In this document: piece after piece, positions 1 to 50,113 of the stretch
Layout of the letters: every line of letters begins with the position of its first letter
How positions within the stretch are numbered: position 1 is the first letter of the stretch
IMG/VR virus record: IMGVR_UViG_3300015164_000036
Coordinates: 1-50,113 of that record
Length of the DNA: 50,113 bases
From: a virus
Reading direction: 5' to 3' (one strand)
Program-made: the position numbers and the translations under genes
Notes under the pieces: model-generated
Database searches by the model: none
Seen by the model: the letters and a program-made list of their open reading frames with translations, nothing else
What the model was told of the DNA's origin: nothing

Positions 1-369
1 GATGCAGAAGTATTGCATCTCTGGGACGGCGAATGCCGCACAATCATACAAAATGTATGGCTCGCACGCGACGGAACTGTAGTCACGAGCGACTACGGTC
101 AGGTTTGCTATTCCACAGAATCTCGGCCCGCGACGGCTCCAACAACCGAAGAAAACAGATATTGGGAATCCCCGAACACCGAGCACCAACATAGCATCAT
201 GTTCGACTATCTGATGGGCATAAACCCAATACCAGCCGACCCCGCGACCGTCAATGCACTGCGCAGCAAATATCTGTCAGACGATGGCTTCCGGGCAATT
301 CTCGAAAAAAGCATCCGAAAATCACTTAAACCGGATTCACCACTGCCTGCACCGACCAGGCAGGATTAG
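1..369 (+). CDS. Hypothetical protein, 5' end outside the window
   Basis: The frame is open from the first base, so this is the C-terminal part (about 122 residues) of a longer protein, or a whole small protein starting at the TTG at 13. The sequence is mixed and soluble, with no membrane segment and no motif I recognise. It ends with a proline-rich tail and a TAG stop. The following genes run in the same direction. No function is assigned. Confidence 0.5.
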   Translation, partial: DAEVLHLWDGECRTIIQNVWLARDGTVVTSDYGQVCYSTESRPATAPTTEENRYWESPNTEHQHSIMFDYLMGINPIPADPATVNALRSKYLSDDGFRAILEKSIRKSLKPDSPLPAPTRQD

Positions 370-436
370 CCAGCTACCCCGTCCGTAGAAATACATAAAC
401 CTACCAACCCCATTCGTGAAAATATCGGCAACCCAA

Positions 437-730
437 ATGAAACCAAGAATCATCAGCACGCTCGCACTGACTATCCTTCTCTCAAGCTGCGCCGCGCAAA
501 AGTACGGCTGGGGACACCCTACCAACAACGAGGCTCAATTCCACTCAGATAAGGCCCGGTGCAGATACGTAGCGGCTCTATCCTCAGGAAGTTACGCACC
601 GAATAATCCAGGCTATCAGACCGCCTTCGGTAAAGCACTCGCCGACCGGATGGACATTAATTCGCGGCGCGCGGAGCTTGTGACCTATTGCATGCAATCG
701 CTAGGATACGTGTGGGCGGCGATTGATTAA
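437..730 (+). CDS. Small putative lipoprotein
   Basis: About 97 residues. The ATG at 437 is preferred to the in-frame ATG at 416 because it puts a compact signal peptide at the N-terminus: MKPR, a hydrophobic stretch, then the lipobox LLSSC, which predicts lipidation of the cysteine near residue 18. The mature part has a few further cysteines and aromatic residues. It lies just ahead of the TrfB-like regulator. An envelope or entry-exclusion-type lipoprotein is possible on a plasmid, but nothing in the sequence proves it. Confidence 0.65.
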   Translation: MKPRIISTLALTILLSSCAAQKYGWGHPTNNEAQFHSDKARCRYVAALSSGSYAPNNPGYQTAFGKALADRMDINSRRAELVTYCMQSLGYVWAAID

Positions 731-733
731 ACC

Positions 734-988
734 ATGACTCCAATTCAATTCTCCGCCCTTGCCAAACTCCTGCAATCCCGCCACGGACCCGCAGAGCGCG
801 CCGCGCGCCTTGTCCTAGTCGATGGCGTGCGAAACGCCGGCGCAGCGCGTGGAGCCGGTATAACGCCTGCTCAATCGTTTAACGCCGTCACGCGGTATCG
901 TAGAGCGTATGCGCTGGCGCTGATCGTTGCCGGTTGCACCCCGTCTGGGGAAACATATCAATCACACCAGTTCAAGGAAAATACATGA
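734..988 (+). CDS. TrfB/KorA-like transcriptional repressor
   Basis: 84 residues. The N-terminal 65 follow the pattern of the TrfB/KorA family of plasmid repressors: an N-terminal helix (TPIQFSAL), the segment ARLVLVDGVRNAGAARGAGI, and a helix-turn-helix containing TPAQSFNAVTRYRRAY. KorA-type proteins bind palindromic operators and coordinate replication, partition and transfer genes on IncP-like plasmids. The stop overlaps the next start as ATGA at 985-988, so the two genes are translationally coupled. The assignment rests on recognised spacing and motifs, not on a database search. Confidence 0.7.
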   Translation: MTPIQFSALAKLLQSRHGPAERAARLVLVDGVRNAGAARGAGITPAQSFNAVTRYRRAYALALIVAGCTPSGETYQSHQFKENT

Positions 989-1197
989 AAATCGACGGAG
1001 AAACAGTAACCTTTTCTACCGGCACCGTAAAAACCGCATTCAACGGCATCATAAATATCGATCATGACTGCCGTCTATCGAGCGGACACGAAGCCGGATG
1101 GTGCTCGTTTTCAAATTCTATTTCTTTCGGGGACGACAAGGGAGCCATCTGGCTCAAAAAACATCCGGTAAAGGACAGTTCGGCAGTAATTAGATAG
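985..1197 (+). CDS. Small hypothetical protein coupled to the TrfB-like gene
   Basis: 70 residues starting at ATG 985, which overlaps the upstream stop (ATGA) and follows an AAGGA Shine-Dalgarno. An in-frame start at 934 would lie deep inside the regulator gene and is less likely. Beta-rich, with two cysteines, and no recognised family. It ends just before the convergent antiterminator-like gene. Confidence 0.6.
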   Translation: MKIDGETVTFSTGTVKTAFNGIINIDHDCRLSSGHEAGWCSFSNSISFGDDKGAIWLKKHPVKDSSAVIR

Positions 1198-1222
1198 ATT
1201 CTTACAACAAATCAGGTATTTG

Positions 1223-1612
1223 TCAAGCCGTTTCTCGCAAATACAGCCTATTTCGCATCATTACCTCGGCTTTCCTTCGCTCAGACTCGAAATGCCGGTG
1301 CCAAATACCAAGCTCGCGGCACGTCCGATCCCGATGAAGGCGCAGCACATAAAGCGCCTTCAGCAACCACTTTTGCTGCTCCGGGAGATTCACCCATGTG
1401 CGCTCTATGAGCCATCCGTCGCGCTGATCTGGCGGAATATGCGTCTCGCGCGGTTCGAATAGGCGCGGCTCTACATCGGTTTTCCACCGCTCCCGTTTGA
1501 GCGCCAGGCACGCAATAGCGGTCATCGACTGCGCGCGGTGCGGGTAGAAGCGCACGACACGGCCCCAGTTTTCCAAGCGCGAGATTATATCGTCTCGGTC
1601 GGACTCGTGCAT
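1223..1612 (-). CDS. Phage antitermination Q-like protein
   Basis: 129 residues. The N-terminal part (RLENWGRVVRFYP) and the C-terminal helix-turn-helix region (LPEQQKWLLKALYVLRLHRDRTCRELGI followed by an arginine-rich helix) resemble the phage Q-type late antiterminators and sigma-like regulators of lambdoid phages. In that role it would modify RNA polymerase at a late promoter. The lysis-like genes lie upstream of it on the same strand, not downstream as in lambda, so the target promoter is unclear. The 1613-1990 gap lies directly upstream of its start. Confidence 0.55.
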   Translation of the reverse strand: MHESDRDDIISRLENWGRVVRFYPHRAQSMTAIACLALKRERWKTDVEPRLFEPRETHIPPDQRDGWLIERTWVNLPEQQKWLLKALYVLRLHRDRTCRELGIWHRHFESERRKAEVMMRNRLYLRETA

Positions 1613-1970
1613 TAGTTCTGCGAGGATAAAAAATCCATCGGCGGATATTAACGCAGATTCGCACTTCGCTCAAGACAAGCCTTTCAATCACCAGGTCCTG
1701 TCAAGGCAATATCCAGCATCGAGAGATTCTTCGCCAATCGTGCGAAAGTCCTGTCTGAACCGGATAAATGTGCGTATCCTGCGATCCAGCCAGTACCAAA
1801 ACACGGGGAAACGCTTCACTATCATCGGCAGATACTAACGCGAATATTTTATCCGTTCAAGGTCCAGATCAAAGCTAACGGCCATCAAACAAGGGCGGCG
1901 CTTTCAACGGTTGAATATTGGAATACCTGACGATGCCTGTTGGAATGCTTTTCCAACACTCTGGCCACAA
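1613..1970. promoter_or_regulatory. Non-coding, palindrome-rich segment upstream of the Q-like gene
   Basis: No convincing gene is seen. The segment holds a direct repeat with core ATCGGCRGATAYTAACGC at 1637-1654 and 1824-1841. It also has an inverted repeat TTCAACGGTTGAA at 1903-1915 and another, TGTTGGAA-5 nt-TTCCAACA, at 1938-1958. With the parS site just beyond, it looks like a centromere-type or operator region. Confidence 0.5.
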
Positions 1971-1986
1971 TGTTTCACGTGAAACA
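1971..1986. promoter_or_regulatory. parS: parS site (ParB binding site), perfect consensus
   Basis: TGTTTCACGTGAAACA is a perfect 16-bp palindrome and matches the parS consensus bound by chromosomal ParB/Spo0J proteins across bacteria. It lies in a non-coding gap beside other inverted repeats. No stand-alone ParB gene is seen in the window. The only ParB-like domain is fused to a methyltransferase, and the plasmid ParA is paired with an RHH protein. Confidence 0.85.
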
Positions 1987-2139
1987 TATTTCATCCGTTT
2001 TTGGATACCGCTAAACTGTTACACTTTATTCTCGTGCTTTGGATAATCTGTTCTATGGACTTGCACCGCGAAGTCAGAACCGAAGGAAAGACAATGAAAA
2101 TCAGACTCAGCCCCGCCATCACAATCGACTGGTTTGTGA

Positions 2140-2322
2140 GATCGCCGCAAGCGTCCCAGCCTAAACCGCTTCGGCGGCCCAGTCCTGCACCCTCGCGCTG
2201 CAACCCTGTATGACTGGGAGTTCGAAGGCGCCAAGGTACTCGGCAAAGGCAACTTCTCGCTTGGTGTGCGCAAAGCCCTGAAGCGCGCCGGGGTCAAGCC
2301 GCCAATTACGCATGAACAATGA
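2140..2322 (+). pseudogene. Remnant of a small plasmid gene
   Basis: An open frame of about 60 codons follows an in-frame TGA and has no ATG, GTG or TTG start. Its C-terminal half (ATLYDWEFEGAKVLGKGNFS, then a lysine-rich helix) looks like genuine protein. A plausible start (ATG 2094) lies upstream in another frame, so a frameshift or 5' loss is suspected. Confidence 0.35.
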
Positions 2323-2370
2323 ATATCACTATGGACTCGCAATCAGGCGGGTCTTAACCGGAACCAACCA

Positions 2371-2526
2371 ATGTACACGGTAACTGCAAATATCACGATC
2401 AATGCTAAAACATCGAGCGATGCATCAAGCAAGATCGAGGCGCTTCTCGCTGTTTTGTTGAATGACGAGAAAATCTATGACTACATCGTTAAAGCCGTTA
2501 GGCTGGATGCAGAGGAGGCGGTATGA
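2371..2526 (+). CDS. Small hypothetical protein
   Basis: 51 residues starting at ATG 2371, acidic and helical in the second half. The stop overlaps the next start (ATGA at 2523-2526), which is the main evidence that it is translated. No recognised domain. Confidence 0.5.
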   Translation: MYTVTANITINAKTSSDASSKIEALLAVLLNDEKIYDYIVKAVRLDAEEAV

Positions 2527-2753
2527 AACCTAACGGCACAGCGCGCATTCGCGTAAGTAATAGATACGCCAATAGGCTCGTCAGCGAGAAAGACGAGCCT
2601 TGCCGCATCACGCCCAAGCGCATCGCTATCAGAGATCACAAATTCGACCGCGCAACGCTGCTTTGCATCGACGCCTACCGAGGCACCTATCGATACGAAC
2701 TGCTGTCGTTCGAGACGACGCCTGCACCGTCAAATTCGTCGGCGGCAGAATAA
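2523..2753 (+). CDS. Small hypothetical protein
   Basis: 76 residues, basic in the first half. The start is supported by an AGGAGG-like Shine-Dalgarno (GCAGAGGAGGCGGT) and by ATGA overlap with the preceding small gene. It ends 15 bases from the convergent beta-helix gene. No recognised family. Confidence 0.55.
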   Translation: MKPNGTARIRVSNRYANRLVSEKDEPCRITPKRIAIRDHKFDRATLLCIDAYRGTYRYELLSFETTPAPSNSSAAE

Positions 2754-2767
2754 ACAACCTGCGCACC

Positions 2768-4165
2768 TCACGGCCCAAAATAGTTCGCACCCAAATCATT
2801 TCCATCCGTCGCGACGTGATAACCCAGCGATGATTGGGTCAGTTTATACCCAGCCCACGTCGTAGGATTCGGCCAACCCACGAAGGTCGGCGTGCCGATC
2901 ACGTTACCAGTTCCCATCGCATCGCCGCTCGACTGGAACAGGTTAGAACTGAAAGTGCACCCGGTACACGCCGCTTTCCCGCTCGAATCGTATGTCTTGA
3001 ACGTGCTGCCAGCCATCAGATTGTTCTGCACGACGTTATTAGTGCCAGCCGGCTGCCCTACCTTCGCATCGATGCTTACGCCCATCGCACCCACGACCGT
3101 GTTGTGCGTAAATTTATCGTTGTCGTGACTGCCGATCTGCACCTTCCAGTAATAACCCGAACCAACGAAAGTGTTGTTGGTTATGATTTCGTGGTCGCCG
3201 CCGTCAGGCGCCATGATGTACGTGTCGCCGTTGAGAAAATAGTTGCCGGTGATCGTCGTATTCGACTGCCCGTACAACTGGATAGCGTCGACGTGCCGCC
3301 CGTAGTTTCCCTGCACAATTCCTTCGAATACGTTGCCTGGCCCCACGACTACTCCATTGGAGCCGATCTGCAAGCCGTCGGATTCCCCGGCATTTCCGAA
3401 ATGGTTATTGCTGATCGTTATCCCGGACGGCAGATTCGACCACGGATTAGAAATGACCTGAACCCGGCCCTCGTAGCAGTTCGCGCACACGCTGATTCCG
3501 TCGAAAGTATTGCCGTCAAGGACAATATTCGTATTTCCTCCGCTACCCGTATTGATAACAACTTGGCCGGTGAACGTGTTGCCGGACATCGTGATGTTTT
3601 TCGTCCCGCCCTGCTGGTTGGTATCGATCTCGCCGCCGGCTATGGTAAGGCTCTGAAAGCGAATATGCGCCGATTGATTGATCTTTGCATATAACGTCGC
3701 GCCAGCCGACACCGAGCGCACCGTAACGTCGCTCGCCTTTACCACGCCTTCTAAGGATACATCGCCATAGTCGCCGTTATTCAGGCAGATGGTGGTACCA
3801 CCGGCCGCGCCTGAAATGACAGATGCAACGTTGTCTCCCGGACTGAGGGTTGTGTCGCATGCTCCGGGTGGTGGCGGTGGTGGTGGCGGTGGTGGTGGTG
3901 GCGGAGGATGGCCAGTTTGTGTATCGCACTCCTTGCGGTATCCATAAGCCGGATCGGCGCCGAAAAACGCATTCGAGCATGTACCGCGACCGCTGACTGT
4001 TCGGTAAACCCAGCTGGTGCCGATCCCGTAGCGCATCTGCGTTTGCGACGGCACCCGGAATCGCTGACCCTCGGATGCTATCTTAGTCCATTCGCTCTGC
4101 GCTGACGCATCGCCCACAAGCAAGGCAAGCGCTATCAGCGCAACGCCATAGATATTCGTTCGCAT
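2768..4165 (-). CDS. Secreted right-handed beta-helix protein with poly-proline linker
   Basis: 465 residues. It has a Sec signal peptide (residues 1-22, ending ASAQS), a short N-terminal domain of about 70 residues with a cysteine pair, and an uninterrupted run of 14 prolines near residues 87-100. A parallel beta-helix of the pectate-lyase or right-handed type follows, with repeats such as NITMSGNTF, NIVLDGNTF, GITISNNHF and TTITGNYF. Such domains bind or cleave polysaccharides. Here the protein could be an exported polysaccharide-active enzyme, or an adhesin or depolymerase-like accessory. It lies at the end of the lysis-like cluster but has its own signal peptide, which argues against a tail spike. 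The substrate cannot be inferred. Confidence 0.8.
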   Translation of the reverse strand: MRTNIYGVALIALALLVGDASAQSEWTKIASEGQRFRVPSQTQMRYGIGTSWVYRTVSGRGTCSNAFFGADPAYGYRKECDTQTGHPPPPPPPPPPPPPPGACDTTLSPGDNVASVISGAAGGTTICLNNGDYGDVSLEGVVKASDVTVRSVSAGATLYAKINQSAHIRFQSLTIAGGEIDTNQQGGTKNITMSGNTFTGQVVINTGSGGNTNIVLDGNTFDGISVCANCYEGRVQVISNPWSNLPSGITISNNHFGNAGESDGLQIGSNGVVVGPGNVFEGIVQGNYGRHVDAIQLYGQSNTTITGNYFLNGDTYIMAPDGGDHEIITNNTFVGSGYYWKVQIGSHDNDKFTHNTVVGAMGVSIDAKVGQPAGTNNVVQNNLMAGSTFKTYDSSGKAACTGCTFSSNLFQSSGDAMGTGNVIGTPTFVGWPNPTTWAGYKLTQSSLGYHVATDGNDLGANYFGP

Positions 4166-4216
4166 ACCGGACTACCTCGCATGCGTCCACCGGGACGCTC
4201 CACGCCAACATCCAAT

Positions 4217-4243
4217 ACGGCCATCGGCCTGCGCCGTGGCCGT
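4217..4243. other. Strong hairpin between the coiled-coil and beta-helix genes
   Basis: ACGGCCA pairs with TGGCCGT, and an inner CGGC/GCCG stem encloses a CTGC loop with one bulged base. No T-run follows on the minus strand, so a classical intrinsic terminator for the minus genes is not supported. It may be an attenuator or RNA-stability hairpin. Confidence 0.4.
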
Positions 4244-4259
4244 TCCGATACTTTCGTTC

Positions 4260-4503
4260 TTACGCCGCGGGCGCTTGAACCGCACCCGGTATCGTTTTAA
4301 CGCTCGCGTCGACTTCGAGAATTGCTGCGTCGAGTTCGTCTAAGTCGGCCTGCGAGACCGCAGTCCCGGCGGCGAGCTGGTCGGTCAAAGACTTCACTTG
4401 ATCGGTCAAAGACTTCAGCGCATCAGTTACTGCCGCCGCCGCTGCGGTCGAGTCCGTTTTGAGAGTAGCCAAGTCCGTCTTGATCTGTTCGATTGTTGCT
4501 GTC
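4260..4503 (-). CDS. Small coiled-coil protein
   Basis: 80 residues from ATG 4503, which follows an AAAAGGTAAC Shine-Dalgarno. The frame stays open up to 4601, giving a possible 113-residue form, but that start has no ribosome site. The protein is almost entirely heptad-like (IEQIKTDLATLK, then LTDQVKSLTDQL) and is rich in Ala, Thr and Asp, like short phage tail- or capsid-associated coiled coils. Exact role unknown. Confidence 0.6.
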
Positions 4504-4611
4504 ATTTTCGTTACCTTTTCAAATATTTGGTTTAACAATTGCTCCACTTTTTTCGACTTTGAAGCGCAGTCGCACGTAAACAATTGCAGGATTTTTGACA
4601 TAGTGCTTGAG

Positions 4612-4770
4612 CTAGAGTCGTCCTAGCAGCAACAATATCACCACGACGACGAGTATCGCTCCGACGATTCCGCTCGGGCCATATCCGTAGCCTGTTGAAT
4701 GTGGCCAGGTAGGGAATACGCCGATGAGAAGCAGCACCAACACGATGAGTAAAATCAATCCGATGCTCAC
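4612..4770 (-). CDS. DUF3309 family small membrane protein
   Basis: 52 residues from GTG 4770, overlapping the stop of the lipoprotein gene as GTGA. Two hydrophobic helices flank the conserved loop PTWPHSTGYGYGPSGI, the signature I associate with the DUF3309 family of tiny proteobacterial inner-membrane proteins of unknown function. It sits in the lysis-like cluster, so a holin-like role is conceivable but unproven. Confidence 0.75.
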   Translation of the reverse strand: MSIGLILLIVLVLLLIGVFPTWPHSTGYGYGPSGIVGAILVVVVILLLLGRL

Positions 4771-4967
4771 GGGATCGCTCCGTTGATTAAAGTTGCCGGC
4801 GAAATCGGAAGCTGCGGGCCGACTACCGGCAGTGTGCAGTCGGCCTCCACGTGCATCTGACTTCCGTTCCGCAAATACGCAATATGCGAGCAATGTTCCG
4901 CAGACAAGAGTCCGCCATTCATCGAGCATCCGCAAAGCATGGCAATAGGCACGAAGATTATTCTCAC
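4767..4967 (-). CDS. Small lipoprotein, possible o-spanin analogue
   Basis: 66 residues from GTG 4967, overlapping the upstream stop (GTGA). The N-terminus MRIIFVPIAMLCGC is a hydrophobic signal with a lipobox-like LCGC, predicting a lipidated cysteine at about residue 14. Position after lysozyme and small size fit an Rz1-like outer-membrane spanin, but the mature part is not proline-rich as in typical Rz1. Its stop overlaps the DUF3309 start. Confidence 0.55.
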   Translation of the reverse strand: MRIIFVPIAMLCGCSMNGGLLSAEHCSHIAYLRNGSQMHVEADCTLPVVGPQLPISPATLINGAIP

Positions 4968-5293
4968 GCCGGACTCCTCTCGTCCTGATCTATCGGATCG
5001 GGCGTTTCCAGCCCGGCTATGACAACCAGTTCCGCCGCACTCAATCGTTCAGGCTGCTTCTCTGCGACGCGCTTGCGATGCGTCGCGTAGTGCGTATCCT
5101 CGGGCGGGTCTCTGTCGTCAACGAATGGGATACCGTTAGCGAAAAATGGTCGCCCGTAATAATTCACCACCACAAGGTCTATTGACGATACCGGAGGATG
5201 TATTACATGGCTAACGACAATCGCTTCCAGCGGCCCGGAATTGTGATCTTCGGGAAAATACCAAAGCGGTTCGCCACGTACAGGGTTCGTCAT
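4964..5293 (-). CDS. Hypothetical protein in the lysis-like cluster
   Basis: 109 residues. The start overlaps the upstream stop (ATGA at 5290-5293) and the end overlaps the lipoprotein start. Proline- and aspartate-rich, soluble, with no recognised motif. The overlapping arrangement shows it belongs to the lysozyme operon. Confidence 0.6.
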   Translation of the reverse strand: MTNPVRGEPLWYFPEDHNSGPLEAIVVSHVIHPPVSSIDLVVVNYYGRPFFANGIPFVDDRDPPEDTHYATHRKRVAEKQPERLSAAELVVIAGLETPDPIDQDERSPA

Positions 5294-5481
5294 CGCGATT
5301 CATCCTCAAATCGCCGCAACCTTTTCCCCGCCTCAGTAAGCTCGACGTATGATGCTGCCGCTGCGTCGATCTCGGATGCCTTGCCCGGGGGACACGATGC
5401 CACGAAAGCGGCATACGATGACGCGGCACTCTTGACAGCCTCGTAATAATCGATCATCGAATCCGGGCTATCCCGATCCAT
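5290..5481 (-). CDS. Small helical hypothetical protein
   Basis: 63 residues, or 55 if the ATG at 5457 is used. Alanine-rich amphipathic helices and a charged C-terminus (GKRLRRFEDESR). Overlaps its neighbours at both ends. No recognised family. Confidence 0.55.
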   Translation of the reverse strand: MDRDSPDSMIDYYEAVKSAASSYAAFVASCPPGKASEIDAAAASYVELTEAGKRLRRFEDESR

Positions 5482-5695
5482 TACCTTTCTCCAACGCCTC
5501 GAGCTCCGCCCGCCGCTCCAAAATCAATCTGCCGATCAACGCCAGCGCGTGATCCCGCGCCGAGTAATACGGCTCAATCGGCCCCTCTACATAGCGGCCA
5601 TGCTCGAAGGCTCTATCAATAGCCTTCTGGATCAACTGCCTGATGTCCTCTGGGCAAGCGGCAATGCACCGTTGCCTGTACCCATTTTTAATCAC
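5468..5695 (-). CDS. Small hypothetical protein after lysozyme
   Basis: 75 residues from GTG 5695, coupled to the lysozyme stop as GTGA. Mostly helical, with a C-terminal charged helix (LILERRAELEALEKG). No recognised domain. Part of the overlapping lysis-like gene run. Confidence 0.6.
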   Translation of the reverse strand: MIKNGYRQRCIAACPEDIRQLIQKAIDRAFEHGRYVEGPIEPYYSARDHALALIGRLILERRAELEALEKGNGSG

Positions 5696-6138
5696 GCCGC
5701 GCGTATGCTCCGCATCAATTCAGCCACCCTCTTCGCAATATCCGGCTCATCCCGCGCATATGCAGACGCCTCGACCTTCAGCGCCGCCACATCGTACTTT
5801 CCTTCCCGTATGCTTCTATTCATGTCGACCATTCCAGCCACGGCTTCGATCCCAAGCGCATAGACCAGCATCGCGGTCGCAATCTGTCTGGCATCGTCGC
5901 GCTTCACCCATCCAGACAACCTTTGGTCGCACTCCGTTTCTATCCGTTGCGCATCAATCACCAGCAGCGCCTCAGCCTGATTGAACGTAATCGGAATCGT
6001 CCAGCCTTCCGGGAGCGGATTTCGGTTCAAATCGTGCCCGTAGCCGATTTTTCGCGCGTTTTGATCCTTTATGTCGTACCGTTCTTTTAGATATAGCTGA
6101 TTGCCGCGCAGTTCGGCCTTGAGTTTGTCGAGGTTCAT
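5692..6138 (-). CDS. Phage-type lysozyme (GH24-like muramidase)
   Basis: 148 residues. The central motif KIGYGHDL matches the GH24 phage lysozyme signature, in which IGYGH follows the catalytic glutamate. The preceding segment (LYLKERYDIKDQNARK) is shortened relative to T4- or P22-type enzymes, and the likely catalytic acid is the Glu of KERYD. The C-terminal half has the helical bundle of the family (FNQAEALLVIDAQRIE). There is no signal-arrest helix, so export would need a holin. It follows the membrane-anchored coiled-coil gene with an ATGA-type overlap, as in phage lysis cassettes. It would cleave peptidoglycan between MurNAc and GlcNAc. Confidence 0.75.
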   Translation of the reverse strand: MNLDKLKAELRGNQLYLKERYDIKDQNARKIGYGHDLNRNPLPEGWTIPITFNQAEALLVIDAQRIETECDQRLSGWVKRDDARQIATAMLVYALGIEAVAGMVDMNRSIREGKYDVAALKVEASAYARDEPDIAKRVAELMRSIRAA

Positions 6139-6512
6139 TCGTCCACCGGCAGCGGCCCTATATCAGTAATGTCCGATCTCCGGCCAAGGCGCGCGAGCCG
6201 GCGCATGAGTGTGTATTTTTCAGTCCGTTCATTCATCAACTCGGTTTCCAGCCTCCGCTTTACCTCTCCCAAATCTTGCAGTTCCTTATTCAGTCGGTCG
6301 ATCTGTGCCGTCAAGTCGAACACTATTTTCGCCGAGACTTTTTCTGCCGCGTCGTCGGCCCGATTCTCACGGCGCTCGTCTGTCGCCGCTTTCCGATCCG
6401 AGTCCAAATCCTGCTTTACTGCGCGACCGCCTTTATAAACCTTCGCTACCACACTGCCGCCGCCGAGCGCGCCGAGGATCGCAACTACGGCTGTTACCCA
6501 GTTTTCCTGCAT
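6135..6512 (-). CDS. Membrane-anchored coiled-coil protein, holin or inner spanin candidate
   Basis: 125 residues. One hydrophobic N-terminal helix (VTAVVAILGALGGGSVVAKVY) is followed by a long charged coiled coil (residues 30-110). This is the topology of inner-membrane spanins and some phage lysis accessory proteins. It immediately precedes lysozyme with overlapping stop and start. A TTGTAA/TAAAAT promoter-like sequence ends only a few bases before the ATG, and there is no clear Shine-Dalgarno. Confidence 0.6.
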   Translation of the reverse strand: MQENWVTAVVAILGALGGGSVVAKVYKGGRAVKQDLDSDRKAATDERRENRADDAAEKVSAKIVFDLTAQIDRLNKELQDLGEVKRRLETELMNERTEKYTLMRRLARLGRRSDITDIGPLPVDE

Positions 6513-6543
6513 ATTTTATCCGGTTGGGGATATTTTACAATGC
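6513..6543 (-). promoter_or_regulatory. Promoter-like motif, copy A
   Basis: On the minus strand TTGTAA is separated by 16 bases from TAAAAT, with GGATATTTT and ATATTTTAT in the repeat core. A diverged copy with the same spacing lies at 7153-7182, ahead of the HNH gene. The start codon follows within a few bases, suggesting a leaderless transcript or a regulator site. Confidence 0.4.
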
Positions 6544-6574
6544 TTTGGTTTGGCCTTTGAAGTTAGATACGTCC

Positions 6575-7147
6575 CTAGATTTTCTCGGTTCCGTAGCCGA
6601 CTGACATTTCCTTTTCTCTCCAATCGGTCATATCCCAATTGCCCTTGCCATGATTGCAGTCGTGGCAAAGGATTTGCAGATTGTCCAATGACAGCGCCAA
6701 TTCTGGATATATTTTCCGAGGCTTAATATGATCCACGTTCATCACCGCGCCATGCGCCGGTGTTGTGCCGCAACATTGGCAGCGCGCCCCATACTTCTTT
6801 AGCGCCTGCATTCGCACGCGACGCCATTCATAAGTCCTTAGAAAGTCATCTGTTGCAACAACGTTTGTAACAGCAACACTTTTTGTTGTCTGGTCATATC
6901 GGACGTGATTTACTTGAGTTCTGCGATGCGGCGCGCAGGCATTCTGTGAAGTCTGCTTATCTGCGCAAGCTATAAACTGTTCCGCTTGCTCTTGGGTAAT
7001 CTCCGTCCCGATCAATCGTTTAACCCAACCACTTTTTACGGTTTTCGGATCGAGTCCTAGCGCCCGCATTTGGCCACCTCTGAACCCGCCCCCGCTACGG
7101 CGACCTGATGTCCTGTAGGAGTCTAAGAAATACTTCGTTATTTTCAT
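6575..7147 (-). CDS. HNH endonuclease
   Basis: 190 residues. The C-terminal HNH domain has a CQCC zinc pair, the motif MNVDHIKPR, then LDNLQILCHDCNHGKG, giving the canonical two-histidine, one-asparagine active site with a structural zinc. The N-terminal 100 residues hold a small domain (KTVKSGWVKRLIGTEIT) that may bind DNA. HNH genes of this type are common in phage genomes as homing or packaging-associated nucleases. It has its own promoter-like motif upstream, and no terminase genes are nearby, so a homing or host-interference role is more likely than packaging. Confidence 0.85.
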   Translation of the reverse strand: MKITKYFLDSYRTSGRRSGGGFRGGQMRALGLDPKTVKSGWVKRLIGTEITQEQAEQFIACADKQTSQNACAPHRRTQVNHVRYDQTTKSVAVTNVVATDDFLRTYEWRRVRMQALKKYGARCQCCGTTPAHGAVMNVDHIKPRKIYPELALSLDNLQILCHDCNHGKGNWDMTDWREKEMSVGYGTEKI

Positions 7148-7152
7148 CGTGA

Positions 7153-7182
7153 TATTTTATGCGTTAACGGATATTTTGCAAC
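7153..7182 (-). promoter_or_regulatory. Promoter-like motif, copy B
   Basis: TTGCAA-16-TAAAAT on the minus strand, ending about nine bases before the HNH start. It shares ATATTTTAT and GGATATTTTNCAA with copy A at 6513-6543, so the HNH gene is bracketed by two related segments in direct orientation. The spacer contains the palindrome CGTTAACG. Confidence 0.4.
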
Positions 7183-7460
7183 AAAATTATCGTGCCGCGC
7201 TGCACCAATTGGTCAAACGTCGCCACAATCGCAGCGTTCATCTCCGCGCGGCGCTCGGCCCGGCTCATCTCCCGGCCCTGGTCGATTGAAAAATGACAAG
7301 ACGGGCACAGGGCAGCAACTAAGTGTGGCGGAACCTTCTTTCCCATCATTTTCCCGAAATTTCGGTGAGCCACTTGTACGCCGTAGCTGCCGCATCGCAC
7401 GCAAAACTCCAAGCTTGCGACCGCCGCGTACCAGTCTTTCGCGTCTGCTGGAGTTTTCAA
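7164..7460 (-). CDS. Zinc-binding HNH-fold protein (DUF1364-like)
   Basis: 98 residues from TTG 7460, coupled to the upstream stop as TTGA. The motif CVRCG, then VQVAHRNFGKMMGKK, then LCPSCHFSIDQG resembles the zinc-ribbon HNH fold of small lambdoid proteins, where such genes often encode recombination nucleases. The spacing fits a degenerate HNH fold with His in VAHRN and CPSCH. The exact family is uncertain. Confidence 0.6.
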   Translation of the reverse strand: MKTPADAKDWYAAVASLEFCVRCGSYGVQVAHRNFGKMMGKKVPPHLVAALCPSCHFSIDQGREMSRAERRAEMNAAIVATFDQLVQRGTIILLQNIR

Positions 7461-7555
7461 ATTCGAGGAGCTGCTACTGGATTTTCGGGGAGCAGTTCGA
7501 GTAGCAGGTGGACCAAAAATCGCCTCATTATTGCCTCAAAACAGCAGTACGTCAT
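7457..7555 (-). CDS. Tiny coupled ORF with hydrophobic segment
   Basis: 32 residues. The ATG overlaps the upstream stop (ATGA at 7552-7555) and the stop overlaps the next start (TTGA). The middle (FLVHLLLELL) is hydrophobic. The two overlaps are the only evidence for translation; it may serve mainly as a coupling peptide. Confidence 0.45.
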   Translation of the reverse strand: MTYCCFEAIMRRFLVHLLLELLPENPVAAPRI

Positions 7556-7749
7556 TGATTATTAACGTTCGACGTGAGCGCGAGCAAAAACGCCACCATC
7601 CGTCGCGCCTCTTCAGTCGTCAAATCGCGCGGAATGACTACCTGCGCGATAAAGTCCGGTCTCAGCGGGTAGTCGAGAGTTAGGCCATTCTGCAAAATAG
7701 TTATCTCGTTTTGAACGATGAATCTTGAGATCACAAAATGTGATTTCAA
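7552..7749 (-). CDS. Small conserved phage-type protein
   Basis: 65 residues from TTG 7749, coupled as TTGA to the gene before. The segment LRPDFIAQVVIPRDLTTEEARRMVAFLLAL is a pattern I recognise from short phage proteins found near early genes: a beta hairpin followed by a TxEEAxR helix. Function unknown. Confidence 0.6.
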   Translation of the reverse strand: MKSHFVISRFIVQNEITILQNGLTLDYPLRPDFIAQVVIPRDLTTEEARRMVAFLLALTSNVNNQ

Positions 7750-8075
7750 GTGCCTCTACATTCAGCAAACAGCGCCGCCCGCAGTTCGCTCCACAGTTCA
7801 GCGCAAGTTTCAACATACGCCAGCTTCGTGCGCCCCGCCATCCGCAGATTCACCTGGAGTGACAGCGGCACCAAATGTCCGCCGGGTGCGCGCTGGAGCT
7901 TGAATAGCAGTCTGAACAGCAATTCCCGAGCGATGATGCGCTCGGTCGCGGCAGGCCACAGGCTTTCGCTCAAATCATCGTGAACGATGCATAGGTGCGT
8001 GCCACAGCCGGTAAGAGAGTGGCAGCCAGTGCCGGGTATCGGGCAGCGAGGGGCGCGACAGCGGCAGTCTGTCAT
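7746..8075 (-). CDS. Cysteine-rich hypothetical protein
   Basis: 109 residues. The first 35 residues contain five cysteines (CRCRAPRC, GCHSLTGCGTHLC), likely a zinc-binding cluster, followed by a helical C-terminal domain. ATGA overlap with the DUF1367 stop places it in the same operon. No family recognised. Confidence 0.6.
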   Translation of the reverse strand: MTDCRCRAPRCPIPGTGCHSLTGCGTHLCIVHDDLSESLWPAATERIIARELLFRLLFKLQRAPGGHLVPLSLQVNLRMAGRTKLAYVETCAELWSELRAALFAECRGT

Positions 8076-8608
8076 AGGAAATTTACGATCTCATTTACTA
8101 CCCGGTCTAGCTCATCGCGCCCCTTGTAATTAATGAGCACCTTTTCCAGCAAGACGGTTGCAACGCCGCTGTAGACCTTTTCAAACTCATCCTCGTCCAT
8201 GTTGGAGAATGCAATACTCTTCGCTTTCAATTTCATCCGTCCCGCGAGATCGAATGTCTGCTCATAGAACCCTGCCAAAATAATAACGTCGCTCCTGAAT
8301 TCTTCGAAGTTCTTTTGAATCGGCTGTCCGCGATAAGTTTTGTGCTTTCTAGTAGGCTCCCATGCGTCGAAGCCGACATTGAGCAGCGCAAAAAATTTGC
8401 GGTGAAAGCGGCCATTGCGCCGTACCTTCACATCAACGGTAAAGACTTCCCCCTCTTCAAGCCTCGTTACGCGGCCCCAAAATCTCCGCCACGCGGCTTT
8501 GTCTATCGGCGACAAGCCATCGACTACGCCATAGAGCGCGGGCATCATGGCGGCGATCTGCGCATCGCTAAGGCGCTTTCCGTTCCTTACAAGCACTATT
8601 TCCGTCAC
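8072..8608 (-). CDS. DUF1367 family phage protein
   Basis: 178 residues from GTG 8608. The pattern RFHRKFFALLNVGFDAW, then KNFEEFRSDVIILAGFYEQ, then KAKSIAFSNMDEDEFEKVYS is the hallmark of DUF1367, a family in the recombination and early regions of lambdoid phages. Its function is not established. Its start overlaps the stop of the small gene that ends in the tail HEQLRLEAA. Confidence 0.85.
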   Translation of the reverse strand: MTEIVLVRNGKRLSDAQIAAMMPALYGVVDGLSPIDKAAWRRFWGRVTRLEEGEVFTVDVKVRRNGRFHRKFFALLNVGFDAWEPTRKHKTYRGQPIQKNFEEFRSDVIILAGFYEQTFDLAGRMKLKAKSIAFSNMDEDEFEKVYSGVATVLLEKVLINYKGRDELDRVVNEIVNFL

Positions 8609-8796
8609 GCAGCCTCCAGCCGCAATTGCTCGTGAGGATTGGTCTGCGATTCATGCCGCTGAAACTGCTCTGACTGGAACTGGCGTGGCTTCATCCTGCC
8701 AATGTATTTGTATTGCGTTTTCACCGAAAAAACCTTTGTCGGTTTGATATGGTTATACGACACCACTTCGGTGTTCAGCATCTCTGCGATCAGCAT
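8605..8796 (-). CDS. Small protein with methyltransferase-like C-terminal tail
   Basis: 63 residues. The body is basic and unrecognised, but the C-terminus NPHEQLRLEAA is almost the same as the tails of two methyltransferases here (PHEQLQLEAA and AHEQMALEVA). This suggests the gene was joined to, or is the end of, a deleted methyltransferase. No SAM-binding motif remains. Confidence 0.5.
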   Translation of the reverse strand: MLIAEMLNTEVVSYNHIKPTKVFSVKTQYKYIGRMKPRQFQSEQFQRHESQTNPHEQLRLEAA

Positions 8797-8798
8797 AG

Positions 8799-9095
8799 CT
8801 ATGATATTTCGTTCTCGCCCAGCAAGTCCGTACCGCGCATCTCGCGGCTTTGGCGCGTTGCCGGATCAATAATTTCAAGCCGATATTTCCGATACTTCCA
8901 ATGCCTTAATGTGTCGAACCACGGGAACGCCAGAGACAATATTGACAACAGCCCTTGGACGACACCAAGCAGACGCACATTGCCTCGCCAAAACTGCCAC
9001 ATGCCAGGTTCATATAGCCGAAAATGCGACAGCGCATCGCGCACAGGACTCTCGCTCTCTCTGCCACAAATTACGCAGTGTCGGTTCTCATTCAT
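8799..9095 (-). CDS. Small zinc/membrane hypothetical protein
   Basis: 98 residues. N-terminal HCVICG zinc-knuckle half, an arginine/tryptophan-rich middle, a hydrophobic segment (LLGVVQGLLSILSLAFPWF) and a basic region after it. ATGA overlap with the small membrane gene upstream. Function unknown. Confidence 0.55.
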   Translation of the reverse strand: MNENRHCVICGRESESPVRDALSHFRLYEPGMWQFWRGNVRLLGVVQGLLSILSLAFPWFDTLRHWKYRKYRLEIIDPATRQSREMRGTDLLGENEIS

Positions 9096-9229
9096 TGCGC
9101 GATCTCCTCTTTACGTCGATCTCGCCGCCGTCTATATCGAAGCGGATGCAAAAACGCAGCGGCACATAAAATTATCCCGGCGACCATGCCGACAAACACC
9201 GATAGCAGGACCGCGAGTACAACGTCCAC
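9092..9229 (-). CDS. Small single-pass membrane protein
   Basis: 45 residues from GTG 9229. An N-terminal hydrophobic helix (VVLAVLLSVFVGMVAGIILCAAAF) is followed by a strongly basic tail (RYRRRRDRRKEE), predicting an inner-membrane anchor with cytoplasmic tail. Its stop overlaps the next start (ATGA at 9092-9095). Confidence 0.55.
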   Translation of the reverse strand: MDVVLAVLLSVFVGMVAGIILCAAAFLHPLRYRRRRDRRKEEIAQ

Positions 9230-9235
9230 ACCATC

Positions 9236-9367
9236 TCAGTCGCGCGCCTTCGCCTTCAACGCCACAAACTCATCCCACGCCGCGTCGAACTGTTCTTGCG
9301 TCCAGTCAGGCCTTACGCTTTGCGCGACGAGCCACCATTCTGCTTTTGTAAATTCAGATTGCTCCAT
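9236..9367 (-). CDS. Small tryptophan-rich phage protein
   Basis: 43 residues from ATG 9367, preceded by a GGGGAG Shine-Dalgarno and overlapping the end of the preceding gene. The sequence WWLVAQSVRPDWTQEQFDA, then WDEFVALKAK, is a compact two-helix pattern I have seen in short phage ORFs. No function known. Confidence 0.55.
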   Translation of the reverse strand: MEQSEFTKAEWWLVAQSVRPDWTQEQFDAAWDEFVALKAKARD

Positions 9368-9533
9368 TTTTTGTCTCCCCGGTTACAACCGATACTAGAT
9401 GCCACTGCGCGAACTCAAGATGTGCACCGCTGCTCGATCCAGCCGTATGCTCCGTATCCTTTATAAATACCAGTTTACTAGTTAGGTCATAAAACCGCTT
9501 ACCGATTTCAATATCCTCAAACCGTTTTATCAC
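9354..9533 (-). CDS. Small hypothetical protein
   Basis: 59 residues from GTG 9533, coupled to the VRR-NUC stop as GTGA and preceded by GGAG. Beta-rich (VFIKDTEHTA, WHLVSVVTGE). No recognised family. Confidence 0.5.
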   Translation of the reverse strand: MIKRFEDIEIGKRFYDLTSKLVFIKDTEHTAGSSSGAHLEFAQWHLVSVVTGETKNGAI

Positions 9534-9922
9534 TTCAACTCCTCGCTCAATCGCTTCCAAGCATCAGCCGCGTCGTCACACCAAAAAGCCACGTGGCCTC
9601 GCAGCCGCGCTCTTTCAAGAAACGCTTCCTGCTCGTCAGTTGGTTTCATACCCTTTCGCTTTACTTCAATGAATGCCTGCCTAGTGCCATAGCGCGGCTT
9701 AAGCCAAACAAAGAGATCAGACATACCGGGTATGTCGTGATTCCGCACGAAGCGCCGTTTGTGCTCGCGCCCTTGCTCGTCCACGAATCGCTCGACCACT
9801 CGTGCCCCGCCATTGATGCGATAAACAGACTCGACAGCCGGATGGCGCGACAGGGCATCGCGGATCGCGCGCTGGATGTCGCTCTCAAGCGGCACTGGCG
9901 AGGTCAGGCGGAAGCGGCGCAT
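9530..9922 (-). CDS. VRR-NUC domain nuclease
   Basis: 130 residues. It shows the VRR-NUC version of the PD-(D/E)XK fold: an N-terminal helix (ESDIQRAIRDAL), GMSDLFVW supplying the catalytic Asp, and AFIEVKRKG supplying the E-x-K motif, then a C-terminal helix (TDEQEAFLERARLRGH). Stand-alone phage VRR-NUC proteins are proposed structure-specific nucleases or Holliday-junction resolvases acting on recombination intermediates. Placement in the early operon with DUF1367 and replication genes fits. Confidence 0.85.
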   Translation of the reverse strand: MRRFRLTSPVPLESDIQRAIRDALSRHPAVESVYRINGGARVVERFVDEQGREHKRRFVRNHDIPGMSDLFVWLKPRYGTRQAFIEVKRKGMKPTDEQEAFLERARLRGHVAFWCDDAADAWKRLSEELK

Positions 9923-9925
9923 GAC

Positions 9926-10111
9926 TTATTCTCCTTCTGCTCCAACGGTTGCTGCGCGGTGAACTAGGTTCGCTGCCGCCTCTGGCATTCCAGACGCAAC
10001 CGGGCTATTTCGCTCGACCGTCGCATTAGTACGGCTCTTACCGCCGCTCTCTCTCGGGTCGCTTAGACGTGGATGCGCCACCATCCACAGGGGGCGTTCA
10101 ATTTTTTTCAT
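9926..10111 (-). CDS. Small hypothetical protein
   Basis: 61 residues, starting with MKKIERPLW. ATGA overlap with the lysine-rich gene upstream. It ends four bases before the VRR-NUC start. Low-complexity second half; no family recognised. Confidence 0.45.
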   Translation of the reverse strand: MKKIERPLWMVAHPRLSDPRESGGKSRTNATVERNSPVASGMPEAAANLVHRAATVGAEGE

Positions 10112-10215
10112 CGCACCTTTCCCTTGGCCTTCTTCGCCGCGACCTTCTTACCCGGCGCTTTTTTGGCCGGAGCGTATAGACTGCGCGGAGGAATCGGCGG
10201 CTTAGACTGTTTCAT
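10108..10215 (-). CDS. Lysine/alanine-rich micro-protein
   Basis: 35 residues. Proline-rich start (SKPPIPPRSLY) and a KKAPGKKVAAKKAKGK tail resembling histone H1-like or nucleoid-protein tails. It overlaps the gene before by 14 bases, and its stop overlaps the next start as ATGA. Nucleic-acid binding is likely from charge alone. Confidence 0.5.
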   Translation of the reverse strand: MKQSKPPIPPRSLYAPAKKAPGKKVAAKKAKGKVR

Positions 10216-10483
10216 AGTCCATAATGTAGCGCTTGGCCTCGTCCTTTGAGACATCCACGCCGTCCCAATCCAAGTGGATTGTCGGTGCCCCGCACTCGTC
10301 GATCAACTGGCAGAGCAATTCCTTCTGCTCAGGCGTGTCATGTTGTGTCATGGCGCTCAGCGAAGAACCAAGAGCAAAGTAGCGATTCAGCAGTTCGCGC
10401 CCCATCTCGCTCGTCAGGTGCCACGCCTTTAGCGTGCGCCACTTCAGGCTTATATAGTCTTCTGTTTGCATCTCAATTTGCAT
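10202..10483 (-). CDS. Hypothetical phage-type protein
   Basis: 93 residues from ATG 10483, acidic C-terminus. Contains WDGVDVSKDEAKRY and a helical first half (RTLKAWHLTSEMGRELLNRY). No recognised family. It lies in the early operon after a tiny membrane ORF. Confidence 0.55.
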   Translation of the reverse strand: MQIEMQTEDYISLKWRTLKAWHLTSEMGRELLNRYFALGSSLSAMTQHDTPEQKELLCQLIDECGAPTIHLDWDGVDVSKDEAKRYIMDYETV

Positions 10484-10489
10484 CTGGTT

Positions 10490-10588
10490 TCACAACTGCC
10501 TCTTCAACACCGAAAACCAAAACAGCGCCGGAATCGTGTAGAAACTCAGAAACCAGAAGTCGCACACGGTCTTTTCGAAATTGTTCAT
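10490..10588 (-). CDS. Tiny aromatic membrane protein
   Basis: 32 residues from ATG 10588 with a good AAGGA Shine-Dalgarno. An aromatic hydrophobic segment (FWFLSFYTIPALFWFSV) ends in KRQL, suggesting one membrane span. No known function. Confidence 0.5.
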   Translation of the reverse strand: MNNFEKTVCDFWFLSFYTIPALFWFSVLKRQL

Positions 10589-10597
10589 GTGGAATCC

Positions 10598-10891
10598 TTA
10601 GATGGATATTTGATCTTGCTCAAGCGCTTCATCTTCTTCCTTTTCGAACCATTCCTGATTCGCCTCATATAGTTCGCTTACCCAGAATCCTCGTTTGTTT
10701 ATCCCCATTCCGGCGGCTCGCATTTCTTCTTCTGTCATGCACCTACGAGGGAATTGCGCTCCGTCTTTGACGGGCGCCGAAAAATAACCTACCCGGTGTT
10801 TGTCAAACGCGAATGTGCTTCGGAAAAGCCGCCCGCACGCCGCACATTCGTTTTTATCACCGCCTAATTTGACGTTCGGATTCAATCTCAC
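10598..10891 (-). CDS. FDXHR-type putative zinc-binding protein
   Basis: 97 residues. It has ECAACGRLFRSTFAFDKHRVG followed by RRC about 25 residues on. This is the FDxHR pattern of small phage proteins with a CxxC...H...C zinc site resembling a C2H2 finger. The C-terminus is acidic (FEKEEDEALEQDQ). It probably binds nucleic acid or protein; function is unproven. Confidence 0.75.
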   Translation of the reverse strand: MRLNPNVKLGGDKNECAACGRLFRSTFAFDKHRVGYFSAPVKDGAQFPRRCMTEEEMRAAGMGINKRGFWVSELYEANQEWFEKEEDEALEQDQISI

Positions 10892-10950
10892 GGTTTTCTA
10901 GCTCCTAATTTTTGATTTGCGCGGTCGGAGTACGCACCTCCCTTGCGTTT

Positions 10951-11061
10951 TTACCACGTACCCTTTACCACGCTATGCCGGATTCGCGTTTTGCCTCTAC
11001 TCCACCAGCGCAAATCGAATTTGACATAATATCGTAATCCGCAATCGGATTTATTATTCAC
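10951..11061 (-). CDS. Small basic protein
   Basis: 36 residues from GTG 11061, coupled as GTGA to the preceding stop. Rich in Arg, Lys and Trp (LRWWSRGKTRIRHSVVKG). The coupling is the main support. No family recognised. Confidence 0.4.
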   Translation of the reverse strand: MNNKSDCGLRYYVKFDLRWWSRGKTRIRHSVVKGTW

Positions 11062-11261
11062 GCCGCCACCGCCCACAATTCCGCCGCCACGATCTCGTCG
11101 CATATTTCCGCCGGTTGAAACCGCGCGATTTGAAACATGACCCCAGGTCGGGCCAGCGGAAACGTCGCCGCGTACAGCCGCTCGCAGCACCCCCGGCAGC
11201 GCATGTCGAACGTAACCGAGTAGCCGCTCATTGCCGCGACCTCGCAGCTTGCGCACTTCAC
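11058..11261 (-). CDS. Small zinc-ribbon protein
   Basis: 67 residues from GTG 11261 (GTGA overlap). Two cysteine pairs, CASC near the start and CRGCC at residues 22-26, make a likely zinc ribbon. The remainder is hydrophobic and helical. Probably a nucleic-acid or protein adaptor in the early operon. Confidence 0.55.
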   Translation of the reverse strand: MKCASCEVAAMSGYSVTFDMRCRGCCERLYAATFPLARPGVMFQIARFQPAEICDEIVAAELWAVAA

Positions 11262-11575
11262 GCGCTCCTCCGAAGCCGATCCAACACCAACAAAAATTCA
11301 CGCCTGAACCGTTTCCCGTCCCACGGCTTAGCCGGAAGCGGCTCGAACTCGCGCAGCGGCGCCGCAAGTGTCCCGTTGCTGAAGCGGCGCATGAGATCGT
11401 CCTGCTCTTCTACCGTCTCTGGCAATGGCACTTCGAGCACGCGCGCTACCGCTCGCCGCAACGCAGGAACATCGTCGCAGTCAATGCTCAGACCATGCGC
11501 CGCAAGATCGGCGTGGAGTCTCTTGCGCGCAATCAGGCTCCATGATCCGTTGCCGCTGTGCTTCACGCTCGGCAT
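11258..11575 (-). CDS. Hypothetical phage protein
   Basis: 105 residues, coupled by TAATG to the methyltransferase stop. Leucine- and arginine-rich helices (VPALRRAVARVLEVPLP) and a basic C-terminal helix. No recognised domain. Confidence 0.55.
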   Translation of the reverse strand: MPSVKHSGNGSWSLIARKRLHADLAAHGLSIDCDDVPALRRAVARVLEVPLPETVEEQDDLMRRFSNGTLAAPLREFEPLPAKPWDGKRFRREFLLVLDRLRRSA

Positions 11576-12264
11576 TACGCGGCCTCCAGTTGAAGTTGCT
11601 CGTGAGGTTTGGTCGGTGCAGCGTCATACGGGAATAATGCAGATTGCCTCTGGGCGCGCTCGATACGCTCGCATCCGATTCTGAAATACCCACGCTCACG
11701 CTCGATTCCAATAAATGTTCGTCCCATCTGCACCGCTGCCACGCCTGTGCTGAACGATCCGGAGAATGGATCAATAATCGTTTGCGAATAACCTGCTTGG
11801 TCAATGCACCATTTCATCAAGCGCACTGGTTTTTGTGTCGGATGCTCTGCGCCGTCTAACATCAACTCGACTCTGTTCAGTGTGCAGATACGGAGCGCGC
11901 CATCCATACTTGTCCACGCTAATTCGCCATCCGATTGATTGATGCGCTGTCCCTTGTCCCATAAGAACCATTTCGATGACATTGGCAGCATATCTGCGAA
12001 GTAATTGCCACCCCAGATAATTATTTTGTCTGCACTCTTTCGCAGCAGTGCAAATACTTCCTGCGATGGTCGTATCTCATCCCATCCCATGAATGCATAT
12101 TCCTTTCTACCACCGTGCCAGCCAGTGGTTCGCTTCCTACCATCCATGCCAATCCCATACGGCGGATCAGTCAAACAAAGGTCTACTTTGCCAAGCGTCG
12201 GCAATACTTCCAGCGCATCTCCAAGAATCAGCGTCGCATTCCCAATCGTGACAACTTCCGTCAT
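11575..12264 (-). CDS. DNA methyltransferase, N4/N6 class (beta order)
   Basis: 229 residues from ATG 12264, which overlaps the upstream stop (ATGA); the longer in-frame extension to 12660 lies over two other genes and is rejected. Motif IV CLTDPPYGIGMDG comes first (residues 29-41) and motif I DPFSGSFSTG later, the order of beta-class amino-methyltransferases. It ends with RIERAQRQSALF and the tail PHEQLQLEAA. It would methylate A-N6 or C-N4 using SAM. With no cognate restriction gene alongside, it probably protects this DNA from host enzymes. Confidence 0.85.
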   Translation of the reverse strand: MTEVVTIGNATLILGDALEVLPTLGKVDLCLTDPPYGIGMDGRKRTTGWHGGRKEYAFMGWDEIRPSQEVFALLRKSADKIIIWGGNYFADMLPMSSKWFLWDKGQRINQSDGELAWTSMDGALRICTLNRVELMLDGAEHPTQKPVRLMKWCIDQAGYSQTIIDPFSGSFSTGVAAVQMGRTFIGIERERGYFRIGCERIERAQRQSALFPYDAAPTKPHEQLQLEAA

Positions 12265-12572
12265 GGCCGCGCTCCCCAACTCTTCGGTATCTCGCTCATC
12301 GTCTTTGACCGGCCATAGCCGCGTTCGAACGACATCACGAGCTTCGGCCTCCGCGTATCGAGCATGCGCAGCAGCACCGATTGCTCGTCGTGGCTCAACT
12401 CGGCTCCGTAGCGTCCGCGCATCTTCGCCGATGGCCTTGCGACGCGCGGCTCGAAGGTTGCGAAGCGATGGCGCATCACGGCTTGCGTTACGCTCTGGCG
12501 CTGCTCGACTGCCTTTGAGATAGCGGCGGTGCGGCTGGCGTCGAAGGCTGATACCCAATCTGGAATCCTCAT
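12261..12572 (-). CDS. Hypothetical early phage protein
   Basis: 103 residues from ATG 12572 (ATGA overlap with the replication P-like gene). Basic, with a central helix-turn-helix-like part (ISKAVEQRQSVTQAVMRHRF). The family is not recognised. Position between a replication protein and a methyltransferase suggests a DNA-binding accessory. Confidence 0.55.
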   Translation of the reverse strand: MRIPDWVSAFDASRTAAISKAVEQRQSVTQAVMRHRFATFEPRVARPSAKMRGRYGAELSHDEQSVLLRMLDTRRPKLVMSFERGYGRSKTMSEIPKSWGARP

Positions 12573-13348
12573 TCCACCTCCTCGCACTCGTCTGAGAATG
12601 CCGGAGCGAAGCCGGCTTTGATAGCCTGTTCAGCAACGATTGTCTTTGCCGCAGGCACATCGTCCGGCGTCGTCTCCGCCAGTGCTTGCTTCGCGTATTG
12701 CACCGCCGCGTATGACTGAATCACGCCATCCTTTTCATTTTCAAGAATTTTTTTGATCCACCGACGATGATCTGTTTTCGGTTTCAGGATTCCCGTCGCG
12801 TGGAGCCTCTCAAGACTTGCCGTTGCTTCGGCGCGCGATACCTGCGTCGATCCAGGCTCCGGTAACGCGGCCCGTGGCATCGGTATCTCCGACCATTCGG
12901 TTTGAGCGAAACACTCGGCCAGCGCCCTCTTCCATCGACCGGCGAGCACCGCATAGCCTTGGTTCGCTATGTCGAAAGGGCCGACCTTTTGCGCTGCCCA
13001 GTAGACGGCAGGATGCGACCAAATGCCGGGCCTGCCTTGCCTGCGTTCGGCAATGCCGTTGACGGCTTCGTGGAACGCTGCCTCGCAGTCGAGCGTGGGA
13101 CGGCAGAGCTTCATGAACTCTGGGAGAGTGGGCGGCCAATCGCGCTGCATCAACGCGCCAACTCCGCGCTTTAGTTCGTCACGCGACAGCGTTCCCATTT
13201 CTTCGGCCCACACAGCTTTCACGCTTGCCATGTCGCAATCGCGCCATGCGTCCAAAAACTTCGAGCCGTACATGCTCGACATTTTTCCAAACAGCGATTC
13301 AACCCAGGAGATCGGGACTGGGCGTGATGTCGATAGTTCGTTGCTCAT
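12569..13348 (-). CDS. Lambda gpP-like replication protein (helicase loader)
   Basis: 259 residues. The N-terminal region WVESLFGKMSSMYGSKFLDAW, then VKAVWAEEMGTLSRDELKRGVGAL, then RDWPPTLPEFMKLCRP matches the pattern of phage replication proteins of the lambda P group, which load the host DnaB helicase. The C-terminal half is variable and helical. It follows a DUF1376 protein in the order of an O/P replication module. On a plasmid with its own RepA, this implies a second replication-related module, perhaps vestigial. Identification is by motif recall. Confidence 0.65.
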   Translation of the reverse strand: MSNELSTSRPVPISWVESLFGKMSSMYGSKFLDAWRDCDMASVKAVWAEEMGTLSRDELKRGVGALMQRDWPPTLPEFMKLCRPTLDCEAAFHEAVNGIAERRQGRPGIWSHPAVYWAAQKVGPFDIANQGYAVLAGRWKRALAECFAQTEWSEIPMPRAALPEPGSTQVSRAEATASLERLHATGILKPKTDHRRWIKKILENEKDGVIQSYAAVQYAKQALAETTPDDVPAAKTIVAEQAIKAGFAPAFSDECEEVE

Positions 13349-14213
13349 TTCCTGCTTTCTTTCCGGTCAAAATTTCGTGCGCCTCGCGGCGGCTTTTGTC
13401 TTTCGTGGATTCGTAGCCGTTGACGTGTGGTTTTCCGGCCTCCGCTTTAGGCTCGAAAACTTCTCCGTATCCACCCCTGACGGAATTGCAAAGAAGCGTC
13501 TGCGGATCGTGGCCTCGAAGGCGCAATGTCTCCAGTTTCTCGACTACCAAGGCGAGCGCCACAGGATCGTTGCTCGCTCGCCGCTTGGTTCTCGTTTTCA
13601 GGTACGAATCCCAAATTTCCTGCGAAATTCCATAAGGCACCGCGAATGCGGTGCCTTGGTTTTGACTTGGTTTTTTCTTTGTTTTTGATGTTGATGTTGA
13701 TTGTGATTGTGAAGGGCATTGCTTAAGCATTGCGTGGGCATTGCTTGGCTCAAGCTCCAAGCTATGCTCTATAGCATTACCTGTAGCTATGCTTTGAGCA
13801 TAGCCAGAAGCAGTGCTTGTGGTTATGCTTGGAGCATTTCCTGTAGCAATGCTTGGAACATCTTCATTACGTTGTTTTGACCACCTTGCATCGGCTCCCT
13901 GGCGGGCTTTTTTTGTCGCTTTCCCATGGCATTCTTCTGCCAAAAGAAGTTCCCGATCAATCCGGCCATGCGTCCATTTTCCGGCGGCGATCTTGAACTT
14001 TTCGGCGATGGTCGGCTTAATCTTTTTCCATGCTTGGGCCGACGCCTTGGAGATATTTGCCAGCACCTCGTCGTCATCAGGAGGCGGGCCATTGCGCCAG
14101 TAGTCCATGATGAGCAGCATGTAAGCGCCGTGCTGCTCCGTCGTCAGGCGCGACGTGTCCGCGAGATAATCGCCAATGAAAAGCGGCATCCAGATATCAG
14201 CCTTTGAGGACAT
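13299..14213 (-). CDS. DUF1376 protein (phage replication initiator-like)
   Basis: 304 residues. The N-terminal domain WMPLFIGDYLADTSRLTTEQHGAYMLLIMDYW is the DUF1376 signature found in phage replication proteins. The middle (residues 115-170) is a Ser/Thr/Ala-rich linker with two SIATGNA units 20 residues apart, matching a 60-bp imperfect DNA repeat. The C-terminal part contains a helical domain (ISQEIWDSYLKTRTKRRASNDP) common in such proteins. It overlaps the P-like gene by 50 bases. Likely role: origin recognition or helicase-loader partner. Confidence 0.75.
   Translation of the reverse strand: MSSKADIWMPLFIGDYLADTSRLTTEQHGAYMLLIMDYWRNGPPPDDDEVLANISKASAQAWKKIKPTIAEKFKIAAGKWTHGRIDRELLLAEECHGKATKKARQGADARWSKQRNEDVPSIATGNAPSITTSTASGYAQSIATGNAIEHSLELEPSNAHAMLKQCPSQSQSTSTSKTKKKPSQNQGTAFAVPYGISQEIWDSYLKTRTKRRASNDPVALALVVEKLETLRLRGHDPQTLLCNSVRGGYGEVFEPKAEAGKPHVNGYESTKDKSRREAHEILTGKKAGNEQRTIDITPSPDLLG
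13741..13860. repeat. Imperfect 60-bp tandem repeat in the DUF1376 linker
   Basis: Two related units, for example CTGTAGCTATGCTT at 13781 and CTGTAGCAATGCTT at 13841, together with several GCATTGCTTGG-like words. They encode the duplicated SIATGNA peptide. Lambda O carries iteron DNA inside its own gene, so an internal origin is one possible reading. Confidence 0.5.
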
Positions 14214-14730
14214 AATTTGCCTCTATGTTGGCGACCATCGACAGAAGTTCTTTTTTTCTATCATCCGGATGGATGGATAACAGGGCGTCTCTGAGCGCCG
14301 TTAATTCGTTGATATGGAATATCAAGCAATCAACCGCCTGCGCGATCTCACCAAGAACGAAGTTATATGGACAAACCGAGCGATATTCTGAAAGGTCATA
14401 ACCAACATTCAAGTTCGCCCATCCAGCTATCAATCCGGTAGCATCGCCGACACTAAACGGCCCATCGACTCTCAGCATCGCCCATAACTTCTTAAAGGCC
14501 ACAGACTGATCATCAGTTCCTTCGTGGCAAGATTCGCATAGCGTGACTAACTCATAGTTCTCGTATTCCCAAGCCATTCGGCCTTTGAAATAGTGTTTGT
14601 GATGAACGTGCAGGGTCGATTCGTCGTCGTAACAAATCTGGCACATAAACTCATCACGATTCAAAATCTCCAACCGTTTCCGCTGCCAATTCGGATGCTT
14701 CAACTGCTCCACATAAGTAAGTCTCGACAT
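14197..14730 (-). CDS. HNH endonuclease
   Basis: 177 residues from ATG 14730, chosen for the GGAGAAGCAA Shine-Dalgarno directly upstream. The HNH domain lies in the first 80 residues: CQICYDD, then LHVHHKHYFKGR, then LVTLCESCHEG. The C-terminal 90 residues are helical and unrecognised. It overlaps the DUF1376 start. This type is frequent in phage replication regions as a homing or free-standing nuclease. Confidence 0.8.
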   Translation of the reverse strand: MSRLTYVEQLKHPNWQRKRLEILNRDEFMCQICYDDESTLHVHHKHYFKGRMAWEYENYELVTLCESCHEGTDDQSVAFKKLWAMLRVDGPFSVGDATGLIAGWANLNVGYDLSEYRSVCPYNFVLGEIAQAVDCLIFHINELTALRDALLSIHPDDRKKELLSMVANIEANYVLKG

Positions 14731-14832
14731 TTGCTTCTCCGTAAAGCCCGACAAAGAGCGCAGTGGCAGGGCGGGTCGGAAGACCGCCTCTTCGGGAGCA
14801 AGCCTAGCCAAGCGCATAACAAACCCGCTAAT

Positions 14833-15471
14833 TCATGCCAGCCATCCCACCGTTCGCGCGAACGCCACCATCACCGCGAACTCAGCCTTGTCGATTTCGA
14901 ACAACTCTTCGTCAGGTCTCTCAAGCACCATGGTCTCGTCGCTATAAACCCCGACGCGGAACCGGGACACTTCCTCGCTAATAGGCTCTTCAATTGATTC
15001 TTCCGAGTTCTCGACCACCAACTCCGTCTTGTCCGCTACGGTCTCGCTCACGTCACTCTCCGGTTGTTCCTGCGTGTTTCCGTTGATCGGCTTCTCGGCG
15101 ATCATTCGTTCGATATCCTCGCGTGGCGGCAGCTTCTTAGGCGCATCCGATATTTCTTCCACCATGCGTATGATTTCCGTCGCTTCCTCGATGCGTTCGA
15201 TATCGATCTCATCGACTTCAGCCTCGCTCCGCGCACGCAGCACTTCGGCTGGCGTTATCGAAGGCGGCATATCGGACTCTGTAGGAAGGCGATACATAAA
15301 ATGCGATCCGCTCTCTTTCTTTCCGATAATCTCGCGTGCCTTTTTCAGCAAGTAAAGTTGATCCGCAATCTGCTTGTCGCTACCAGCAAGGCATAGTTTG
15401 GCTATGGCTTTGCGATCCATAGGTTCTGTTGCGGCCTTTAGTGCCGCGAGAATGTCTTGTTTCAAGTTCAA
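14833..15471 (-). CDS. Acidic protein with N-terminal winged helix
   Basis: 212 residues from TTG 15471, coupled as TTGA to the stop of the frame overlapping the cytosine methyltransferase. The N-terminal 65 residues form a winged-helix-like domain (EPMDRKAIAKLCLAGSDKQIADQLYLLKKAREI). The rest is very acidic (EVDEIDIERIEEATEI) and probably disordered, ending in a short conserved-looking segment. It may be a DNA mimic or protein-binding regulator; the family is unknown. Confidence 0.6.
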   Translation of the reverse strand: MNLKQDILAALKAATEPMDRKAIAKLCLAGSDKQIADQLYLLKKAREIIGKKESGSHFMYRLPTESDMPPSITPAEVLRARSEAEVDEIDIERIEEATEIIRMVEEISDAPKKLPPREDIERMIAEKPINGNTQEQPESDVSETVADKTELVVENSEESIEEPISEEVSRFRVGVYSDETMVLERPDEELFEIDKAEFAVMVAFARTVGWLA

Positions 15472-16634
15472 AGATTCTCCGTTAGATTTAACTGCTCTTG
15501 TGTGGCATCAGGCTTTACTGGCCATTCCTGACAGAAGGTTGAATGCTGTTGCAGCCACAACTGGAATTTGCCCATTTCCAGAGGCTCTAATCCTGTCCAC
15601 CCGAAAGGCCACGCCATTAGCCAAAGGTGGAATTCCGGGTTCAACGAGCCTGGCTGATTCGTCATGCCCGACCATGATTTCGCCATCCTCCCAAGGAGAC
15701 CGTTTTCTGGTACGTTCGAGCAATCTCCCGAATCCTTGTGATCTCGTGCAGTTGGCGTTCCCCATGACTTCGCTTGACCGACCAAGCCGTTTCGTGGATT
15801 GCTCGCGTCGAAGTCTCCCCTCTTGTCCGCATCCGCAGACTTCGGCGTTTGCCATGCATTTGCCTGACTTTCCAAACTCACTTGAACAACATCCGCTGGC
15901 TTGTTCACGCGCCCACCGTTCGGCGTGCAAGGCGTCGCCCACATCTGCGCCGCTTGTCCCACAGTCAAGCCGAATCCATTCCCGTTTTTCTTCTCCGATT
16001 TCATCTTTTCGCGCCTCGAAATCGTTATATTCGGTGCGGCTTCGTATTCGTTCGCTGCCTGCGTTGGCCATGATCCAGATGCGTTTACGCTCGTGCGGAG
16101 CACCGCAATCGGCCGCAGATATAACGCCCCATTCCGCATCGAACCCCATCTCGGCCAAGTCTCCGAGAACTCTTCCGAGTCCGCGAGCAGTGAGCATTGG
16201 GCTGTTTTCCACAAACACGCCGTTCGGTCGTACTTGGCCAATGATCCTTGCCATTTCACGCCATAGTCCGCTGTTCTCTCCGTTGATTCCGGCTCCTTTG
16301 CCGGCTGCGGAAATATCGGTGCAAGGGAACCCTCCTGCGACGACATCAACCAATCCGCGCCATGGCGTTCCGTCGAACTCCTTGACATCCGCAAAGATTG
16401 GAAACCACGGAAGACAACCGTCTTTTTGCCGCGCCGATAGGACTTGCTGGCAATAGGAATCGATCTCGACTGCGCATATGCACTGGTGTCCGAGCAGAGT
16501 GTCGGCGAGCAGCCCTCCTCCGGCCCCGGCGAAGAGATGCAATGTTCTAAGTTTTGGCACGACAGGAATCCACTACGTAAATTGTTAATGTATGTTTCGA
16601 GTTCTGCATTAGTGCAATTGACTGGTTCGTTCAA
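15468..16634 (-). CDS. Conserved phage-type protein double-coded with the cytosine methyltransferase
   Basis: 388 residues from TTG 16634, in a different frame of the strand that encodes the C5-methyltransferase. It contains segments I recognise from a phage family usually next to such methyltransferases: LAKYDRTACLWKTAQCSLL, ETWPRWGSMRNGALYL, repeated (W)xTP modules such as WGTPTARDHKDSG, and GSLNPEFHLWLMAWPFGWT. The start is coupled (TTGA) to the upstream 27-residue ORF with a GGAGG site, and the stop is coupled (TTGA) to the next gene, so the operon reads through this frame. Function unknown; it may act as a specificity or accessory subunit for the methyltransferase. Confidence 0.65.
   Translation of the reverse strand: MNEPVNCTNAELETYINNLRSGFLSCQNLEHCISSPGPEEGCSPTLCSDTSAYAQSRSIPIASKSYRRGKKTVVFRGFQSLRMSRSSTERHGADWLMSSQEGSLAPIFPQPAKEPESTERTADYGVKWQGSLAKYDRTACLWKTAQCSLLADSEEFSETWPRWGSMRNGALYLRPIAVLRTSVNASGSWPTQAANEYEAAPNITISRREKMKSEKKNGNGFGLTVGQAAQMWATPCTPNGGRVNKPADVVQVSLESQANAWQTPKSADADKRGDFDASNPRNGLVGQAKSWGTPTARDHKDSGDCSNVPENGLLGRMAKSWSGMTNQPGSLNPEFHLWLMAWPFGWTGLEPLEMGKFQLWLQQHSTFCQEWPVKPDATQEQLNLTENL
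15508..16560 (-). CDS. DNA cytosine-5 methyltransferase (Dcm-like)
   Basis: 350 residues from GTG 16560. The motifs appear in order: I LHLFAGAGGGLL (residues 7-18), IV VVAGGFPCTDIS with the catalytic Pro-Cys, VI GVFVENSPML (canonical ENV is ENS here), VIII ERKRIWIMAN, and near the end ASGNGQIPVVAATAF for IX-X. The target-recognition region in between is cysteine- and arginine-rich and atypical, as expected if constrained by the overlapping frame. It would methylate C5 of cytosine and shield the plasmid from restriction. No cognate endonuclease is adjacent. Confidence 0.85.
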   Translation of the reverse strand: MPKLRTLHLFAGAGGGLLADTLLGHQCICAVEIDSYCQQVLSARQKDGCLPWFPIFADVKEFDGTPWRGLVDVVAGGFPCTDISAAGKGAGINGENSGLWREMARIIGQVRPNGVFVENSPMLTARGLGRVLGDLAEMGFDAEWGVISAADCGAPHERKRIWIMANAGSERIRSRTEYNDFEARKDEIGEEKREWIRLDCGTSGADVGDALHAERWAREQASGCCSSEFGKSGKCMANAEVCGCGQEGRLRREQSTKRLGRSSEVMGNANCTRSQGFGRLLERTRKRSPWEDGEIMVGHDESARLVEPGIPPLANGVAFRVDRIRASGNGQIPVVAATAFNLLSGMASKA

Positions 16635-16714
16635 GCCTTCCTCCACGCCATTTCGTATAAATCATCCGCAGCCGGATAACGGCAATCGGTTGAATGTATT
16701 GCCACGCCGAACAT
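16631..16714 (-). CDS. 27-residue coupled ORF
   Basis: Starts at ATG 16714 and ends in a stop that overlaps the TTG of the next frame (TTGA). The sequence MFGVAIHSTDCRYPAADDLY is soluble, with no recognised motif. Support is from coupling only; it could be a leader peptide. Confidence 0.4.
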   Translation of the reverse strand: MFGVAIHSTDCRYPAADDLYEMAWRKA

Positions 16715-16716
16715 CG

Positions 16717-16812
16717 TTACCAAGCCTTCCAGGTTAAAGCCGCATCAGCGCCGATCACCATGCCGACGAGCAGCGCAAGGATGATCTCCAGCCAGCGATT
16801 GTTGAACTTCAT
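16717..16812 (-). CDS. Tiny membrane protein
   Basis: 31 residues from ATG 16812, coupled as ATGA to the preceding gene and preceded by GGAG. One hydrophobic helix (WLEIILALLVGMVIGADAAL). Function unknown. Confidence 0.5.
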   Translation of the reverse strand: MKFNNRWLEIILALLVGMVIGADAALTWKAW

Positions 16813-17099
16813 CCGCTCGCTCCTATGCCACGCCATTCCTCGCCAGCCACAGCCTCTTGCTCGCCCCGTATAGGCATCAGCATCGCATCATCAAACAAGC
16901 GCTCCATGACCGTTCCAACAGGCGTCCGCAGCCCATGCCCAAGCGTCTCGCACAGCCATCCGCCGCCGAGCCAGAGCGAGCCGTCTGCGCCTATGATTGG
17001 CTGCGATACCCAATGCTTGATCTCGACCATTCGGCCCCTGTTGTCGCAGTAGTTGCCGGAACGAATGACGATGGCGGTATCTCCTGCTTGGCAGCGCAT
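16809..17099 (-). CDS. Hypothetical phage protein
   Basis: 96 residues. Small beta-barrel-like sequence (GDTAIVIRSGNYCDNRGRMVEI, then WLGGGWLCETLG), seen as a short conserved protein in phage early regions. Function unknown. Confidence 0.6.
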   Translation of the reverse strand: MRCQAGDTAIVIRSGNYCDNRGRMVEIKHWVSQPIIGADGSLWLGGGWLCETLGHGLRTPVGTVMERLFDDAMLMPIRGEQEAVAGEEWRGIGASG

Positions 17100-17115
17100 C
17101 TAGTGCTCCTTGTTG

Positions 17116-17172
17116 TCAGGCTACGAGTTCTGTGAACAACGGCGCATCGCCGCAGAGGATGCGCGAGGTCAT
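17116..17172 (-). CDS. 18-residue ORF, possible methyltransferase scar
   Basis: Starts at ATG 17172 overlapping the preceding stop (ATGA). MTSRILCGDAPLFTELVA combines a methyltransferase-like N-terminal stretch (RILCGDA) with an APLFxEL tail like that at the end of the broken methyltransferase at 18448. This suggests an internal deletion that kept the ends; it may no longer be functional. Confidence 0.3.
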   Translation of the reverse strand: MTSRILCGDAPLFTELVA

Positions 17173-17402
17173 GCGGACTCTTTCTTCACCGCCTGCGACC
17201 CATGCGCCAGTCCCTCGAAGTACACGACGCAAAACACTTTCCACAGCGGCAATTTGCGAATGTGCATATCTACCTGTGGGCCGACTAGATTCCACAGCTT
17301 TTCCATGTTTACTTCGGATGGAATGCGACTCCACGCATCACGCGGATACATTTCTACGGTTGTGCCGACATCCACCGATTGCAGATTTGCTTTCTTAATC
17401 AC
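17169..17402 (-). CDS. Hypothetical protein
   Basis: 77 residues from GTG 17402, coupled as GTGA to the gene before. Contains LWNLVGPQVDMHIRKLPLWKVFCVVYFEG, an amphipathic region. No recognised family. Early-operon position. Confidence 0.5.
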   Translation of the reverse strand: MIKKANLQSVDVGTTVEMYPRDAWSRIPSEVNMEKLWNLVGPQVDMHIRKLPLWKVFCVVYFEGLAHGSQAVKKESA

Positions 17403-17590
17403 GCTACGGCCCCGATCTTCCGAGCGCAAGCCACGCTGTACCAGCCGTCTGCCTTACCCGTGTGGCTTTCCCACCTGATGAGGACTTGCGCCGGCTGGCC
17501 GCAGCCGCAGAAACAAAATACTGGCTCGCTGCGATTCAACGACGCCGGCTCTGCGCCGTGGATGCGCTCAACTGCGACCGGGTAGCTCAT
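17399..17590 (-). CDS. Small cysteine-rich protein
   Basis: 63 residues. FCFCGCGQPAQVLIRW followed by SVACARK gives several cysteines suited to a zinc site; the CGCG pattern is typical of small phage zinc-knuckle proteins. It starts two bases after the upstream TAG stop. Confidence 0.55.
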   Translation of the reverse strand: MSYPVAVERIHGAEPASLNRSEPVFCFCGCGQPAQVLIRWESHTGKADGWYSVACARKIGAVA

Positions 17591-17592
17591 GG

Positions 17593-17841
17593 CTACTTAA
17601 CCCGATGCAGCGGCGATTCTATTTGCTGCAACTCAGGCTTGGCCGATCCGAAGAATTCAGATCGCGCTCGTTCGCCGATGGTATTGACAAGATCGACTTC
17701 GATCTTCGCGCTGTTGATGAGCACCTGCGCAACGCCTGCAATGGCCTTGGCGCGTTCAATGTCCATCGGAGCGTCCTTGTCCTGCAAGGCTTCGAGCGTG
17801 GCGAACAAGTGGTCACGCAGATCGGTCATTCGATTTTTCAT
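17593..17841 (-). CDS. Conserved phage-type helical protein
   Basis: 82 residues. LRDHLFATLEALQDKDAPMDIERAKAIAGVAQVLINSAKIEVDLV is a recurrent pattern in short phage proteins. All-helical, no cysteines or membrane span. It overlaps the HNH gene upstream. Function unknown. Confidence 0.65.
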   Translation of the reverse strand: MKNRMTDLRDHLFATLEALQDKDAPMDIERAKAIAGVAQVLINSAKIEVDLVNTIGERARSEFFGSAKPELQQIESPLHRVK

Positions 17842-18451
17842 ATTCGCCTATCTTCTTTGTTAACATGCCCTTGAGATGTATCAATTGCCGCAGTTCTTGA
17901 GGGAATCTCTGCGCTGTATTTCGCTCGAGCAGCTCGCGCCGAGTGAGCAATTCCAAATTAGATAGTTCGATGCACCGCCTATCGCCGTCTTTGAACACAA
18001 CGACATGACCGTTTGGCACAGGCCCGTGCGCTTCCGTCCACAACTGCACATGAACGCTCACCCAATCTCGGTCTGCTCCGGTATCCGTCAACTTCCGTTG
18101 CAGATGGCCGTCCTTGGTCATGCGCTCGCTGCCGATCGGCTTCCATGCGTGCGACTTGTGACCCGGCTTGAATTGACTGCTGGAATGCCCATTGACGCCC
18201 TTCAATCCTTTATTCCATGGCACAAGTCCCGCCTTGAATCTGTGCTCTACTCCTGCGCTGCGCCGACGCAATATGAATGCATGCGGCCCGGCCATGTACG
18301 CGGCACTCTTCTTCAGGCCGAAGCGGGTAGCTGCTTGATGTAGTTGGCCGACGGTGCGGCCCATTTCGCGGGCAAGCTCTGTCGTGGACGTGTCCGGGTA
18401 CTTGGCGCGGAGTAGCGCGACTTCGGAGGCTGACCAGGGGCGCTTTTTCAC
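17813..18451 (-). CDS. HNH endonuclease with N-terminal SANT/Myb-like helix-turn-helix
   Basis: 212 residues. The N-terminus (PWSASEVALLRAKYPDTSTTELAREMGRTVGQLHQ) is a tri-helical SANT-like DNA-binding unit. The middle carries HVQLWTEAHGPVPNGHVVVFKDGD, then LSNLELLTRRE, the HNH_3 type active site. This domain order is typical of phage homing endonucleases. It sits directly after the broken methyltransferase and overlaps its stop codon. Confidence 0.85.
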   Translation of the reverse strand: MKKRPWSASEVALLRAKYPDTSTTELAREMGRTVGQLHQAATRFGLKKSAAYMAGPHAFILRRRSAGVEHRFKAGLVPWNKGLKGVNGHSSSQFKPGHKSHAWKPIGSERMTKDGHLQRKLTDTGADRDWVSVHVQLWTEAHGPVPNGHVVVFKDGDRRCIELSNLELLTRRELLERNTAQRFPQELRQLIHLKGMLTKKIGEYEKSNDRSA

Positions 18452-18600
18452 GCCGCCTCCGTCAATTCCACAAACAGCGGAGCCGCACCCGTTGTCCTAT
18501 GCCGCGCGATCTCGGCCATTGCCGGGTCTTGCTCGATGCCGACGAAATCGAAGCCTTCCATCATGGCGGCTTTGCCTGTGCTGCCGCTGCCGGCGAATGG
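18448..18600 (-). pseudogene. C-terminal remnant of a DNA methyltransferase
   Basis: The frame reads PFAGSGSTGKAAMMEGFDFVGIE, then an EIARHR helix and a final APLFVELTEAA tail. That is motif I and the C-terminal helix of a beta-class methyltransferase, but without the catalytic DPPY region. The homology stops at 18600, where an oppositely oriented HNH cassette begins. The N-terminal piece lies at 19325-19399. Confidence 0.75.
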
Positions 18601-18603
18601 TGT

Positions 18604-18609
18604 TATACT
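18604..18609 (+). promoter_or_regulatory. Extended -10 promoter for the HNH cassette
   Basis: TGTTATACT matches an extended -10 (TG-N-TATACT). The predicted transcript start falls near 18616, at an in-frame TTG, so the HNH mRNA may be leaderless. The site lies immediately inside the cassette junction. Confidence 0.45.
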
Positions 18610-18615
18610 GGATAC

Positions 18616-19305
18616 TTGCACAGGAGCCGCCTCATAAAAATCGTAACCAAGCAGTGCAAGCAGTGTGGGATCACGTTCACCAAGCGAGTCAACGGAAACC
18701 CGCATACATTCTGCGGGTATGCGTGCGGCGGCGCATGGCATATGGCTAATCGCGTCATGCGCGGCCACGACCTAACAGGCAACACGTATCGCAAAGGATT
18801 TCGCCCTACCAACGCATTTACTAGCGAGATGGTGCGCGGCGAAAACAGTCCGTCATGGAAGCCGGCCGTTGACCTGTCCTGCGAGAAGTGCGGCAAAGTC
18901 TTACAACTGAAGCCTTGGGAAACAAAGCGCAAAGGCAACAGGCGGAGGTTCTGTTCGCGCGAGTGCTTCACCACATCAGGTGCGTTCACAGCAGAGAAGT
19001 CGCCCAACTGGTCAGGTGGCCCGACCACATATCGCGGAAAAGGTTGGCTAAAGACGCGACTATTGGCGGTTGAGCGCGACGGTGGCACCTGCCGAATCTG
19101 CGGGCGCTTCATAGGATCAAGCATCCCTGTTCACCACATTCGGCCGTTTCGGAACTTTGAGTCAGCAGAGAAGGCGAACCATCCGTCGAATCTTGTCTGC
19201 CTTTGCCAGTCATGTCACATACGGCATGAGCGCCTCGATCCCGAGCAATTGCTATGTACTTTTCGCTCTGCTCAACCACAAAAGTACGCGGTAATGACCA
19301 CATAA
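18616..19305 (+). CDS. HNH endonuclease inserted in a methyltransferase gene
   Basis: About 229 residues from TTG 18616; the frame is open back to ATG 18499, but that part is antisense to the methyltransferase remnant. Two N-terminal zinc clusters (QCKQCG...FCGYACG and SCEKCG...FCSREC) precede an HNH domain: CRICGRFIG, VHHIRPFRN, NLVCLCQSCHIRHE. It is the only plus-strand gene in the 17-kb minus operon. It interrupts a methyltransferase whose ends are preserved, the hallmark of a mobile homing endonuclease. It could cut methyltransferase genes lacking the cassette. Confidence 0.85.
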   Translation: MHRSRLIKIVTKQCKQCGITFTKRVNGNPHTFCGYACGGAWHMANRVMRGHDLTGNTYRKGFRPTNAFTSEMVRGENSPSWKPAVDLSCEKCGKVLQLKPWETKRKGNRRRFCSRECFTTSGAFTAEKSPNWSGGPTTYRGKGWLKTRLLAVERDGGTCRICGRFIGSSIPVHHIRPFRNFESAEKANHPSNLVCLCQSCHIRHERLDPEQLLCTFRSAQPQKYAVMTT

Positions 19306-19324
19306 GATCATCGCATCCAGGCTT

Positions 19325-19399
19325 GATGGCATCGACTGAATTCTCCGCCATGCCCTTCATAACCTCGACGCAATCACCGGTGATGATTTGAGCTTTCAC
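19325..19399 (-). pseudogene. N-terminal remnant of a DNA methyltransferase
   Basis: MKAQIITGDCVEVMKGMAEN followed by SVDAI is the start of an N4/N6 methyltransferase, where VTDPPY would be expected next. Instead the frame enters sequence antisense to the HNH gene. It is coupled by overlap to the complete methyltransferase upstream. With the remnant at 18448-18600 it defines a replaced central segment. Confidence 0.7.
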
Positions 19400-20163
19400 G
19401 CTACCTCCAGCGCCATCTGCTCATGCGCCTTCATCGGCTCCGGCGGGAATAGCACGGACTGCCGCTGCGCTCGCTCGATTCGTTCGCAAGCCAGTTGGAA
19501 GTAGCGTTCATCGATTTCGATGCCGATGAAGGCGCGACCGAGATTGGAACATGCGACACCAGTGGTTCCAACTCCCATAAACGGATCAAGCACAGACGTA
19601 ACGCCGATTTTCAACAGTTCTTCCATCAGCTTTACCGGCTTTTGGGCGGGGTGCGACACGGTGCCGTTCGTCTCTACGATCCGCTCCATAGCCATGCAGC
19701 CGGCCTGAAGGCGGGGTATGTCGATATGCGTTTTCAACTTGCGCCAATTCAATCCGGTTGCTTTACGAAACGCCCAGCAATATTCCGTCTGGAATTGCGG
19801 AGCCATCGCCGCGCTAGGCGCGGCATTGCGTTGATACCAACTAATCAGAGCCGTTGGTTTGCTAGGTATTGCTGCGCGGAGGTCAGCCACAAAATGAAAT
19901 GAGCAGAACGAAAAAAAAGCACGTTCTGCAAGATTCCATGCTGGCAATACCCACTCCAAATTTGCTCCCCAAGGATCGCCCACGGTGATACTTTCGTTGC
20001 GACGTTTGGCTACTCCACCACCGTCCGGAAAGCGAGTACCGCCTTCCATGTTCATATAAGGCGGGTCTGTAATAACTGCGTCAACCATTCGGAGCGACGG
20101 CATGATCTCAAGGCAATCGCCTAAATAGAGTTCCGCATTGCCGATCCTCACGACTTGGCTCAT
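19396..20163 (-). CDS. DNA methyltransferase, N4/N6 class (beta order)
   Basis: 255 residues. Motif IV AVITDPPYMNM near residues 31-41 and motif I VLDPFMGVGTTG near 190 give the beta-class order; SHPAQKPVKLMEELL is the usual lead-in to motif I. The C-terminus RIERAQRQSVLF with tail AHEQMALEVA is nearly shared with the methyltransferase at 11575. It overlaps the CII-like regulator upstream and the remnant downstream. Likely protective methylation. Confidence 0.85.
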   Translation of the reverse strand: MSQVVRIGNAELYLGDCLEIMPSLRMVDAVITDPPYMNMEGGTRFPDGGGVAKRRNESITVGDPWGANLEWVLPAWNLAERAFFSFCSFHFVADLRAAIPSKPTALISWYQRNAAPSAAMAPQFQTEYCWAFRKATGLNWRKLKTHIDIPRLQAGCMAMERIVETNGTVSHPAQKPVKLMEELLKIGVTSVLDPFMGVGTTGVACSNLGRAFIGIEIDERYFQLACERIERAQRQSVLFPPEPMKAHEQMALEVA

Positions 20164-20588
20164 TTCACCGCCAAGTCCCGTGCATCCCGCAGCAGATTCA
20201 GCGTCATTTGCCGCTCCGCTCGCATCGCTTCTATCTGCTCCTTAAGCGAGCAATTCTCTTCCTCGACCTCCGTTTGCCGCCGCCGCAAACTCGCAGGGTC
20301 ATACCCCCGCCTGGCAATCCAGTAAAACAGCCAAGCCTCGCTCTCGCACACGTCCATCAGCTTGTCGATAGCGTCTTCCGGCAACCGCGCTTTCGGATCG
20401 TCCTGCTGCGCCTTGCTCAATACGGGTTCTCCCACTCCGATCCGTTCGGCGATGACTTTTCCAACCAAGCCGGATCGGGAAACCATCGCGCGGAGCACAT
20501 GGGCCTCGTTTTTCCATACATCCCGCCCGCTTGAGAGAGATGGACGGGGAATTCGGCGGCGCTGAAGGGGTAGATCGACGATGTTCAT
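20160..20588 (-). CDS. CII-like helix-turn-helix regulator
   Basis: 142 residues from ATG 20588; a longer in-frame start at 20756 is unsupported. The helix-turn-helix is GLVGKVIAERIGVGEPVLSKAQQD, followed by LPEDAIDKLMDVCESEAWLFYWIARRGYDP and a C-terminal coiled coil (EVEEENCSLKEQIEAMRAER) that could oligomerise it. The position, third in the early operon from the Cro-like gene, is where lambdoid phages place cII. It would activate or repress early promoters. Confidence 0.65.
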   Translation of the reverse strand: MNIVDLPLQRRRIPRPSLSSGRDVWKNEAHVLRAMVSRSGLVGKVIAERIGVGEPVLSKAQQDDPKARLPEDAIDKLMDVCESEAWLFYWIARRGYDPASLRRRQTEVEEENCSLKEQIEAMRAERQMTLNLLRDARDLAVK

Positions 20589-20640
20589 AATGTCCGCCGA
20601 ATGACCGCGTGTTGTTGGATTACGCCGATTGACATATCGC

Positions 20641-21213
20641 TCATTCCGAATCCCATCCCGCCTTATGCAGACTGCCGCCATACTGCCGATAGATTGCAGC
20701 CCATACCTCTTTGCGCGGAACGAACACGCACTCGCTACGATAGCCACTGCCGCCACTGCGCGGTGTGAACTGCTGGCGGGTCTTGTAGTGCTTGCTCCAT
20801 GCTTGCCATTGCTGTTCGAAAACCTTACATAGCATCGGAAACGGCACTAAACAAAAGCGCTTGGTATCCGCCCATAGCCACAGCACGTAATCGCATTTCT
20901 TCGTGCTGTCGCGCGTCCATCCGACAATTCTTTTTTCCACCACAGACCACGTTTCCAGCGCCAGATCATCTTCGTTCGGATGGTCCGCAGCCCAGTCTTC
21001 TTCGCGCACCTTGGCATCAATCGACAGATGACGTGCGCTATTCATTTCAACCCACCAGTCGATCCCCTGCTTATCATTAGCCACAGCCGCCCTTGTGACG
21101 GATACAGCACCAGGTATCTGATCGAGCAGGATGGAGCGCACGTCGGCAACTGCTGCAACTCCAGAGGACATCGCCATGCGCTCATCAAAGCCATATGCAT
21201 GTTCACGCAGCAT
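20641..21213 (-). CDS. Putative PD-(D/E)XK-fold protein
   Basis: 190 residues. The segment GIDWWVEM followed by LSIDAKVREEDWA offers an Asp and a D-x-K motif as in the restriction-endonuclease-like fold, and a later helix-rich region contains KKCDYVLWLWAD. The start overlaps the ParB/MT-A70 gene end. A nuclease accessory role is inferred from the motif only. Confidence 0.5.
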   Translation of the reverse strand: MLREHAYGFDERMAMSSGVAAVADVRSILLDQIPGAVSVTRAAVANDKQGIDWWVEMNSARHLSIDAKVREEDWAADHPNEDDLALETWSVVEKRIVGWTRDSTKKCDYVLWLWADTKRFCLVPFPMLCKVFEQQWQAWSKHYKTRQQFTPRSGGSGYRSECVFVPRKEVWAAIYRQYGGSLHKAGWDSE

Positions 21214-22417
21214 TTGCTTCGGCGCCCCATGACTGCCATCCGGTACGTTCCGATCGTGCGAACATTTCCAGATATGGACCGGGACTGCACGACTCTACGA
21301 TAGGGTAGAACTCGACCGGCTTGGAACTATGGCCCATTGGCCCGCGCGGCGCCGCAAACCATGTTCCAACATCCTTGCGTCTCAATGGCTGCGATCCCCG
21401 CACACCAAATAACACGTGCTCCGTTGAACCGCGAAAATAGTTACCCATTCCGAAGGATGATTTACACCACGTCAGCGCGACTATGTAGCGAAAGCCCCAC
21501 CGCTCCATCAGGGCAAAGCCTTTTGGCAATGATCGGTTCGTGATCCACAGATAAAGATGGCAATCTATGTCTGCTAGTTTCGCCACCGGCAGATCAAGCA
21601 ACTGCTCGAATGTCATCGTGCCGTAGGTGGGCCGTGCCCTGCCGAGCTGATCTGAATCTCCTTCATCGCCCCAATCCCACGGCGGATCAATTACGATGGT
21701 GGCATAGCGCGCCTCCGTTCTGGCCGGACTCGGCGCGAGCGCAATCAGTTGTCTGTTCTCATCCCTGCGTTGTTCGCGGGTCGCTTCCTTTACCTCGCGC
21801 ATCGCTTGCGTGATGGTCTTGCTTCCGGCCTTTACTTCAGCCGCGAGTTTTGGGGCAGTGGCTTCTATCTTCTTGGCGTCTTGGACGTAGCGAGCGCCGA
21901 CGCCGACTTTTTCTGCTGCTCTTACACGGGCAAATCCTTGATCCGGTTTTCTTGCCGGAATGGTTTTGCGCTCCAAAGGCCAGATAGAAGCGGTTGTTAC
22001 TGGCGCGTCCGTGGGTAGCGGTTCGCTTTCCTGCGGTTCGACTACATTCTGTTCTGGCATTCTTGCCAGAACAGAATGTACAGGCTTGCGTAGTTGCCGT
22101 TCCTTCGCCAGCGCCGCCTCCACTTTCTCGATCTCCAACGCCACAAACGCCAACTGCCCCGCCGATAACTGCCGCCGCTTGAGATTCAGCGACAAGACAA
22201 ATTTCAGCGGGTCATCGCCTTCATATTCTCTGGTTGGACACGTCTTGCCTGCGTCCTGCGCCGCCCGCCATCGGTTGCGGCCATCTAGGATCAAGCCTTC
22301 GTGCAGCGTTATTGGTTCGCGCACGCCGTATTTGCGCACGTCCTCAATCAATTCATCGAACGCTGGCCCGTCTAGTAAGGGGAAGATGTTTGCAAGTGGG
22401 TGGAAGTTGATTTTCAT
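21203..22417 (-). CDS. ParB-like domain fused to MT-A70 adenine methyltransferase
   Basis: 404 residues. Residues 1-110 form a ParB/Srx-like N-terminal domain (VREPITLHEGLILDGRNRWRAA). A linker (113-235) includes a KorB-like helical part (VGVGARYVQDAKKIEATAPKLAAEVKAG). Residues 236-400 are MT-A70: DPPW at 244-247, then LYLWITNRSLPKGFALMERWGFRY and GSTEHVLFGVRG. Such fusions are found in phages and plasmids, with the ParB part probably supplying DNA contact and the catalytic part making N6-methyladenine. A 17-bp perfect inverted repeat lies in the coding linker. Confidence 0.85.
   Translation of the reverse strand: MKINFHPLANIFPLLDGPAFDELIEDVRKYGVREPITLHEGLILDGRNRWRAAQDAGKTCPTREYEGDDPLKFVLSLNLKRRQLSAGQLAFVALEIEKVEAALAKERQLRKPVHSVLARMPEQNVVEPQESEPLPTDAPVTTASIWPLERKTIPARKPDQGFARVRAAEKVGVGARYVQDAKKIEATAPKLAAEVKAGSKTITQAMREVKEATREQRRDENRQLIALAPSPARTEARYATIVIDPPWDWGDEGDSDQLGRARPTYGTMTFEQLLDLPVAKLADIDCHLYLWITNRSLPKGFALMERWGFRYIVALTWCKSSFGMGNYFRGSTEHVLFGVRGSQPLRRKDVGTWFAAPRGPMGHSSKPVEFYPIVESCSPGPYLEMFARSERTGWQSWGAEANAA
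22043..22080. repeat. 17-bp perfect inverted repeat inside the MT-A70 gene
   Basis: Arms TACATTCTGTTCTGGCA and TGCCAGAACAGAATGTA are separated by TTCT. It sits in the interdomain linker (codons 113-125), where insertion is tolerated. The length is far beyond chance for coding DNA and would form a stable hairpin or cruciform. Confidence 0.8.
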
Positions 22418-22506
22418 CGTGCAAAAGAATTGTGTTTCGTTGAAAGACGCTGCGCCTGAAAATATCCGCGCGCGGAAAAACTTACCTACAAACGGATACT
22501 TCTTTC

Positions 22507-22884
22507 ATGCTAAATAGAAAAGTGCACAAAATTCCTAGACTGTATAAGGTCATTCCACTACGAATCACCATTGCCGAGAACGTCAGGACGTTGATGGCGT
22601 ATACCCCGGCCCTCGAAACTCAGGAGAAATTGAGCAAAAAGACTGGAATCGGCCAGGCAACTCTTAGCCGCACGCTCAATGCGGCTACGTGGCCGAACGC
22701 AAAACTCATCGAGAAAGTCGCAAAAGCCTTCCGCGTCGAGCCGTGGCAACTGCTCGTGCCGGGATTCCAGCCGCGCTCGACCGCAACCGACGCGGAGATT
22801 CCGCCGAATGAGCGCGTGCTGCTGGATCAGATAGCGGCGCTGCGAAGCGTGCTGGATAGGGGGCCGTTCACGCCGAGGAGCTAA
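22507..22884 (+). CDS. XRE-type helix-turn-helix regulator
   Basis: 125 residues. The helix-turn-helix is TQEKLSKKTGIGQATLSRTLNAATWPNAKLIEKVAKAF (residues 37-75), followed by VEPWQLLVPGF, a common ending of Cro/CI-family N-terminal domains. There is no cleavable C-terminal peptidase domain. It is divergent from the MT-A70 gene and lies against the right end of the tnpB element. It may control the methyltransferase operon or be a displaced repressor. Confidence 0.7.
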   Translation: MLNRKVHKIPRLYKVIPLRITIAENVRTLMAYTPALETQEKLSKKTGIGQATLSRTLNAATWPNAKLIEKVAKAFRVEPWQLLVPGFQPRSTATDAEIPPNERVLLDQIAALRSVLDRGPFTPRS

Positions 22885-22999
22885 AGTATTCATGCTGCCT
22901 TCTTCTCGCTCGGATTCTCTCTGCGGTATTGCAGAACGTCCTCGGCGCGGATAAGTCCGCCAGATTTGGCGCGCATCAACATCAGCTATGAATCCATGG
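22885..22999 (-). ncRNA. Right end and presumed omegaRNA 3' part of the first tnpB element
   Basis: TnpB guide RNAs overlap the 3' end of tnpB and run to the element's right end, so the RNA should begin inside the gene and end here on the minus strand. The boundary is probably near 22980-22990. Beyond it lies a short minus frame ending RAEDVLQYRRENPSEKKAA (stop near 22892), which may be the tail of a gene split by the insertion. Exact ends cannot be fixed by eye. Confidence 0.4.
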
Positions 23000-24103
23000 T
23001 TATGAAGAACTTTGACAGTCTGCATTTTGTGGTGAGCGGAAACCATATTTTCCCGCCGTCGCGAGGTATTCCAGGTTCGCGCTGGCATTGCGGTCGGCAT
23101 GATCGGCGTGCCCGCAATGAACGCATTTGAACCTGTCGCCCACGCGACTCCGCCTGTCCCATCTGAGGCAAGACCGGCATGTCTGCGAGGTTTTCCAAGG
23201 GTCTTTCCGTTCCAGCCGAATCCCCTGTTCCTCGCAAGCGCGCTCCAACCTTGCCTCACAGGCTCGATAGAGCCAATGGGACATGCGCCTATTCAACTGC
23301 CGGGAGAACGTCCCCCGTGTTCCATGTTTCACCCGCTTGAGATTCTCTATCGCGAGTGTCTTGATGTTGCCCCAATCGACCGTCTTCACGGCGTGGCCGA
23401 CCATGGAATCGACTTCGGCGAAGCTGTGCTTCTGCCGCCTGCCGAATTGCTGAACGCGGACATAAATGTGTTCGCCGACCTGCTGCCCATCGGAGAACAC
23501 GAAGCCCGCCTTGTAGTTGGAATCCATTCCGACGACGACGCCTTCCGTGCGCAGCGCGGGCCGATCCTTCTCGAACAGGAAGTCGATAAAGACCAGTCCA
23601 TCGCGCAGCCCAAGCCGCACTGTTCGCGATATGGCCCATCCGTGTTGCATCCGATCCAGCATCGGCTGCGTGGCGTGCACTGGCAACGTCATGCGTGGTG
23701 CGCCGGAGCCGATCAGATGTACCGCCCAGTCGAAACCGGCACCACGAAACGGCTCAATCTTGACGAAGTGGTAATACAGCGTCGCGGTGTGACTGCGCAG
23801 GGCGGGCTTATCCTTGCGCCCCTTCTTGTGTTGCGAGCGCACGCACTCCTTGGCTTGCTTTGCGAGCGATTGGGACAACCGCGTGGTGATCCCGAATCGC
23901 TTGACCGCCCGATGGACAGTCGGCAGATCGGCCAGCTTGCCGCCGAAGTCGAGCCGCTGCCAGAACAAATCTACAAAGTATTGCGTGACGGTGCGGCACT
24001 GATAAAGAAAATCCGTGATGACGACAACCTTTCCATGATTGAGGTCGTTCAGGAAAACCCGGCAGGAACGCACCATCTTCTTCTTGTTGCGCTGCGCTGC
24101 CAT
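23000..24103 (-). CDS. tnpB: TnpB RNA-guided nuclease (IS200/IS605 type), intact
   Basis: 367 residues. RuvC-I VVGMDSNYKAGF (Asp194), RuvC-II IKTLAIENLKRV (Glu253), zinc ribbon CRSC (309/312) and CVHC (327/330), and RuvC-III HADRNASANLE (Asp337). All three catalytic acids are present, so it should be an active omegaRNA-guided DNA nuclease. No tnpA is in the window. It interrupts the early operon between the Cro-like gene and the next minus genes; a 17-codon ORF coupled to the Cro-like stop is cut at its left side. TnpB normally helps its element persist by cutting element-free sites. Confidence 0.9.
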   Translation of the reverse strand: MAAQRNKKKMVRSCRVFLNDLNHGKVVVITDFLYQCRTVTQYFVDLFWQRLDFGGKLADLPTVHRAVKRFGITTRLSQSLAKQAKECVRSQHKKGRKDKPALRSHTATLYYHFVKIEPFRGAGFDWAVHLIGSGAPRMTLPVHATQPMLDRMQHGWAISRTVRLGLRDGLVFIDFLFEKDRPALRTEGVVVGMDSNYKAGFVFSDGQQVGEHIYVRVQQFGRRQKHSFAEVDSMVGHAVKTVDWGNIKTLAIENLKRVKHGTRGTFSRQLNRRMSHWLYRACEARLERACEEQGIRLERKDPWKTSQTCRSCLRWDRRSRVGDRFKCVHCGHADHADRNASANLEYLATAGKYGFRSPQNADCQSSS

Positions 24104-24152
24104 CAGTCAGACTCCTGCTTTGGCGTACCGGCACATTTTGGAGCATTAGTTT

Positions 24153-24341
24153 TCATGCCGCCGCTTTCACCACCGCTGCGTGCAGTTGTTTCAGCTTTTC
24201 GCCGAGCGCGTGGCGCGGTTCCTTGATGCGGCCCCGGTGAATATCGCTAATTTGCGCTTGCGAGCAGTCGCAGTAGTCGGCGATATCGTCTTGCGTTTGA
24301 TCGGCGGCCATCAATTCGGCAATTAGGTTTTTCCAGTTCAT
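24153..24341 (-). CDS. Cro-like helix-turn-helix repressor
   Basis: 62 residues. NLIAELMAADQTQDDIADYCDCSQAQISDIHRGRI is a classical Cro/XRE helix-turn-helix. It is divergent from the CI-like gene, with operators in between, as in lambdoid switches. Its ATG lies only a few bases from the predicted transcription start, so the mRNA is probably leaderless. It heads the minus-strand early operon. Confidence 0.8.
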   Translation of the reverse strand: MNWKNLIAELMAADQTQDDIADYCDCSQAQISDIHRGRIKEPRHALGEKLKQLHAAVVKAAA

Positions 24342-24349
24342 AGGATTGA

Positions 24350-24378
24350 AGTATATAACATTTGCGATTGCTTTTCAA
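24350..24378 (-). promoter_or_regulatory. Promoter of the leftward early operon (PR-like)
   Basis: On the minus strand TTGAAA (24373-24378) and TATACT (24350-24355) are separated by 17 bp, a near-consensus sigma70 promoter. The operator word TGCGATT lies inside the spacer. The transcript would start near 24343, almost at the Cro-like ATG (24341). Confidence 0.7.
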
Positions 24379-24410
24379 AATCCACGTACCCCGACAATGC
24401 GATTGCTTTT
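24363..24410. promoter_or_regulatory. Paired operators of the CI/Cro-like switch
   Basis: TGCGATTGCTTTT occurs perfectly twice, at 24363-24375 and 24398-24410, 35 bp apart in direct orientation. The first overlaps the leftward promoter. The core TGCGATT recurs twice ahead of the rightward promoter at 25145-25172, so one repressor probably controls both operons. Confidence 0.65.
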
Positions 24411-24430
24411 AACGTCACACTTACAGAAAT

Positions 24431-24871
24431 ATGAAAACCACCTACGGGCAGAGGCTAAAATCTGCTCGCAAAGCATCCGGCCTGACTCAGAAGCAGTTAG
24501 CGAAAAATAGCGATACCAGCCAAACCGTTATTGCTGATTTGGAGCGAGGACGCACCCACGGTTCTACGGCCACCGCGCAGATAGCCTACGCGTTGGGCGT
24601 GAACGCGCTCTGGTTATCCGCTGAGATCGGCCCACGCGAGGTAAGCGTCTATCACATGCTCGCCATGCAAATATTGATGTTGCCGCCCGCATCGCGGCAA
24701 TCGCTTCTTGACGTGATACAACCATTTCTCCAGCGGCCCGTGGACTTAAACCATGCTGCCATGCACAATAATCAGGCTGATATTGGAGTAGAATCTCCAC
24801 TTTCGCCCATAAAACCAGGCGCCTATAAGAGCGATGTCCGAAAGCCCGAGATACCGCACGACGCCGAGTGA
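24431..24871 (+). CDS. CI-like repressor (helix-turn-helix, no peptidase domain)
   Basis: 146 residues. YGQRLKSARKASGLTQKQLAKNSDTSQTVIADLERGRT is an XRE helix-turn-helix (residues 5-42), followed by a short dimerisation-like helix region. There is no S24 peptidase with the Ser-Lys dyad of SOS-cleavable CI, so induction would need another mechanism. It is divergent from the Cro-like gene and probably binds the TGCGATT operators. Confidence 0.75.
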   Translation: MKTTYGQRLKSARKASGLTQKQLAKNSDTSQTVIADLERGRTHGSTATAQIAYALGVNALWLSAEIGPREVSVYHMLAMQILMLPPASRQSLLDVIQPFLQRPVDLNHAAMHNNQADIGVESPLSPIKPGAYKSDVRKPEIPHDAE

Positions 24872-25082
24872 CCGCGCCAGCCTCCTATCCCTGTTGTTTG
24901 ACCTTGCCGCCTTGGTCGACAACGGCGAATTGACCGGGCTTGCTTATGTAGCCCAGCGCAATAACGGCCATCTGGTAGTAAATATCACCGGTTCCATCAT
25001 AGGCCACGGCCCGGCGATGATCGACGCGCTGTACCACGAAGCTGCACATCTGCCGGTTCCTGCGCTGGTCTCGGTGACATAA
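24834..25082 (+). CDS. Small hypothetical protein overlapping the repressor gene
   Basis: 82 residues. The start lies 38 bases inside the repressor end. Serine/leucine-rich first half, then VAQRNNGHLVVNITGSIIGHGPAMIDAL. Seems genuine from composition, but no domain is recognised. Confidence 0.5.
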   Translation: MSESPRYRTTPSDRASLLSLLFDLAALVDNGELTGLAYVAQRNNGHLVVNITGSIIGHGPAMIDALYHEAAHLPVPALVSVT

Positions 25083-25144
25083 CTCCACGCTGTCGCTTTT
25101 CCGCTAATCCGCTTCGGCGGATTTTATTTGTTTGTAAGAATCGT

Positions 25145-25182
25145 ATTTGCGATTATCGGGAATGCGATTTTTCTGTTATAAT
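25145..25182 (+). promoter_or_regulatory. Rightward operon promoter with operators
   Basis: The extended -10 TGTTATAAT (TATAAT at 25177-25182) is preceded by ATTTGCGATT (25145-25154) and AATGCGATTTTT (25161-25172), matching the core of the operators at 24363-24410. AATCG at 25139 and CGATT form an inverted repeat. It should drive the recT-ssb operon under repressor control. Confidence 0.65.
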
Positions 25183-25378
25183 TCCTCTATCCGCTTATCG
25201 CCACGAAGTCGGAAGGTGGAAGGCTAGAAAGCAAAGGGTATAGGCGAGGCGGCGAGCGAGACCACAACTCTTGCTGAGCGGCGTTCGATTCGCTGGGTGC
25301 CTGCCGGGTTTTAGCAGTCTTTTTAGTCCGGGCGAGTTCATCCGCCTACGGTTTATTTATCCAGATTTGGAAACGGCA
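25183..25378 (+). other. Long leader of the rightward operon
   Basis: About 195 bases of non-coding sequence between the promoter and the first gene. It is G-rich around 25200-25260. An antitermination or regulatory leader is plausible by position, but I find no clear boxB hairpin. Confidence 0.3.
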
Positions 25379-25594
25379 ATGGAATCGAACATCGGACTTA
25401 CAGAACAGCCGCGCACCGGCGACGTTATCGCCTGGTTCAATCGCTTTGGGGCACAATTTCTGCGCGGCACCGTCATCAGTGTAGCCGGTAATTTGTGCTG
25501 GCTTCAGTTTTCCGATGGCCGCTGCGATCCGTTCATCTGGCGCTTCAAGGATGGTCTGAACAAACTGGCGACGGTTGTTAAGGAGGCAACATGA
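25379..25594 (+). CDS. Small beta-rich early protein
   Basis: 71 residues from ATG 25379, rejecting an in-frame extension into the leader. GDVIAWFNRFGAQFLRGTVISVAGNLCWLQF looks like a small SH3-like barrel. The stop overlaps the next start (ATGA). Confidence 0.55.
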   Translation: MESNIGLTEQPRTGDVIAWFNRFGAQFLRGTVISVAGNLCWLQFSDGRCDPFIWRFKDGLNKLATVVKEAT

Positions 25595-26013
25595 TCTCCA
25601 CAGCAACAGAACCTCATCTCGCCGATTACGCAGATTTCCACAAAAGCTATCCCTCGCTGGTGCCGCATCTGCCAGCGAAGATTGCGCCGGCTCCTCGCAA
25701 CTATGCGCTGGAAGAACGTGTTGCCGAGATAAAGGCAGAGATTATTGCGGAGACGCCATATCTCTGGTGCGAGCGCGACAGGCACCATCACGAGGACATT
25801 CTTGAGCACTTGCAATATCACGGGCCGCTGAATGAGCGACTGCAAACACTACTGCGCGCCGCCGTTCGACAAGCAGTCAGCATAGAAGCGCTCGGCCTTT
25901 GCTTCCGCGAACTCGTGGCAGATGCGATAGGACATCAGGCGGAGCTCGATCTTGAGAAGGCTGCCGATGAAGAAGCGGATGACGACGCCGATGTTCGGCA
26001 AAACTGGAGATAG
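25591..26013 (+). CDS. Hypothetical early protein
   Basis: 140 residues with a histidine patch (ERDRHHHEDILEHLQYH) and a very acidic C-terminus (EKAADEEADDDADV). Coupled at ATGA to the previous gene. Mostly helical; no family recognised. Confidence 0.55.
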   Translation: MISTATEPHLADYADFHKSYPSLVPHLPAKIAPAPRNYALEERVAEIKAEIIAETPYLWCERDRHHHEDILEHLQYHGPLNERLQTLLRAAVRQAVSIEALGLCFRELVADAIGHQAELDLEKAADEEADDDADVRQNWR

Positions 26014-26015
26014 CC

Positions 26016-26174
26016 ATGATCGCCGTCCACATCCTGTTGGTCGTATTCGGCGTACTCGCTATAGGCATTCTCGCCGGGCTGGTGCTAGAGCGTAAGGCTT
26101 CTGAGGACTCTGCGCGATTGAGCAATAACTTGCCGCAGCAAGAGCGGCGGATGACGCAAAGGGAAATGCAATGA
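26016..26174 (+). CDS. Small membrane protein
   Basis: 52 residues. The hydrophobic helix VHILLVVFGVLAIGILAGLVL is followed by a polar tail. ATGA overlap with the next gene at 26171-26174. Function unknown. Confidence 0.55.
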   Translation: MIAVHILLVVFGVLAIGILAGLVLERKASEDSARLSNNLPQQERRMTQREMQ

Positions 26175-26362
26175 CCGATCATGGCTATGCCGACCGCGCC
26201 GAATTGCTCCTAGAAACACCGGAGCATCGCCAGTCGCTCAAACTCAAGCGTGCGCTCGCATTCCTTGGCGAGTCATGGAATTTGCACCCATCGCGCAGGC
26301 ACACGCGCGAGGCGCACCGAGCACACGTATCCAGTCAGCACGGTTTGAGAAAAGCGAAGTAA
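26171..26362 (+). CDS. Small basic protein
   Basis: 63 residues, rich in His, Arg and Lys, with HPSRRHTREAHRAHVSSQHG. Coupled to the small membrane gene upstream. No recognised family. Confidence 0.5.
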   Translation: MTDHGYADRAELLLETPEHRQSLKLKRALAFLGESWNLHPSRRHTREAHRAHVSSQHGLRKAK

Positions 26363-26364
26363 GT

Positions 26365-26628
26365 ATGCTTGCGCTTATCGCTCTCTCAGGCTTAGTGGCC
26401 TGCCTTTCATGGGGACGCTGGCGCTGGCGGCGCGGTTTTGCAAGTGCAAAGGAGATCGCCAGCTACGATGTTTTGTATTGGCGCGCCGAATGCGAACGGG
26501 TGCAGGCAATTTTGCATGACGTGCCTAGCGACATCGTGTCGCAAGCAATGTATGCAACAGTTTTGCCAGCAGTTAAACGAACCACGCCCGGCGAAGTCTC
26601 GGGCACAGAGGAGCATCACAATGTCTGA
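26365..26628 (+). CDS. Small membrane-anchored protein
   Basis: 87 residues from ATG 26365. The N-terminal hydrophobic helix LALIALSGLVACLSW is followed by WRWRRG and a helical tail. Overlaps the recT start by eight bases. Function unknown. Confidence 0.5.
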   Translation: MLALIALSGLVACLSWGRWRWRRGFASAKEIASYDVLYWRAECERVQAILHDVPSDIVSQAMYATVLPAVKRTTPGEVSGTEEHHNV

Positions 26629-27448
26629 CTCAGCACCCGTCGCAACCTTCGATCTTTCCCCAAAATCTCTCGACGAAGCCCTGCGCTTCGCCGACTACTT
26701 AGCCGAATCCGATCTCATCCCTAAGGATTTCAAGGGCAAGCCAGGTAATTGCCTCGTCGCAATACAATGGGGATTAGAGCTTGGCCTGAAGCCATTGCAG
26801 GCAATGCAGAACATCGCAGTTATCAACGGTCGCCCTGCCCTGTGGGGTGACGCAGTGCTCGCCCTCGTACTCGCCTCGCCAGCGTGCGAGTACGTTCACG
26901 AATCGGTCGAGAACGGCGTCGCAACGTGCCGCGTCAAGCGCCGGGGAGCGAAGGAACAGGTGCGCACGTTCTCCGACGCCGATGCGAAAATGGCCGGTCT
27001 GTCCGGCAAGCAAGGCCCGTGGGCGCAGTACCCACTCAGAATGCGGCAGATGCGCGCCCGTGCCTTTGCGTTGCGCGATGTGTTCGCCGACGTACTCAAG
27101 GGAATGCCGGTAGCCGAAGAAGTCATGGACACGCCGACCGAGATCGACATTACGCCGCGTGCGACACCGGCGCAAATCGGCGCTGCTGCAATGCCGGTAG
27201 CCAAGGACGCAGCAGACCGCACGGAAGAAATTAAAAAACTCGTAGCCGATCTCGAAGAAACGGCAAAGGAGGACGGATTGCATGGACTTGAGCGGCACTG
27301 GAAAAGCGTGCTTACAAAGCCGCAGCGCACTCTTGTCGGAGCCGTCGAATGGGCGCGGATCAAGGCGCTTGCAATAACGCCGGAACCTGAACCGCTTGGC
27401 GATGCCGAATCTGAGTTTGTCGCGGAAGTCAATAACCCCGACCTTTAG
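26621..27448 (+). CDS. recT: RecT-family single-strand annealing recombinase
   Basis: 275 residues from ATG 26621, preceded by GAGGAG. The N-terminus FDLSPKSLDEALRFADYLAESDLIPKDFKGKPGNCLVAIQWGLELGLKPLQAMQNIAVINGRPALWGDAVLAL is characteristic of the RecT-like annealing proteins of proteobacterial phages and mobile elements. The C-terminal tail is acidic and variable. It pairs functionally with the YqaJ exonuclease and SSB encoded downstream, but an iscB element separates it from the exonuclease gene. It should anneal resected strands during recombination. Confidence 0.85.
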   Translation: MSDSAPVATFDLSPKSLDEALRFADYLAESDLIPKDFKGKPGNCLVAIQWGLELGLKPLQAMQNIAVINGRPALWGDAVLALVLASPACEYVHESVENGVATCRVKRRGAKEQVRTFSDADAKMAGLSGKQGPWAQYPLRMRQMRARAFALRDVFADVLKGMPVAEEVMDTPTEIDITPRATPAQIGAAAMPVAKDAADRTEEIKKLVADLEETAKEDGLHGLERHWKSVLTKPQRTLVGAVEWARIKALAITPEPEPLGDAESEFVAEVNNPDL

Positions 27449-27479
27449 GCCGGCGCTTGCAAGTAATTTGTAAGTTTCA

Positions 27480-27717
27480 TTGACCAGAGAAAGTGGTATC
27501 CAATCCGCTACGTTAGTAACAGGTCGTCAAGACACACCAGCGAATGCTTCCTTAGTTCGCTGCACTGTAAGACAGGAATCATGCTGATCCAAGGTAAAAG
27601 GTCGAAGGTTTTTGTCGCCGCCATCAAAAGTGGGAGCCGGTTACGGACATTCTCGAAGGGAGACGCATCGCAAGGTGCGCGTTACCAGGCCCGTAAGGGC
27701 ATTTGAAAGGAAAGATC
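27480..27717 (+). ncRNA. IscB omegaRNA scaffold
   Basis: The 270 bases between recT and iscB contain features typical of IscB omegaRNAs. There is a GGGAGCCGGTTACGG segment, a GAAGGGAGACGCATCGCAAG hairpin zone, and a 3' end CCAGGCCCGTAAGGGCATT that runs into the iscB start. The guide is expected at the 5' side, so it would be encoded at about 27460-27495, near the recT stop. The exact left boundary is uncertain. Confidence 0.75.
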
Positions 27718-29091
27718 ATGGCCGTATTTGTTTTGGATCGAAGTGGAAACCCGCTGATGCCGTGTTCGGAAAAACGGGCGCGTCTGCTGCTGGAGCGTGG
27801 TCGTGCCCGCGTTCACCGGATCGTGCCGTTTGTCATTCGTCTTGCAGATCGCCTGGCAAATGACAGCGTATTCCAGTCGTTGCGCTTGAAACTCGATCCT
27901 GGCAGCAAGACCACGGGCATTGCCATAGTACGGGAAAAAAATGACGCAATCGCCGTACTGAATCTGTTTGAACTGGCGCATCGCGGCCAGCAGATTACCA
28001 AGGCGCTTACGGCACGGCGTCAGTTGCGTCGTGCCAGACGCGGCAGGAATTTGCGTCATCGTGCGCCTCGGTTCTTAAATCGCGGCAACAAGGAAAATGG
28101 CTGGCTGCCGCCATCTCTGACGCACCGTGTAGATACCACGATGTCATGGGTTCTAAAACTATCTAGGTGGGCGCCAATTTCAGCACTATCGACCGAACTG
28201 GTCAAGTTCGACATGCAACTGATGCAGAACCCGGCGATTTCAGGCGTCGAGTATCAGCAAGGTGAACGCGCCGGATACGAGGTGCGCGAATATCTGCTGG
28301 AAAAGTGGCATCGCCAGTGCGCCTATTGCGACAAGACAAATGTTCCTCTGCAAGTCGAGCATATCGACTCACGCGCCAATGGCGGCAGCAACCGGGTATC
28401 GAATCTGACGATGGCCTGCCAGAAGTGCAATCAAAAAAAAGGGGCGCGATCTATTATTAATTTTCTGGTACACGATCCGGCCAGGCTTGCCCACATCACG
28501 GCAAAAGCCGTGGTGCCGCTGCGCGATGCCGCTGCCGTCAACGCTACGCGCTGGCGATTGCTGGAATGTCTGAAGCACACAGGCCTATCCGTTGACACCG
28601 GAACCGGAGGACAAACCAAGTTCAACCGCAGCCGCCTTGGCATTCCGAAAACGCACGCTCTTGATGCGGTCTGTGTGGGTAATGTTACGGCGGTGGATAA
28701 CTGGATACGGCCCACGCTGTACATTAAATGTACAGGCAGGGGCAGTTACCAGCGCACCCGTGTCACCGCACAAGGATTCCCGCGCGGGTATCTTATGCGT
28801 ACAAAACAGGCCCACGGCTTTCAAACTGGAGACCATGTGAAAGCCGTTGTACCAAAAGGTAAAAATACCGGAATCCATATTGGTCGTGTGGCGGTACGGG
28901 CATCCGGCAATTTCAATATCACGACCAACATCGGTATCGTTTCTGATGTGGCACATCGACATTGCGCGCTGATCCAACGCAATGATGGCTATGCATATTT
29001 TCAACAACCAACTGCAAAGGCTGCTACATCTTCGATGTCGTCTCATTTCCGTCCAGACATGAATGGCGGAGTATCCAGGAGCGAATCGTGA
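27718..29091 (+). CDS. iscB: IscB RNA-guided nuclease (Cas9 ancestor family), intact
   Basis: 457 residues from ATG 27718 with AAAGGA upstream. PLMP domain (residues 12-33), RuvC-I LKLDPGSKTTG (Asp60), arginine-rich bridge helix (about 99-122), RuvC-II ISALSTELV (Glu160), HNH domain with CAYC (201-204), VEHID (His215) and ACQKCN (234-238), then RuvC-III KTHALDAV (His313, Asp316). All catalytic residues are present. The last 25 residues (after QRNDGYAYF) look like read-through into flanking DNA, and its TGA overlaps the GTG of the exonuclease gene. No transposase is adjacent. Confidence 0.95.
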   Translation: MAVFVLDRSGNPLMPCSEKRARLLLERGRARVHRIVPFVIRLADRLANDSVFQSLRLKLDPGSKTTGIAIVREKNDAIAVLNLFELAHRGQQITKALTARRQLRRARRGRNLRHRAPRFLNRGNKENGWLPPSLTHRVDTTMSWVLKLSRWAPISALSTELVKFDMQLMQNPAISGVEYQQGERAGYEVREYLLEKWHRQCAYCDKTNVPLQVEHIDSRANGGSNRVSNLTMACQKCNQKKGARSIINFLVHDPARLAHITAKAVVPLRDAAAVNATRWRLLECLKHTGLSVDTGTGGQTKFNRSRLGIPKTHALDAVCVGNVTAVDNWIRPTLYIKCTGRGSYQRTRVTAQGFPRGYLMRTKQAHGFQTGDHVKAVVPKGKNTGIHIGRVAVRASGNFNITTNIGIVSDVAHRHCALIQRNDGYAYFQQPTAKAATSSMSSHFRPDMNGGVSRSES

Positions 29092-29723
29092 GCGACGCCG
29101 CGCAAGGAAGCGACGCCTGGAAACTAGCCCGCGCCGGCCACGCCACGGCAAGCTGCTTCGAGGACATTCTCGCCGTCAGCAAGACGACCGGAAAGGCGCT
29201 CAAGGCCCGCGACGACTATATCTGGCGTGTCGCTACGGAGCGGCTTTATGGCGCTCCTATGGAAGGGCCGACAAGTCGCAGTCTCGAATGGGGCAGCGAA
29301 CTTGAGCCGTTCGCACGGGCCGCGTATGAGCTTGAGACCGGCGATGTCGTTGTGGAAAACGGATTTATCCTGCATCCTACGATTCCTTGGGTCGGCTGCT
29401 CGCTCGACGGCATGATCGGGACTGACGGCACCTACGAGTCGAAGTGCCCAAAAGATAGCGCAGTGCACATGCGGACTTGGGCTAATGGGATGCCTGAGGC
29501 CCATCGCGCTCAAATTTATGGCGGGTTATGGATTTCAGGAAGGCAGTTTTGTATGTTTTGTAGTTTCGACCCTCGGGCCACGCCTGAATTTCAGCTTTAT
29601 ATAGAACGGATCGAGCGCGACGACAAGTACATCGCGGAACTGTCCGAGAAAGTGCAGACGTTTTTGGCTGATGTGGGCGCAAAGGTTGCATTGCTGATGC
29701 GGTGCGCGAAGAAGGCGGCTTAA
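29088..29723 (+). CDS. YqaJ-family (lambda Exo-like) 5'-3' exonuclease
   Basis: 211 residues from GTG 29088, which overlaps the IscB stop and is preceded by AGGAG. LARAGHATASCFEDIL, EWGSELEPFARAAYELETGDVV, WVGCSLDGMIG and GTYESKCPK give the catalytic Glu-Asp-Glu-x-Lys of the YqaJ/alkaline exonuclease fold. It should resect double-stranded ends to feed the RecT-type annealing protein. Confidence 0.9.
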   Translation: MSDAAQGSDAWKLARAGHATASCFEDILAVSKTTGKALKARDDYIWRVATERLYGAPMEGPTSRSLEWGSELEPFARAAYELETGDVVVENGFILHPTIPWVGCSLDGMIGTDGTYESKCPKDSAVHMRTWANGMPEAHRAQIYGGLWISGRQFCMFCSFDPRATPEFQLYIERIERDDKYIAELSEKVQTFLADVGAKVALLMRCAKKAA

Positions 29724-29776
29724 AAGTAAGGCAATCCGCGCCGTGACAAGGCGGCGCGTCAACTAAAGGAAATACA

Positions 29777-30238
29777 TTGGCTTCGATCAATAAGGCAATC
29801 ATCGTCGGGAATATTGGCAAAGACCCGGAATCTCGTTTTCTGCCGGACGGAACAGCGGTGTGCAATATCACCGTAGCCACTACTGAAAAGTGGATCGACA
29901 AGGGCACTGGCGAACGCAAGGAAGCCGTCGAATGGCACCGTGTATCGATGTTTGGCAAAACGGCAGAGATCGCGGACAAATTTCTCTCCAAAGGCTCCTC
30001 CGTCTACATAGAAGGCAAGCTGCAAACGCGCAAGTGGCAAGGAAAGGACGGCCAGGATCACTACACGACGGAGATTCGGGCGGACACCATGCAGATGTTG
30101 AATAGTCCGGGAGGCCGGCCTGACGCAACTAAGCCACAAGCGGGAAGCGGAGCGCAGCAGCCGCATGGCACAACGCGGACGCCCGATCCAAAGACCGGTA
30201 GTTCTTTCGATGATCTTGATAGTGACATACCGTTCTAA
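29777..30238 (+). CDS. ssb: Single-stranded DNA-binding protein
   Basis: 153 residues from TTG 29777 with AAAGGA upstream. The N-terminal OB fold ([21 protein letters not shown], then [32 protein letters not shown]) is canonical SSB. The disordered linker ends in the acidic tip DDLDSDIPF, which in E. coli SSB recruits partner proteins. It completes the recT-exonuclease-ssb module and would also serve conjugative replication. Confidence 0.97.
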
Positions 30239-30249
30239 TTTGGACTTAT

Positions 30250-30876
30250 ATGGAACCCACCAAAACGTGTCGCGTTTGCAAGGAAACGTTGCCTGCACTT
30301 ACTTCTTTCGGGAAGCACAAGAGCGGCAAAGATGGTCGACGTAGTTCGTGCAAACAATGCGAAGTACGGATTAATACTGCATATCGCAAAACCCCGGAGG
30401 GAGCGGCTGCATTACGAGCTTACACCGCTATGGAGCCACAGTTGCCTGAGCCTATCGGCGAGATAGTAGGCTGGAAAATTCACCAGGAAGGAACGGCAGA
30501 ATATTGGAGGGAGCGCGTGTACACCGCCGATCAGATGCGCGAGTACGGTAGAGCGTGCATCGAAGGAGACGAGACAGGGTGGGAAGCGATGGACAAGATC
30601 ATGGAATACGCCCGCAAGGTAAAGGGCAGCCGAGACGTGCATAGCGTCTACGAAGTGCTGGATTTGATACCGGCGCTCCTGGCTGAGATTGCCGATCTTG
30701 TGCGGGAGCGGGACGCGAATGCGAAGGATGCGGAGTTGTATCGGCATCTTAGGACTCGCGACCTTGACGCGATAAAAACCGGCGGCGTCTTTGCAGGGAT
30801 GACGCCAGATAATTACGTGCTCAGTGGCGACGACCTAGACGCGGCGATTCGCACCGACATGGAGAAGAGCAGATGA
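30250..30876 (+). CDS. Zinc-ribbon protein with phage-type C-terminal domain
   Basis: 208 residues. N-terminal module CRVCKETLPALTSFGKHKSGKDGRRSSCKQC (CxxC...CxxC), then a helical domain beginning near PIGEIVGWKIH, with TADQMREYGRACIEG and repeated helices. The same type of N-terminal ribbon occurs in the proteins at 44634 and 49158, hinting at module shuffling. Its function is unknown; a role near ssb suggests DNA metabolism. Confidence 0.55.
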   Translation: MEPTKTCRVCKETLPALTSFGKHKSGKDGRRSSCKQCEVRINTAYRKTPEGAAALRAYTAMEPQLPEPIGEIVGWKIHQEGTAEYWRERVYTADQMREYGRACIEGDETGWEAMDKIMEYARKVKGSRDVHSVYEVLDLIPALLAEIADLVRERDANAKDAELYRHLRTRDLDAIKTGGVFAGMTPDNYVLSGDDLDAAIRTDMEKSR

Positions 30877-31211
30877 ATGCCATGTCGCCAATAGCGTATC
30901 TCACGCGATTCGGTATGACGGAGCTTTCACAAAATAAAGAGCGCCGCGCCGTTCCTGCATCAAACCAATCTACGGAAGATCAATTCGTAGTGCCACTTTA
31001 CGACCAGTCCGCGCTCGAAGAGGCAGAACGGCGGGGCTTTGAACGATGGCGGCAGGCGCTGCGAGCCGAGATTGCCGACGCAAAGGAACTGGCTTCCGAT
31101 GCTGTTGCACGAATGGTGAAAACTGAACGAGAGATGGCATATCTGAAGGCGCGCGAGCAGCCGCCTACCGCCTTGACAAATTCCGATCCACTGATGGAGG
31201 AGACCAAATGA
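30873..31211 (+). CDS. Hypothetical helical protein
   Basis: 112 residues, coupled as ATGA at both ends. The second half is a long helix (EEAERRGFERWRQALRAEIADAKELASDA), possibly a coiled coil. No recognised family. Confidence 0.5.
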   Translation: MNAMSPIAYLTRFGMTELSQNKERRAVPASNQSTEDQFVVPLYDQSALEEAERRGFERWRQALRAEIADAKELASDAVARMVKTEREMAYLKAREQPPTALTNSDPLMEETK

Positions 31212-31309
31212 GTTACAAGGGCGTGGACTGGGAAGCGTTTATAAGCCACGGCTTCATTTTCGCTTTGTGCGCCGTGGTGGTAGTGGTCGTTATTCGAATA
31301 TGGCGTTGA
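31208..31309 (+). CDS. Tiny membrane protein
   Basis: 33 residues from ATG 31208 (ATGA overlap). GFIFALCAVVVVVVIRIW is a single membrane helix. It ends the rightward phage-type operon. Function unknown. Confidence 0.55.
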   Translation: MSYKGVDWEAFISHGFIFALCAVVVVVVIRIWR

Positions 31310-31318
31310 TAAAGCGTA

Positions 31319-31334
31319 AGTGTTTGAAAACACT
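31319..31334. promoter_or_regulatory. 16-bp palindromic operator-like site
   Basis: AGTGTTTGAAAACACT has seven-base perfect arms around GA. It lies in the gap between the recombination operon and the partition operon and could bind a dimeric regulator. Confidence 0.4.
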
Positions 31335-31388
31335 GCAAAACTCACATTCAAGTTTTCCATCCGGCTACTTCTCGCACCTGAAACGCAA

Positions 31389-31412
31389 AGCAGATAATAA
31401 GAATTATCTGCT
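31389..31412. repeat. 10-bp inverted repeat upstream of the partition operon
   Basis: AGCAGATAAT and ATTATCTGCT are separated by AAGA, forming a stable hairpin without a T-tract. The position before parA makes a partition-site or operator role possible; an attenuator is the alternative. Confidence 0.45.
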
Positions 31413-31456
31413 AAGGATGCGTCAGTCCTGGCATACCTGATCCGCAAAGGCTGGAC

Positions 31457-31669
31457 GTGGACTTCGACCGTGATTCCGCCGGAACCTTGAAGCCGGCGCG
31501 CTTGGTGCAAGTCAAAACGCCGACCGGCTGCTCTTGGTTCTTCTCTAATGGCGAAGTCCTGGCCGCTGCGGAGCCGCTACGCCATTTCGTCGGATGGCAG
31601 GACGATAGGGTGCGGGCGTACATTGTTGAGAATGGATGGCAGGCGCGGGTTGTGCCGCCGAGGGGTTAG
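31457..31669 (+). CDS. Small hypothetical protein before parA
   Basis: 70 residues from GTG 31457. TGCSWFFSNGEVLAAAEPLRHFVGWQDDRVRAYI is a compact soluble sequence. No domain recognised. It ends 34 bases before the parA start. Confidence 0.45.
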   Translation: MDFDRDSAGTLKPARLVQVKTPTGCSWFFSNGEVLAAAEPLRHFVGWQDDRVRAYIVENGWQARVVPPRG

Positions 31670-31689
31670 CAAAATATCTTGTTTCGGAG

Positions 31690-31704
31690 TATACTTGTGA
31701 ACAA
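31690..31704 (+). promoter_or_regulatory. parA promoter with palindromic start region
   Basis: The -10 TATACT is at 31690-31695; a possible -35 TTAGCA lies 18 bp upstream. The palindrome TTGTGAACAA (31695-31704) covers the transcription start and the first base of the ATG. The start codon lies where transcription should begin, so the mRNA is probably leaderless. Confidence 0.5.
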
Positions 31705-32390
31705 TGCAACTTTCCAACATTCGAACAATTGCCATTGTGAGCGAGAAGGGCGGAGCTGGCAAAACCACGCTCGCCGTCAATCTGGCGGTAATCGCCGAGA
31801 ATAGCGGGCGAGCTACGGTCGTGTTCGATCTCGATCCGCGCGCCAATGCAGCCATTTGGGGCGACGCGCGGGGCAGGTGTCCAGAGGTTGTGCCTGCGCA
31901 GGCTTCCAGGCTTTCTATGCTGCTACAGCAAGCGCAGAAAGCAAAGGCCGATCTGATTCTGCTCGACACGCCGAGCAACGCACTCCACATCGCACAGGTC
32001 GCCTGCGGACTCGCCGACCTGATCCTGATTCCGTGCCGCCCCTACCCGCCAGATTTGCTCTCGATCGTTCCGACAGTCAAGGTAGCGCTCGCGGCTGGCA
32101 TACCGACCTTCGTTCTGATTAACGCCGCTCCCGCACAGGGGATCGAAACAGCAGAGGCTACAGCCGCCATAGAGCGCGCTGGCGTAGCCGTTTGCCCGGT
32201 CATCCTGCATCAGCGCAAAGCCTTCGTGAGCCGGTTTCACGAGGGCATGAGCGCTACCGAAGTGGATTTTCGCTGCAAGGCCGCATTGGAGTTGGACGAG
32301 TTATGGGCTTGGGTGATAGACGCACTCGGTATTCTGCCAAAAGGCATTCCAGTGGTCACAAATCATAAAGATAACAACGCAACAACGTAG
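31704..32390 (+). CDS. parA: ParA-type plasmid partition ATPase
   Basis: 228 residues. The deviant Walker A SEKGGAGKTTLAVNLA (residues 13-28), Walker A' VVFDLDPRANA, and Walker B ADLILLDTPSN mark a small ParA (type Ib, without an N-terminal DNA-binding domain). It would form ATP-dependent patterns on the nucleoid to move plasmid copies. The next gene is an RHH protein, the usual type Ib partner; no ParB follows. Confidence 0.92.
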   Translation: MQLSNIRTIAIVSEKGGAGKTTLAVNLAVIAENSGRATVVFDLDPRANAAIWGDARGRCPEVVPAQASRLSMLLQQAQKAKADLILLDTPSNALHIAQVACGLADLILIPCRPYPPDLLSIVPTVKVALAAGIPTFVLINAAPAQGIETAEATAAIERAGVAVCPVILHQRKAFVSRFHEGMSATEVDFRCKAALELDELWAWVIDALGILPKGIPVVTNHKDNNATT

Positions 32391-32399
32391 GAATTAAAC

Positions 32400-32612
32400 A
32401 TGGCAACCAGAAAACCGCTTGAATTCGACATGAGCGCGCAGACTCCAACGCCTCGCAGGGTGCTGACCAACATAGACCGCCAGCATGTCGGCGCTCGCGT
32501 GCCGCGTGAGCAGTACCGACGGTTAAAGGCGCGCGCCGCGCTCGATGGGGTATCTGTGCAAACGCTGGTCGAGCAGGCTATCGATCAATTGCTAACTGGA
32601 GCCATCCCATGA
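32400..32612 (+). CDS. RHH centromere-binding partner of ParA
   Basis: 70 residues. The C-terminal 45 (GARVPREQYRRLKARAALDGVSVQTLVEQAIDQLL) form a ribbon-helix-helix domain; the N-terminal tail is flexible, as in ParG/Omega proteins. It would bind the partition site and repress the operon. The palindromes at 31389 and 31695 are candidate sites. Confidence 0.8.
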   Translation: MATRKPLEFDMSAQTPTPRRVLTNIDRQHVGARVPREQYRRLKARAALDGVSVQTLVEQAIDQLLTGAIP

Positions 32613-33115
32613 CGCTGAACGAATTTTTCGAATCTATCCTACCTGGCGACATAGACCAGGATTGCCGAAATACCCCAAATACAGCCGGTCTATATTTAAT
32701 AGTCAATACAGTGACTTGGAAGGCATACATCGGCCAGAGCCAAAGAATCGCAAGCCGGTTCCTGTCGCATCGCGGTGCACTGCGCGGGAATAAACATAGC
32801 AATCGTAGTTTGCAAGAGGATTGGAACAAGTACGGAGAAGCCATCTTTCGGTTTTGTGTCTTTGAAATCATGGACGCAAGTCTGCTGTTTGAAGCTGAAA
32901 TTCAGCTTATTTCGTCATCCGCAGGCTCGTGCTACAACCATTGCCCCGATATACCCAACAAACCCCGCCAAGTAAGGCTGTGTGGCAAGCCGACGATGAT
33001 CCGAATTCCTCCTGACCTGTTGACTCGAATTGACCAATGCGCCCGACGGTTTGGCCTTAGCCGCAGCGCCTTCCTTGTCCAGAGCGCGGCTGAGAAGATG
33101 GAGGGCCTACCATGA
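32609..33115 (+). CDS. GIY-YIG nuclease fused to a ribbon-helix-helix domain
   Basis: 168 residues, ATGA-coupled to the partition RHH gene. Residues 25-110 are GIY-YIG-like: AGLYLIVNTVTWKAYIGQSQ (GLY...YIG), an Arg after it, and DWNKYGEAIFRFCVFE with the typical W-K-G-F pattern. The catalytic Glu candidate is in FEAEIQLI. Residues 125-165 are RHH: MIRIPPDLLTRIDQCARRFGLSRSAFLVQ. Location inside the partition operon suggests a site-specific nuclease guided by an RHH reader, perhaps of the same site as the partition protein. Unusual architecture. Confidence 0.8.
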   Translation: MTLNEFFESILPGDIDQDCRNTPNTAGLYLIVNTVTWKAYIGQSQRIASRFLSHRGALRGNKHSNRSLQEDWNKYGEAIFRFCVFEIMDASLLFEAEIQLISSSAGSCYNHCPDIPNKPRQVRLCGKPTMIRIPPDLLTRIDQCARRFGLSRSAFLVQSAAEKMEGLP

Positions 33116-33303
33116 CGCCCACCAAGAGCAAAGACTGGCTCGAATGGCCCGGCGGCGAGTGTCCTGTGCCGCCGCTGACGCTCGTGAGCGTCCTATTCAG
33201 CACTGGCAAGGAAAGCTCTGGAAGCGCCAGCGCGCGAGCGTATAGATGGGATCGCATGAATTTAGGCGGCGATATTGTGGCGTACAGGGTTGAATCGAAA
33301 TGA
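33112..33303 (+). CDS. Small phage-type protein
   Basis: 63 residues. WPGGECPVPPLTLVSVLFSTGKES and a C-terminal WDRMNLGGDIVAYRV are a pattern common in short phage proteins. ATGA-coupled at both ends. Function unknown. Confidence 0.65.
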   Translation: MTPTKSKDWLEWPGGECPVPPLTLVSVLFSTGKESSGSASARAYRWDRMNLGGDIVAYRVESK

Positions 33304-33527
33304 CGAAATTGAGTCGAACCCAGCAGGATCTTCTCGACGCGATGAAGGCTGGCGTGGTAGTACATAGCATGCGTGGGAACTCCCGCAATTCAGCGTATTT
33401 CTTCAGCAACGACACCAGGAGGCCATGCACAGCAGCAGCATTTGCCTTGCGTGACAAGGGTCTCGCTCGTATCGATGGCGAGTGGAATAGTGCGCGCCTC
33501 GTGCTCATTGACAATCCGGCGACGTGA
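33300..33527 (+). CDS. Small winged-helix-like protein
   Basis: 75 residues. LSRTQQDLLDAMKAGVVVHS and AAAFALRDKGLARID resemble a winged helix with a turn rich in Ser and Asn. ATGA-coupled. Possibly a DNA-binding regulator. Confidence 0.55.
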   Translation: MTKLSRTQQDLLDAMKAGVVVHSMRGNSRNSAYFFSNDTRRPCTAAAFALRDKGLARIDGEWNSARLVLIDNPAT

Positions 33528-33537
33528 GGGGGCCGAA

Positions 33538-34083
33538 GTGAGCAAGAAGCAGATTAGTACGGCAGCGGGGCAGGCGGTCACAGATACTCGACAGCACCGG
33601 ATCGATCACGGACTTTGCCCGGAATGCGGGGAGGAAGCGGCCCCGTATTATCTCTGCGAACAGCATCGACGCAAAGCGTCCCTTGGCCGCATTCTGCGGT
33701 CGGCGGCAACGCGCGGCGTTCTCCGCATCAGCAAAAGAGGCGGCAGGAATTGGTATTCGGTGGATACAGGTTGCCGGCCAGCCTCCGACGTAAATTGGCC
33801 AGGAAAGACGATATTCGACATGAACGAGAACGACAAGCGCCTTCGTCCGCGTCTCGGGCGGCGTCCTGTCGATATAGACGAGACTTTGATCGGGATTTTT
33901 GTTGATTCTGGTCGCCCACTGCAATATGACGAAATCATATCTGCTTGGGGCCGACTCCGCTCCAAGAGGAAAACTGCGTCATTGGCTGGCGATATGACGG
34001 CGATCATAGAAGCGCAACGCAGACGTGCCGCGCGGAATGCAAAGCGCGCTCGTGATTCCAATGACAACCCGCCAACAAGATAA
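33538..34083 (+). CDS. Zinc-ribbon/helix-turn-helix protein upstream of repA
   Basis: 181 residues from GTG 33538 (G-rich ribosome site upstream). An N-terminal ribbon CPECGEEAAPYYLCEQH is followed by a helix-turn-helix-like stretch (ASLGRILRSAATRGVLRISKRGG) and a C-terminal domain RPVDIDETLIGIFVDSGRPLQYDEIISAWGRLRS. It overlaps the repA start. A replication-control role is possible by position only. Confidence 0.55.
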   Translation: MSKKQISTAAGQAVTDTRQHRIDHGLCPECGEEAAPYYLCEQHRRKASLGRILRSAATRGVLRISKRGGRNWYSVDTGCRPASDVNWPGKTIFDMNENDKRLRPRLGRRPVDIDETLIGIFVDSGRPLQYDEIISAWGRLRSKRKTASLAGDMTAIIEAQRRRAARNAKRARDSNDNPPTR

Positions 34084-34954
34084 GATTATCGACGCTGGCG
34101 TTTCAATCGCGCTAGACCGGCCGACCGACCAAGACAAGGCGTTTCTCGCTCGCCAATTGGTGCAGACCACGCTCCCCCACGCAGACCCAGGTAACGTGCC
34201 CGTCTGGAGCCGGAGCAACGGCAACCTTACCCTGACTATCCAACAGGGCTACGAGGACGACAGCAGCCCAATTGGGCACCCGTACGGCATTATCCCGCGC
34301 CTCCTACTCTACTGGCTCACCACCGAAGCCATCCGCACCAAAACGCCGCGCCTGGTGCTCGGAGATACGCTGGCAGCCTTCATGGACGGGCTTGGACTGG
34401 ATGATCGCGGCAAGGGGCCACGCAGCGACCGAGTACGGCTGGAGCAACAGATGCGCCGCCTATTCGCGGCTCGGATCAGTTTCAAAAGCCGGCTGGAGCA
34501 GGATGGCCATGTAGCCCAAGTCACGGCGTACATGCAGGTCGCCAAGCAAACCGTCTACTGGTGGAGTCCGGCGCCGGCACATCAATCAGCGCTTTGGCAG
34601 AGCTACGTCGAACTCGATACGGACTTTTTCGCGGCGATCACGGCTAACCCGGTGCCAGTCGATCTCAGGGCGCTCCGGGCTATCAAGCGGAGTCCGCTGG
34701 CGCTCGATTTGTACTCGTTGCTGACTTATCAGGCATTCCGGGCAGGGAAGGGCGGTCGGGCGAGATTTATGAGCTGGCGGCAGTTGCAGGCGGCGCTGGG
34801 GACGAGTTATGACCGAATCGACAATCTGCGGGCAGCGATCAAGCCTGCGCTGAAGAAGATTGTGGCGGTCTATCCTGGACTTGCTATCGGAGAACGCGAC
34901 GGCGGGATTGAGGTTTTGCCGGAGAGCTTGCCAGCTATTTCTTCGAAGTTCTGA
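34061..34954 (+). CDS. repA: Plasmid replication initiator, RepA_C family
   Basis: 297 residues from ATG 34061 (MTTRQQDKIIDAG matches the usual start; in-frame ATGs at 34025 and 34037 also exist). Typical segments: YGIIPRLLLYWLTTEAIRTKTPRLVLGDTLAAFMDGLGL, RLEQQMRRLFAARIS, NPVPVDLRALRAIKRSPLALDLYSLLTYQ and a C-terminal winged helix (MSWRQLQAALGTSYDRIDNLRAAI). It should bind the iterons just downstream and recruit DnaA and DnaB. Confidence 0.92.
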   Translation: MTTRQQDKIIDAGVSIALDRPTDQDKAFLARQLVQTTLPHADPGNVPVWSRSNGNLTLTIQQGYEDDSSPIGHPYGIIPRLLLYWLTTEAIRTKTPRLVLGDTLAAFMDGLGLDDRGKGPRSDRVRLEQQMRRLFAARISFKSRLEQDGHVAQVTAYMQVAKQTVYWWSPAPAHQSALWQSYVELDTDFFAAITANPVPVDLRALRAIKRSPLALDLYSLLTYQAFRAGKGGRARFMSWRQLQAALGTSYDRIDNLRAAIKPALKKIVAVYPGLAIGERDGGIEVLPESLPAISSKF

Positions 34955-34997
34955 AAACACAATATTCGAACATCCGCTTAACAGGCTTTCGAATATG

Positions 34998-35148
34998 TGG
35001 TGAAACGGTAGTTGGCGCCGAAACAAAGTTACCCACAATTTCTGTGGACAACCATACTTGTTACTGGTGAATAGGTAGTCCAGCCCTGTGGTGAATCGGT
35101 AGGGTATGCGTGGTGAAAGGGTAGGAGATGGTGTGGTGATTTGGTAGT
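34998..35148 (+). repeat. Five iterons, consensus TGGTGAAWNGGTAGK
   Basis: Copies at 34998-35012, 35065-35079, 35089-35103, 35111-35125 and 35134-35148. The last four are spaced 22-24 bp, about two helical turns, so RepA would bind one face of the helix. The first is 67 bp apart and may be the autoregulatory copy. Confidence 0.9.
35028..35051. promoter_or_regulatory. DnaA boxes (two)
   Basis: TTACCCACA at 35028-35036, and TTGTCCACA on the minus strand at 35043-35051, each one mismatch from TTATCCACA. A third, TTTTCCACA (minus strand, 35208-35216), lies at the far end of the origin. Confidence 0.7.
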
Positions 35149-35216
35149 CCATCATTACTATAGGTGTTGTAAAAGTAGTTAAAGCCTGTAGTAACAGCGC
35201 CGCTTTCTGTGGAAAA

Positions 35217-35420
35217 TTGACATCCCCCCAGCACTAAAGGACTGGGATTCCTACAGCTAGACGCGAATGCCCTCGCGCACGGATGTTGATGGCTGCATTT
35301 ATGTCTCGGTCGTGTACCGCTCCACACTCGCAGCATTCCCAATCCCGCTTATTCAGTCCTGCCAACCATTTCGGGCTGCTGGCGGGAATGACTCCGCAGC
35401 TTGCACAGGTCTGGGTTGTG
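35217..35420 (-). ncRNA. omegaRNA of the second tnpB (3' part)
   Basis: By analogy with IS605 elements, the RNA overlaps the tnpB 3' end and finishes at the hairpin near 35223-35243. The guide would follow on the minus strand at about 35200-35216, which is origin DNA including a DnaA box. The 5' limit is approximate. Confidence 0.6.
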
Positions 35421-36289
35421 TATCTTTCGTTGACTTCCTCAAACCATACAGCCGCGTTATCGCATTTGTACTGAAGCATGGTTCTAAAGGCACTCCAACC
35501 GGCGTCCAAGACGGATTTCGCCATCTTGGTTTTTGCAAGCTTGGAGGCGCTCACGTTGCCAACGAAGATCGCACCGTTCTGGCTGACCAGTCTGGTGCTG
35601 AGTTTGTGCAGGAAGTCTTTCCTGCGGTTCCCAATTTTTGCGTGAATGGTCTTCACGCGCCCCTTCTTGTTTGCGCGCTGCGCAATCGCCAGCGATTGTT
35701 CCGCGCCACGGTAGATGCGCTGCGCCTCGATCTTTTCACCCGTTGAGAAAGTAGCGAAATCCTTCAGTCCAAGGTCGATGCCGATAGAGGATGTGCCATC
35801 AGACTTCTGTTCCTCGACTTCGACGCAGAGATTGGCGTACCAACGGCCCCGAGCATCCTGACTGAAAGTTCCGGATCGCAGTTTGTAGTCGGCGAGGCCG
35901 TAGCTATCCCAAAGGCTGAAGAACTGCCCGACGTAGCGAAGTTGCCCATTCTTGTAGGTGACGGTGCCAGCCTTGAATGGAATCCAGCCAAGCGACTTAC
36001 GCGAACCACCAGAGACGCGCCAGCGCAACTTGGATTTTTTGAATTGCTTGCGGCGGGTGACGTATTCATCTGTGATGCCCTGCACGGTTTGACTATGCAC
36101 CTTCAAGCCCTCCTTGCACGCGCCAGTCGTGTACTTCTGGAGATCATAGGCGCTGAAGAATTGCCAAGTGCGCTGCGTGTGCGTGTGCGATAGTTCGTTC
36201 ACGAAATTCCACACCATATTGCACTCGCATGCCATTTCGTCGAGCGCCTTGGCATGTTTGTCTTTGATTCGGACGCGAAGGGTTTTCAA
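35234..36289 (-). CDS. tnpB: TnpB family protein with altered RuvC-II
   Basis: 351 residues from TTG 36289, overlapping the RHH gene stop (TTGA). RuvC-I SIGIDLGLKDFAT (Asp172) and RuvC-III HDRDINAAIN (Asp329) are intact, and the zinc ribbon is C295/C298 with C319/C322. The RuvC-II position reads IFVGNVSAS, with Gly244 where Glu is usual. Glutamates Glu284, Glu285 and Glu288 (FEEVNER) lie 40-44 residues later. Some TnpB and Fanzor lineages have a relocated catalytic Glu about 45 residues on, so the protein may still cut; otherwise it would be an RNA-guided binder. Confidence 0.9.
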   Translation of the reverse strand: MKTLRVRIKDKHAKALDEMACECNMVWNFVNELSHTHTQRTWQFFSAYDLQKYTTGACKEGLKVHSQTVQGITDEYVTRRKQFKKSKLRWRVSGGSRKSLGWIPFKAGTVTYKNGQLRYVGQFFSLWDSYGLADYKLRSGTFSQDARGRWYANLCVEVEEQKSDGTSSIGIDLGLKDFATFSTGEKIEAQRIYRGAEQSLAIAQRANKKGRVKTIHAKIGNRRKDFLHKLSTRLVSQNGAIFVGNVSASKLAKTKMAKSVLDAGWSAFRTMLQYKCDNAAVWFEEVNERYTTQTCASCGVIPASSPKWLAGLNKRDWECCECGAVHDRDINAAINIRARGHSRLAVGIPVL

Positions 36290-36417
36290 TTTTGCTTCTT
36301 CAAGAACTCAGCAATGGCGTGGCGAATCAGTTCTGCCACCGACAAATCAGTTTTTTGCGAAAGAGATTTGAGGGCTTCAACCACCGGCTCAGGCAGAAAT
36401 ACGTGTGTGCGTTTCAT
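36286..36417 (-). CDS. 43-residue ribbon-helix-helix protein coupled to tnpB
   Basis: Starts at ATG 36417. The strand KRTHVFLPEPVVEALKSLS and helices DLSVAELIRHAIAEFLKK form a minimal RHH domain. Its TGA overlaps the tnpB TTG (TTGA), so translation of tnpB depends on it. It probably represses the element's own promoter at the left end, near the GGTTTTTAACC hairpin. Confidence 0.75.
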   Translation of the reverse strand: MKRTHVFLPEPVVEALKSLSQKTDLSVAELIRHAIAEFLKKQN

Positions 36418-36476
36418 ACACACACTATATCAGGTTTTTAACCGAAAGGCAACCGCAACGACAAGTCGTGACGCGA

Positions 36477-36983
36477 TCAACCAAGCCCCGCAAACACTAT
36501 CGCCCGCGCACCGTCCACATCCCGATGGTCGGCGAAGGCGAATTGCACCGCATGATCGCTGGCTCTCCGTGTTTTGTCGACTTCATCGCCGAATTTCGAT
36601 GTGACGTAGGCGCGCATCGCGGATATTAGCGCCGTCTGGCCAGCGATCCTGATGCTGTCCCATCCGTTATCCGTGCGAATCATCCCGATCCAGGGCGATC
36701 CTGGCGACCACCCGCCAGGCGCGTAGTTGTAGTCCAGTTCAATGCGCTCCCTCTCGATAATTGGTCCTCCGATAGCCCAATCTCTGCTGTAGCGCTTGAT
36801 ATTCGCGCTCCACTCGCCGTCCGGACACATCGTTACAGAACCCAGCGTCTCTTGACCAGGAATTGCGAGCGGATAGAGTATGTATCCGACGGTCGTCTGC
36901 GGCCAAGGTTTCCCGAACCGATAGCCCTCGCACATGGCCACCGCAGCATCTAGTTCCGCGCCTTCCAATTCGCAAACCTTCAT
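36477..36983 (-). CDS. DUF2591-like phage protein
   Basis: 168 residues from ATG 36983 with G-rich ribosome site; ORF extension to 37058 is rejected. MKVCELEGAELDAAVAMCEG, then YSRDWAIGGPIIERERIELDYN, then ISAMRAYVTSKFGDEV match the DUF2591 pattern. The tail after KFGDEV is longer than usual. Function unknown; typical of accessory phage genes. Confidence 0.75.
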   Translation of the reverse strand: MKVCELEGAELDAAVAMCEGYRFGKPWPQTTVGYILYPLAIPGQETLGSVTMCPDGEWSANIKRYSRDWAIGGPIIERERIELDYNYAPGGWSPGSPWIGMIRTDNGWDSIRIAGQTALISAMRAYVTSKFGDEVDKTRRASDHAVQFAFADHRDVDGARAIVFAGLG

Positions 36984-36984
36984 C

Positions 36985-37086
36985 TCATCCCCCAAAAGCC
37001 CAAGTCGCCACCCACAACACCGCCGCGCCCGCACAGCCGAGGACGAACGTGATGGCAACGGCGAGCTTAAATTGCAGGGGCTGCAT
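36985..37086 (-). CDS. Tiny membrane protein
   Basis: 33 residues, TGATG overlap with the upstream stop. LAVAITFVLGCAGAAVLWVATWAF is a single hydrophobic helix. Function unknown. Confidence 0.55.
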   Translation of the reverse strand: MQPLQFKLAVAITFVLGCAGAAVLWVATWAFGG

Positions 37087-37337
37087 CATCCTTCGATCCT
37101 CTTGAGTAGTTCTCGGGCGCGTGCGCGAAAGCGGCTGTCTACATCGTCCAGATCAACGTAGATGCGCAACGTCTCCACCAGCGCATCCGAGTAATTGACC
37201 GCGCGGACAAGCAGTGCCGCGTGATCGCGATCAGCCCAAACCACGTCATCGCCGGCTGCATCGATTATCAAGACCTCCTGCTCGTCGGCGTACATTGGCG
37301 AAATCGACCATGGGAGGTTTAATGGCTCGTCTGTCAT
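37086..37337 (-). CDS. Small phage-type protein
   Basis: 83 residues from ATG 37337; an upstream in-frame start at 37370 is possible. LPWSISPMYADEQEVLIIDAAGDDVVWADRDHAALLVRAVNYSDALVETL follows the layout of short phage proteins with the (H/D)AxLIVRAVN pattern. Function unknown. Confidence 0.6.
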   Translation of the reverse strand: MTDEPLNLPWSISPMYADEQEVLIIDAAGDDVVWADRDHAALLVRAVNYSDALVETLRIYVDLDDVDSRFRARARELLKRIEG

Positions 37338-37403
37338 AAACGTGTCTAAAATTGCCGGTTTTCTATACACGTCGCTGAAACGTATTTAGTTTTTGAACGT
37401 TTC

Positions 37404-37664
37404 CTACGCCTTCCGCCAGTCCCTGTATTCCAGCGTCCAATGCGCATTTTCCCCACGGTCGGTCCATTCCAGGTTGTTGGAGAAACGCACATATTCTCGC
37501 CACACCGCAATTTCCTCTCCGAGCCATAGCAAGGTTAGGCGATACTCGTTCCACTTGTAGTTGATGTGCGTCTCGCGGCCCTCAATGGTATCTCCAACCT
37601 GAATCCCCATTTCGCGGCATTGCGCGGCAGTCGAGAGACCTGCGCTCGGCTTTGGTAGCTTCAT
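37404..37664 (-). CDS. Conserved small phage protein
   Basis: 86 residues from ATG 37664. LSTAAQCREMGIQVGDTIEGRE and the ending WTLEYRDWRKA form a conserved pattern in phage early genes. The start overlaps the restored reading frame of the upstream gene (ATGA). Function unknown. Confidence 0.65.
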   Translation of the reverse strand: MKLPKPSAGLSTAAQCREMGIQVGDTIEGRETHINYKWNEYRLTLLWLGEEIAVWREYVRFSNNLEWTDRGENAHWTLEYRDWRKA

Positions 37665-37872
37665 GACCGCACCAGCCACCCATGCGGCCAATAAGAGATT
37701 TTATTCGACTTGCGCAATTTCTCAACCGACGGTCAATGACGATGTATGAAGTGTCCATTCCTTCGAGTGCATCGCACAGAGCTTTGAATGTTCTGCTACC
37801 AGCCTGTATATGCGCCAGGATCGCGGCGTCGAGGTCGGAGTCGTCTTTCCTTGTTCGTGCCATGCTGCTCAC
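37660..37872 (-). pseudogene. Winged-helix protein with a frameshift
   Basis: The N-terminal part (RKDDSDLDAAILAHIQAGSRTFKALCDALEG, then YIVIDRRL) is a winged-helix domain. In the current frame the end becomes an unrelated tail running to 37582. One base away the frame reads EKLRKSNKISYWPHGWLVRS and then a stop that overlaps the next start (ATGA at 37661-37664), as expected for the family. A one-base deletion near 37716-37727, or a sequencing error, explains this. Confidence 0.65.
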
Positions 37873-38129
37873 AGCTCCGGCATAGTAAGAATGTGCTCTT
37901 CGCCCATTTCGCGCAATTTGGCCTGATCGATTTCCGGTTCATTGACCATTTGCATCAAGGATTGCGCCTTCAGCATCCAGCGTGATCGCGTGACTATATG
38001 GTTCTTCAGTGCATCCAGCGCCTCTCCCGTGCTGATCTGGCGTTCATCGACCACTTGCCCAGTCGCAATATCGCCTACGAACTTGGCGAGCGCCATAGGA
38101 TCGTGCGGACGCTTTATTTGCGGTTTCAT
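37869..38129 (-). CDS. Conserved small phage protein
   Basis: 86 residues. MKPQIKRPHDPMALAKFVGDIATGQ is a start I recognise from phage proteins; helical remainder. ATGA-coupled upstream. Function unknown. Confidence 0.6.
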   Translation of the reverse strand: MKPQIKRPHDPMALAKFVGDIATGQVVDERQISTGEALDALKNHIVTRSRWMLKAQSLMQMVNEPEIDQAKLREMGEEHILTMPEL

Positions 38130-38452
38130 ACTGTCTCCTGTTTTGTCAGTTTTGGCTGTTTCCGCTTGGCTGCCTTAATTTCTTGCCCCAGCCGTTTAAT
38201 AGTGCGACCAATTTCCGCCAACTTTGCATCAACCTCCTCTTGTTGTGCTATCCGCTCTTTAGCTTCTGGTACGCAGTCGAGGCAGTAATAGAAAGCGTAG
38301 GAACCCCAGTACCCTCCGATGTAGTAATCACCGATGTTTATCGTGCGGTGGCCTCTCGCATTTCTTCCCCTATGGCCGCTGCACCAGTGCTCTTTGCGGG
38401 CGCGGTGAATAAGCTCGCCAGCAAAGTCGCCTGATTCGACTACTAGTGCCAT
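38126..38452 (-). CDS. Zinc-binding hypothetical protein
   Basis: 108 residues. An early His/Cys cluster (HRARKEHWCSGH, YYCLDC) suggests zinc binding, followed by a coiled coil (EVDAKLAEIGRTIKRLGQEIKAAKRK). ATGA-coupled. Function unknown. Confidence 0.6.
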   Translation of the reverse strand: MALVVESGDFAGELIHRARKEHWCSGHRGRNARGHRTINIGDYYIGGYWGSYAFYYCLDCVPEAKERIAQQEEVDAKLAEIGRTIKRLGQEIKAAKRKQPKLTKQETV

Positions 38453-38770
38453 TTACGCTGCCTCCTGTTCAGGCGCGATAGCCACTTCCTCGAATTTCGC
38501 CGGCTCCGCGATAATCGGTGTGACTTCCTCGTATACCAAAATATCATGCACTGCAATAATCATTTTTTGCCACTTTGCAACCGGCACGCGGTCTAACTCG
38601 TATTCGCTCAGGAGCGCAAGAATCGCTTTCTGGTTCCTTTCCAGATATTTCCGATCATTCTCCTTTTTCTGCTCGCGCAATGTTTTCAGCTTCGACTCGG
38701 CGGCGGCGATTTCGGCGTCTATGCTGGTGTCGAGTTTGGTGGTGCGTGTGCGCTTTTGTCCTTGTTTCAT
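38453..38770 (-). CDS. Coiled-coil hypothetical protein
   Basis: 105 residues. DTSIDAEIAAAESKLKTLREQKKENDRKYLERNQKAIL is a long charged coiled coil. No recognised domain. Same operon. Confidence 0.55.
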   Translation of the reverse strand: MKQGQKRTRTTKLDTSIDAEIAAAESKLKTLREQKKENDRKYLERNQKAILALLSEYELDRVPVAKWQKMIIAVHDILVYEEVTPIIAEPAKFEEVAIAPEQEAA

Positions 38771-38772
38771 TT

Positions 38773-39183
38773 CTACTCCGGTTGATTGTTTTCTGCAATT
38801 AGCGCCTGGATAGCCTGTTCTGCTTCTTCGGCAGTGTAGCTTATTCCCGCATTCTCCCTAATATTCTTGTACGCGGCTTTCCACTTCCGCCGAAATATCT
38901 TGCGTTTTGCGAGCCTGGCGACAATCTTTCCTTCGTCGCTGAATTGAATTGCCGCGATGATCTCGTTGTGGATGCAATTGCGCACAGATAGGAGAAAGGT
39001 ACTCGACGCCGCTGTGACTGCATCAGGGTACATAACCTCAATGTACGCGGCTACTTCCTTTCCGATGTCCATCGCCATTTCACGGATTAACGCCTTCGCG
39101 GTCGAATTGCGATCCGTGGATTCAGGCGGCACCGCGCCAATGGTAGGTACTGCGTCTTTGGGTGCTAGTGCGGTGCTGGTCAT
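38773..39183 (-). CDS. Hypothetical protein
   Basis: 136 residues, helical, with a basic region (RLAKRKIFRRKWKAAYKNIRENAG). ATGA-coupled with its upstream neighbour. No recognised family. Confidence 0.55.
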   Translation of the reverse strand: MTSTALAPKDAVPTIGAVPPESTDRNSTAKALIREMAMDIGKEVAAYIEVMYPDAVTAASSTFLLSVRNCIHNEIIAAIQFSDEGKIVARLAKRKIFRRKWKAAYKNIRENAGISYTAEEAEQAIQALIAENNQPE

Positions 39184-39626
39184 TTCTGCTCCTGTGTTTC
39201 AGACGCGCAAAGCGCCAATTTCTCTTTAGCAACGGCGAGCTTCATTTCCAGTTCTACTACAAATTCCTGCAATCGTTCGAAGCTCCAACCGCTATAGTCA
39301 CGCATTGACACGCCTACTGCCGCGATTGCCTTTGCTGCTTCTTGCAGATTCTTCTCCTTCTCGACATTTCGCTGGAGTTCTTCGACGTTAAGATGAATTG
39401 TGTCTCGGTTATATTTACTGCCCAACGACCCTATTTCGTCGCCGTTCTTATCAAAGCGCCTGATGGTGCTGTTTTCAGTATGACGCACAGCGATCTGACC
39501 AGAAGGCGTTATCCGATAAATTTTGTAGAGAAAGTTATATTGCACCGTCCCCCATCCTGAGTAACTACTTCTGATGGCTACCGGCTGCCCAATCTTAATT
39601 TCCGCCACTGCGGTCTCTAATGTCAT
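39180..39626 (-). CDS. Hypothetical beta-barrel/coiled-coil protein
   Basis: 148 residues. The first half is beta-rich (KIGQPVAIRSSYSGWGTVQYN, QIAVRHT); the second is a helix with heptads. ATGA-coupled. Function unknown. Confidence 0.55.
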   Translation of the reverse strand: MTLETAVAEIKIGQPVAIRSSYSGWGTVQYNFLYKIYRITPSGQIAVRHTENSTIRRFDKNGDEIGSLGSKYNRDTIHLNVEELQRNVEKEKNLQEAAKAIAAVGVSMRDYSGWSFERLQEFVVELEMKLAVAKEKLALCASETQEQK

Positions 39627-39823
39627 TTCCGCTCCTCTGCGTCATTCTGCCTAATTGGCCGATCCGGCAATCCGTCAAGAAAGTGCCGCAGCCACGGTGC
39701 CCCGCCGTGTGCCAGCGCCTTGTCCCGCTGCGCTTGAGTTAGTCGGACATGCCATGCTAAAAGGCGCTCGCCAGGATATAGTTGTTTGCGGCCTTGCGAG
39801 CGGTCTGAGTGTGGACGTGTCAT
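39623..39823 (-). CDS. Small hypothetical protein
   Basis: 66 residues, basic. GERLLAWHVRLTQAQRDKALAHGGAPWLRHFLDG resembles a short repressor-like helix pair. ATGA-coupled on both sides. Confidence 0.55.
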   Translation of the reverse strand: MTRPHSDRSQGRKQLYPGERLLAWHVRLTQAQRDKALAHGGAPWLRHFLDGLPDRPIRQNDAEERK

Positions 39824-40182
39824 AGATTAAGAATCTCCGATGCTTTAGCTATCGCTTCCAAGCTAATGCCTCTCGGCGCTGCGTAGCTATTTCTTACATT
39901 TACTTGAAATGCATCCCACGCAAGGAGAAGCGCGAGTTCTGCTTCTCTCGCTTCTTTGCTCACGTAACACTTTCCGGGAGATGAGTATTCGCCACCATCT
40001 ACGACCAGAGTTTCAGAATCAGCGCGGAGGTGGTTGTGGAGATACAACCACTTCCTGCCCATCTTGATAATCTCTACTGCGTATGGTCGTCTCCACTGAT
40101 CGGTACGCCCGTCAGATGTGAGAAGTGCTCGAGCTGGCACGTACCAAAGTTTTTGCCCGATCTGGTAGTTCTCAATTGCCAC
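39820..40182 (-). CDS. Small barrel-type phage protein
   Basis: 120 residues. YQIGQKLWYVPARA, then RPYAVEIIKMGRKWLYL fits a small beta-barrel seen in phage accessory genes. Function unknown. Confidence 0.55.
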   Translation of the reverse strand: MAIENYQIGQKLWYVPARALLTSDGRTDQWRRPYAVEIIKMGRKWLYLHNHLRADSETLVVDGGEYSSPGKCYVSKEAREAELALLLAWDAFQVNVRNSYAAPRGISLEAIAKASEILNL

Positions 40183-40387
40183 GTTCTTCTCCTATCAGCC
40201 GATAGAATATCGAGGACTGCGGCGACAACGGCCACCGGCCACAGCCCTCATCCTGGAATTGTCGTTCATCTCCTTTCCGCGCCACAAGACCGTCTAGCGT
40301 CGCAAGTCGTTCATTGACATCATTGGCACTTTGCCACTCGTGCGTGAGTTTCGCTTTCGCGCGTTCATGGGCTTTGGTGAGTTTCAT
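40172..40387 (-). CDS. Small hypothetical protein
   Basis: 71 residues from ATG 40387, with a GGAAGG ribosome site; upstream in-frame extension rejected. Helical and basic. TAATG-coupled to the gene before. Confidence 0.5.
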   Translation of the reverse strand: MKLTKAHERAKAKLTHEWQSANDVNERLATLDGLVARKGDERQFQDEGCGRWPLSPQSSIFYRLIGEERGN

Positions 40388-40635
40388 TACGGTTCCTTCC
40401 TTTGCCGAATATTGGCATCGCTCAGATTTCGCTTGTCGAAGGAATTTATGCACCACCCGGCTTTGTCGCATCTTTGGTAAAACCGCCGTCCGCCAGAATT
40501 GACGACAGAGATCGGCCCGACTGTTTCCGTGCGCGATACCGTCCGCGCCTGTTTCATCATTCCGGCTGAAATGCCGATTGCAGTTCCAATGAGTACAGAG
40601 ACTAGAACTGAGAGAGTGAACGTTGTGGGTTTCAT
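40387..40635 (-). CDS. Small membrane-anchored or exported protein
   Basis: 82 residues from ATG 40635. The N-terminal hydrophobic helix FTLSVLVSVLIGTAIGISAG is followed by a polar domain with two cysteines (RCDKAGWC). It may be an inner-membrane anchored periplasmic protein. Confidence 0.55.
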   Translation of the reverse strand: MKPTTFTLSVLVSVLIGTAIGISAGMMKQARTVSRTETVGPISVVNSGGRRFYQRCDKAGWCINSFDKRNLSDANIRQRKEP

Positions 40636-40675
40636 GCTGATTCCGGTTGATTGCTGACAGTTGATAGTGCCCACT

Positions 40676-40914
40676 AAATCAACTTGGATGTCAAGTGCTG
40701 GATGAACCTGTCGCTTGCTTGTGCAGCACAAGCGATTCGAGCGCTTTGACCCGCCGTTCCAAGTTGTGTGCACGCCACGAACTGACTAAGTTTCCTAACG
40801 CCAGCAATGCGAGTCCAAGATACATCCAGCCTATTGACATTTAGATTCTCTCCCAAAGTGAAGTTAACCAACAAACGTATTGTCGCACGAAATCAACTTG
40901 AAGTCAAATGCTGG
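40676..40914 (-). promoter_or_regulatory. Duplicated promoter of the small-gene operon
   Basis: AAATCAACTTGRWGTCAARTGCTGG occurs at 40676-40701 and 40890-40914. On the minus strand each gives a -35 (TTGACA or TTGACT). The second has GACAAT 17 bp downstream as a good -10; the first has a weaker -10. The first copy lies between the two small membrane genes, so the second promoter would drive the whole operon and the first its remainder. Confidence 0.55.
40691..40840 (-). CDS. Small membrane/coiled-coil protein
   Basis: 49 residues from ATG 40840 with GGGAGAG upstream. A hydrophobic N-terminus (WMYLGLALLALGNLVSSW) and a short coiled coil (LERRVKALESLVLHKQ). Function unknown. Confidence 0.55.
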   Translation of the reverse strand: MSIGWMYLGLALLALGNLVSSWRAHNLERRVKALESLVLHKQATGSSST

Positions 40915-41460
40915 CTACAGCGGGCAGAATGGGTGAACCTTGCGCTTCTCTTCCAGGTAGGCTTGATGCGCGGCTTCCGGTGTGTCGAAGGAGCCTATCG
41001 CATACTGTTTTCCATTGATTCCAATGTAAGCACACCATGTCCGGCTTTTTTTAATCCACGCCACTCCAAGCAATCCAGCCGCGCTCCGGCGTTGCGCCTT
41101 TGTCTGATTCTGCGCGTTTTCGCTAACCGTAGATTCTCGAAGATTCGCGATCCTGTTATTTGCCTTGTCGCCATCGATATGATCTATTTGGTTTTCAGGC
41201 CATTTTCCTGTCGTCCAGAACCATGCGACTCTATGAGCTGAATACCGTATTCCATCTAACTTAAGGTAGATATACCCCGCCTTATTAGGCGATCCTGCGA
41301 TACGCCCTCCTTGTACGCCACACCGCGTAATAGTCCACCTAAATAAGCCCGTAGTTGGCTCAAATATCACAATCTCTAGCAAGCGCTTGATCTCAATCAA
41401 TTGGTTCGCTGTACGTGTCGCAGGATGCCTGTGCTTGGTGGATGCTTCCATATTTGTCAA
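40915..41460 (-). CDS. HNH-AP2 homing endonuclease
   Basis: 181 residues. The HNH domain includes HRVAWFWTTGKWPENQIDHIDGDKANNRIANLR; a C-terminal AP2 domain reads GVAWIKKSRTWCAYIGINGKQYAIGSFDTPEAAHQAY. This HNH plus AP2 architecture is the classical free-standing homing nuclease of phages. It borders the oriT region and probably spreads by gene conversion. Confidence 0.9.
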   Translation of the reverse strand: MTNMEASTKHRHPATRTANQLIEIKRLLEIVIFEPTTGLFRWTITRCGVQGGRIAGSPNKAGYIYLKLDGIRYSAHRVAWFWTTGKWPENQIDHIDGDKANNRIANLRESTVSENAQNQTKAQRRSAAGLLGVAWIKKSRTWCAYIGINGKQYAIGSFDTPEAAHQAYLEEKRKVHPFCPL

Positions 41461-41808
41461 AGTTCTCTGTGTTCAATTGCTACGCTCGCCCGGCTTCGCC
41501 GACCGAGAAAATGTGAGACTCCAAAGCCTTAAAAGCAGTGCTGTGCGATGCTGAAAGCAGCGCCTAAAAGTCCTTAATGCCAAAGCCAAAATAGGGTTAC
41601 GCGATACGCACGTAGGACGTGCAAACCCCACAACCGTAGCCTAACTCGTTGATTCTGCTCCTCTTTATTACTGCTTGACAAGATGCCAGCCAAAACACTG
41701 CCAAAAGCAGTAGAACAAGGCATATACACTGGCGTGGTGCGGTGCTGTACTTGGCATATAATTCCTGTAGTATACTGCTACTACGGTAATTAAACGAGGA
41801 CTCTCCAC
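41461..41808. other. Non-coding transfer-origin region
   Basis: About 350 bases without a gene between the divergent HNH-AP2 gene and the mobilization operon. It holds the oriT candidate and two -10-like boxes (TATAAT at 41758-41763, TATACT at 41772-41777) for the downstream operon. No other structure is clear to me. Confidence 0.6.
41586..41622 (-). other. oriT: Predicted oriT, R388-like
   Basis: On the minus strand a hairpin GCACGT-CCT-ACGTGC (41608-41622) is followed by GTATCGCGTAACCC. R388 oriT has the same layout: an inverted repeat of the GCACC/GGTGC type, then GTATTGTCT, the nic, then ATAGCCC. By alignment, nicking would fall at T-A between 41599 and 41598. The strand that enters first would then lead away from the trw-like genes, as expected. 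Confidence 0.6.
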
Positions 41809-42099
41809 ATGAAACGCGGCCAATACAAGATCATCGCCGTCGATGGCACAGAGACCATCATCAATAAACGGCCTACTACCGCTGCTATCCGCCTCGCCAT
41901 CGGTGCAGACGGTCTCGATACCGTAACTCTCAGCCACTCTCCGCCGATCCTCGTAATGTTCGTGGACGACACCGGAGCCATCAACGGCAAAGCTGCTAAT
42001 GCGACTGCGACGGCGCTCTACTTGGAACTATGCAGCCCCGGCACGACGCACCAAATTTGCGGCGACGTGGCAATTGTCAACGACGCGGATTTTTCATAA
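41809..42099 (+). CDS. DUF3846-like small protein
   Basis: 96 residues from ATG 41809. The ending LYLELCSPGTTHQICGDVAIVNDADF resembles the conserved end of small plasmid and phage proteins such as DUF3846. It is first in the mobilization operon. Function unknown. Confidence 0.55.
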   Translation: MKRGQYKIIAVDGTETIINKRPTTAAIRLAIGADGLDTVTLSHSPPILVMFVDDTGAINGKAANATATALYLELCSPGTTHQICGDVAIVNDADFS

Positions 42100-42435
42100 A
42101 TGGCGTTAAGCGATCCCATTCCAGTCCGGCTTTCACACGAACGCCGCGCTGCATACGAAGCCGAAGCCGCAGAGCGCGAAATGCCGCTTGGTCAGTTTTT
42201 GCGCGAACGCCTCGACGCCGCTGATCGGATTCAGGATGAACTGGCTGCTATCCGCCATGCGCTTGTAGCATTCATGGAACGCGAACCAAGCACGATAAGC
42301 GCGGCTCCGTCTGCGGACGCCGGGATGCTTTTAGAGATTCTGCTGCTTACGCGGCAACGCGCGAAACCGGAGGAACTGAGAATGTGGCAGGCTGAGGTTG
42401 CACGGAATGGTTTGAAGGTCTGGGAGGGAAAATGA
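42100..42435 (+). CDS. TrwA-like ribbon-helix-helix mobilization accessory
   Basis: 111 residues from ATG 42100. DPIPVRLSHERRAAYEAEAAEREMPLGQFLRERL is a typical RHH N-terminus. Position between the oriT and the coupling protein and relaxase genes matches trwA in R388, which binds oriT and represses the operon. The C-terminal half probably oligomerises. Confidence 0.75.
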   Translation: MALSDPIPVRLSHERRAAYEAEAAEREMPLGQFLRERLDAADRIQDELAAIRHALVAFMEREPSTISAAPSADAGMLLEILLLTRQRAKPEELRMWQAEVARNGLKVWEGK

Positions 42436-42788
42436 CCGATAAGCCAATACGTGTTCAGTTAAGCAGAAAGAAAGGATGGCGTTTGCCGCCAAATACAGTC
42501 AAGGTTGATCGAACCACGAGTTTTGGTAATCCTTACCGCATCGGTGAGCCAGTAGATGCGAAAGTCGCGGAGCGATGGGGATTTAAACTTCGATTCCATG
42601 ATCGTCAAGCCATCGACACGGCGCACGCAGTAGAACTATTCTCGCGCTTATTCGTCTTTACGCGGGATGATGCTCAGTCGTATGTAGTACGCAACATGCT
42701 TCGCGGCAAAAATTTGGCCTGCTGGTGCGCGCTCGATGCCCCGTGTCATGCCGATGTTCTTCTGGAAATAGCGAACGATGAATCCTGA
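42432..42788 (+). CDS. DUF4326 protein
   Basis: 118 residues, ATGA-coupled. TVKVDRTTSFGNPYRIGE and LRGKNLACWCALDAPCHADVLLEIAN match the DUF4326 family (a short fold with CWC...CHAD). Its function is unknown. Its presence in a mobilization operon is unusual. Confidence 0.85.
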   Translation: MTDKPIRVQLSRKKGWRLPPNTVKVDRTTSFGNPYRIGEPVDAKVAERWGFKLRFHDRQAIDTAHAVELFSRLFVFTRDDAQSYVVRNMLRGKNLACWCALDAPCHADVLLEIANDES

Positions 42789-43041
42789 CGACCGTCTCCG
42801 CCTAAGCGCCGCGCTAGAAAGTGAACTAGAACTTTTGCCTAAAAAGTTACTGCTTGAGCTTTCCGCCAAAGCGCTAGGCCCATTCTCGATAAAAATGCGC
42901 GCAGAACGCAATAAGTTTCGTGGGCTATACGAGCAAACAAAACAAAATTTAGATAAGGCTAAATCCGATCTTGAGAACGCGCGAAACGGATGTCGCAAAT
43001 TAAAGGAGCAGTTGAATGCGACCAAGGACGCGCAACCTTGA
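42778..43041 (+). CDS. Small coiled-coil protein before the coupling protein
   Basis: 87 residues. It begins NPDDRLRLSAAL, almost the same as the start of the next gene (NPDDRLRLSAGL). The second half is a charged coiled coil. It could be an accessory subunit made from a duplicated N-terminal segment. Confidence 0.6.
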   Translation: MNPDDRLRLSAALESELELLPKKLLLELSAKALGPFSIKMRAERNKFRGLYEQTKQNLDKAKSDLENARNGCRKLKEQLNATKDAQP

Positions 43042-44621
43042 ACCCTGATGACCGTCTCCGTCTAAGCGCCGGACTCCTGCTCGGTCTCCCGATCCTATTC
43101 TGGTTCGAAGCCGTCAAGCAAACCGAATCGCTGACAAAGCCAAAATGGAAAAGCGCGTTCGAGCTGCTCAAGCACACGCACGAGAAGCCGATCCTGCTCG
43201 GCGCTGCACTCGGCGGTTTGACAATTGCGATTCTCGCCATTTGGCTGATCCACCACCTCGGCAAGTCGGAATTCGCCGGAGCACCGTTCAGCCGGTTTCT
43301 GCGTGGGACAAGGATCGGCAGCGCTGGCGAACTGTCGCGTAACTCGAAGGAACGCGGAACCAGGCAAATTACCGTTGCCGGGATTCCGATGCCGCGCCGG
43401 ATCGAGAACCTGCACATGCTCGTCGCCGGATCAACCGGGGCCGGTAAATCGGTGCTCATCCGCGAACTGGTTTATGCCGCGCTGCTTCGCGGAGACAGAA
43501 TGATCGTCGCCGACCCGAACGGCGAAATGATGGCTAAGTTCTTTCGAGAAGGCGATGTCATTCTCAACCCATACGATGCGCGCACGGCTGGATGGACTTT
43601 TTTCAACGAAATTCGGAATCCGGCTTTTGACTTCAAGCGATTCGCCCTGTCCATCGTTCCGCGCGGTAAAAACGCAGAAGCCGAAGAATGGGCCAGCTAC
43701 GCTCGATTGCTGCTCGGAGAGACAGCGAAGAAGTTGGCGCTAACCCAACAATCGCCGTCGCTGGCCGAATTGAACCACTGGCTTACGATCAGACCGCCGT
43801 CTGAACTCAAGGCATTTCTAACCGGCACAGCCGCCGAGTCGTTATTCGTCGGTGCTGAAAAGGCGCTCGCTTCAGCCCGTTTCGTACTCAGCAATAAATT
43901 GCCGGAACACGTCGCCATGCCTCCGGGAGACTTCAGCTTGCGCGCGTGGTTGTCGGATTCAACGGCTGGCAATCTTTGGTTAACGTGGCGAGAAGACCAA
44001 GGGGAAGCGCTCAAGCCTTTGCTTTCTGCTTGGGTCGATATTCTCTGCACGTCGATTTTGTCGCTTCCCCCTGTTCCGGCGAAACCGCGAGACAGATATT
44101 TTCGCAACATTTTTCGAAAGCCGGTTCGCACAGAAAACGACCGCCGCATCTTTCTAATCATAGATGAACTCGCCAGCTTGGACAAACTAGGAAGTCTTGA
44201 GGCAGCATTGACCAAGGGCCGCAAGCATGGACTTTGTGTTGCGTGCGGGTTGCTGTCTGTATCTCAGCTAGATGATATTTACGGCAAAGACGAGGCGCAA
44301 ACATTGCGCGCCTGCTTCCGCTCGCTTGCCGTGCTTGGCGGCGCAAAGACCGATCCTGAGACGTGCGAACAAATGAGCAAAGCGCTTGGCGAGCATGAAG
44401 TGGAAAGGGAGGACTGCTCACGCACCACCGGCCATCACAACAGTTCCAACCGCAAGACAGTTCACTCCAGAGAGCGCGTAGTCATGCCTGCCGAAATTGC
44501 GGCGTTACCCGATTTGACCGGCTACGTGGCGTTTGCCGGAAGTAGCCCGATTGCGAAAGTTGAACTGAAGATCATGCGGTTCAAGGATCGCGTGCCGGCG
44601 TTTGTTGAAAACCATATTTGA
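43038..44621 (+). CDS. trwB: Type IV coupling protein (TrwB/TraD-like)
   Basis: 527 residues from TTG 43038, coupled to the preceding stop (TTGA) with AAGGA upstream; the ORF extends to 42990. Two N-terminal membrane helices (LLLGLPILFWFEAV, LLGAALGGLTIAILAIW), Walker A GSTGAGKS near residues 131-138, and Walker B RIFLIIDELASL. A hexameric ATPase that brings the relaxosome to a secretion channel. No T4SS genes are seen, so it would use one supplied in trans. Confidence 0.93.
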   Translation: MNPDDRLRLSAGLLLGLPILFWFEAVKQTESLTKPKWKSAFELLKHTHEKPILLGAALGGLTIAILAIWLIHHLGKSEFAGAPFSRFLRGTRIGSAGELSRNSKERGTRQITVAGIPMPRRIENLHMLVAGSTGAGKSVLIRELVYAALLRGDRMIVADPNGEMMAKFFREGDVILNPYDARTAGWTFFNEIRNPAFDFKRFALSIVPRGKNAEAEEWASYARLLLGETAKKLALTQQSPSLAELNHWLTIRPPSELKAFLTGTAAESLFVGAEKALASARFVLSNKLPEHVAMPPGDFSLRAWLSDSTAGNLWLTWREDQGEALKPLLSAWVDILCTSILSLPPVPAKPRDRYFRNIFRKPVRTENDRRIFLIIDELASLDKLGSLEAALTKGRKHGLCVACGLLSVSQLDDIYGKDEAQTLRACFRSLAVLGGAKTDPETCEQMSKALGEHEVEREDCSRTTGHHNSSNRKTVHSRERVVMPAEIAALPDLTGYVAFAGSSPIAKVELKIMRFKDRVPAFVENHI

Positions 44622-44633
44622 AAAGATCACGCC

Positions 44634-45215
44634 ATGCTTCAAGAAAAGCGCTGCTCTCGATGCAGAGAGATAAAAGATATTAGTTTGTTTCACCGGTCTT
44701 CTAGTAACAACGACGGGCGCAACTCACATTGCGCAGCATGCAGAAATGCATACTACACAACAGGTAATGGGCGAGCTATTCGTGATGCTTACAGCATTAC
44801 AGAAGCGGCTCGCGTAGCTCACAGATTAGCCAATGTGAAACATAACAAATCGGAGAATGCGAGGCTCGCTAAGAGCGCATATGCCAAGTCTGATATTGGT
44901 CGAGCCGCCAACAAGGCGTACAAAGTGGTGTACCGAAAAACAGAAGCCTACATTGCATCCAGGACTCGCAATGTGGAAGCAAGCCGGACTCGTTACCCAA
45001 TTCGTGTCGAAGCACGACAAGCAGTCTCTAGCGCCATTCGCTCTGGCATTCTTGTTAGATGGCCGATATGCGCAGTACCAGAATGCGACCGTAAGCCAGA
45101 GGCCCATCATCCTGACTATTCAAGACCTCTTGATGTTGTGTGGTTATGCTTTACCCATCATCGACAAGCACATGCGCTTGTCCGCGTGCCGTCATTTGTG
45201 GAGCGTAATGGATGA
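44634..45215 (+). CDS. Zinc-ribbon/HNH-like protein in the mobilization operon
   Basis: 193 residues. N-terminal CSRCREIKDISLF...CAACRN ribbon, basic middle, and a C-terminal cluster CAVPECDRKPEAHHPDYSRPLDVVWLCFTHHRQAH that looks like an HNH/zinc fold. Related ribbons occur at 30250 and 49158. Position between coupling protein and relaxase suggests a DNA-processing accessory. Confidence 0.6.
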   Translation: MLQEKRCSRCREIKDISLFHRSSSNNDGRNSHCAACRNAYYTTGNGRAIRDAYSITEAARVAHRLANVKHNKSENARLAKSAYAKSDIGRAANKAYKVVYRKTEAYIASRTRNVEASRTRYPIRVEARQAVSSAIRSGILVRWPICAVPECDRKPEAHHPDYSRPLDVVWLCFTHHRQAHALVRVPSFVERNG

Positions 45216-45358
45216 CGCAGAGAGAATACACGGAATGGGATATTGCGTGTCAGAATTTATCTCCGCACTTTTGGATTAGCGAACGCATGGAGCGAGAGGC
45301 CGCTACTTTCGCTGCCAAGATAGCAGTCAAGGAGCGCGCGTGCTCTCTCACAAGCTAA
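45212..45358 (+). CDS. 48-residue ORF overlapping the relaxase start
   Basis: Starts at ATG 45212 (ATGA overlap) and ends at TAA 45356-45358, 18 bases into the relaxase. Sequence MTQREYTEWDIACQNLSPHF then a helix ERMEREAATFAAKIAVKE. Support is from coupling; it could be a small relaxosome accessory. Confidence 0.5.
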   Translation: MTQREYTEWDIACQNLSPHFWISERMEREAATFAAKIAVKERACSLTS

Positions 45359-48117
45359 TAACCAGAAAGTCCGCTGGCTCGGTTGCAAAGTACTTCGTAG
45401 ATGGAAAAGATGATTACTACAGCAAGGATACGGAGTCCTCAGCATGGCACGGCAAGGGCGCAACCGCGCTCTCTCTTTCCGGCCCAATTTACGCTACCCG
45501 TTTCCAGCAGCTTCTCAAAGGAGAGATCGTCAACGGCACAAACTCCCGCATCGGCACCCGCAACGACTCGAAGGAAAGAATCGGACTGGACTTGACATTC
45601 TCCGCTCCGAAAAGCGTTTCGATGCAGGCTCTAATTGCTGGCGATGGCGAGATCATAAAAGCGCACGACCGCGCCGTACAGCAGGCTTTGAATGTTGCCG
45701 AAGAACGCGCCCAGGCCCGCCGCAAGGAAAACGGCAAGTCGCTAGTCGAGAACACCGGCAATCTAGCTATCGCCACATTCAGACACGAGACAAGCCGAGA
45801 GCAAGACCCGCAATTGCACACGCACGCCGTCGTTTTGAACCTTACGCAGCGCAAAGACGGTCGATGGGTCGCACTCAAGAATGACGAGATTATCAAAAGC
45901 ACGAAATATCTAGGCGCCGTTTACAACGCTGAACTGGCACTCGAACTGACAAAACTCGGCTACAGCCTGCGCCACGGGCGCGACGGTAGTTTCGATCTTG
46001 CGCACATTGACCGCGTGCAAATGGATGGCTTCTCGCGCCGCTCGGCGCAAATAGCAGCCAAACTTGCGGAACTCGGGTTATCCAAAGAAACGGCTACCTA
46101 TAAGCAAAAACAGTTGGTTACGTTCTCCACGAGAACTCCAAAGATTGAAAAAGACAGAGACGCCATTTTCAAAGAATGGCACTCCCGCGCCCGCGATCTC
46201 GGCATCGACTTCAACAAGGAACGCAGCCTCGGCCCGCGCCAGCCGATCAACAAGGAACTAGGAGAGATCGTCACTGCTGAAGCCGCCAGGCGGTCGGTGC
46301 GATTCGCCATCAATCACCTGACCGAGCGCACGGCAATTGTAGGCGAGCGCGAAGTAATCGACACCGCAGTAAAACATGGTATCGGTCACGTTCGGCTTGC
46401 AGACGTTGAAACCGCCATCCGCAAAGAGGTCAAGAACGGGTTTCTGGTTAAGGAGTCCACGCTATACCGATCTGCCGCTTACGACTGGCAGGGTGAGCCG
46501 AAGACCCGAGATGGCTGGATTGCGTCATTGTCAGCAGACCATATTGGTGACATCAACAAAATGGTCGCCCGCGTCGATCAAGGTATCGCTCGCGGCAGCC
46601 TGATACCGCTGGAACCGCGCTACACCACGCAATCCGCGCTCAACCGTGAAACCCGCATCCTTGGCGTAGAAAAGGACGGGCGCGGCGTATTGCAGCCTGT
46701 AATGGCCGCAGAGCGCGTCGCTGCCAGGCTCGGCAAGACCGACTTGAACGCCGGCCAGCGATCTGCTGCGGCTCTAATCGCCAGCACTCACAACCGCGTC
46801 GTCGGAATCCAAGGCTACGCCGGCACCGGCAAAAGCCACATGCTTAAGGAGGCAAAAAAGCTAATTGATAGCGAAGGCTACGAGCTGCGAGCGCTCGCTC
46901 CCTACGGCAGCCAGGTCAGATCGCTGCGCGAACTAGGAGTCGGCTCAGTCACGGTCGCATCGTTTCTCAAGGCCAAGGACAAGCGCATTGACAACCGCAC
47001 AGTGCTCGTCATCGATGAGGCCGGAGTAATCCCGGCGCGGCAGATGGCGCAAGTACTCGCCATTGCAGAAGAGCACGGCTCCCGTGTTGTCTTGATCGGA
47101 GACTCGAAGCAACTCCCCGCAATTCAGGCGGGACGCCCGTTTGCACAGCTTCAGGAAGGCGGTATGGAAGTCGCGCGAATGGATCAAATTCAGAGGCAGA
47201 AGAATACAGAATTGACGATCGCTGTCGAGCACGCAGCCAAGGGAGATACTGTCCGCTCGCTGGAAAATATCAGCCACGTCGAGGAAATTAAGGACAATTC
47301 CAAGCGCCGGGCGGCCATTGCTGCGGCGTATGTCAAGCTCGCTCCGGCAGATCGTGAAAAGACCATCATCGTGTCCGGGACAAATGAAGCGCGGCGTGAG
47401 ATCAACGGAATGGTGCGGGCGGCGCTTGGTACTGCCGGAAAGGGCGTCGAGTTCGATACTTTGGTGCGGCGCGACACGACTAATGAGGAGCGCAAATGGA
47501 GCCGTTATTACCGTATCGGTGACGTGATTCAGCCTGAGCGCGATTATGTTAGCAGCGGATTACAGCGCAGCAGCCTGTACATGGTCGAGCATACAGGCCC
47601 CGGCAATCGCTTGACGGTGCGCGGCGAGGATGGAGCGCAGATCATGTTCAACCCGGTGACGCACGGGCACCTGTCGGTCTACGCGCCGGAGCGTCAGGAA
47701 ATGTCGGTCGGGGATTCAGTCAGGATCACGCGCAATGAAGCGAAGCTAGACATTGCCAATGGCGACCGCTTCCGCGTGGTTGAAGTAGATGCTGAACGGC
47801 TACGGCTGGACGACGGGAAGCGGCAGATTGAACTGACTGGATCGCGACCGTTTCACGTGGATCATGCCATTGTGTCTACGATCCACAGTGCGCAGGGGTT
47901 GACGTCGGATCGCGTCTTGCTCGATGCCGAGACCGAGCGAAGGACGACTTCTAAAGCAGGGTGGTACGTCGCCATCAGCCGAGCGCGGCACGAAGCTAAG
48001 GTCTATACCGATGACATGGGGAAGCTACCTGCGGCGATTGCGCGTGAGAATGTCAAGCACGCGGCGCACGATTTGGTGCGGGAGAGTCGTCGTGAGCCTG
48101 AACGTGCTCTTGTTTAG
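45340..48117 (+). CDS. trwC: MOBF conjugative relaxase-helicase (TrwC/TraI-like)
   Basis: 925 residues from GTG 45340 with AAGGAG upstream. The relaxase domain has N-terminal tyrosines (Tyr18, Tyr26, Tyr27) and the HUH site HETSREQDPQLHTHAVVLN (His149, His160, His162). The helicase domain has Walker A GYAGTGKS (about 492-499), LVIDEAG and GDSKQLPAIQAGRPF. TrwC-type proteins nick oriT, stay bound to the 5' end and unwind the strand. It is the last gene of the operon and may act on the predicted site at 41586-41622. Confidence 0.95.
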   Translation: MLSHKLITRKSAGSVAKYFVDGKDDYYSKDTESSAWHGKGATALSLSGPIYATRFQQLLKGEIVNGTNSRIGTRNDSKERIGLDLTFSAPKSVSMQALIAGDGEIIKAHDRAVQQALNVAEERAQARRKENGKSLVENTGNLAIATFRHETSREQDPQLHTHAVVLNLTQRKDGRWVALKNDEIIKSTKYLGAVYNAELALELTKLGYSLRHGRDGSFDLAHIDRVQMDGFSRRSAQIAAKLAELGLSKETATYKQKQLVTFSTRTPKIEKDRDAIFKEWHSRARDLGIDFNKERSLGPRQPINKELGEIVTAEAARRSVRFAINHLTERTAIVGEREVIDTAVKHGIGHVRLADVETAIRKEVKNGFLVKESTLYRSAAYDWQGEPKTRDGWIASLSADHIGDINKMVARVDQGIARGSLIPLEPRYTTQSALNRETRILGVEKDGRGVLQPVMAAERVAARLGKTDLNAGQRSAAALIASTHNRVVGIQGYAGTGKSHMLKEAKKLIDSEGYELRALAPYGSQVRSLRELGVGSVTVASFLKAKDKRIDNRTVLVIDEAGVIPARQMAQVLAIAEEHGSRVVLIGDSKQLPAIQAGRPFAQLQEGGMEVARMDQIQRQKNTELTIAVEHAAKGDTVRSLENISHVEEIKDNSKRRAAIAAAYVKLAPADREKTIIVSGTNEARREINGMVRAALGTAGKGVEFDTLVRRDTTNEERKWSRYYRIGDVIQPERDYVSSGLQRSSLYMVEHTGPGNRLTVRGEDGAQIMFNPVTHGHLSVYAPERQEMSVGDSVRITRNEAKLDIANGDRFRVVEVDAERLRLDDGKRQIELTGSRPFHVDHAIVSTIHSAQGLTSDRVLLDAETERRTTSKAGWYVAISRARHEAKVYTDDMGKLPAAIARENVKHAAHDLVRESRREPERALV

Positions 48118-48375
48118 GCTTCAGGGCGTGGAACAGTTACAGACACTCCCACTTTTGGATCATGTGCCAAGGAAAGAAAGTCGTTTTGCCATACATTTTC
48201 ACGGTTATACCAGTAGAAGTTTCTGACACTTTCTCGCATCTCCATGCACGTCCGTCGGTAAAGAATAAATCTATCATTTCGGAATCTTGAGTTTTAGTTC
48301 TGGTAGCGTTTAAGGAGATTTATAAGGAGTTTATCGTCGTATACGGGGTTTTCCGTAAATCTTGGATAAACTCAG
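48118..48375. other. Convergent intergenic region after the relaxase gene
   Basis: About 260 bases with no gene seen. It contains a pair of related words (TAAGGAGATTTA at 48311 and TAAGGAGTTTAT at 48324) and a weak hairpin TACGG/CCGTA (48342-48357). No clear intrinsic terminator. Confidence 0.35.
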
Positions 48376-48675
48376 TCAATCGGACGGAATCGCGGCAACC
48401 GCTGCGCGCAGCCCATCAATTGCTTTTACCGCATCATGGTCATTATCTGACCAGTCGAACCACAACACTCGATCAGCCGCATCAAGCAAGGCCACAGCCG
48501 CTATTTTGTGCGCTCTCAGTGCGACCACCTCCTTTTCAAGCGCATCCACATAATCGAAGTATGGCTTGAGAACTTGCGTGGTCGCTTGTGGCGATAGGAT
48601 CAATGTCGCCTCTTTCGCCAATTCCTGCGCTTCCGGCGACATTCCGGCCCGCAGATCGATGAATGGTTTAGCCAC
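48376..48675 (-). CDS. Hypothetical phage-type protein
   Basis: 99 residues. FIDLRAGMSPEAQELAKEATLIL, then a coiled coil (FDYVDALEKEVVALRAHKIAAVALL). It is a pattern seen in short phage accessory proteins. Directly after the AlpA-like gene. Function unknown. Confidence 0.5.
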   Translation of the reverse strand: MAKPFIDLRAGMSPEAQELAKEATLILSPQATTQVLKPYFDYVDALEKEVVALRAHKIAAVALLDAADRVLWFDWSDNDHDAVKAIDGLRAAVAAIPSD

Positions 48676-48677
48676 GA

Positions 48678-48881
48678 TTAAGATACGCGTGCAATTCCGC
48701 GAGCGCGTTCCATCATCATCCGCAAGTAGTCATCGCACTCCGATTCTACCCAGCGCGTTGATCGCGCCCCGTGAACGCGGATCGGTTGCGGGTATCCGGG
48801 TATCTCTTTCGCGTGCCGCCAAACAGTCGCACGCGCACAGCCGAATTTGCGCCCAACTTCCTCGTCGTTTATCAGTTTCAT
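48678..48881 (-). CDS. AlpA-like excisionase/regulator
   Basis: 67 residues. LINDEEVGRKFGCARATVWRHAKEIPGYPQPIRVHGARSTRWVESECDDYL is a clear AlpA/MerR-type winged helix, as in phage excisionases and AlpA regulators. It may control the adjacent small operon. Confidence 0.8.
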   Translation of the reverse strand: MKLINDEEVGRKFGCARATVWRHAKEIPGYPQPIRVHGARSTRWVESECDDYLRMMMERARGIARVS

Positions 48882-48895
48882 TTGACTAGCTCCAG

Positions 48896-49183
48896 TTAGT
48901 CAGATTTGGCACTGCCGATTATCAATTGACCCAAATGCACAACATTTCCAAGCTGGCCACCTCGCTCCCGTAACTCAATGCTGGTTTTTGCTACCTTGAT
49001 TTCTGCATTGAGGCTGTTACTGATTGATTCCAAGCCTTTAGCCATCGCCTCTAAATCCGTGGCGCTGATCTGCTTGCGGGCTAGAGCAAGCAAGCTATTC
49101 GCAACGATGCGACGCAAATCGCCCTGCGTTTCCACCTGTTCCATGTTTTCTAGTGATTCAAGTAGTGTCTTTGCTGGTTTCAT
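48896..49183 (-). CDS. Hypothetical helical protein
   Basis: 95 residues. Helices with TQGDLRRIVANSLLALARKQISATDLEAMAKGLESISNSL, similar in style to small phage regulators. It overlaps the zinc-ribbon gene upstream. No family recognised. Confidence 0.5.
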   Translation of the reverse strand: MKPAKTLLESLENMEQVETQGDLRRIVANSLLALARKQISATDLEAMAKGLESISNSLNAEIKVAKTSIELRERGGQLGNVVHLGQLIIGSAKSD

Positions 49184-49727
49184 TGGTAGCTTTCTTTAGT
49201 TGCCGCGCTAGACGGCGGATAGCCAATTGTTCCTGTTTCATCGTCAGTAAGACCTTCGGTGTTTCCTTCAAGCGCATACCTAACACTTTTGCCACATACA
49301 CCGGAAGCAACTGCATGCGCTCTATGTGCGTGCGTTCGCGAGCGCGCCGGGTTAATTCTGCTCTGTTCTCTTTTGTATATTCAGCCGTCTTTTGGCGTGC
49401 CTCATCCGGTTTCAGCCAATAGCGATCCCGCTCATTCATGCGTCGTCGCTCCGATACATCAGGGCGTTTTTTATATTCGCTGTTCCTAGTCTTCACGTGC
49501 TCCTTGTTCTGCTCGTACCATTTTCTGCGCACTTCAATATCAATGTCTCGGCGCTGTCTACGAATCTCCGCTTGGCATCGCTTACACGCTACCTGAGTTC
49601 CGGTGCTAGCTCTTTTATCAGATGAAAATGCGGCCAAAGGTTTCATCTCGTGGCATCTCGTACACACCTTCTGCGCCATAACTTTTTCTGGCACCACATC
49701 GACATCGTTGGTTGCTACTTCTTTCAT
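49158..49727 (-). CDS. Zinc-ribbon basic protein
   Basis: 189 residues. N-terminal CTRCHEMKPLAAFSSDKRASTGTQVACKRC (CxxC...CxxC) followed by a long arginine/lysine-rich helix. The same N-terminal module type occurs at 30250 and 44634. Probably a nucleic-acid binding protein; no nuclease motif is visible. Confidence 0.6.
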   Translation of the reverse strand: MKEVATNDVDVVPEKVMAQKVCTRCHEMKPLAAFSSDKRASTGTQVACKRCQAEIRRQRRDIDIEVRRKWYEQNKEHVKTRNSEYKKRPDVSERRRMNERDRYWLKPDEARQKTAEYTKENRAELTRRARERTHIERMQLLPVYVAKVLGMRLKETPKVLLTMKQEQLAIRRLARQLKKATNETSKDTT

Positions 49728-49763
49728 ACTGATTCAAGTCAATTTTTGTAAATACGGCCAACC

Positions 49764-49791
49764 TTGTATTAATCCAATGTGGTATTATACG
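49764..49791 (+). promoter_or_regulatory. Promoter for the last wHTH gene
   Basis: TTGTAT (49764-49769) and TATACG (49786-49791) are 16 bp apart. The gene's AAAGGA ribosome site follows. Confidence 0.45.
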
Positions 49792-49816
49792 GCATTGTTA
49801 GGCAAAGGACAACGCC

Positions 49817-50113
49817 ATGAGCGAACGAAGCGAAATTTCACTGCACGAAACCAAAGTATATGAAGCGTTCTGCAAGTACCCGGATAAGTGGATGTCCAGT
49901 AAAGAGGTTGCCAAATTGGTTACAGGGGTAGCGGAGCGCACCGTGCGATTGCATACGTCTCGACTAGTCAATATCGGCATATTGGATCAAGCCGAACTAT
50001 TCCCGGCGCATCGTTTCCGACTTTCGGTAAAAGCCAATAAAAGAGATAACGGATACTTGAATAGGTTAAAAAAAGCCATTGAGGTATTCGCTTCAACTGA
50101 TCTCTCGCCGTAG
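49817..50113 (+). CDS. Winged-helix regulatory protein
   Basis: 98 residues ending with the last base of the window. HETKVYEAFCKYPDKWMSSKEVAKLVTGVAERTVRLHTSRLVNIGILDQAELFPAHRF is a winged helix. Start supported by an AAGGA site. Likely a transcription regulator; family not certain. Confidence 0.7.
   Translation: MSERSEISLHETKVYEAFCKYPDKWMSSKEVAKLVTGVAERTVRLHTSRLVNIGILDQAELFPAHRFRLSVKANKRDNGYLNRLKKAIEVFASTDLSP

Follow-up and report, generated by a model that had tools for sequence, protein, structure and literature searches.

The DNA analyzed here is IMG/VR record IMGVR_UViG_3300015164_000036, positions 1 to 50,113, and we refer to this whole stretch of 50,113 nt as the window. Its minus strand carries two long open reading frames in the same DNA (Table 1), with frame A nested completely in frame B, so that 1,053 nt are shared on one strand at an offset of +1. 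The open stretch of frame B begins upstream of position 16646 and runs to 15468, and the TTG at 16634 is its best start. The TTGA couplings by which B had been proposed to join both neighboring genes are real, in that a small upstream putative ORF ends in a TGA overlapping the TTG of B, and the TGA of B (15470-15468) overlaps the TTG of the downstream gene, for which family searches gave no match. An antisense ORF on the plus strand (15374-16456, 360 aa) spans most of the locus; we regard it as a chance ORF, since it has no family match and its frame is stop-free in just 2% of homologues.

Table 1. Features of the overlapping methyltransferase locus in the window
Feature	Position	Strand	Evidence
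Frame A, C5-methyltransferase catalytic subunit, 350 aa, GTG start	15508..16560	minus	PF00145 2.5e-32; phrog_363 1.4e-64; AF2/Foldseek
Frame B, proposed recognition/motif-IX subunit, 388 aa, TTG start, +1 of A	15468..16634	minus	phrog_1008 2.2e-19; profile excess over A-preserving shuffles
A motif IV GGFPC, with catalytic Cys	16321..16335	minus	sequence; P and C invariant in alignment A6
A motif VI ENS	16201..16209	minus	sequence; alignment A6
A motif VIII HERKR	16081..16095	minus	sequence; H, R, R invariant in alignment A6
A motif X GNGQIP, sharing its DNA with the end of B	15562..15579	minus	sequence; AF2 motif X helix, A residues 325-350
GGAGG, candidate ribosome-binding site of B, 5 bases before TTG	16640..16644	minus	sequence
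B-only N-terminus NEPVNCTNAELETYINNL...	16561..16634	minus	kept in frame B of L016, L054, L250; A frame has 3 stops
B residues 110-190, LWKTAQCSLL...ETWPRWGSMRNG, dual-coded beneath A motifs IV-VIII	16065..16307	minus	127 bits vs 72 for A-preserving shuffles
Probable target-recognition region with WxTP repeats (B residues 190-320); linker in A	15675..16067	minus	B-like codon positions; in frame in single-chain relatives; A disordered
B motif-IX-like segment GSLNPEFHLWLMAWPFGWT	15594..15650	minus	58.8 bits vs 7.3 null; matches single-chain enzymes at IX position
Small upstream putative ORF, 27 aa; TGA overlaps TTG of B (TTGA)	16631..16714	minus	sequence
Downstream gene, 212 aa; TTG start overlaps TGA of B (TTGA)	14833..15471	minus	sequence

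The identification of A as a C5-methyltransferase in the original prediction is borne out by its PF00145 and phrog_363 matches and by motifs I, IV, VI, VIII and X, which are readable in the sequence as FAGAGG, GGFPC, ENS, HERKR and a C-terminal GNGQIP. Motif IX is absent from the A polypeptide, which therefore does not carry a recognition region and motif IX together on one chain as monomeric members do. Using AF2 with input alignments from which rows from the phage collection were excluded, we obtained a model of A with a large domain at pLDDT >93, followed by a disordered stretch at residues 187-324 and then the motif X helix; the small domain is missing from this model, and Foldseek aligned about 168 of its residues with M.HhaI, i.e., the large domain only.

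The same phage contains at least four methyltransferase genes and one fragment, all on the minus strand (11575-12660, 15508-16560, 18448-18768, 19396-20163 and 21203-22417), a set that includes a ParB-methyltransferase-like ORF. The fragment, an N6/N4 methyltransferase C-terminus at 18448-18768, is overlapped by an ORF for an HNH/FCS-zinc-finger endonuclease (18499-19305, plus strand) that is possibly a homing endonuclease insertion. A TnpB/Cas12f1-like protein (TNB domain, 1.6e-14) is encoded at 23000-24103 on the minus strand.

The segments of B on which the original prediction relied are present (ETWPRWGSMRNG, four WxTP-type repeats and GSLNPEFHLWLMAWPFGWT), and B residues 81-351 match positions 16-279 of the 329-position phrog_1008 model (E 2.2e-19). 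B has no match in Pfam, NCBIfam, PADLOC or, by profile search, the PDB. Upstream of A, the N-terminus of B, VNCTNAELETYINNL, is conserved in the related loci L016, L054 and L250, although the A frame there has three stops; L250 was the single informative new locus from a pattern scan with this B-only region, the remaining new matches being unrelated sequences. Comparison of the start regions demonstrated that the start codons of A and B lie 4 nt apart in most relatives, and that 54 of 98 relatives have the start context xTGAATGAG, in which the start of A overlaps a frame-B TGA and the ATG of B follows directly. Where A begins xTG-Asn-Glu, these residues are encoded by AAT in 46 of 46 genes and by GAG in 45 of 46, whereas elsewhere in the same genes AAC and GAA are commoner, and this codon choice preserves the Met-Ser and the start ATG of B. 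The window phage is a member of a subgroup with an upstream B start, with B beginning 74 nt before A.

Our cleanest sample for assessing selection on B comprised 54 viral loci retrieved by frame A patterns alone, and in all 54 B is open at +1 throughout the overlap. Reshuffling the synonymous codons of A introduced a mean of 2-8 frame-B stops in most of these loci; in the window the mean was 5.2, and the probability of B staying open was 0.0005. Across 98 non-redundant genes, the +1 frame contains 168 stops where 534 are expected, nearly all of them close to either end of A, with just three within 30-90% of its length. This depletion is specific to +1, with no comparable depletion in the remaining alternative frames of these genes. 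Shuffle tests with profiles built without the sequence under test or its close relatives gave the B of the window a score of 308 bits, compared with 153 +/- 14 for A-preserving shuffles, and across the genes tested the excess was 5.7-13.6 standard deviations. In the reverse test, A also scores above B-preserving shuffles. Common ancestry may inflate the excess among close relatives, but not plausibly for the more distant genes of Klebsiella and Paenibacillus phages, where z = 8-9. On these sequence comparisons, the dual coding is real and both frames are under protein-level selection. The original prediction had named in advance stops in one frame among homologues, and constraint in only one frame, as outcomes that would count against it; we found homologues stop-free and both frames selected. 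Its view that such dual coding is rare does not hold within this enzyme group, where the overlap is common, every one of the relatives retrieved by A alone carrying it.

The constraint on the two frames changes along the gene. Codon-position differences between pairs of relatives, aligned by B, show that beneath motifs I-VIII the free position is the third of A (A1.12, A2.065, A3.24), while between motifs VIII and X it is the third of B (B1.30, B2.29, B3.47), a region where protein identity is also higher for B (.62) than for A (.48). In the final ~45 codons, there is no free position in either frame (A1.17, A2.09, A3.175). This switch from an A-like to a B-like substitution pattern after motif VIII indicates that the frames share labour domain by domain. 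The proposed dual constraint over 1.05 kb thus stands in that both frames are selected, but it is uneven, being strong in both frames at once only across those last codons.

Actinophage relatives show where the C-terminal half of B belongs. Babsiella gp54 (Mycobacteriophage) and Leonard gp5 (Gordonia phage), whose catalytic domain is of the same family as in the window, carry LLPTPxARDxKG-type repeats and a segment like PRLAAAFPEWMMGWPAGW between motifs VIII and X in the frame of A, and these xPTP repeats and the EWMMGWP segment match B. The B profile matches them in frame at 71 and 57 bits, respectively, and matches the second half of the tandem-split Kingmustik enzyme (gp78) at 53 bits; HHalign of B against the single-chain actinophage enzymes gave a probability of 98.6% (E 1.2e-15). 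From these matches, the C-terminal half of B (xPTP repeats plus LNPxWVEWLMGWP) is homologous to the recognition/motif-IX part of single-chain methyltransferases, and the second conserved protein of the original prediction is hence not an unrelated one. The LNPxWVEWLMGWP segment sits at the position of motif IX and aligns in register with RKLTPRECWRLQGFP (P 0.06, not significant), and whole-profile comparison of B with canonical enzymes found no similarity; we equate the segment with motif IX because of its position and the single-chain intermediates. In control methyltransferases of T4-like, SPbeta and Thermus phages, the B frame is not open.

Among 74 related actinophage loci, 53 have a single ORF, 14 are split and 2 are nested. 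Unlike in the window, the recognition region and the catalytic domain share one frame in Babsiella gp54 and Leonard gp5, yet conservation of B residues 110-190 persists at +1, as it does in 18 of 18 single-ORF actinophage enzymes (53.5 vs 13.5 bits). In many single-ORF enzymes, frame B ends with TAG precisely where frame A starts VDLLPTP, and in several the junction resembles an 8-nt duplication, GACCTGTA|GACCTG. A frame change apparently shifted the recognition region into the frame of A while the first part of B stayed. A +1 frame with the first half of B and a TAG at the VDLLPTP junction is present in actinophage loci L246 and L259-L314, and in L237 (1914-3761 with 2452-2760), and Babsiella gp55 is annotated in the +1 frame of the methyltransferase.

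Survey of about 1,000 sampled bacterial genomes identified B-type matches in 23 of 398 Pseudomonadota, 4 of 299 Bacillota and 8 of 296 Actinomycetota. A overlaps B at +1 in 47 of 47 loci from these genomes (some being the same gene) and in 236 of 236 loci of an earlier set. No standalone B occurs among the 47, nor among the 236, which include loci retrieved by B patterns. The same two-frame arrangement recurs in hundreds of related loci, both phage and bacterial. It is conserved among phages that infect Acinetobacter, Paenibacillus, Klebsiella, Burkholderia and Mycobacterium, and a few percent of the sampled bacterial genomes carry it as well. In Paenibacillus phage Shelly (gp55/gp56), a 'g55 internal gene' annotated inside the methyltransferase is frame B, and the record gives it no function. 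Our literature search did not find the arrangement described for phages.

For M.EcoHK31I, Lee et al. (1995) reportedly described a small subunit encoded in a different frame inside the gene for the large subunit, with both required for activity; the beta polypeptide has about 176 aa and is located inside alpha. The two genes of the window likewise overlap in different frames, whereas here B (388 aa) is the longer one and A is nested in it. M.EcoHK31I (YGGCCR) combines motifs I-VIII with motif X in one polypeptide and has motif IX in the second (PMC3404938), a division that the window pair shares, with motif IX placed on B by position and by the single-chain intermediates. On this evidence, the window enzyme would work like EcoHK31I. 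The two polypeptides of M.AquI (CYCGRG) are divided between motifs VIII and IX (PMC3404938); its small subunit carries both IX and X, whereas the window locus has X on A, and the M.AquI split resembles the tandem-split actinophage form, Kingmustik gp79/gp78.

We therefore weighed what the product of B could be. In the reading that we consider very probable, the locus would encode one two-polypeptide cytosine-C5 DNA methyltransferase with subunits read from overlapping frames. A would provide the catalytic large domain (motifs I-VIII), a disordered linker and the motif X helix, and B the small DNA-recognising part, i.e., the WxTP-repeat target-recognition region and the motif-IX-like segment. 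The two would be translated from a single mRNA, associate and methylate a specific site, and this methylation would probably shield phage DNA against host restriction. What argues for two polypeptides is the openness of B at +1 in the A-retrieved loci, the stop depletion, both shuffle tests and the kept B start, together with the codon-position switch after motif VIII, the match of B to single-chain enzymes between VIII and X, the A model without a small domain, the occurrence of B never without A, and the motif layout of M.EcoHK31I (PMC3404938). Counted against it are the weak conservation beyond A of the first ~110 residues of B (the excess is strong at residues 110-375), the low confidence of an AF2 model of B alone (pLDDT 56), the non-significant match of its motif-IX-like segment to canonical motif IX, the absence of similarity between whole B and canonical enzymes, and the persistence of part of B at +1 in single-ORF relatives.

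That B is a non-coding open frame, with its openness and similarity imposed by the protein sequence and codon bias of A, is a proposal to which we give almost no credence: the conserved motifs of A do fix part of B, with A-preserving shuffles still scoring about 153 bits, and the synonymous-site slowdown beneath motifs I-VIII is small, but stop depletion limited to +1, the size of the score excess, the kept B start and the B-only N-terminus conserved where A has stops all speak against it, and the B-like codon positions in the recognition region refute it as a full account. An unrelated protein, such as a regulator or an anti-restriction factor, overprinted inside the methyltransferase gene would fit the database searches without a match and the invariable embedding of B with A; we think this unlikely, since single-chain methyltransferases contain the C-terminal half of B in frame, exactly at the place expected for the recognition region and motif IX, and this very domain is missing from A. 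Programmed ribosomal frameshifting that fuses both frames into one polypeptide gains from the actinophage single-chain versions, which show the fused architecture to be viable and in which frame B ends exactly where the frame of A takes up the recognition region. It is nevertheless highly improbable, given that B has its own conserved start, that B residues 110-190 are conserved though upstream of any useful shift, that A remains open past the recognition region and retains motif X, and that classical slippery heptamers are nearly absent at the actinophage junctions.

Beyond the two-polypeptide methyltransferase itself, we tentatively raise a broader idea, on balance doubtful, that whole-gene dual coding may be the old, standard encoding of a large class of phage methyltransferases that spans phyla, rather than an isolated case such as EcoHK31I. 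The seemingly single-chain actinophage enzymes, in which a small insertion would have changed the frame and brought the recognition region into A, might then still need the shortened B product, so that one DNA segment would encode two recognition modules in two frames.

This kind of enzyme is already known from one example, EcoHK31I, and the interest here is in the breadth of the arrangement, the domain-wise frame switch and the B fragment persisting in single-chain relatives. About 1 kb of widely conserved, same-strand dual coding gives the study of overlapping genes a large natural test case, in which the codon-position switch falls at a domain boundary, with one frame encoding a domain and the other supplying a flexible linker. 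The arrangement accounts for annotators calling A, B or both, and for B ORFs labelled 'hypothetical' or 'DNA methyltransferase', and it predicts that these enzymes would appear inactive when the annotated frame alone is cloned.

What the first reader, a model, noticed from the sequence alone, without database searches (positions are those of the whole stretch)
27449..29091. Intact IscB with its omegaRNA inside a recT-exonuclease operon
All RuvC and HNH catalytic residues are present, and the 240-270 bases in front read like an IscB omegaRNA. It sits exactly between recT and the YqaJ exonuclease gene and ends in a stop/start overlap with the exonuclease, so the operon could stay joined. Intact IscBs on phage-like plasmid operons are not commonly described. 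Its guide would be taken from DNA at the recT end, so it could target uninterrupted recombination operons of related elements.
Basis: partly seen in the sequence, partly recalled or inferred. Interest (0 to 1): 0.78.

Follow-up and report, generated by a model that had tools for sequence, protein, structure and literature searches.

The report
IscB element at a start codon
A small mobile element carrying an RNA-guided DNA-cutting enzyme (a relative of the ancestor of Cas9) has landed exactly in front of the start codon of an exonuclease gene on a phage-like plasmid; the element itself is of a known kind, but its relatives also tend to land exactly in front of gene start codons, which seems to be a general rule worth testing.

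Summary
Window 27718-29091 encodes a full-length IscB (NCBIfam IscB, 443 bits; all RuvC and HNH catalytic residues align), preceded by a full-length HEARO/omega RNA (Rfam RF02033, 97 bits, 27428-27668), between a RecT-like gene and a YqaJ exonuclease gene. The boundaries need correcting. Comparison with 29 related elements puts the element at 27428-29087 (1,660 bp): the omega RNA starts 21 nt inside recT, supplying recT's last six codons and stop. The right tip ends directly before GTGA, the start codon of yqaJ plus one base; that GTGA also completes IscB's stop codon. The 16-nt guide would be 27412-27427, within recT. The operon stays joined, and the tip carries a Shine-Dalgarno-like AGGAG that none of the 29 relatives' tips has. 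The guide matches no sampled uninterrupted recT-yqaJ junction (at least 7 of 16 mismatches in 34), so targeting of related operons is unsupported; retention or drive at its own site is likelier (inferred). It is a new member of a known kind. The surprise is family-wide: relatives insert exactly in front of gene start codons (18 of 28 distinct sites, 9 of 14 in an independent set, against 8% of background ATGA).

The parts
26621..27448 (+). RecT-like ssDNA-annealing protein gene (275 aa); its last six codons (VNNPDL) and stop, 27428-27448, are omega RNA sequence
   Evidence: PHROG 561 E 1.1e-56; HEARO starts at 27428; no Pfam or NCBIfam match at 0.001
27412..27427 (+). presumed 16-nt guide segment of the omega RNA, lying inside the recT coding sequence
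   Evidence: DNA directly 5' of the HEARO model start; guide position and length by analogy with OgeuIscB (16 nt, passage of PMC13180657)
27428..29087 (+). whole IscB/HEARO element, 1,660 bp, no transposase gene inside
   Evidence: left end fixed by HEARO start and by relatives; right end by tip profile and shared IscB tail; no Y1 transposase in the window
27428..27668 (+). omega RNA (HEARO RF02033) scaffold
   Evidence: 97 bits, E 9.5e-19; 37 of 66 predicted pairs show two-sided changes in an alignment of 21 sequences
27718..29091 (+). iscB, 457 aa; its stop codon TGA is supplied by the target site GTGA
   Evidence: NF040563 442.9 bits; PDB relatives TbaIscB, HfmIscB, OgeuIscB
29049..29069 (+). 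[quoted passage not shown]
   Evidence: profile of 29 right tips matches 29056-29076, E 0.0048 in the 300-nt scan
29077..29081 (+). Shine-Dalgarno-like AGGAG in the element's right tip, 6 nt before the yqaJ start
   Evidence: read from sequence; none of the 29 relatives' tips has such a motif
29088..29091 (+). GTGA: presumed target-adjacent motif, start codon of yqaJ plus A, and IscB stop
   Evidence: tip profile predicts the end at 29087; RTGA position as in relatives
29088..29723 (+). YqaJ-like exonuclease gene (211 aa)
   Evidence: Pfam PF09588 E 2e-20, PHROG 149 E 7.7e-34
29777..30238 (+). single-strand binding protein gene of the same recombination block
   Evidence: Pfam SSB E 3.9e-37

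Best explanation
An IscB/HEARO (OMEGA) mobile element of 1,660 bp (27428-29087) inserted directly before the start codon of yqaJ in a recT-yqaJ recombination operon of a MobF-type mobilizable, phage-like plasmid. Shown by sequence: element ends, full-length IscB with its catalytic residues, structured omega RNA, insertion at RTGA, preserved operon with stop/start overlap. Inferred: the operon transcript gives an omega RNA whose 5' guide (27412-27427) matches the pre-insertion site, with RTGA (the yqaJ start codon) as target-adjacent motif; the IscB RNP cuts plasmid copies that lack the element, so that the element is copied back or copies lacking it are lost, as shown for TnpB on plasmids. The element must be moved by machinery in trans, since it carries no transposase. 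IscB translation runs into the target's own GTGA and the tip holds an SD-like AGGAG, so yqaJ should stay translated.
For: HEARO 97 bits; IscB 443 bits; catalytic residues aligned. Left end: DNA homology to other plasmids' IscB elements starts at window 27426-27428 and relatives begin GTCAACTACC. Right end: tip profile E 0.0048 in the last 300 nt, with spacing that puts the end at 29087; IscB tail MNGGVSR matches the read-through tails MNGRVSR (L194) and LKGGVSR (L184). Sister insertion shown against a 96%-identical uninterrupted allele, split exactly before the smpB ATGA. ATGA and NTGA are experimentally used target motifs of the related IsrB (passages of PMC9581776). TnpB acts as gene drive in plasmids (abstract of PMC11870625).
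Against: No expression or cleavage data. The motif at this site is GTGA; 29 of 29 hand-anchored and 17 of 17 automatically placed relatives have ATGA (the first set was anchored on ATGA by hand). Joining 27427 to 29088 leaves recT in frame with yqaJ without a stop (344 open codons upstream), unlike the 34 uninterrupted junctions; a later 1-nt indel in the recT tail would explain it but is not shown. The window's right-end hairpin is weak, so the copy may no longer move. Current targets of the guide were not found.
Confidence: 0.8

Rival explanations
1. Same element but inserted 29 nt further upstream: right end 29058, motif ATGA at 29059, so that IscB's last ten codons and the AGGAG are the old recT tail with yqaJ's native ribosome-binding site.
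For: Joined flanks then read recT ...VAE-MNGGVSRSES* ending in GTGA, in frame; the AGGAGCRA context resembles native SDs of uninterrupted loci.
Against: The frame fit has a one-in-three chance. The tail is element-encoded in relatives (MNGRVSR, LKGGVSR), the tip profile match 29056-29076 spans the supposed junction, and the distance from the DGYAY motif to the end would be 60 nt against 77-116 in 26 relatives (89 nt under the preferred reading).
Confidence: 0.06
2. A relic: IscB and omega RNA are intact by sequence but the element no longer moves or cuts, and persists because it does not break the operon.
For: Right-end hairpin has diverged; no transposase in the window; no current target found.
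Against: A 457-aa frame with all catalytic residues and a full-length omega RNA with kept pairs is not what neutral decay gives.
Confidence: 0.12
3. Plasmid-serving weapon: IscB sits in a recombination operon to cut rival plasmids or phages with an uninterrupted recT-yqaJ junction.
For: Same operon as recT, exonuclease and SSB; guide is recT-derived.
Against: Guide has 7-13 mismatches of 16 to 34 of 34 uninterrupted junctions; no exact match in IMG/VR; relatives insert at unrelated housekeeping genes, so the neighbourhood is not special.
Confidence: 0.05

Closest known systems
IscB / HEARO (OMEGA) elements with Rfam RF02033 omega RNA
   Same: PLMP, RuvC, bridge helix, HNH protein; 5' omega RNA with guide taken from left flank; motif at right flank; no transposase inside
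   Different: This copy's omega RNA overlaps the upstream coding sequence; its stop codon is made by the target; its tip holds an SD-like AGGAG
IscB elements of Marinobacter, Contendobacter and conjugative plasmids (L165-L198)
   Same: GTCAA left end, about 1.69 kb, RTGA at right, mostly at gene starts
   Different: Right hairpin strong in most of those and weak here; ATGA there and GTGA here; best relatives are 57-66% identical in protein
IsrB nickases (DtIsrB)
   Same: omega RNA-guided, NTGA/ATGA target motif (passages of PMC9581776)
   Different: IsrB lacks the HNH domain, which is present here
TnpB of IS200/IS605 on plasmids
   Same: Guide copied from the insertion site; gene drive against plasmid copies without the element (abstract of PMC11870625)
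   Different: Different protein and RNA; guide taken from the other end of the element (recalled)

Membership tests
IscB | PLMP, RuvC split by bridge helix, and HNH in one protein of about 400-550 aa | tested here: met
   NF040563 over residues 3-321, RRXRR and HNH in Pfam; PLMP at 12
IscB | RuvC and HNH catalytic residues | tested here: met
   D60, E160, H215, H313, D316 aligned to OgeuIscB (residues)
IscB | adjacent HEARO/omega RNA | tested here: met
   RF02033 97 bits, full length
IscB | mobile element with defined ends and flanking target motif | tested here: met
IscB | RNA-guided dsDNA cleavage | not testable with these tools
   needs biochemistry
IS200/IS605 autonomous transposon | own Y1 (HUH) transposase | tested here: not met
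   PF01797: 0 matches in the window
CRISPR-Cas9 (type II-D) | Cas9 model score and size | tested here: not met
   Cas9d model 36 bits against cut-off 375; 457 aa
CRISPR-Cas9 (type II-D) | CRISPR array nearby | not tested
   no repeat search was run

The most novel reading that the evidence does not exclude
In this clade the target motif is in effect the start codon: IscB/HEARO elements insert exactly between a gene's ribosome-binding site and its RTGA start, so the guide RNA is copied from the ribosome-binding site region and the motif is the start codon plus A. Any gene start then resembles a target, the insertion leaves both neighbouring reading frames whole, and some elements borrow their IscB stop codon from the target's RTGA, giving automatic stop/start coupling to the downstream gene. 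In the window copy the tip shows an SD-like AGGAG, as if it had evolved into a replacement ribosome-binding site for yqaJ.
Probability: 0.6. Interest if true: 0.68.

Novelty: new member of a known kind. Interest (0 to 1): 0.5.

Why it matters
The window gives a clean example of an RNA-guided nuclease element living inside a phage-type recombination operon without breaking it. The wider pattern would matter more: if HEARO/IscB elements are targeted to (or survive only at) start codons, this explains how Cas9-ancestor elements spread through housekeeping genes such as smpB, lon, HU and metH, and predicts their guides and targets from genome sequence. It also raises a testable question: how are genes translated once their ribosome-binding site is moved 1.7 kb away?

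Tried and rejected
Right end at 29058 (ATGA): first favoured because the joined recT frame looked perfect (notes), then rejected on the tip profile and the shared IscB tail.

Search for the uninterrupted allele: GTCGCGGAAATGAAYGG gave 19 IMG/VR stretches, none with recT, IscB, YqaJ or SSB relatives (built on the rejected boundary); GAGTTTGTCGCGGAARTGA gave none. A scan of held loci and the window (3.2 Mb, both strands counted) gave one guide match with 3 mismatches and six with 4, next to RTGA, taken as chance.

Literature: the listings showed no paper whose title or abstract start described start-codon insertion of IscB/HEARO; passages of four papers (PMC9755519, PMC13180657, PMC9581776, PMC9640706) and the abstract and outline of one (PMC11870625) were read; supplements and subscription papers were not covered. 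From memory only: Weinberg et al. 2009 reported HEARO integration upstream of ATGA or GTGA; that paper and a review were not held, so the motif itself is probably known.

Not done: structure prediction, RNA model building, dN/dS (no close relative of this copy was found), promoter scan, repeat search.

Full report
1. What is there. The frame 27718-29091 is an IscB by NCBIfam (442.9 bits; cut-off 175), Pfam (RRXRR, HNH) and solved relatives (TbaIscB, HfmIscB, OgeuIscB). The residues aligned to OgeuIscB D61, E193, H247, H340 and D343 (list from passages of PMC9640706) are D60, E160, H215, H313 and D316. Rfam's HEARO model matches 27428-27668 over its full length at 97 bits. In an alignment of this RNA with 20 relatives, 37 of 66 predicted pairs have at least one sequence with both sides changed and the pair kept. 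The RecT-like gene ends at 27448, so the RNA overlaps it by 21 nt.

2. Ends of the element. DNA homology to plasmid IscB elements starts at window 27426-27428. Copies in Marinobacter with unrelated flanks begin GTCAACTACC and end directly before ATGA. From 37 candidate places (loci L165-L198, L002, L003, with two elements in L168) 29 had two definable ends; 8 were dropped: three had no IscB match (L167, L170, L177), one had a broken frame and no clear end (L174), three ran off contigs (L179, L185, L186) and one had an ambiguous end (L188). Lengths are 1,604-1,791 bp, and 1,413 in one shortened copy. A profile of the 29 right tips finds window 29056-29076 as its best match in 28901-29200 (E 0.0048) and its third best in the whole window; its spacing places the end at 29087, directly before GTGA. 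In five relatives (L184, L189, L192, L194, L197) whose IscB frame reads through the tip the tail has the same ...VSR form: MNGRVSRAI, LKGGVSRGKS, GLKAGVSRAN, GLKADVSRAN and LKDSVSRAQ against MNGGVSRSES here. The element is therefore 27428-29087. An earlier choice of 29058 is withdrawn.

3. Insertion shown. For the sister element in front of smpB, one of 41 genus genomes (G035) carries the site uninterrupted at 96% identity over all 300 nt, while G006 and G013 carry it split exactly between base 120 and the ATGA. There is no target duplication or loss. For the window, 35 loci besides the window's own hold recT and yqaJ relatives close together; 34 junctions were compared (L101 dropped, partial recT). 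In 32 of the 34 recT overlaps the yqaJ start; L024 and L031 have about 190 nt between. yqaJ starts with ATG in 34 of 34 and with ATGA in 26. The window's GTG may thus have been ATG when the element arrived (inference).

4. Effect on the operon. The insertion gives recT a new C-terminus (VNNPDL) from the omega RNA's first stem and separates yqaJ from its old upstream sequence. IscB has no stop of its own: TGA comes from the target's GTGA, so IscB and yqaJ overlap by 4 nt. In 8 of the 29 relatives the IscB stop is likewise made by, or shares its last base with, the target ATGA (L181, L184, L189, L190, L192, L194, L197, L002). The tip contains AGGAG (29077-29081) 6 nt before GTG; none of the 29 relatives' tips has AGGAG, GGAGG, GGAG, AGGA or GAGG. 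An awkward point: without the element, recT would run in frame into yqaJ with no stop, unlike the compared junctions. A small indel in the recT tail after insertion would account for it, but I cannot show one.

5. Guide. By analogy with known IscBs the guide is the 16 nt 5' of the scaffold, 27412-27427, all inside recT. It differs from the corresponding 16 nt at 7-13 positions in 34 of 34 uninterrupted junctions and guide plus RTGA (a 19-mer) is not found exactly in IMG/VR. So the copy records its own insertion site; wider targeting of related operons is not supported. TnpB, which records its site in the same way, drives insertion sequences through plasmid populations (abstract of PMC11870625); I transfer that role to this IscB by analogy. 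The related IsrB uses NTGA/TTGA and cuts at ATGA (passages of PMC9581776).

6. A family rule. In 26 of 29 relatives the ATG of the right-hand ATGA opens a frame of at least 90 codons, against 342 of 1,365 background ATGA (25%) in 240 kb from four of these genomes. A stricter test on joined flanks (also no more than 40 open codons upstream) gives 19 of 29 against 113 of 1,365 (8.3%), binomial 2.4e-14; two of the 29 (L193, L196) share one site, giving 18 of 28. I anchored these ends by hand on ATGA, so I repeated the test with ends placed by the tip profile: of 22 further loci, 18 had a usable tip, 17 of the 18 had RTGA (all ATGA) within 3 nt of the predicted end, and after removing three sites seen before, 10 of 14 opened at least 90 codons and 9 of 14 passed the strict test, binomial 2.5e-7. 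Of 17 downstream proteins scanned (ten, seven; two were scanned twice, so 15 distinct), profile matches begin near the N-terminus (residues 1-15) for SmpB, GalE, CheB, PdxA, MetH, HU, TcdA, ThiG, a short-chain dehydrogenase, a glycosyltransferase and a kinase-pyrophosphorylase; in the PanE-like, Lon-like, NrfD and FAD-dependent proteins the match begins later (residues 112, 41, 43 and 284) and says less about the start. On annotated plasmids the next CDS starts exactly at the ATGA in 5 of 8 (L192, L193, L194, L196, L197), one codon upstream in L191, and not in L195 or L198. IscB-less copies of 362-394 bp follow the pattern too, but less strictly. Limits: background from four genomes, simple ORF criteria, related genomes not fully independent, and survival after random insertion is not separated from targeting. 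SD-like motifs in the guide region (15 of 29, loose motif) are what any gene start would show.

7. Known or new. The element is a HEARO/IscB of a clade found on plasmids and chromosomes (52 of 72,556 plasmid records at E<=1e-40; 18 of 50,697 phage records at E<=1e-5; 14 loci in one genome-contig scan). PMC9755519 (passages) reports that over 16% of HEARO-encoding fragments look viral and that transposases are rarely adjacent. The ATGA/GTGA motif was, as I recall, noted in 2009 (not held). The start-codon reading was not seen in the listings, which is weak evidence that it is unpublished.

8. Setting. The window is an IMG/VR record with a MobF relaxase (59% identity to TrwC-like relaxases), a TraD-like coupling protein and a ParA-like ATPase, hence a mobilizable, phage-like plasmid. 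No Y1 transposase occurs in it; six of the other nine genomes or records searched have one that could act in trans.

Noticed in passing
L235-L240, L242-L244: IscB-less mini-elements of 362-394 bp: an omega RNA joined directly to the right-end hairpin, several copies per genome, some directly before gene starts (pdxA, thiG, metH, HU); apparently mobilized in trans.
   Followed up: partly
29 relatives (L165-L198, L002, L003) and 14 further sites: IscB/HEARO insertions lie directly before gene start codons far more often than background ATGA.
   Followed up: partly
window 23000-24103 (-) and 35234-36289 (-): Two further TnpB/Cas12f-like genes in the same 50 kb; the second reads GNVSASKL where TnpB RuvC-II normally has its glutamate (motif position recalled), so it may lack nuclease activity.
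   Followed up: no
window 27428-27448: The omega RNA's first stem is translated as the recT C-terminus, and the guide lies wholly in recT, so recT translation and omega RNA folding could compete.
   Followed up: no
L192 (Polaromonas pPNAP01): An IscB element sits exactly between traD and a DUF4400 gene of a conjugation operon; the plasmid has three IscB places.
   Followed up: partly
window 31704-48117: ParA-like ATPase, TraD-like coupling protein and MobF relaxase on a record classed as viral; a mobilizable plasmid or phage-plasmid rather than a plain phage.
   Followed up: partly
window 15508-16560, 19396-20163, 21203-22417 (-): Methyltransferase genes: a dcm-like match, an MT-A70 match, and a DPPY-containing frame judged by eye.
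   Followed up: no

What the first reader, a model, noticed from the sequence alone, without database searches (positions are those of the whole stretch)
35217..36443. TnpB with RuvC-II Glu replaced by Gly and a possible relocated Glu
RuvC-I (Asp172) and RuvC-III (Asp329) are intact, but the usual RuvC-II Glu is Gly244 (IFVGNVS). Three glutamates lie 40-44 residues later just before the zinc ribbon. Some TnpB and Fanzor groups are reported to use such a relocated acid; otherwise the protein would be a programmable binder without cutting.
Basis: partly seen in the sequence, partly recalled or inferred. Interest (0 to 1): 0.78.

Follow-up and report, generated by a model that had tools for sequence, protein, structure and literature searches.

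The report
TnpB nuclease with known relocated glutamate
This is a TnpB RNA-guided DNA-cutting protein whose third catalytic acid has moved to a new place in the chain, an arrangement already published for Fanzors and some bacterial TnpBs and shared by all of its relatives sampled here, so it is most likely an ordinary active enzyme and not a dead DNA binder.

Summary
The minus-strand ORF 35234-36289 (TTG start, 351 aa) is a TnpB with Asp172, Gly244 at the RuvC-II position, Asp329, and glutamates 284, 285 and 288. The change is not a private mutation. Gly244 is invariant in 55 sequences aligned here (window plus relatives), and of the three late glutamates only Glu288 is nearly invariant. Glu288 lies exactly six residues before the first zinc-ribbon CxxC. 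That is the published "Ealt" position of Fanzors and of one TnpB group (PMC10711439). Across 84 scorable TnpBs, canonical Glu goes with a non-acid at 288, and Gly goes with an acid at 288, without exception. In the AlphaFold model Glu288 follows directly on the strand next to the vacated one. The omegaRNA is present and supported by strong covariation. The relocated-Glu reading is therefore supported, and a nuclease-dead reading is unlikely. This is a new member of a known variant. Side results: the element has lost its left end and carries no TnpA. tnpB overlaps the stop codon of a 43-aa ribbon-helix-helix gene. The guide comes from DNA beside the iterons of a RepA plasmid origin. Independent relocation in this clade is favoured, not settled. 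No cleavage assay was possible.

The parts
35234..36289 (-). tnpB, 351 aa, TTG start overlapping the stop codon of the upstream RHH gene (TTGA)
   Evidence: Pfam OrfB_IS605 and Cas12f1-like_TNB above cut-off; NCBIfam guided_TnpB 234.7 bits, cut-off 100
35774..35776 (-). codon of Asp172, RuvC-I (GIDLG)
   Evidence: invariant in 55 of 55
35558..35560 (-). codon of Gly244, the vacated canonical RuvC-II Glu position
   Evidence: invariant Gly in 55 of 55; aligned with the RuvC-II Glu of ISDra2 TnpB
35426..35428 (-). codon of Glu288, proposed catalytic Glu (Ealt), six residues before Cys295
   Evidence: published position in PMC10711439
35303..35305 (-). codon of Asp329, RuvC-III (HDRDIN)
   Evidence: 54 of 54 readable rows
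35217..35282 (-). 3' part of the omegaRNA scaffold, overlapping the end of tnpB: helices at 35261-35278, 35251-35260 and 35226-35247; ends at TCAA (35217-35220)
   Evidence: covariation: 14 of 19 pairs with changes on both sides, 97.8% of cells paired, score 0.522 against 0.148 in shuffles
35197..35216 (-). inferred guide segment TTTTCCACAGAAAGCGGCGC, first 20 nt outside the right end
   Evidence: sequence after ...GTCAA is variable between copies while GTCAA is conserved; inferred from known TnpB biology
36286..36417 (-). 43-aa ribbon-helix-helix (CopG-like) protein gene, overlapping the tnpB start
   Evidence: Pfam RHH_3 and RHH_1 above cut-off; same gene pair in 8 related loci
36418..36467 (-). 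remnant of the element's 5' leader; the terminal left-end hairpin seen in relatives is absent, so the left end is truncated
   Evidence: comparison with L004/L005 and others; no left-end match at this place; homology to the TnpB-less relative L066 resumes at 36469
34025..34954 (+). RepA_C plasmid replication initiator next to the insertion (context, not part of the element)
35065..35153 (+). iterons of the plasmid origin beside the insertion (context)
   Evidence: four copies of TGGTGAAxxGGTAGxxxx at 22-24 nt spacing, plus one at 34998

Best explanation
An RNA-guided TnpB nuclease of the IS200/IS605 type that completes its RuvC active site with Asp172, Glu288 and Asp329 instead of the canonical Glu at position 244. 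Shown here: the residues, their conservation and mutual exclusion, the position of Glu288 at the end of the neighbouring sheet strand in a model, and the omegaRNA with its right end. Inferred: Glu288 binds the catalytic metal; the omegaRNA made from the 3' end of tnpB carries the 20-nt flank beside the plasmid iterons as guide; the enzyme cuts copies of that site that lack the element, which favours replicons carrying it. The copy has lost its left end and has no TnpA, so it is probably no longer mobile by itself but could still cut.
For: Gly244 invariant and Glu288 nearly so, clade-wide. All 23 canonical-Glu TnpBs have a non-acid at 288 and all 61 scorable Gly TnpBs have an acid there; six further distant ones follow the Gly-plus-acid rule. 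The E-x6-CxxC position is the published Ealt, reported there for Fanzors, and in cryo-EM the Fanzor SpuFz1 holds two Mg2+ at the scissile phosphate with D383, E541 and D606 (PMC11423790). AlphaFold (pLDDT 78.5): the canonical strand 238-245 and the next strand 282-287 end at G244 and E288. VIA-align Z 21.9 to ISDra2 TnpB and 20.6 to mimivirus Fanzor2. OmegaRNA covariation. TnpB as a plasmid gene drive is published (PMC11870625).
Against: No coordinates were available, so no metal-site distance was measured; pTM is 0.52 and the lid 248-262 is below pLDDT 50. Relatives share descent, so the mutual exclusion is not 84 independent events. I found no published cleavage test of a member of this proteobacterial clade. 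The window copy's left end is truncated and no exact copy of the guide was found in IMG/VR, so its present target is unknown. The RNA fold of this single copy is only modestly better than shuffles (z -1.37).
Confidence: 0.82

Rival explanations
1. Nuclease-dead RNA-guided DNA binder (TldR-like): loss of the canonical Glu abolished cutting and the protein now represses a target.
For: The canonical Glu is gone; the element lacks TnpA and its left end; tnpB overlaps a gene for a DNA-binding RHH protein.
Against: Asp172 and Asp329 are invariant and Glu288 nearly so across the clade, which a dead enzyme need not keep. Many relatives still have both element ends, and six of 61 family loci carry a TnpA gene nearby, so the Gly predates any domestication.
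Confidence: 0.1
2. Active nuclease, but the third acid is Glu285 or Glu284 and not Glu288.
For: Both lie on the same strand, and E285 is conserved in 47 of 55.
Against: E285 is Val or Leu in several members that keep E288, such as L063 and L022, and E284 is often Leu. Only E288 has the exact published spacing to CxxC.
Confidence: 0.05
3. A decaying, nonfunctional remnant of an insertion sequence.
For: Truncated left end, no TnpA, TTG start, and closest relatives at about 62% identity.
Against: Full-length open frame, complete triad, four zinc cysteines, and the right-end hairpin keeps pairing with a changed stem (CCCAG/CTGGG).
Confidence: 0.12

Closest known systems
TnpB group with D-hydrophobic-G RuvC-I and Ealt (PMC10711439, NAR 2023)
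   Same: DLG motif, no canonical RuvC-II Glu, Glu six residues before the first CxxC.
   Different: Spacings here (113 residues from the DLG to Glu288; 20 between the two zinc CxxC pairs) fall outside that paper's search expression. Only 3 of the 62 Gly members sampled match it, against 55 with relaxed spacing.
Pro-Fanzors and Fanzors (eukaryotic and giant-virus relatives)
   Same: Same relocated Glu; fold matches mimivirus Fanzor2 9b0l at VIA Z 20.6, rmsd 5.6, 328 aligned.
   Different: They have DPG in RuvC-I; this has DLG. Kin elements are IS200/IS605-like with TCAA right ends and some Y1 TnpA, not IS607.
ISDra2 TnpB (canonical)
   Same: Domain order, fold (Z 21.9), zinc ribbon, right-end omegaRNA overlapping tnpB.
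   Different: Canonical Glu aligned with Gly244 here; Pro aligned with Glu288.
TldR nuclease-dead TnpBs
   Same: Carried by a phage- or plasmid-like replicon, no TnpA.
   Different: TldRs arose by inactivation of the nuclease domain (PMC13418256); here a full set of acids is kept.

Membership tests
TnpB (RNA-guided OrfB nuclease) | OrfB_IS605 and TNB/zinc-ribbon domains above curated cut-offs | tested here: met
TnpB (RNA-guided OrfB nuclease) | RuvC acid triad D-E-D | tested here: met
   D172, E288 (alternative position), D329
TnpB (RNA-guided OrfB nuclease) | structured omegaRNA at the 3' end of tnpB | tested here: met
TnpB (RNA-guided OrfB nuclease) | RNA-guided DNA cleavage | not testable with these tools
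   needs an assay
Ealt TnpB with D-hydrophobic-G | hydrophobic residue between the RuvC-I Asp and Gly | tested here: met
   DLG, L in 55 of 55
Ealt TnpB with D-hydrophobic-G | Glu six residues before the first zinc CxxC and none at the canonical place | tested here: met
   E288-RYTTQT-C295; Gly244
Ealt TnpB with D-hydrophobic-G | Glu288 at the catalytic metal site | tested here: inconclusive
   topology agrees, no distances available
Pro-Fanzor / Fanzor | DPG in RuvC-I together with Ealt | tested here: not met
   DLG, not DPG (definition)
TldR (nuclease-dead TnpB) | loss of the RuvC catalytic acids | tested here: not met
   all three positions filled by acids if Ealt is counted
Complete IS200/IS605 element | right-end hairpin with TCAA cleavage-type end | tested here: met
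Complete IS200/IS605 element | left-end hairpin | tested here: not met
   present in relatives, absent in the window copy
Complete IS200/IS605 element | Y1 transposase TnpA | tested here: not met
   no hit anywhere in the window; six of 61 family loci have one

The most novel reading that the evidence does not exclude
The beta/gammaproteobacterial clade moved its RuvC-II Glu to the Ealt position independently of the lineage that led to Fanzors. This copy, having lost its left end, persists beside a plasmid origin as an RHH-controlled nuclease that removes rival copies of that origin region.
Probability: 0.15. Interest if true: 0.55.

Novelty: new member of a known kind. Interest (0 to 1): 0.3.

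Why it matters
It shows that a missing RuvC-II Glu in a TnpB should not be read as a dead nuclease without checking six residues before the zinc ribbon; motif filters that demand the canonical Glu discard this whole proteobacterial clade. The clade is compact (about 350 aa) and I found no published test of it. If its relocation is independent of the Fanzor lineage, it is a natural repeat of the same active-site rewiring.

Tried and rejected
Nuclease-dead reading: set back by clade-wide conservation of Glu288. Fanzor or pro-Fanzor membership: DLG, not DPG. Single or multiple origin of Ealt: in the full-length tree of 54 the Ealt rows need 2 changes, AU p 0.033; RuvC-only tree with six more Ealt proteins, p 0.004; with six rows (five flagged as long branches, plus L116) and the motif columns left out, p 0.105, so unresolved. 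Empty site: an exact guide search of IMG/VR found nothing; L066, a 91% RepA relative, lacks the element but differs in the guide stretch. NinX neighbour: no relatives. Rfam: no TnpB RNA hit at gathering score, only HEARO. A residue-by-residue alignment with mimivirus Fanzor2 was never among the printed ones. The PNAS 2023 TnpB census, which from memory reports rearranged catalytic sites in several branches, is not held. The IS200/IS607 NCBIfam 'exception' models are far below cut-off. Literature searches for an RHH gene tied to TnpB gave nothing on point.

Full report
Observation. The minus-strand ORF 35234-36289 reads as a 351-aa TnpB from a TTG codon. Pfam finds OrfB_IS605 and Cas12f1-like_TNB above their cut-offs; NCBIfam calls it guided_TnpB. 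HMMER sets Gly244 opposite the RuvC-II Glu of ISDra2 TnpB and Glu288 opposite a Pro.

Is it a private mutation? No. Scans of IMG/VR and of GTDB species genomes gave 64 related loci, mostly beta- and gammaproteobacteria and viral contigs. In 55 aligned sequences, window included, Gly244 and Asp172 never vary, Asp329 is present in all 54 readable rows, and Glu288 is Glu in 52 and Asp in 2 of 54 (one of the two Asp rows, L049, comes from a broken copy). Glu285 is kept in 47 and Glu284 in 35. Thus, of the three late glutamates, 288 is the constrained one.

Mutual exclusion. I added TnpBs from plasmids, phages and genomes of the class of one Burkholderiales relative and aligned 87. The 23 with canonical Glu have R, P, K, Q, A or S at the 288 column. 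The 61 with Gly and a readable 288 column have E (59) or D (2). Six further distant TnpBs from plasmids also pair Gly with Glu. Common descent makes these far fewer independent events, but the pattern is what an exchange of one catalytic acid for another would leave.

Structure. AlphaFold on a 35-sequence alignment gave mean pLDDT 78.5 and pTM 0.52. Strand 167-172 ends at Asp172, strand 238-245 holds Gly244 at its end, strand 282-287 is followed at once by Glu288, and helix 328-340 starts around Asp329. In the RNase H fold these strands are neighbours and end on the same side (established knowledge), so Glu288 sits one strand over from the vacated position. I had no coordinates, so no distance is claimed. 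The nearest solved folds are ISDra2 TnpB (VIA Z 21.9, rmsd 4.8, 318 aligned) and, tied with Cas12f, mimivirus Fanzor2 (Z 20.6, rmsd 5.6, 328 aligned).

What is known. PMC10711439 defines Ecan (about 50 residues before the zinc finger) and Ealt (six residues before it), reports Ealt for Fanzors, and splits Ealt proteins into a D-hydrophobic-G group and a DPG group. The window protein fits the first. In cryo-EM the Fanzor SpuFz1 coordinates two Mg2+ at the scissile phosphate with D383, E541 and D606 (PMC11423790), so this type of site can cut. The first paper's search expression allows 120-160 residues between DxG and Glu and 12-18 between the CxxC pairs; here they are 113 and 20, and only 3 of 62 Gly members match it, against 55 with wider limits.

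Element anatomy. The right end is conserved as GGAATCCCC...GGGGAGGATGTCAA, after which copies differ. The TCAA end agrees with right cleavage sites common in IS605-type elements (PMC9956272). The 3' end of tnpB and the right end form three helices with strong covariation: 97.8% of cells paired, 102 double-change cells against 29 in shuffles, score 0.522 against 0.148, and at most 0.133 when slid. Helix 1 lies inside the coding sequence, so selection on the RNA is visible through the codons. Intact relatives have a left-end hairpin preceded by TTTATC, TTTACC or TCATC-like motifs; the window copy lacks it and has no TnpA anywhere. Six of 61 family loci have a Y1 TnpA gene nearby. The copy is thus left-truncated and probably not mobile on its own.

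Context. The record is listed as a virus, but carries RepA_C, iterons, a ParA-like protein, TrwB and a TrwC relaxase as well as phage-type recombination and replication genes. It looks plasmid- or phage-plasmid-like; I did not survey every ORF for capsid genes. The right end lies 64 bases from the last iteron, so the inferred guide TTTTCCACAGAAAGCGGCGC is origin-flanking DNA. L066, from a 100.6-kb record with a 91% identical RepA, has no TnpB there but an HTH-HNH protein and other ORFs. TnpB acting as a gene drive between plasmids is published (PMC11870625); that this copy does so is inference.

RHH gene. A 43-aa ribbon-helix-helix protein (36286-36417; read) ends in the TGA of TTGA, in which tnpB's TTG start lies. 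Eight related loci have the same pair (25 to 29 of 43 residues identical in those compared). Translational coupling and autoregulation are likely but untested. Those of the eight that are in the tree belong to another branch of the clade than the window TnpB, which hints at loss elsewhere or exchange.

Origin of the relocation. In trees that leave out the two trait columns the proteobacterial Ealt clade lies with canonical IS605-type TnpBs, apart from the other Ealt proteins. A single Ealt clade is rejected at AU p 0.033 and 0.004 but not (p 0.105) once six rows, mostly long branches, and the motif neighbours are left out. Independent relocation is favoured, not shown.

Verdict. Confirmed observation, supported interpretation, known arrangement: a new member of a known variant, most likely an active nuclease using Glu288. 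Interest is modest, because the cleavage question for this clade is open but the arrangement is published.

Noticed in passing
window 23000-24103 (-): A second, divergent TnpB/Cas12-like protein (367 aa; GMDSN at RuvC-I, canonical IENL Glu, zinc ribbon, HADRNA). Relatives at 93%, 63% and 58% lie in other viral contigs; DNA similarity to the 93% relative begins 15 nt before the ATG and ends about 5 nt after the stop, so it looks like a very compact mobile unit.
   Followed up: partly
window 27428-29091 (+): An IscB with its HEARO omegaRNA directly upstream (97 bits, gathering 83), so one replicon carries IscB, an Ealt TnpB and a third TnpB-like protein.
   Followed up: no
window 36286-36417 (-): 43-aa RHH gene overlapping the tnpB start by TTGA; the same pair in L004, L005, L010, L012, L036, L037, L040 and L058. 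I found no published account of it.
   Followed up: partly
window 31704-48117: RepA_C, iterons, ParA-like ATPase, TrwB coupling protein and TrwC relaxase in a record classed as viral: plasmid or phage-plasmid features.
   Followed up: partly
L066 6097-7321: At the place of the window's TnpB, a related replicon carries an HTH-HNH protein and another ORF, so the origin-side locus may be a hotspot for nuclease genes.
   Followed up: partly
L118, L086, L124-L129: Deep TnpBs from several phyla and a large phage also have Gly at the canonical place and Glu before the zinc ribbon; in the trees they stand apart from the proteobacterial Ealt clade.
   Followed up: partly
L104 (Salmonella phage LPSTLL, NC_070846.1 26646-27737): A member of this Ealt clade between the portal/head-morphogenesis and lysis genes; in the GenBank copy MN737551.1 the same gene region is labelled 'putative head morphogenesis protein'.
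   Followed up: no
L015, L055, L057, L049: Some family members are split over two frames or broken, as expected of insertion-sequence copies in decay.
   Followed up: no
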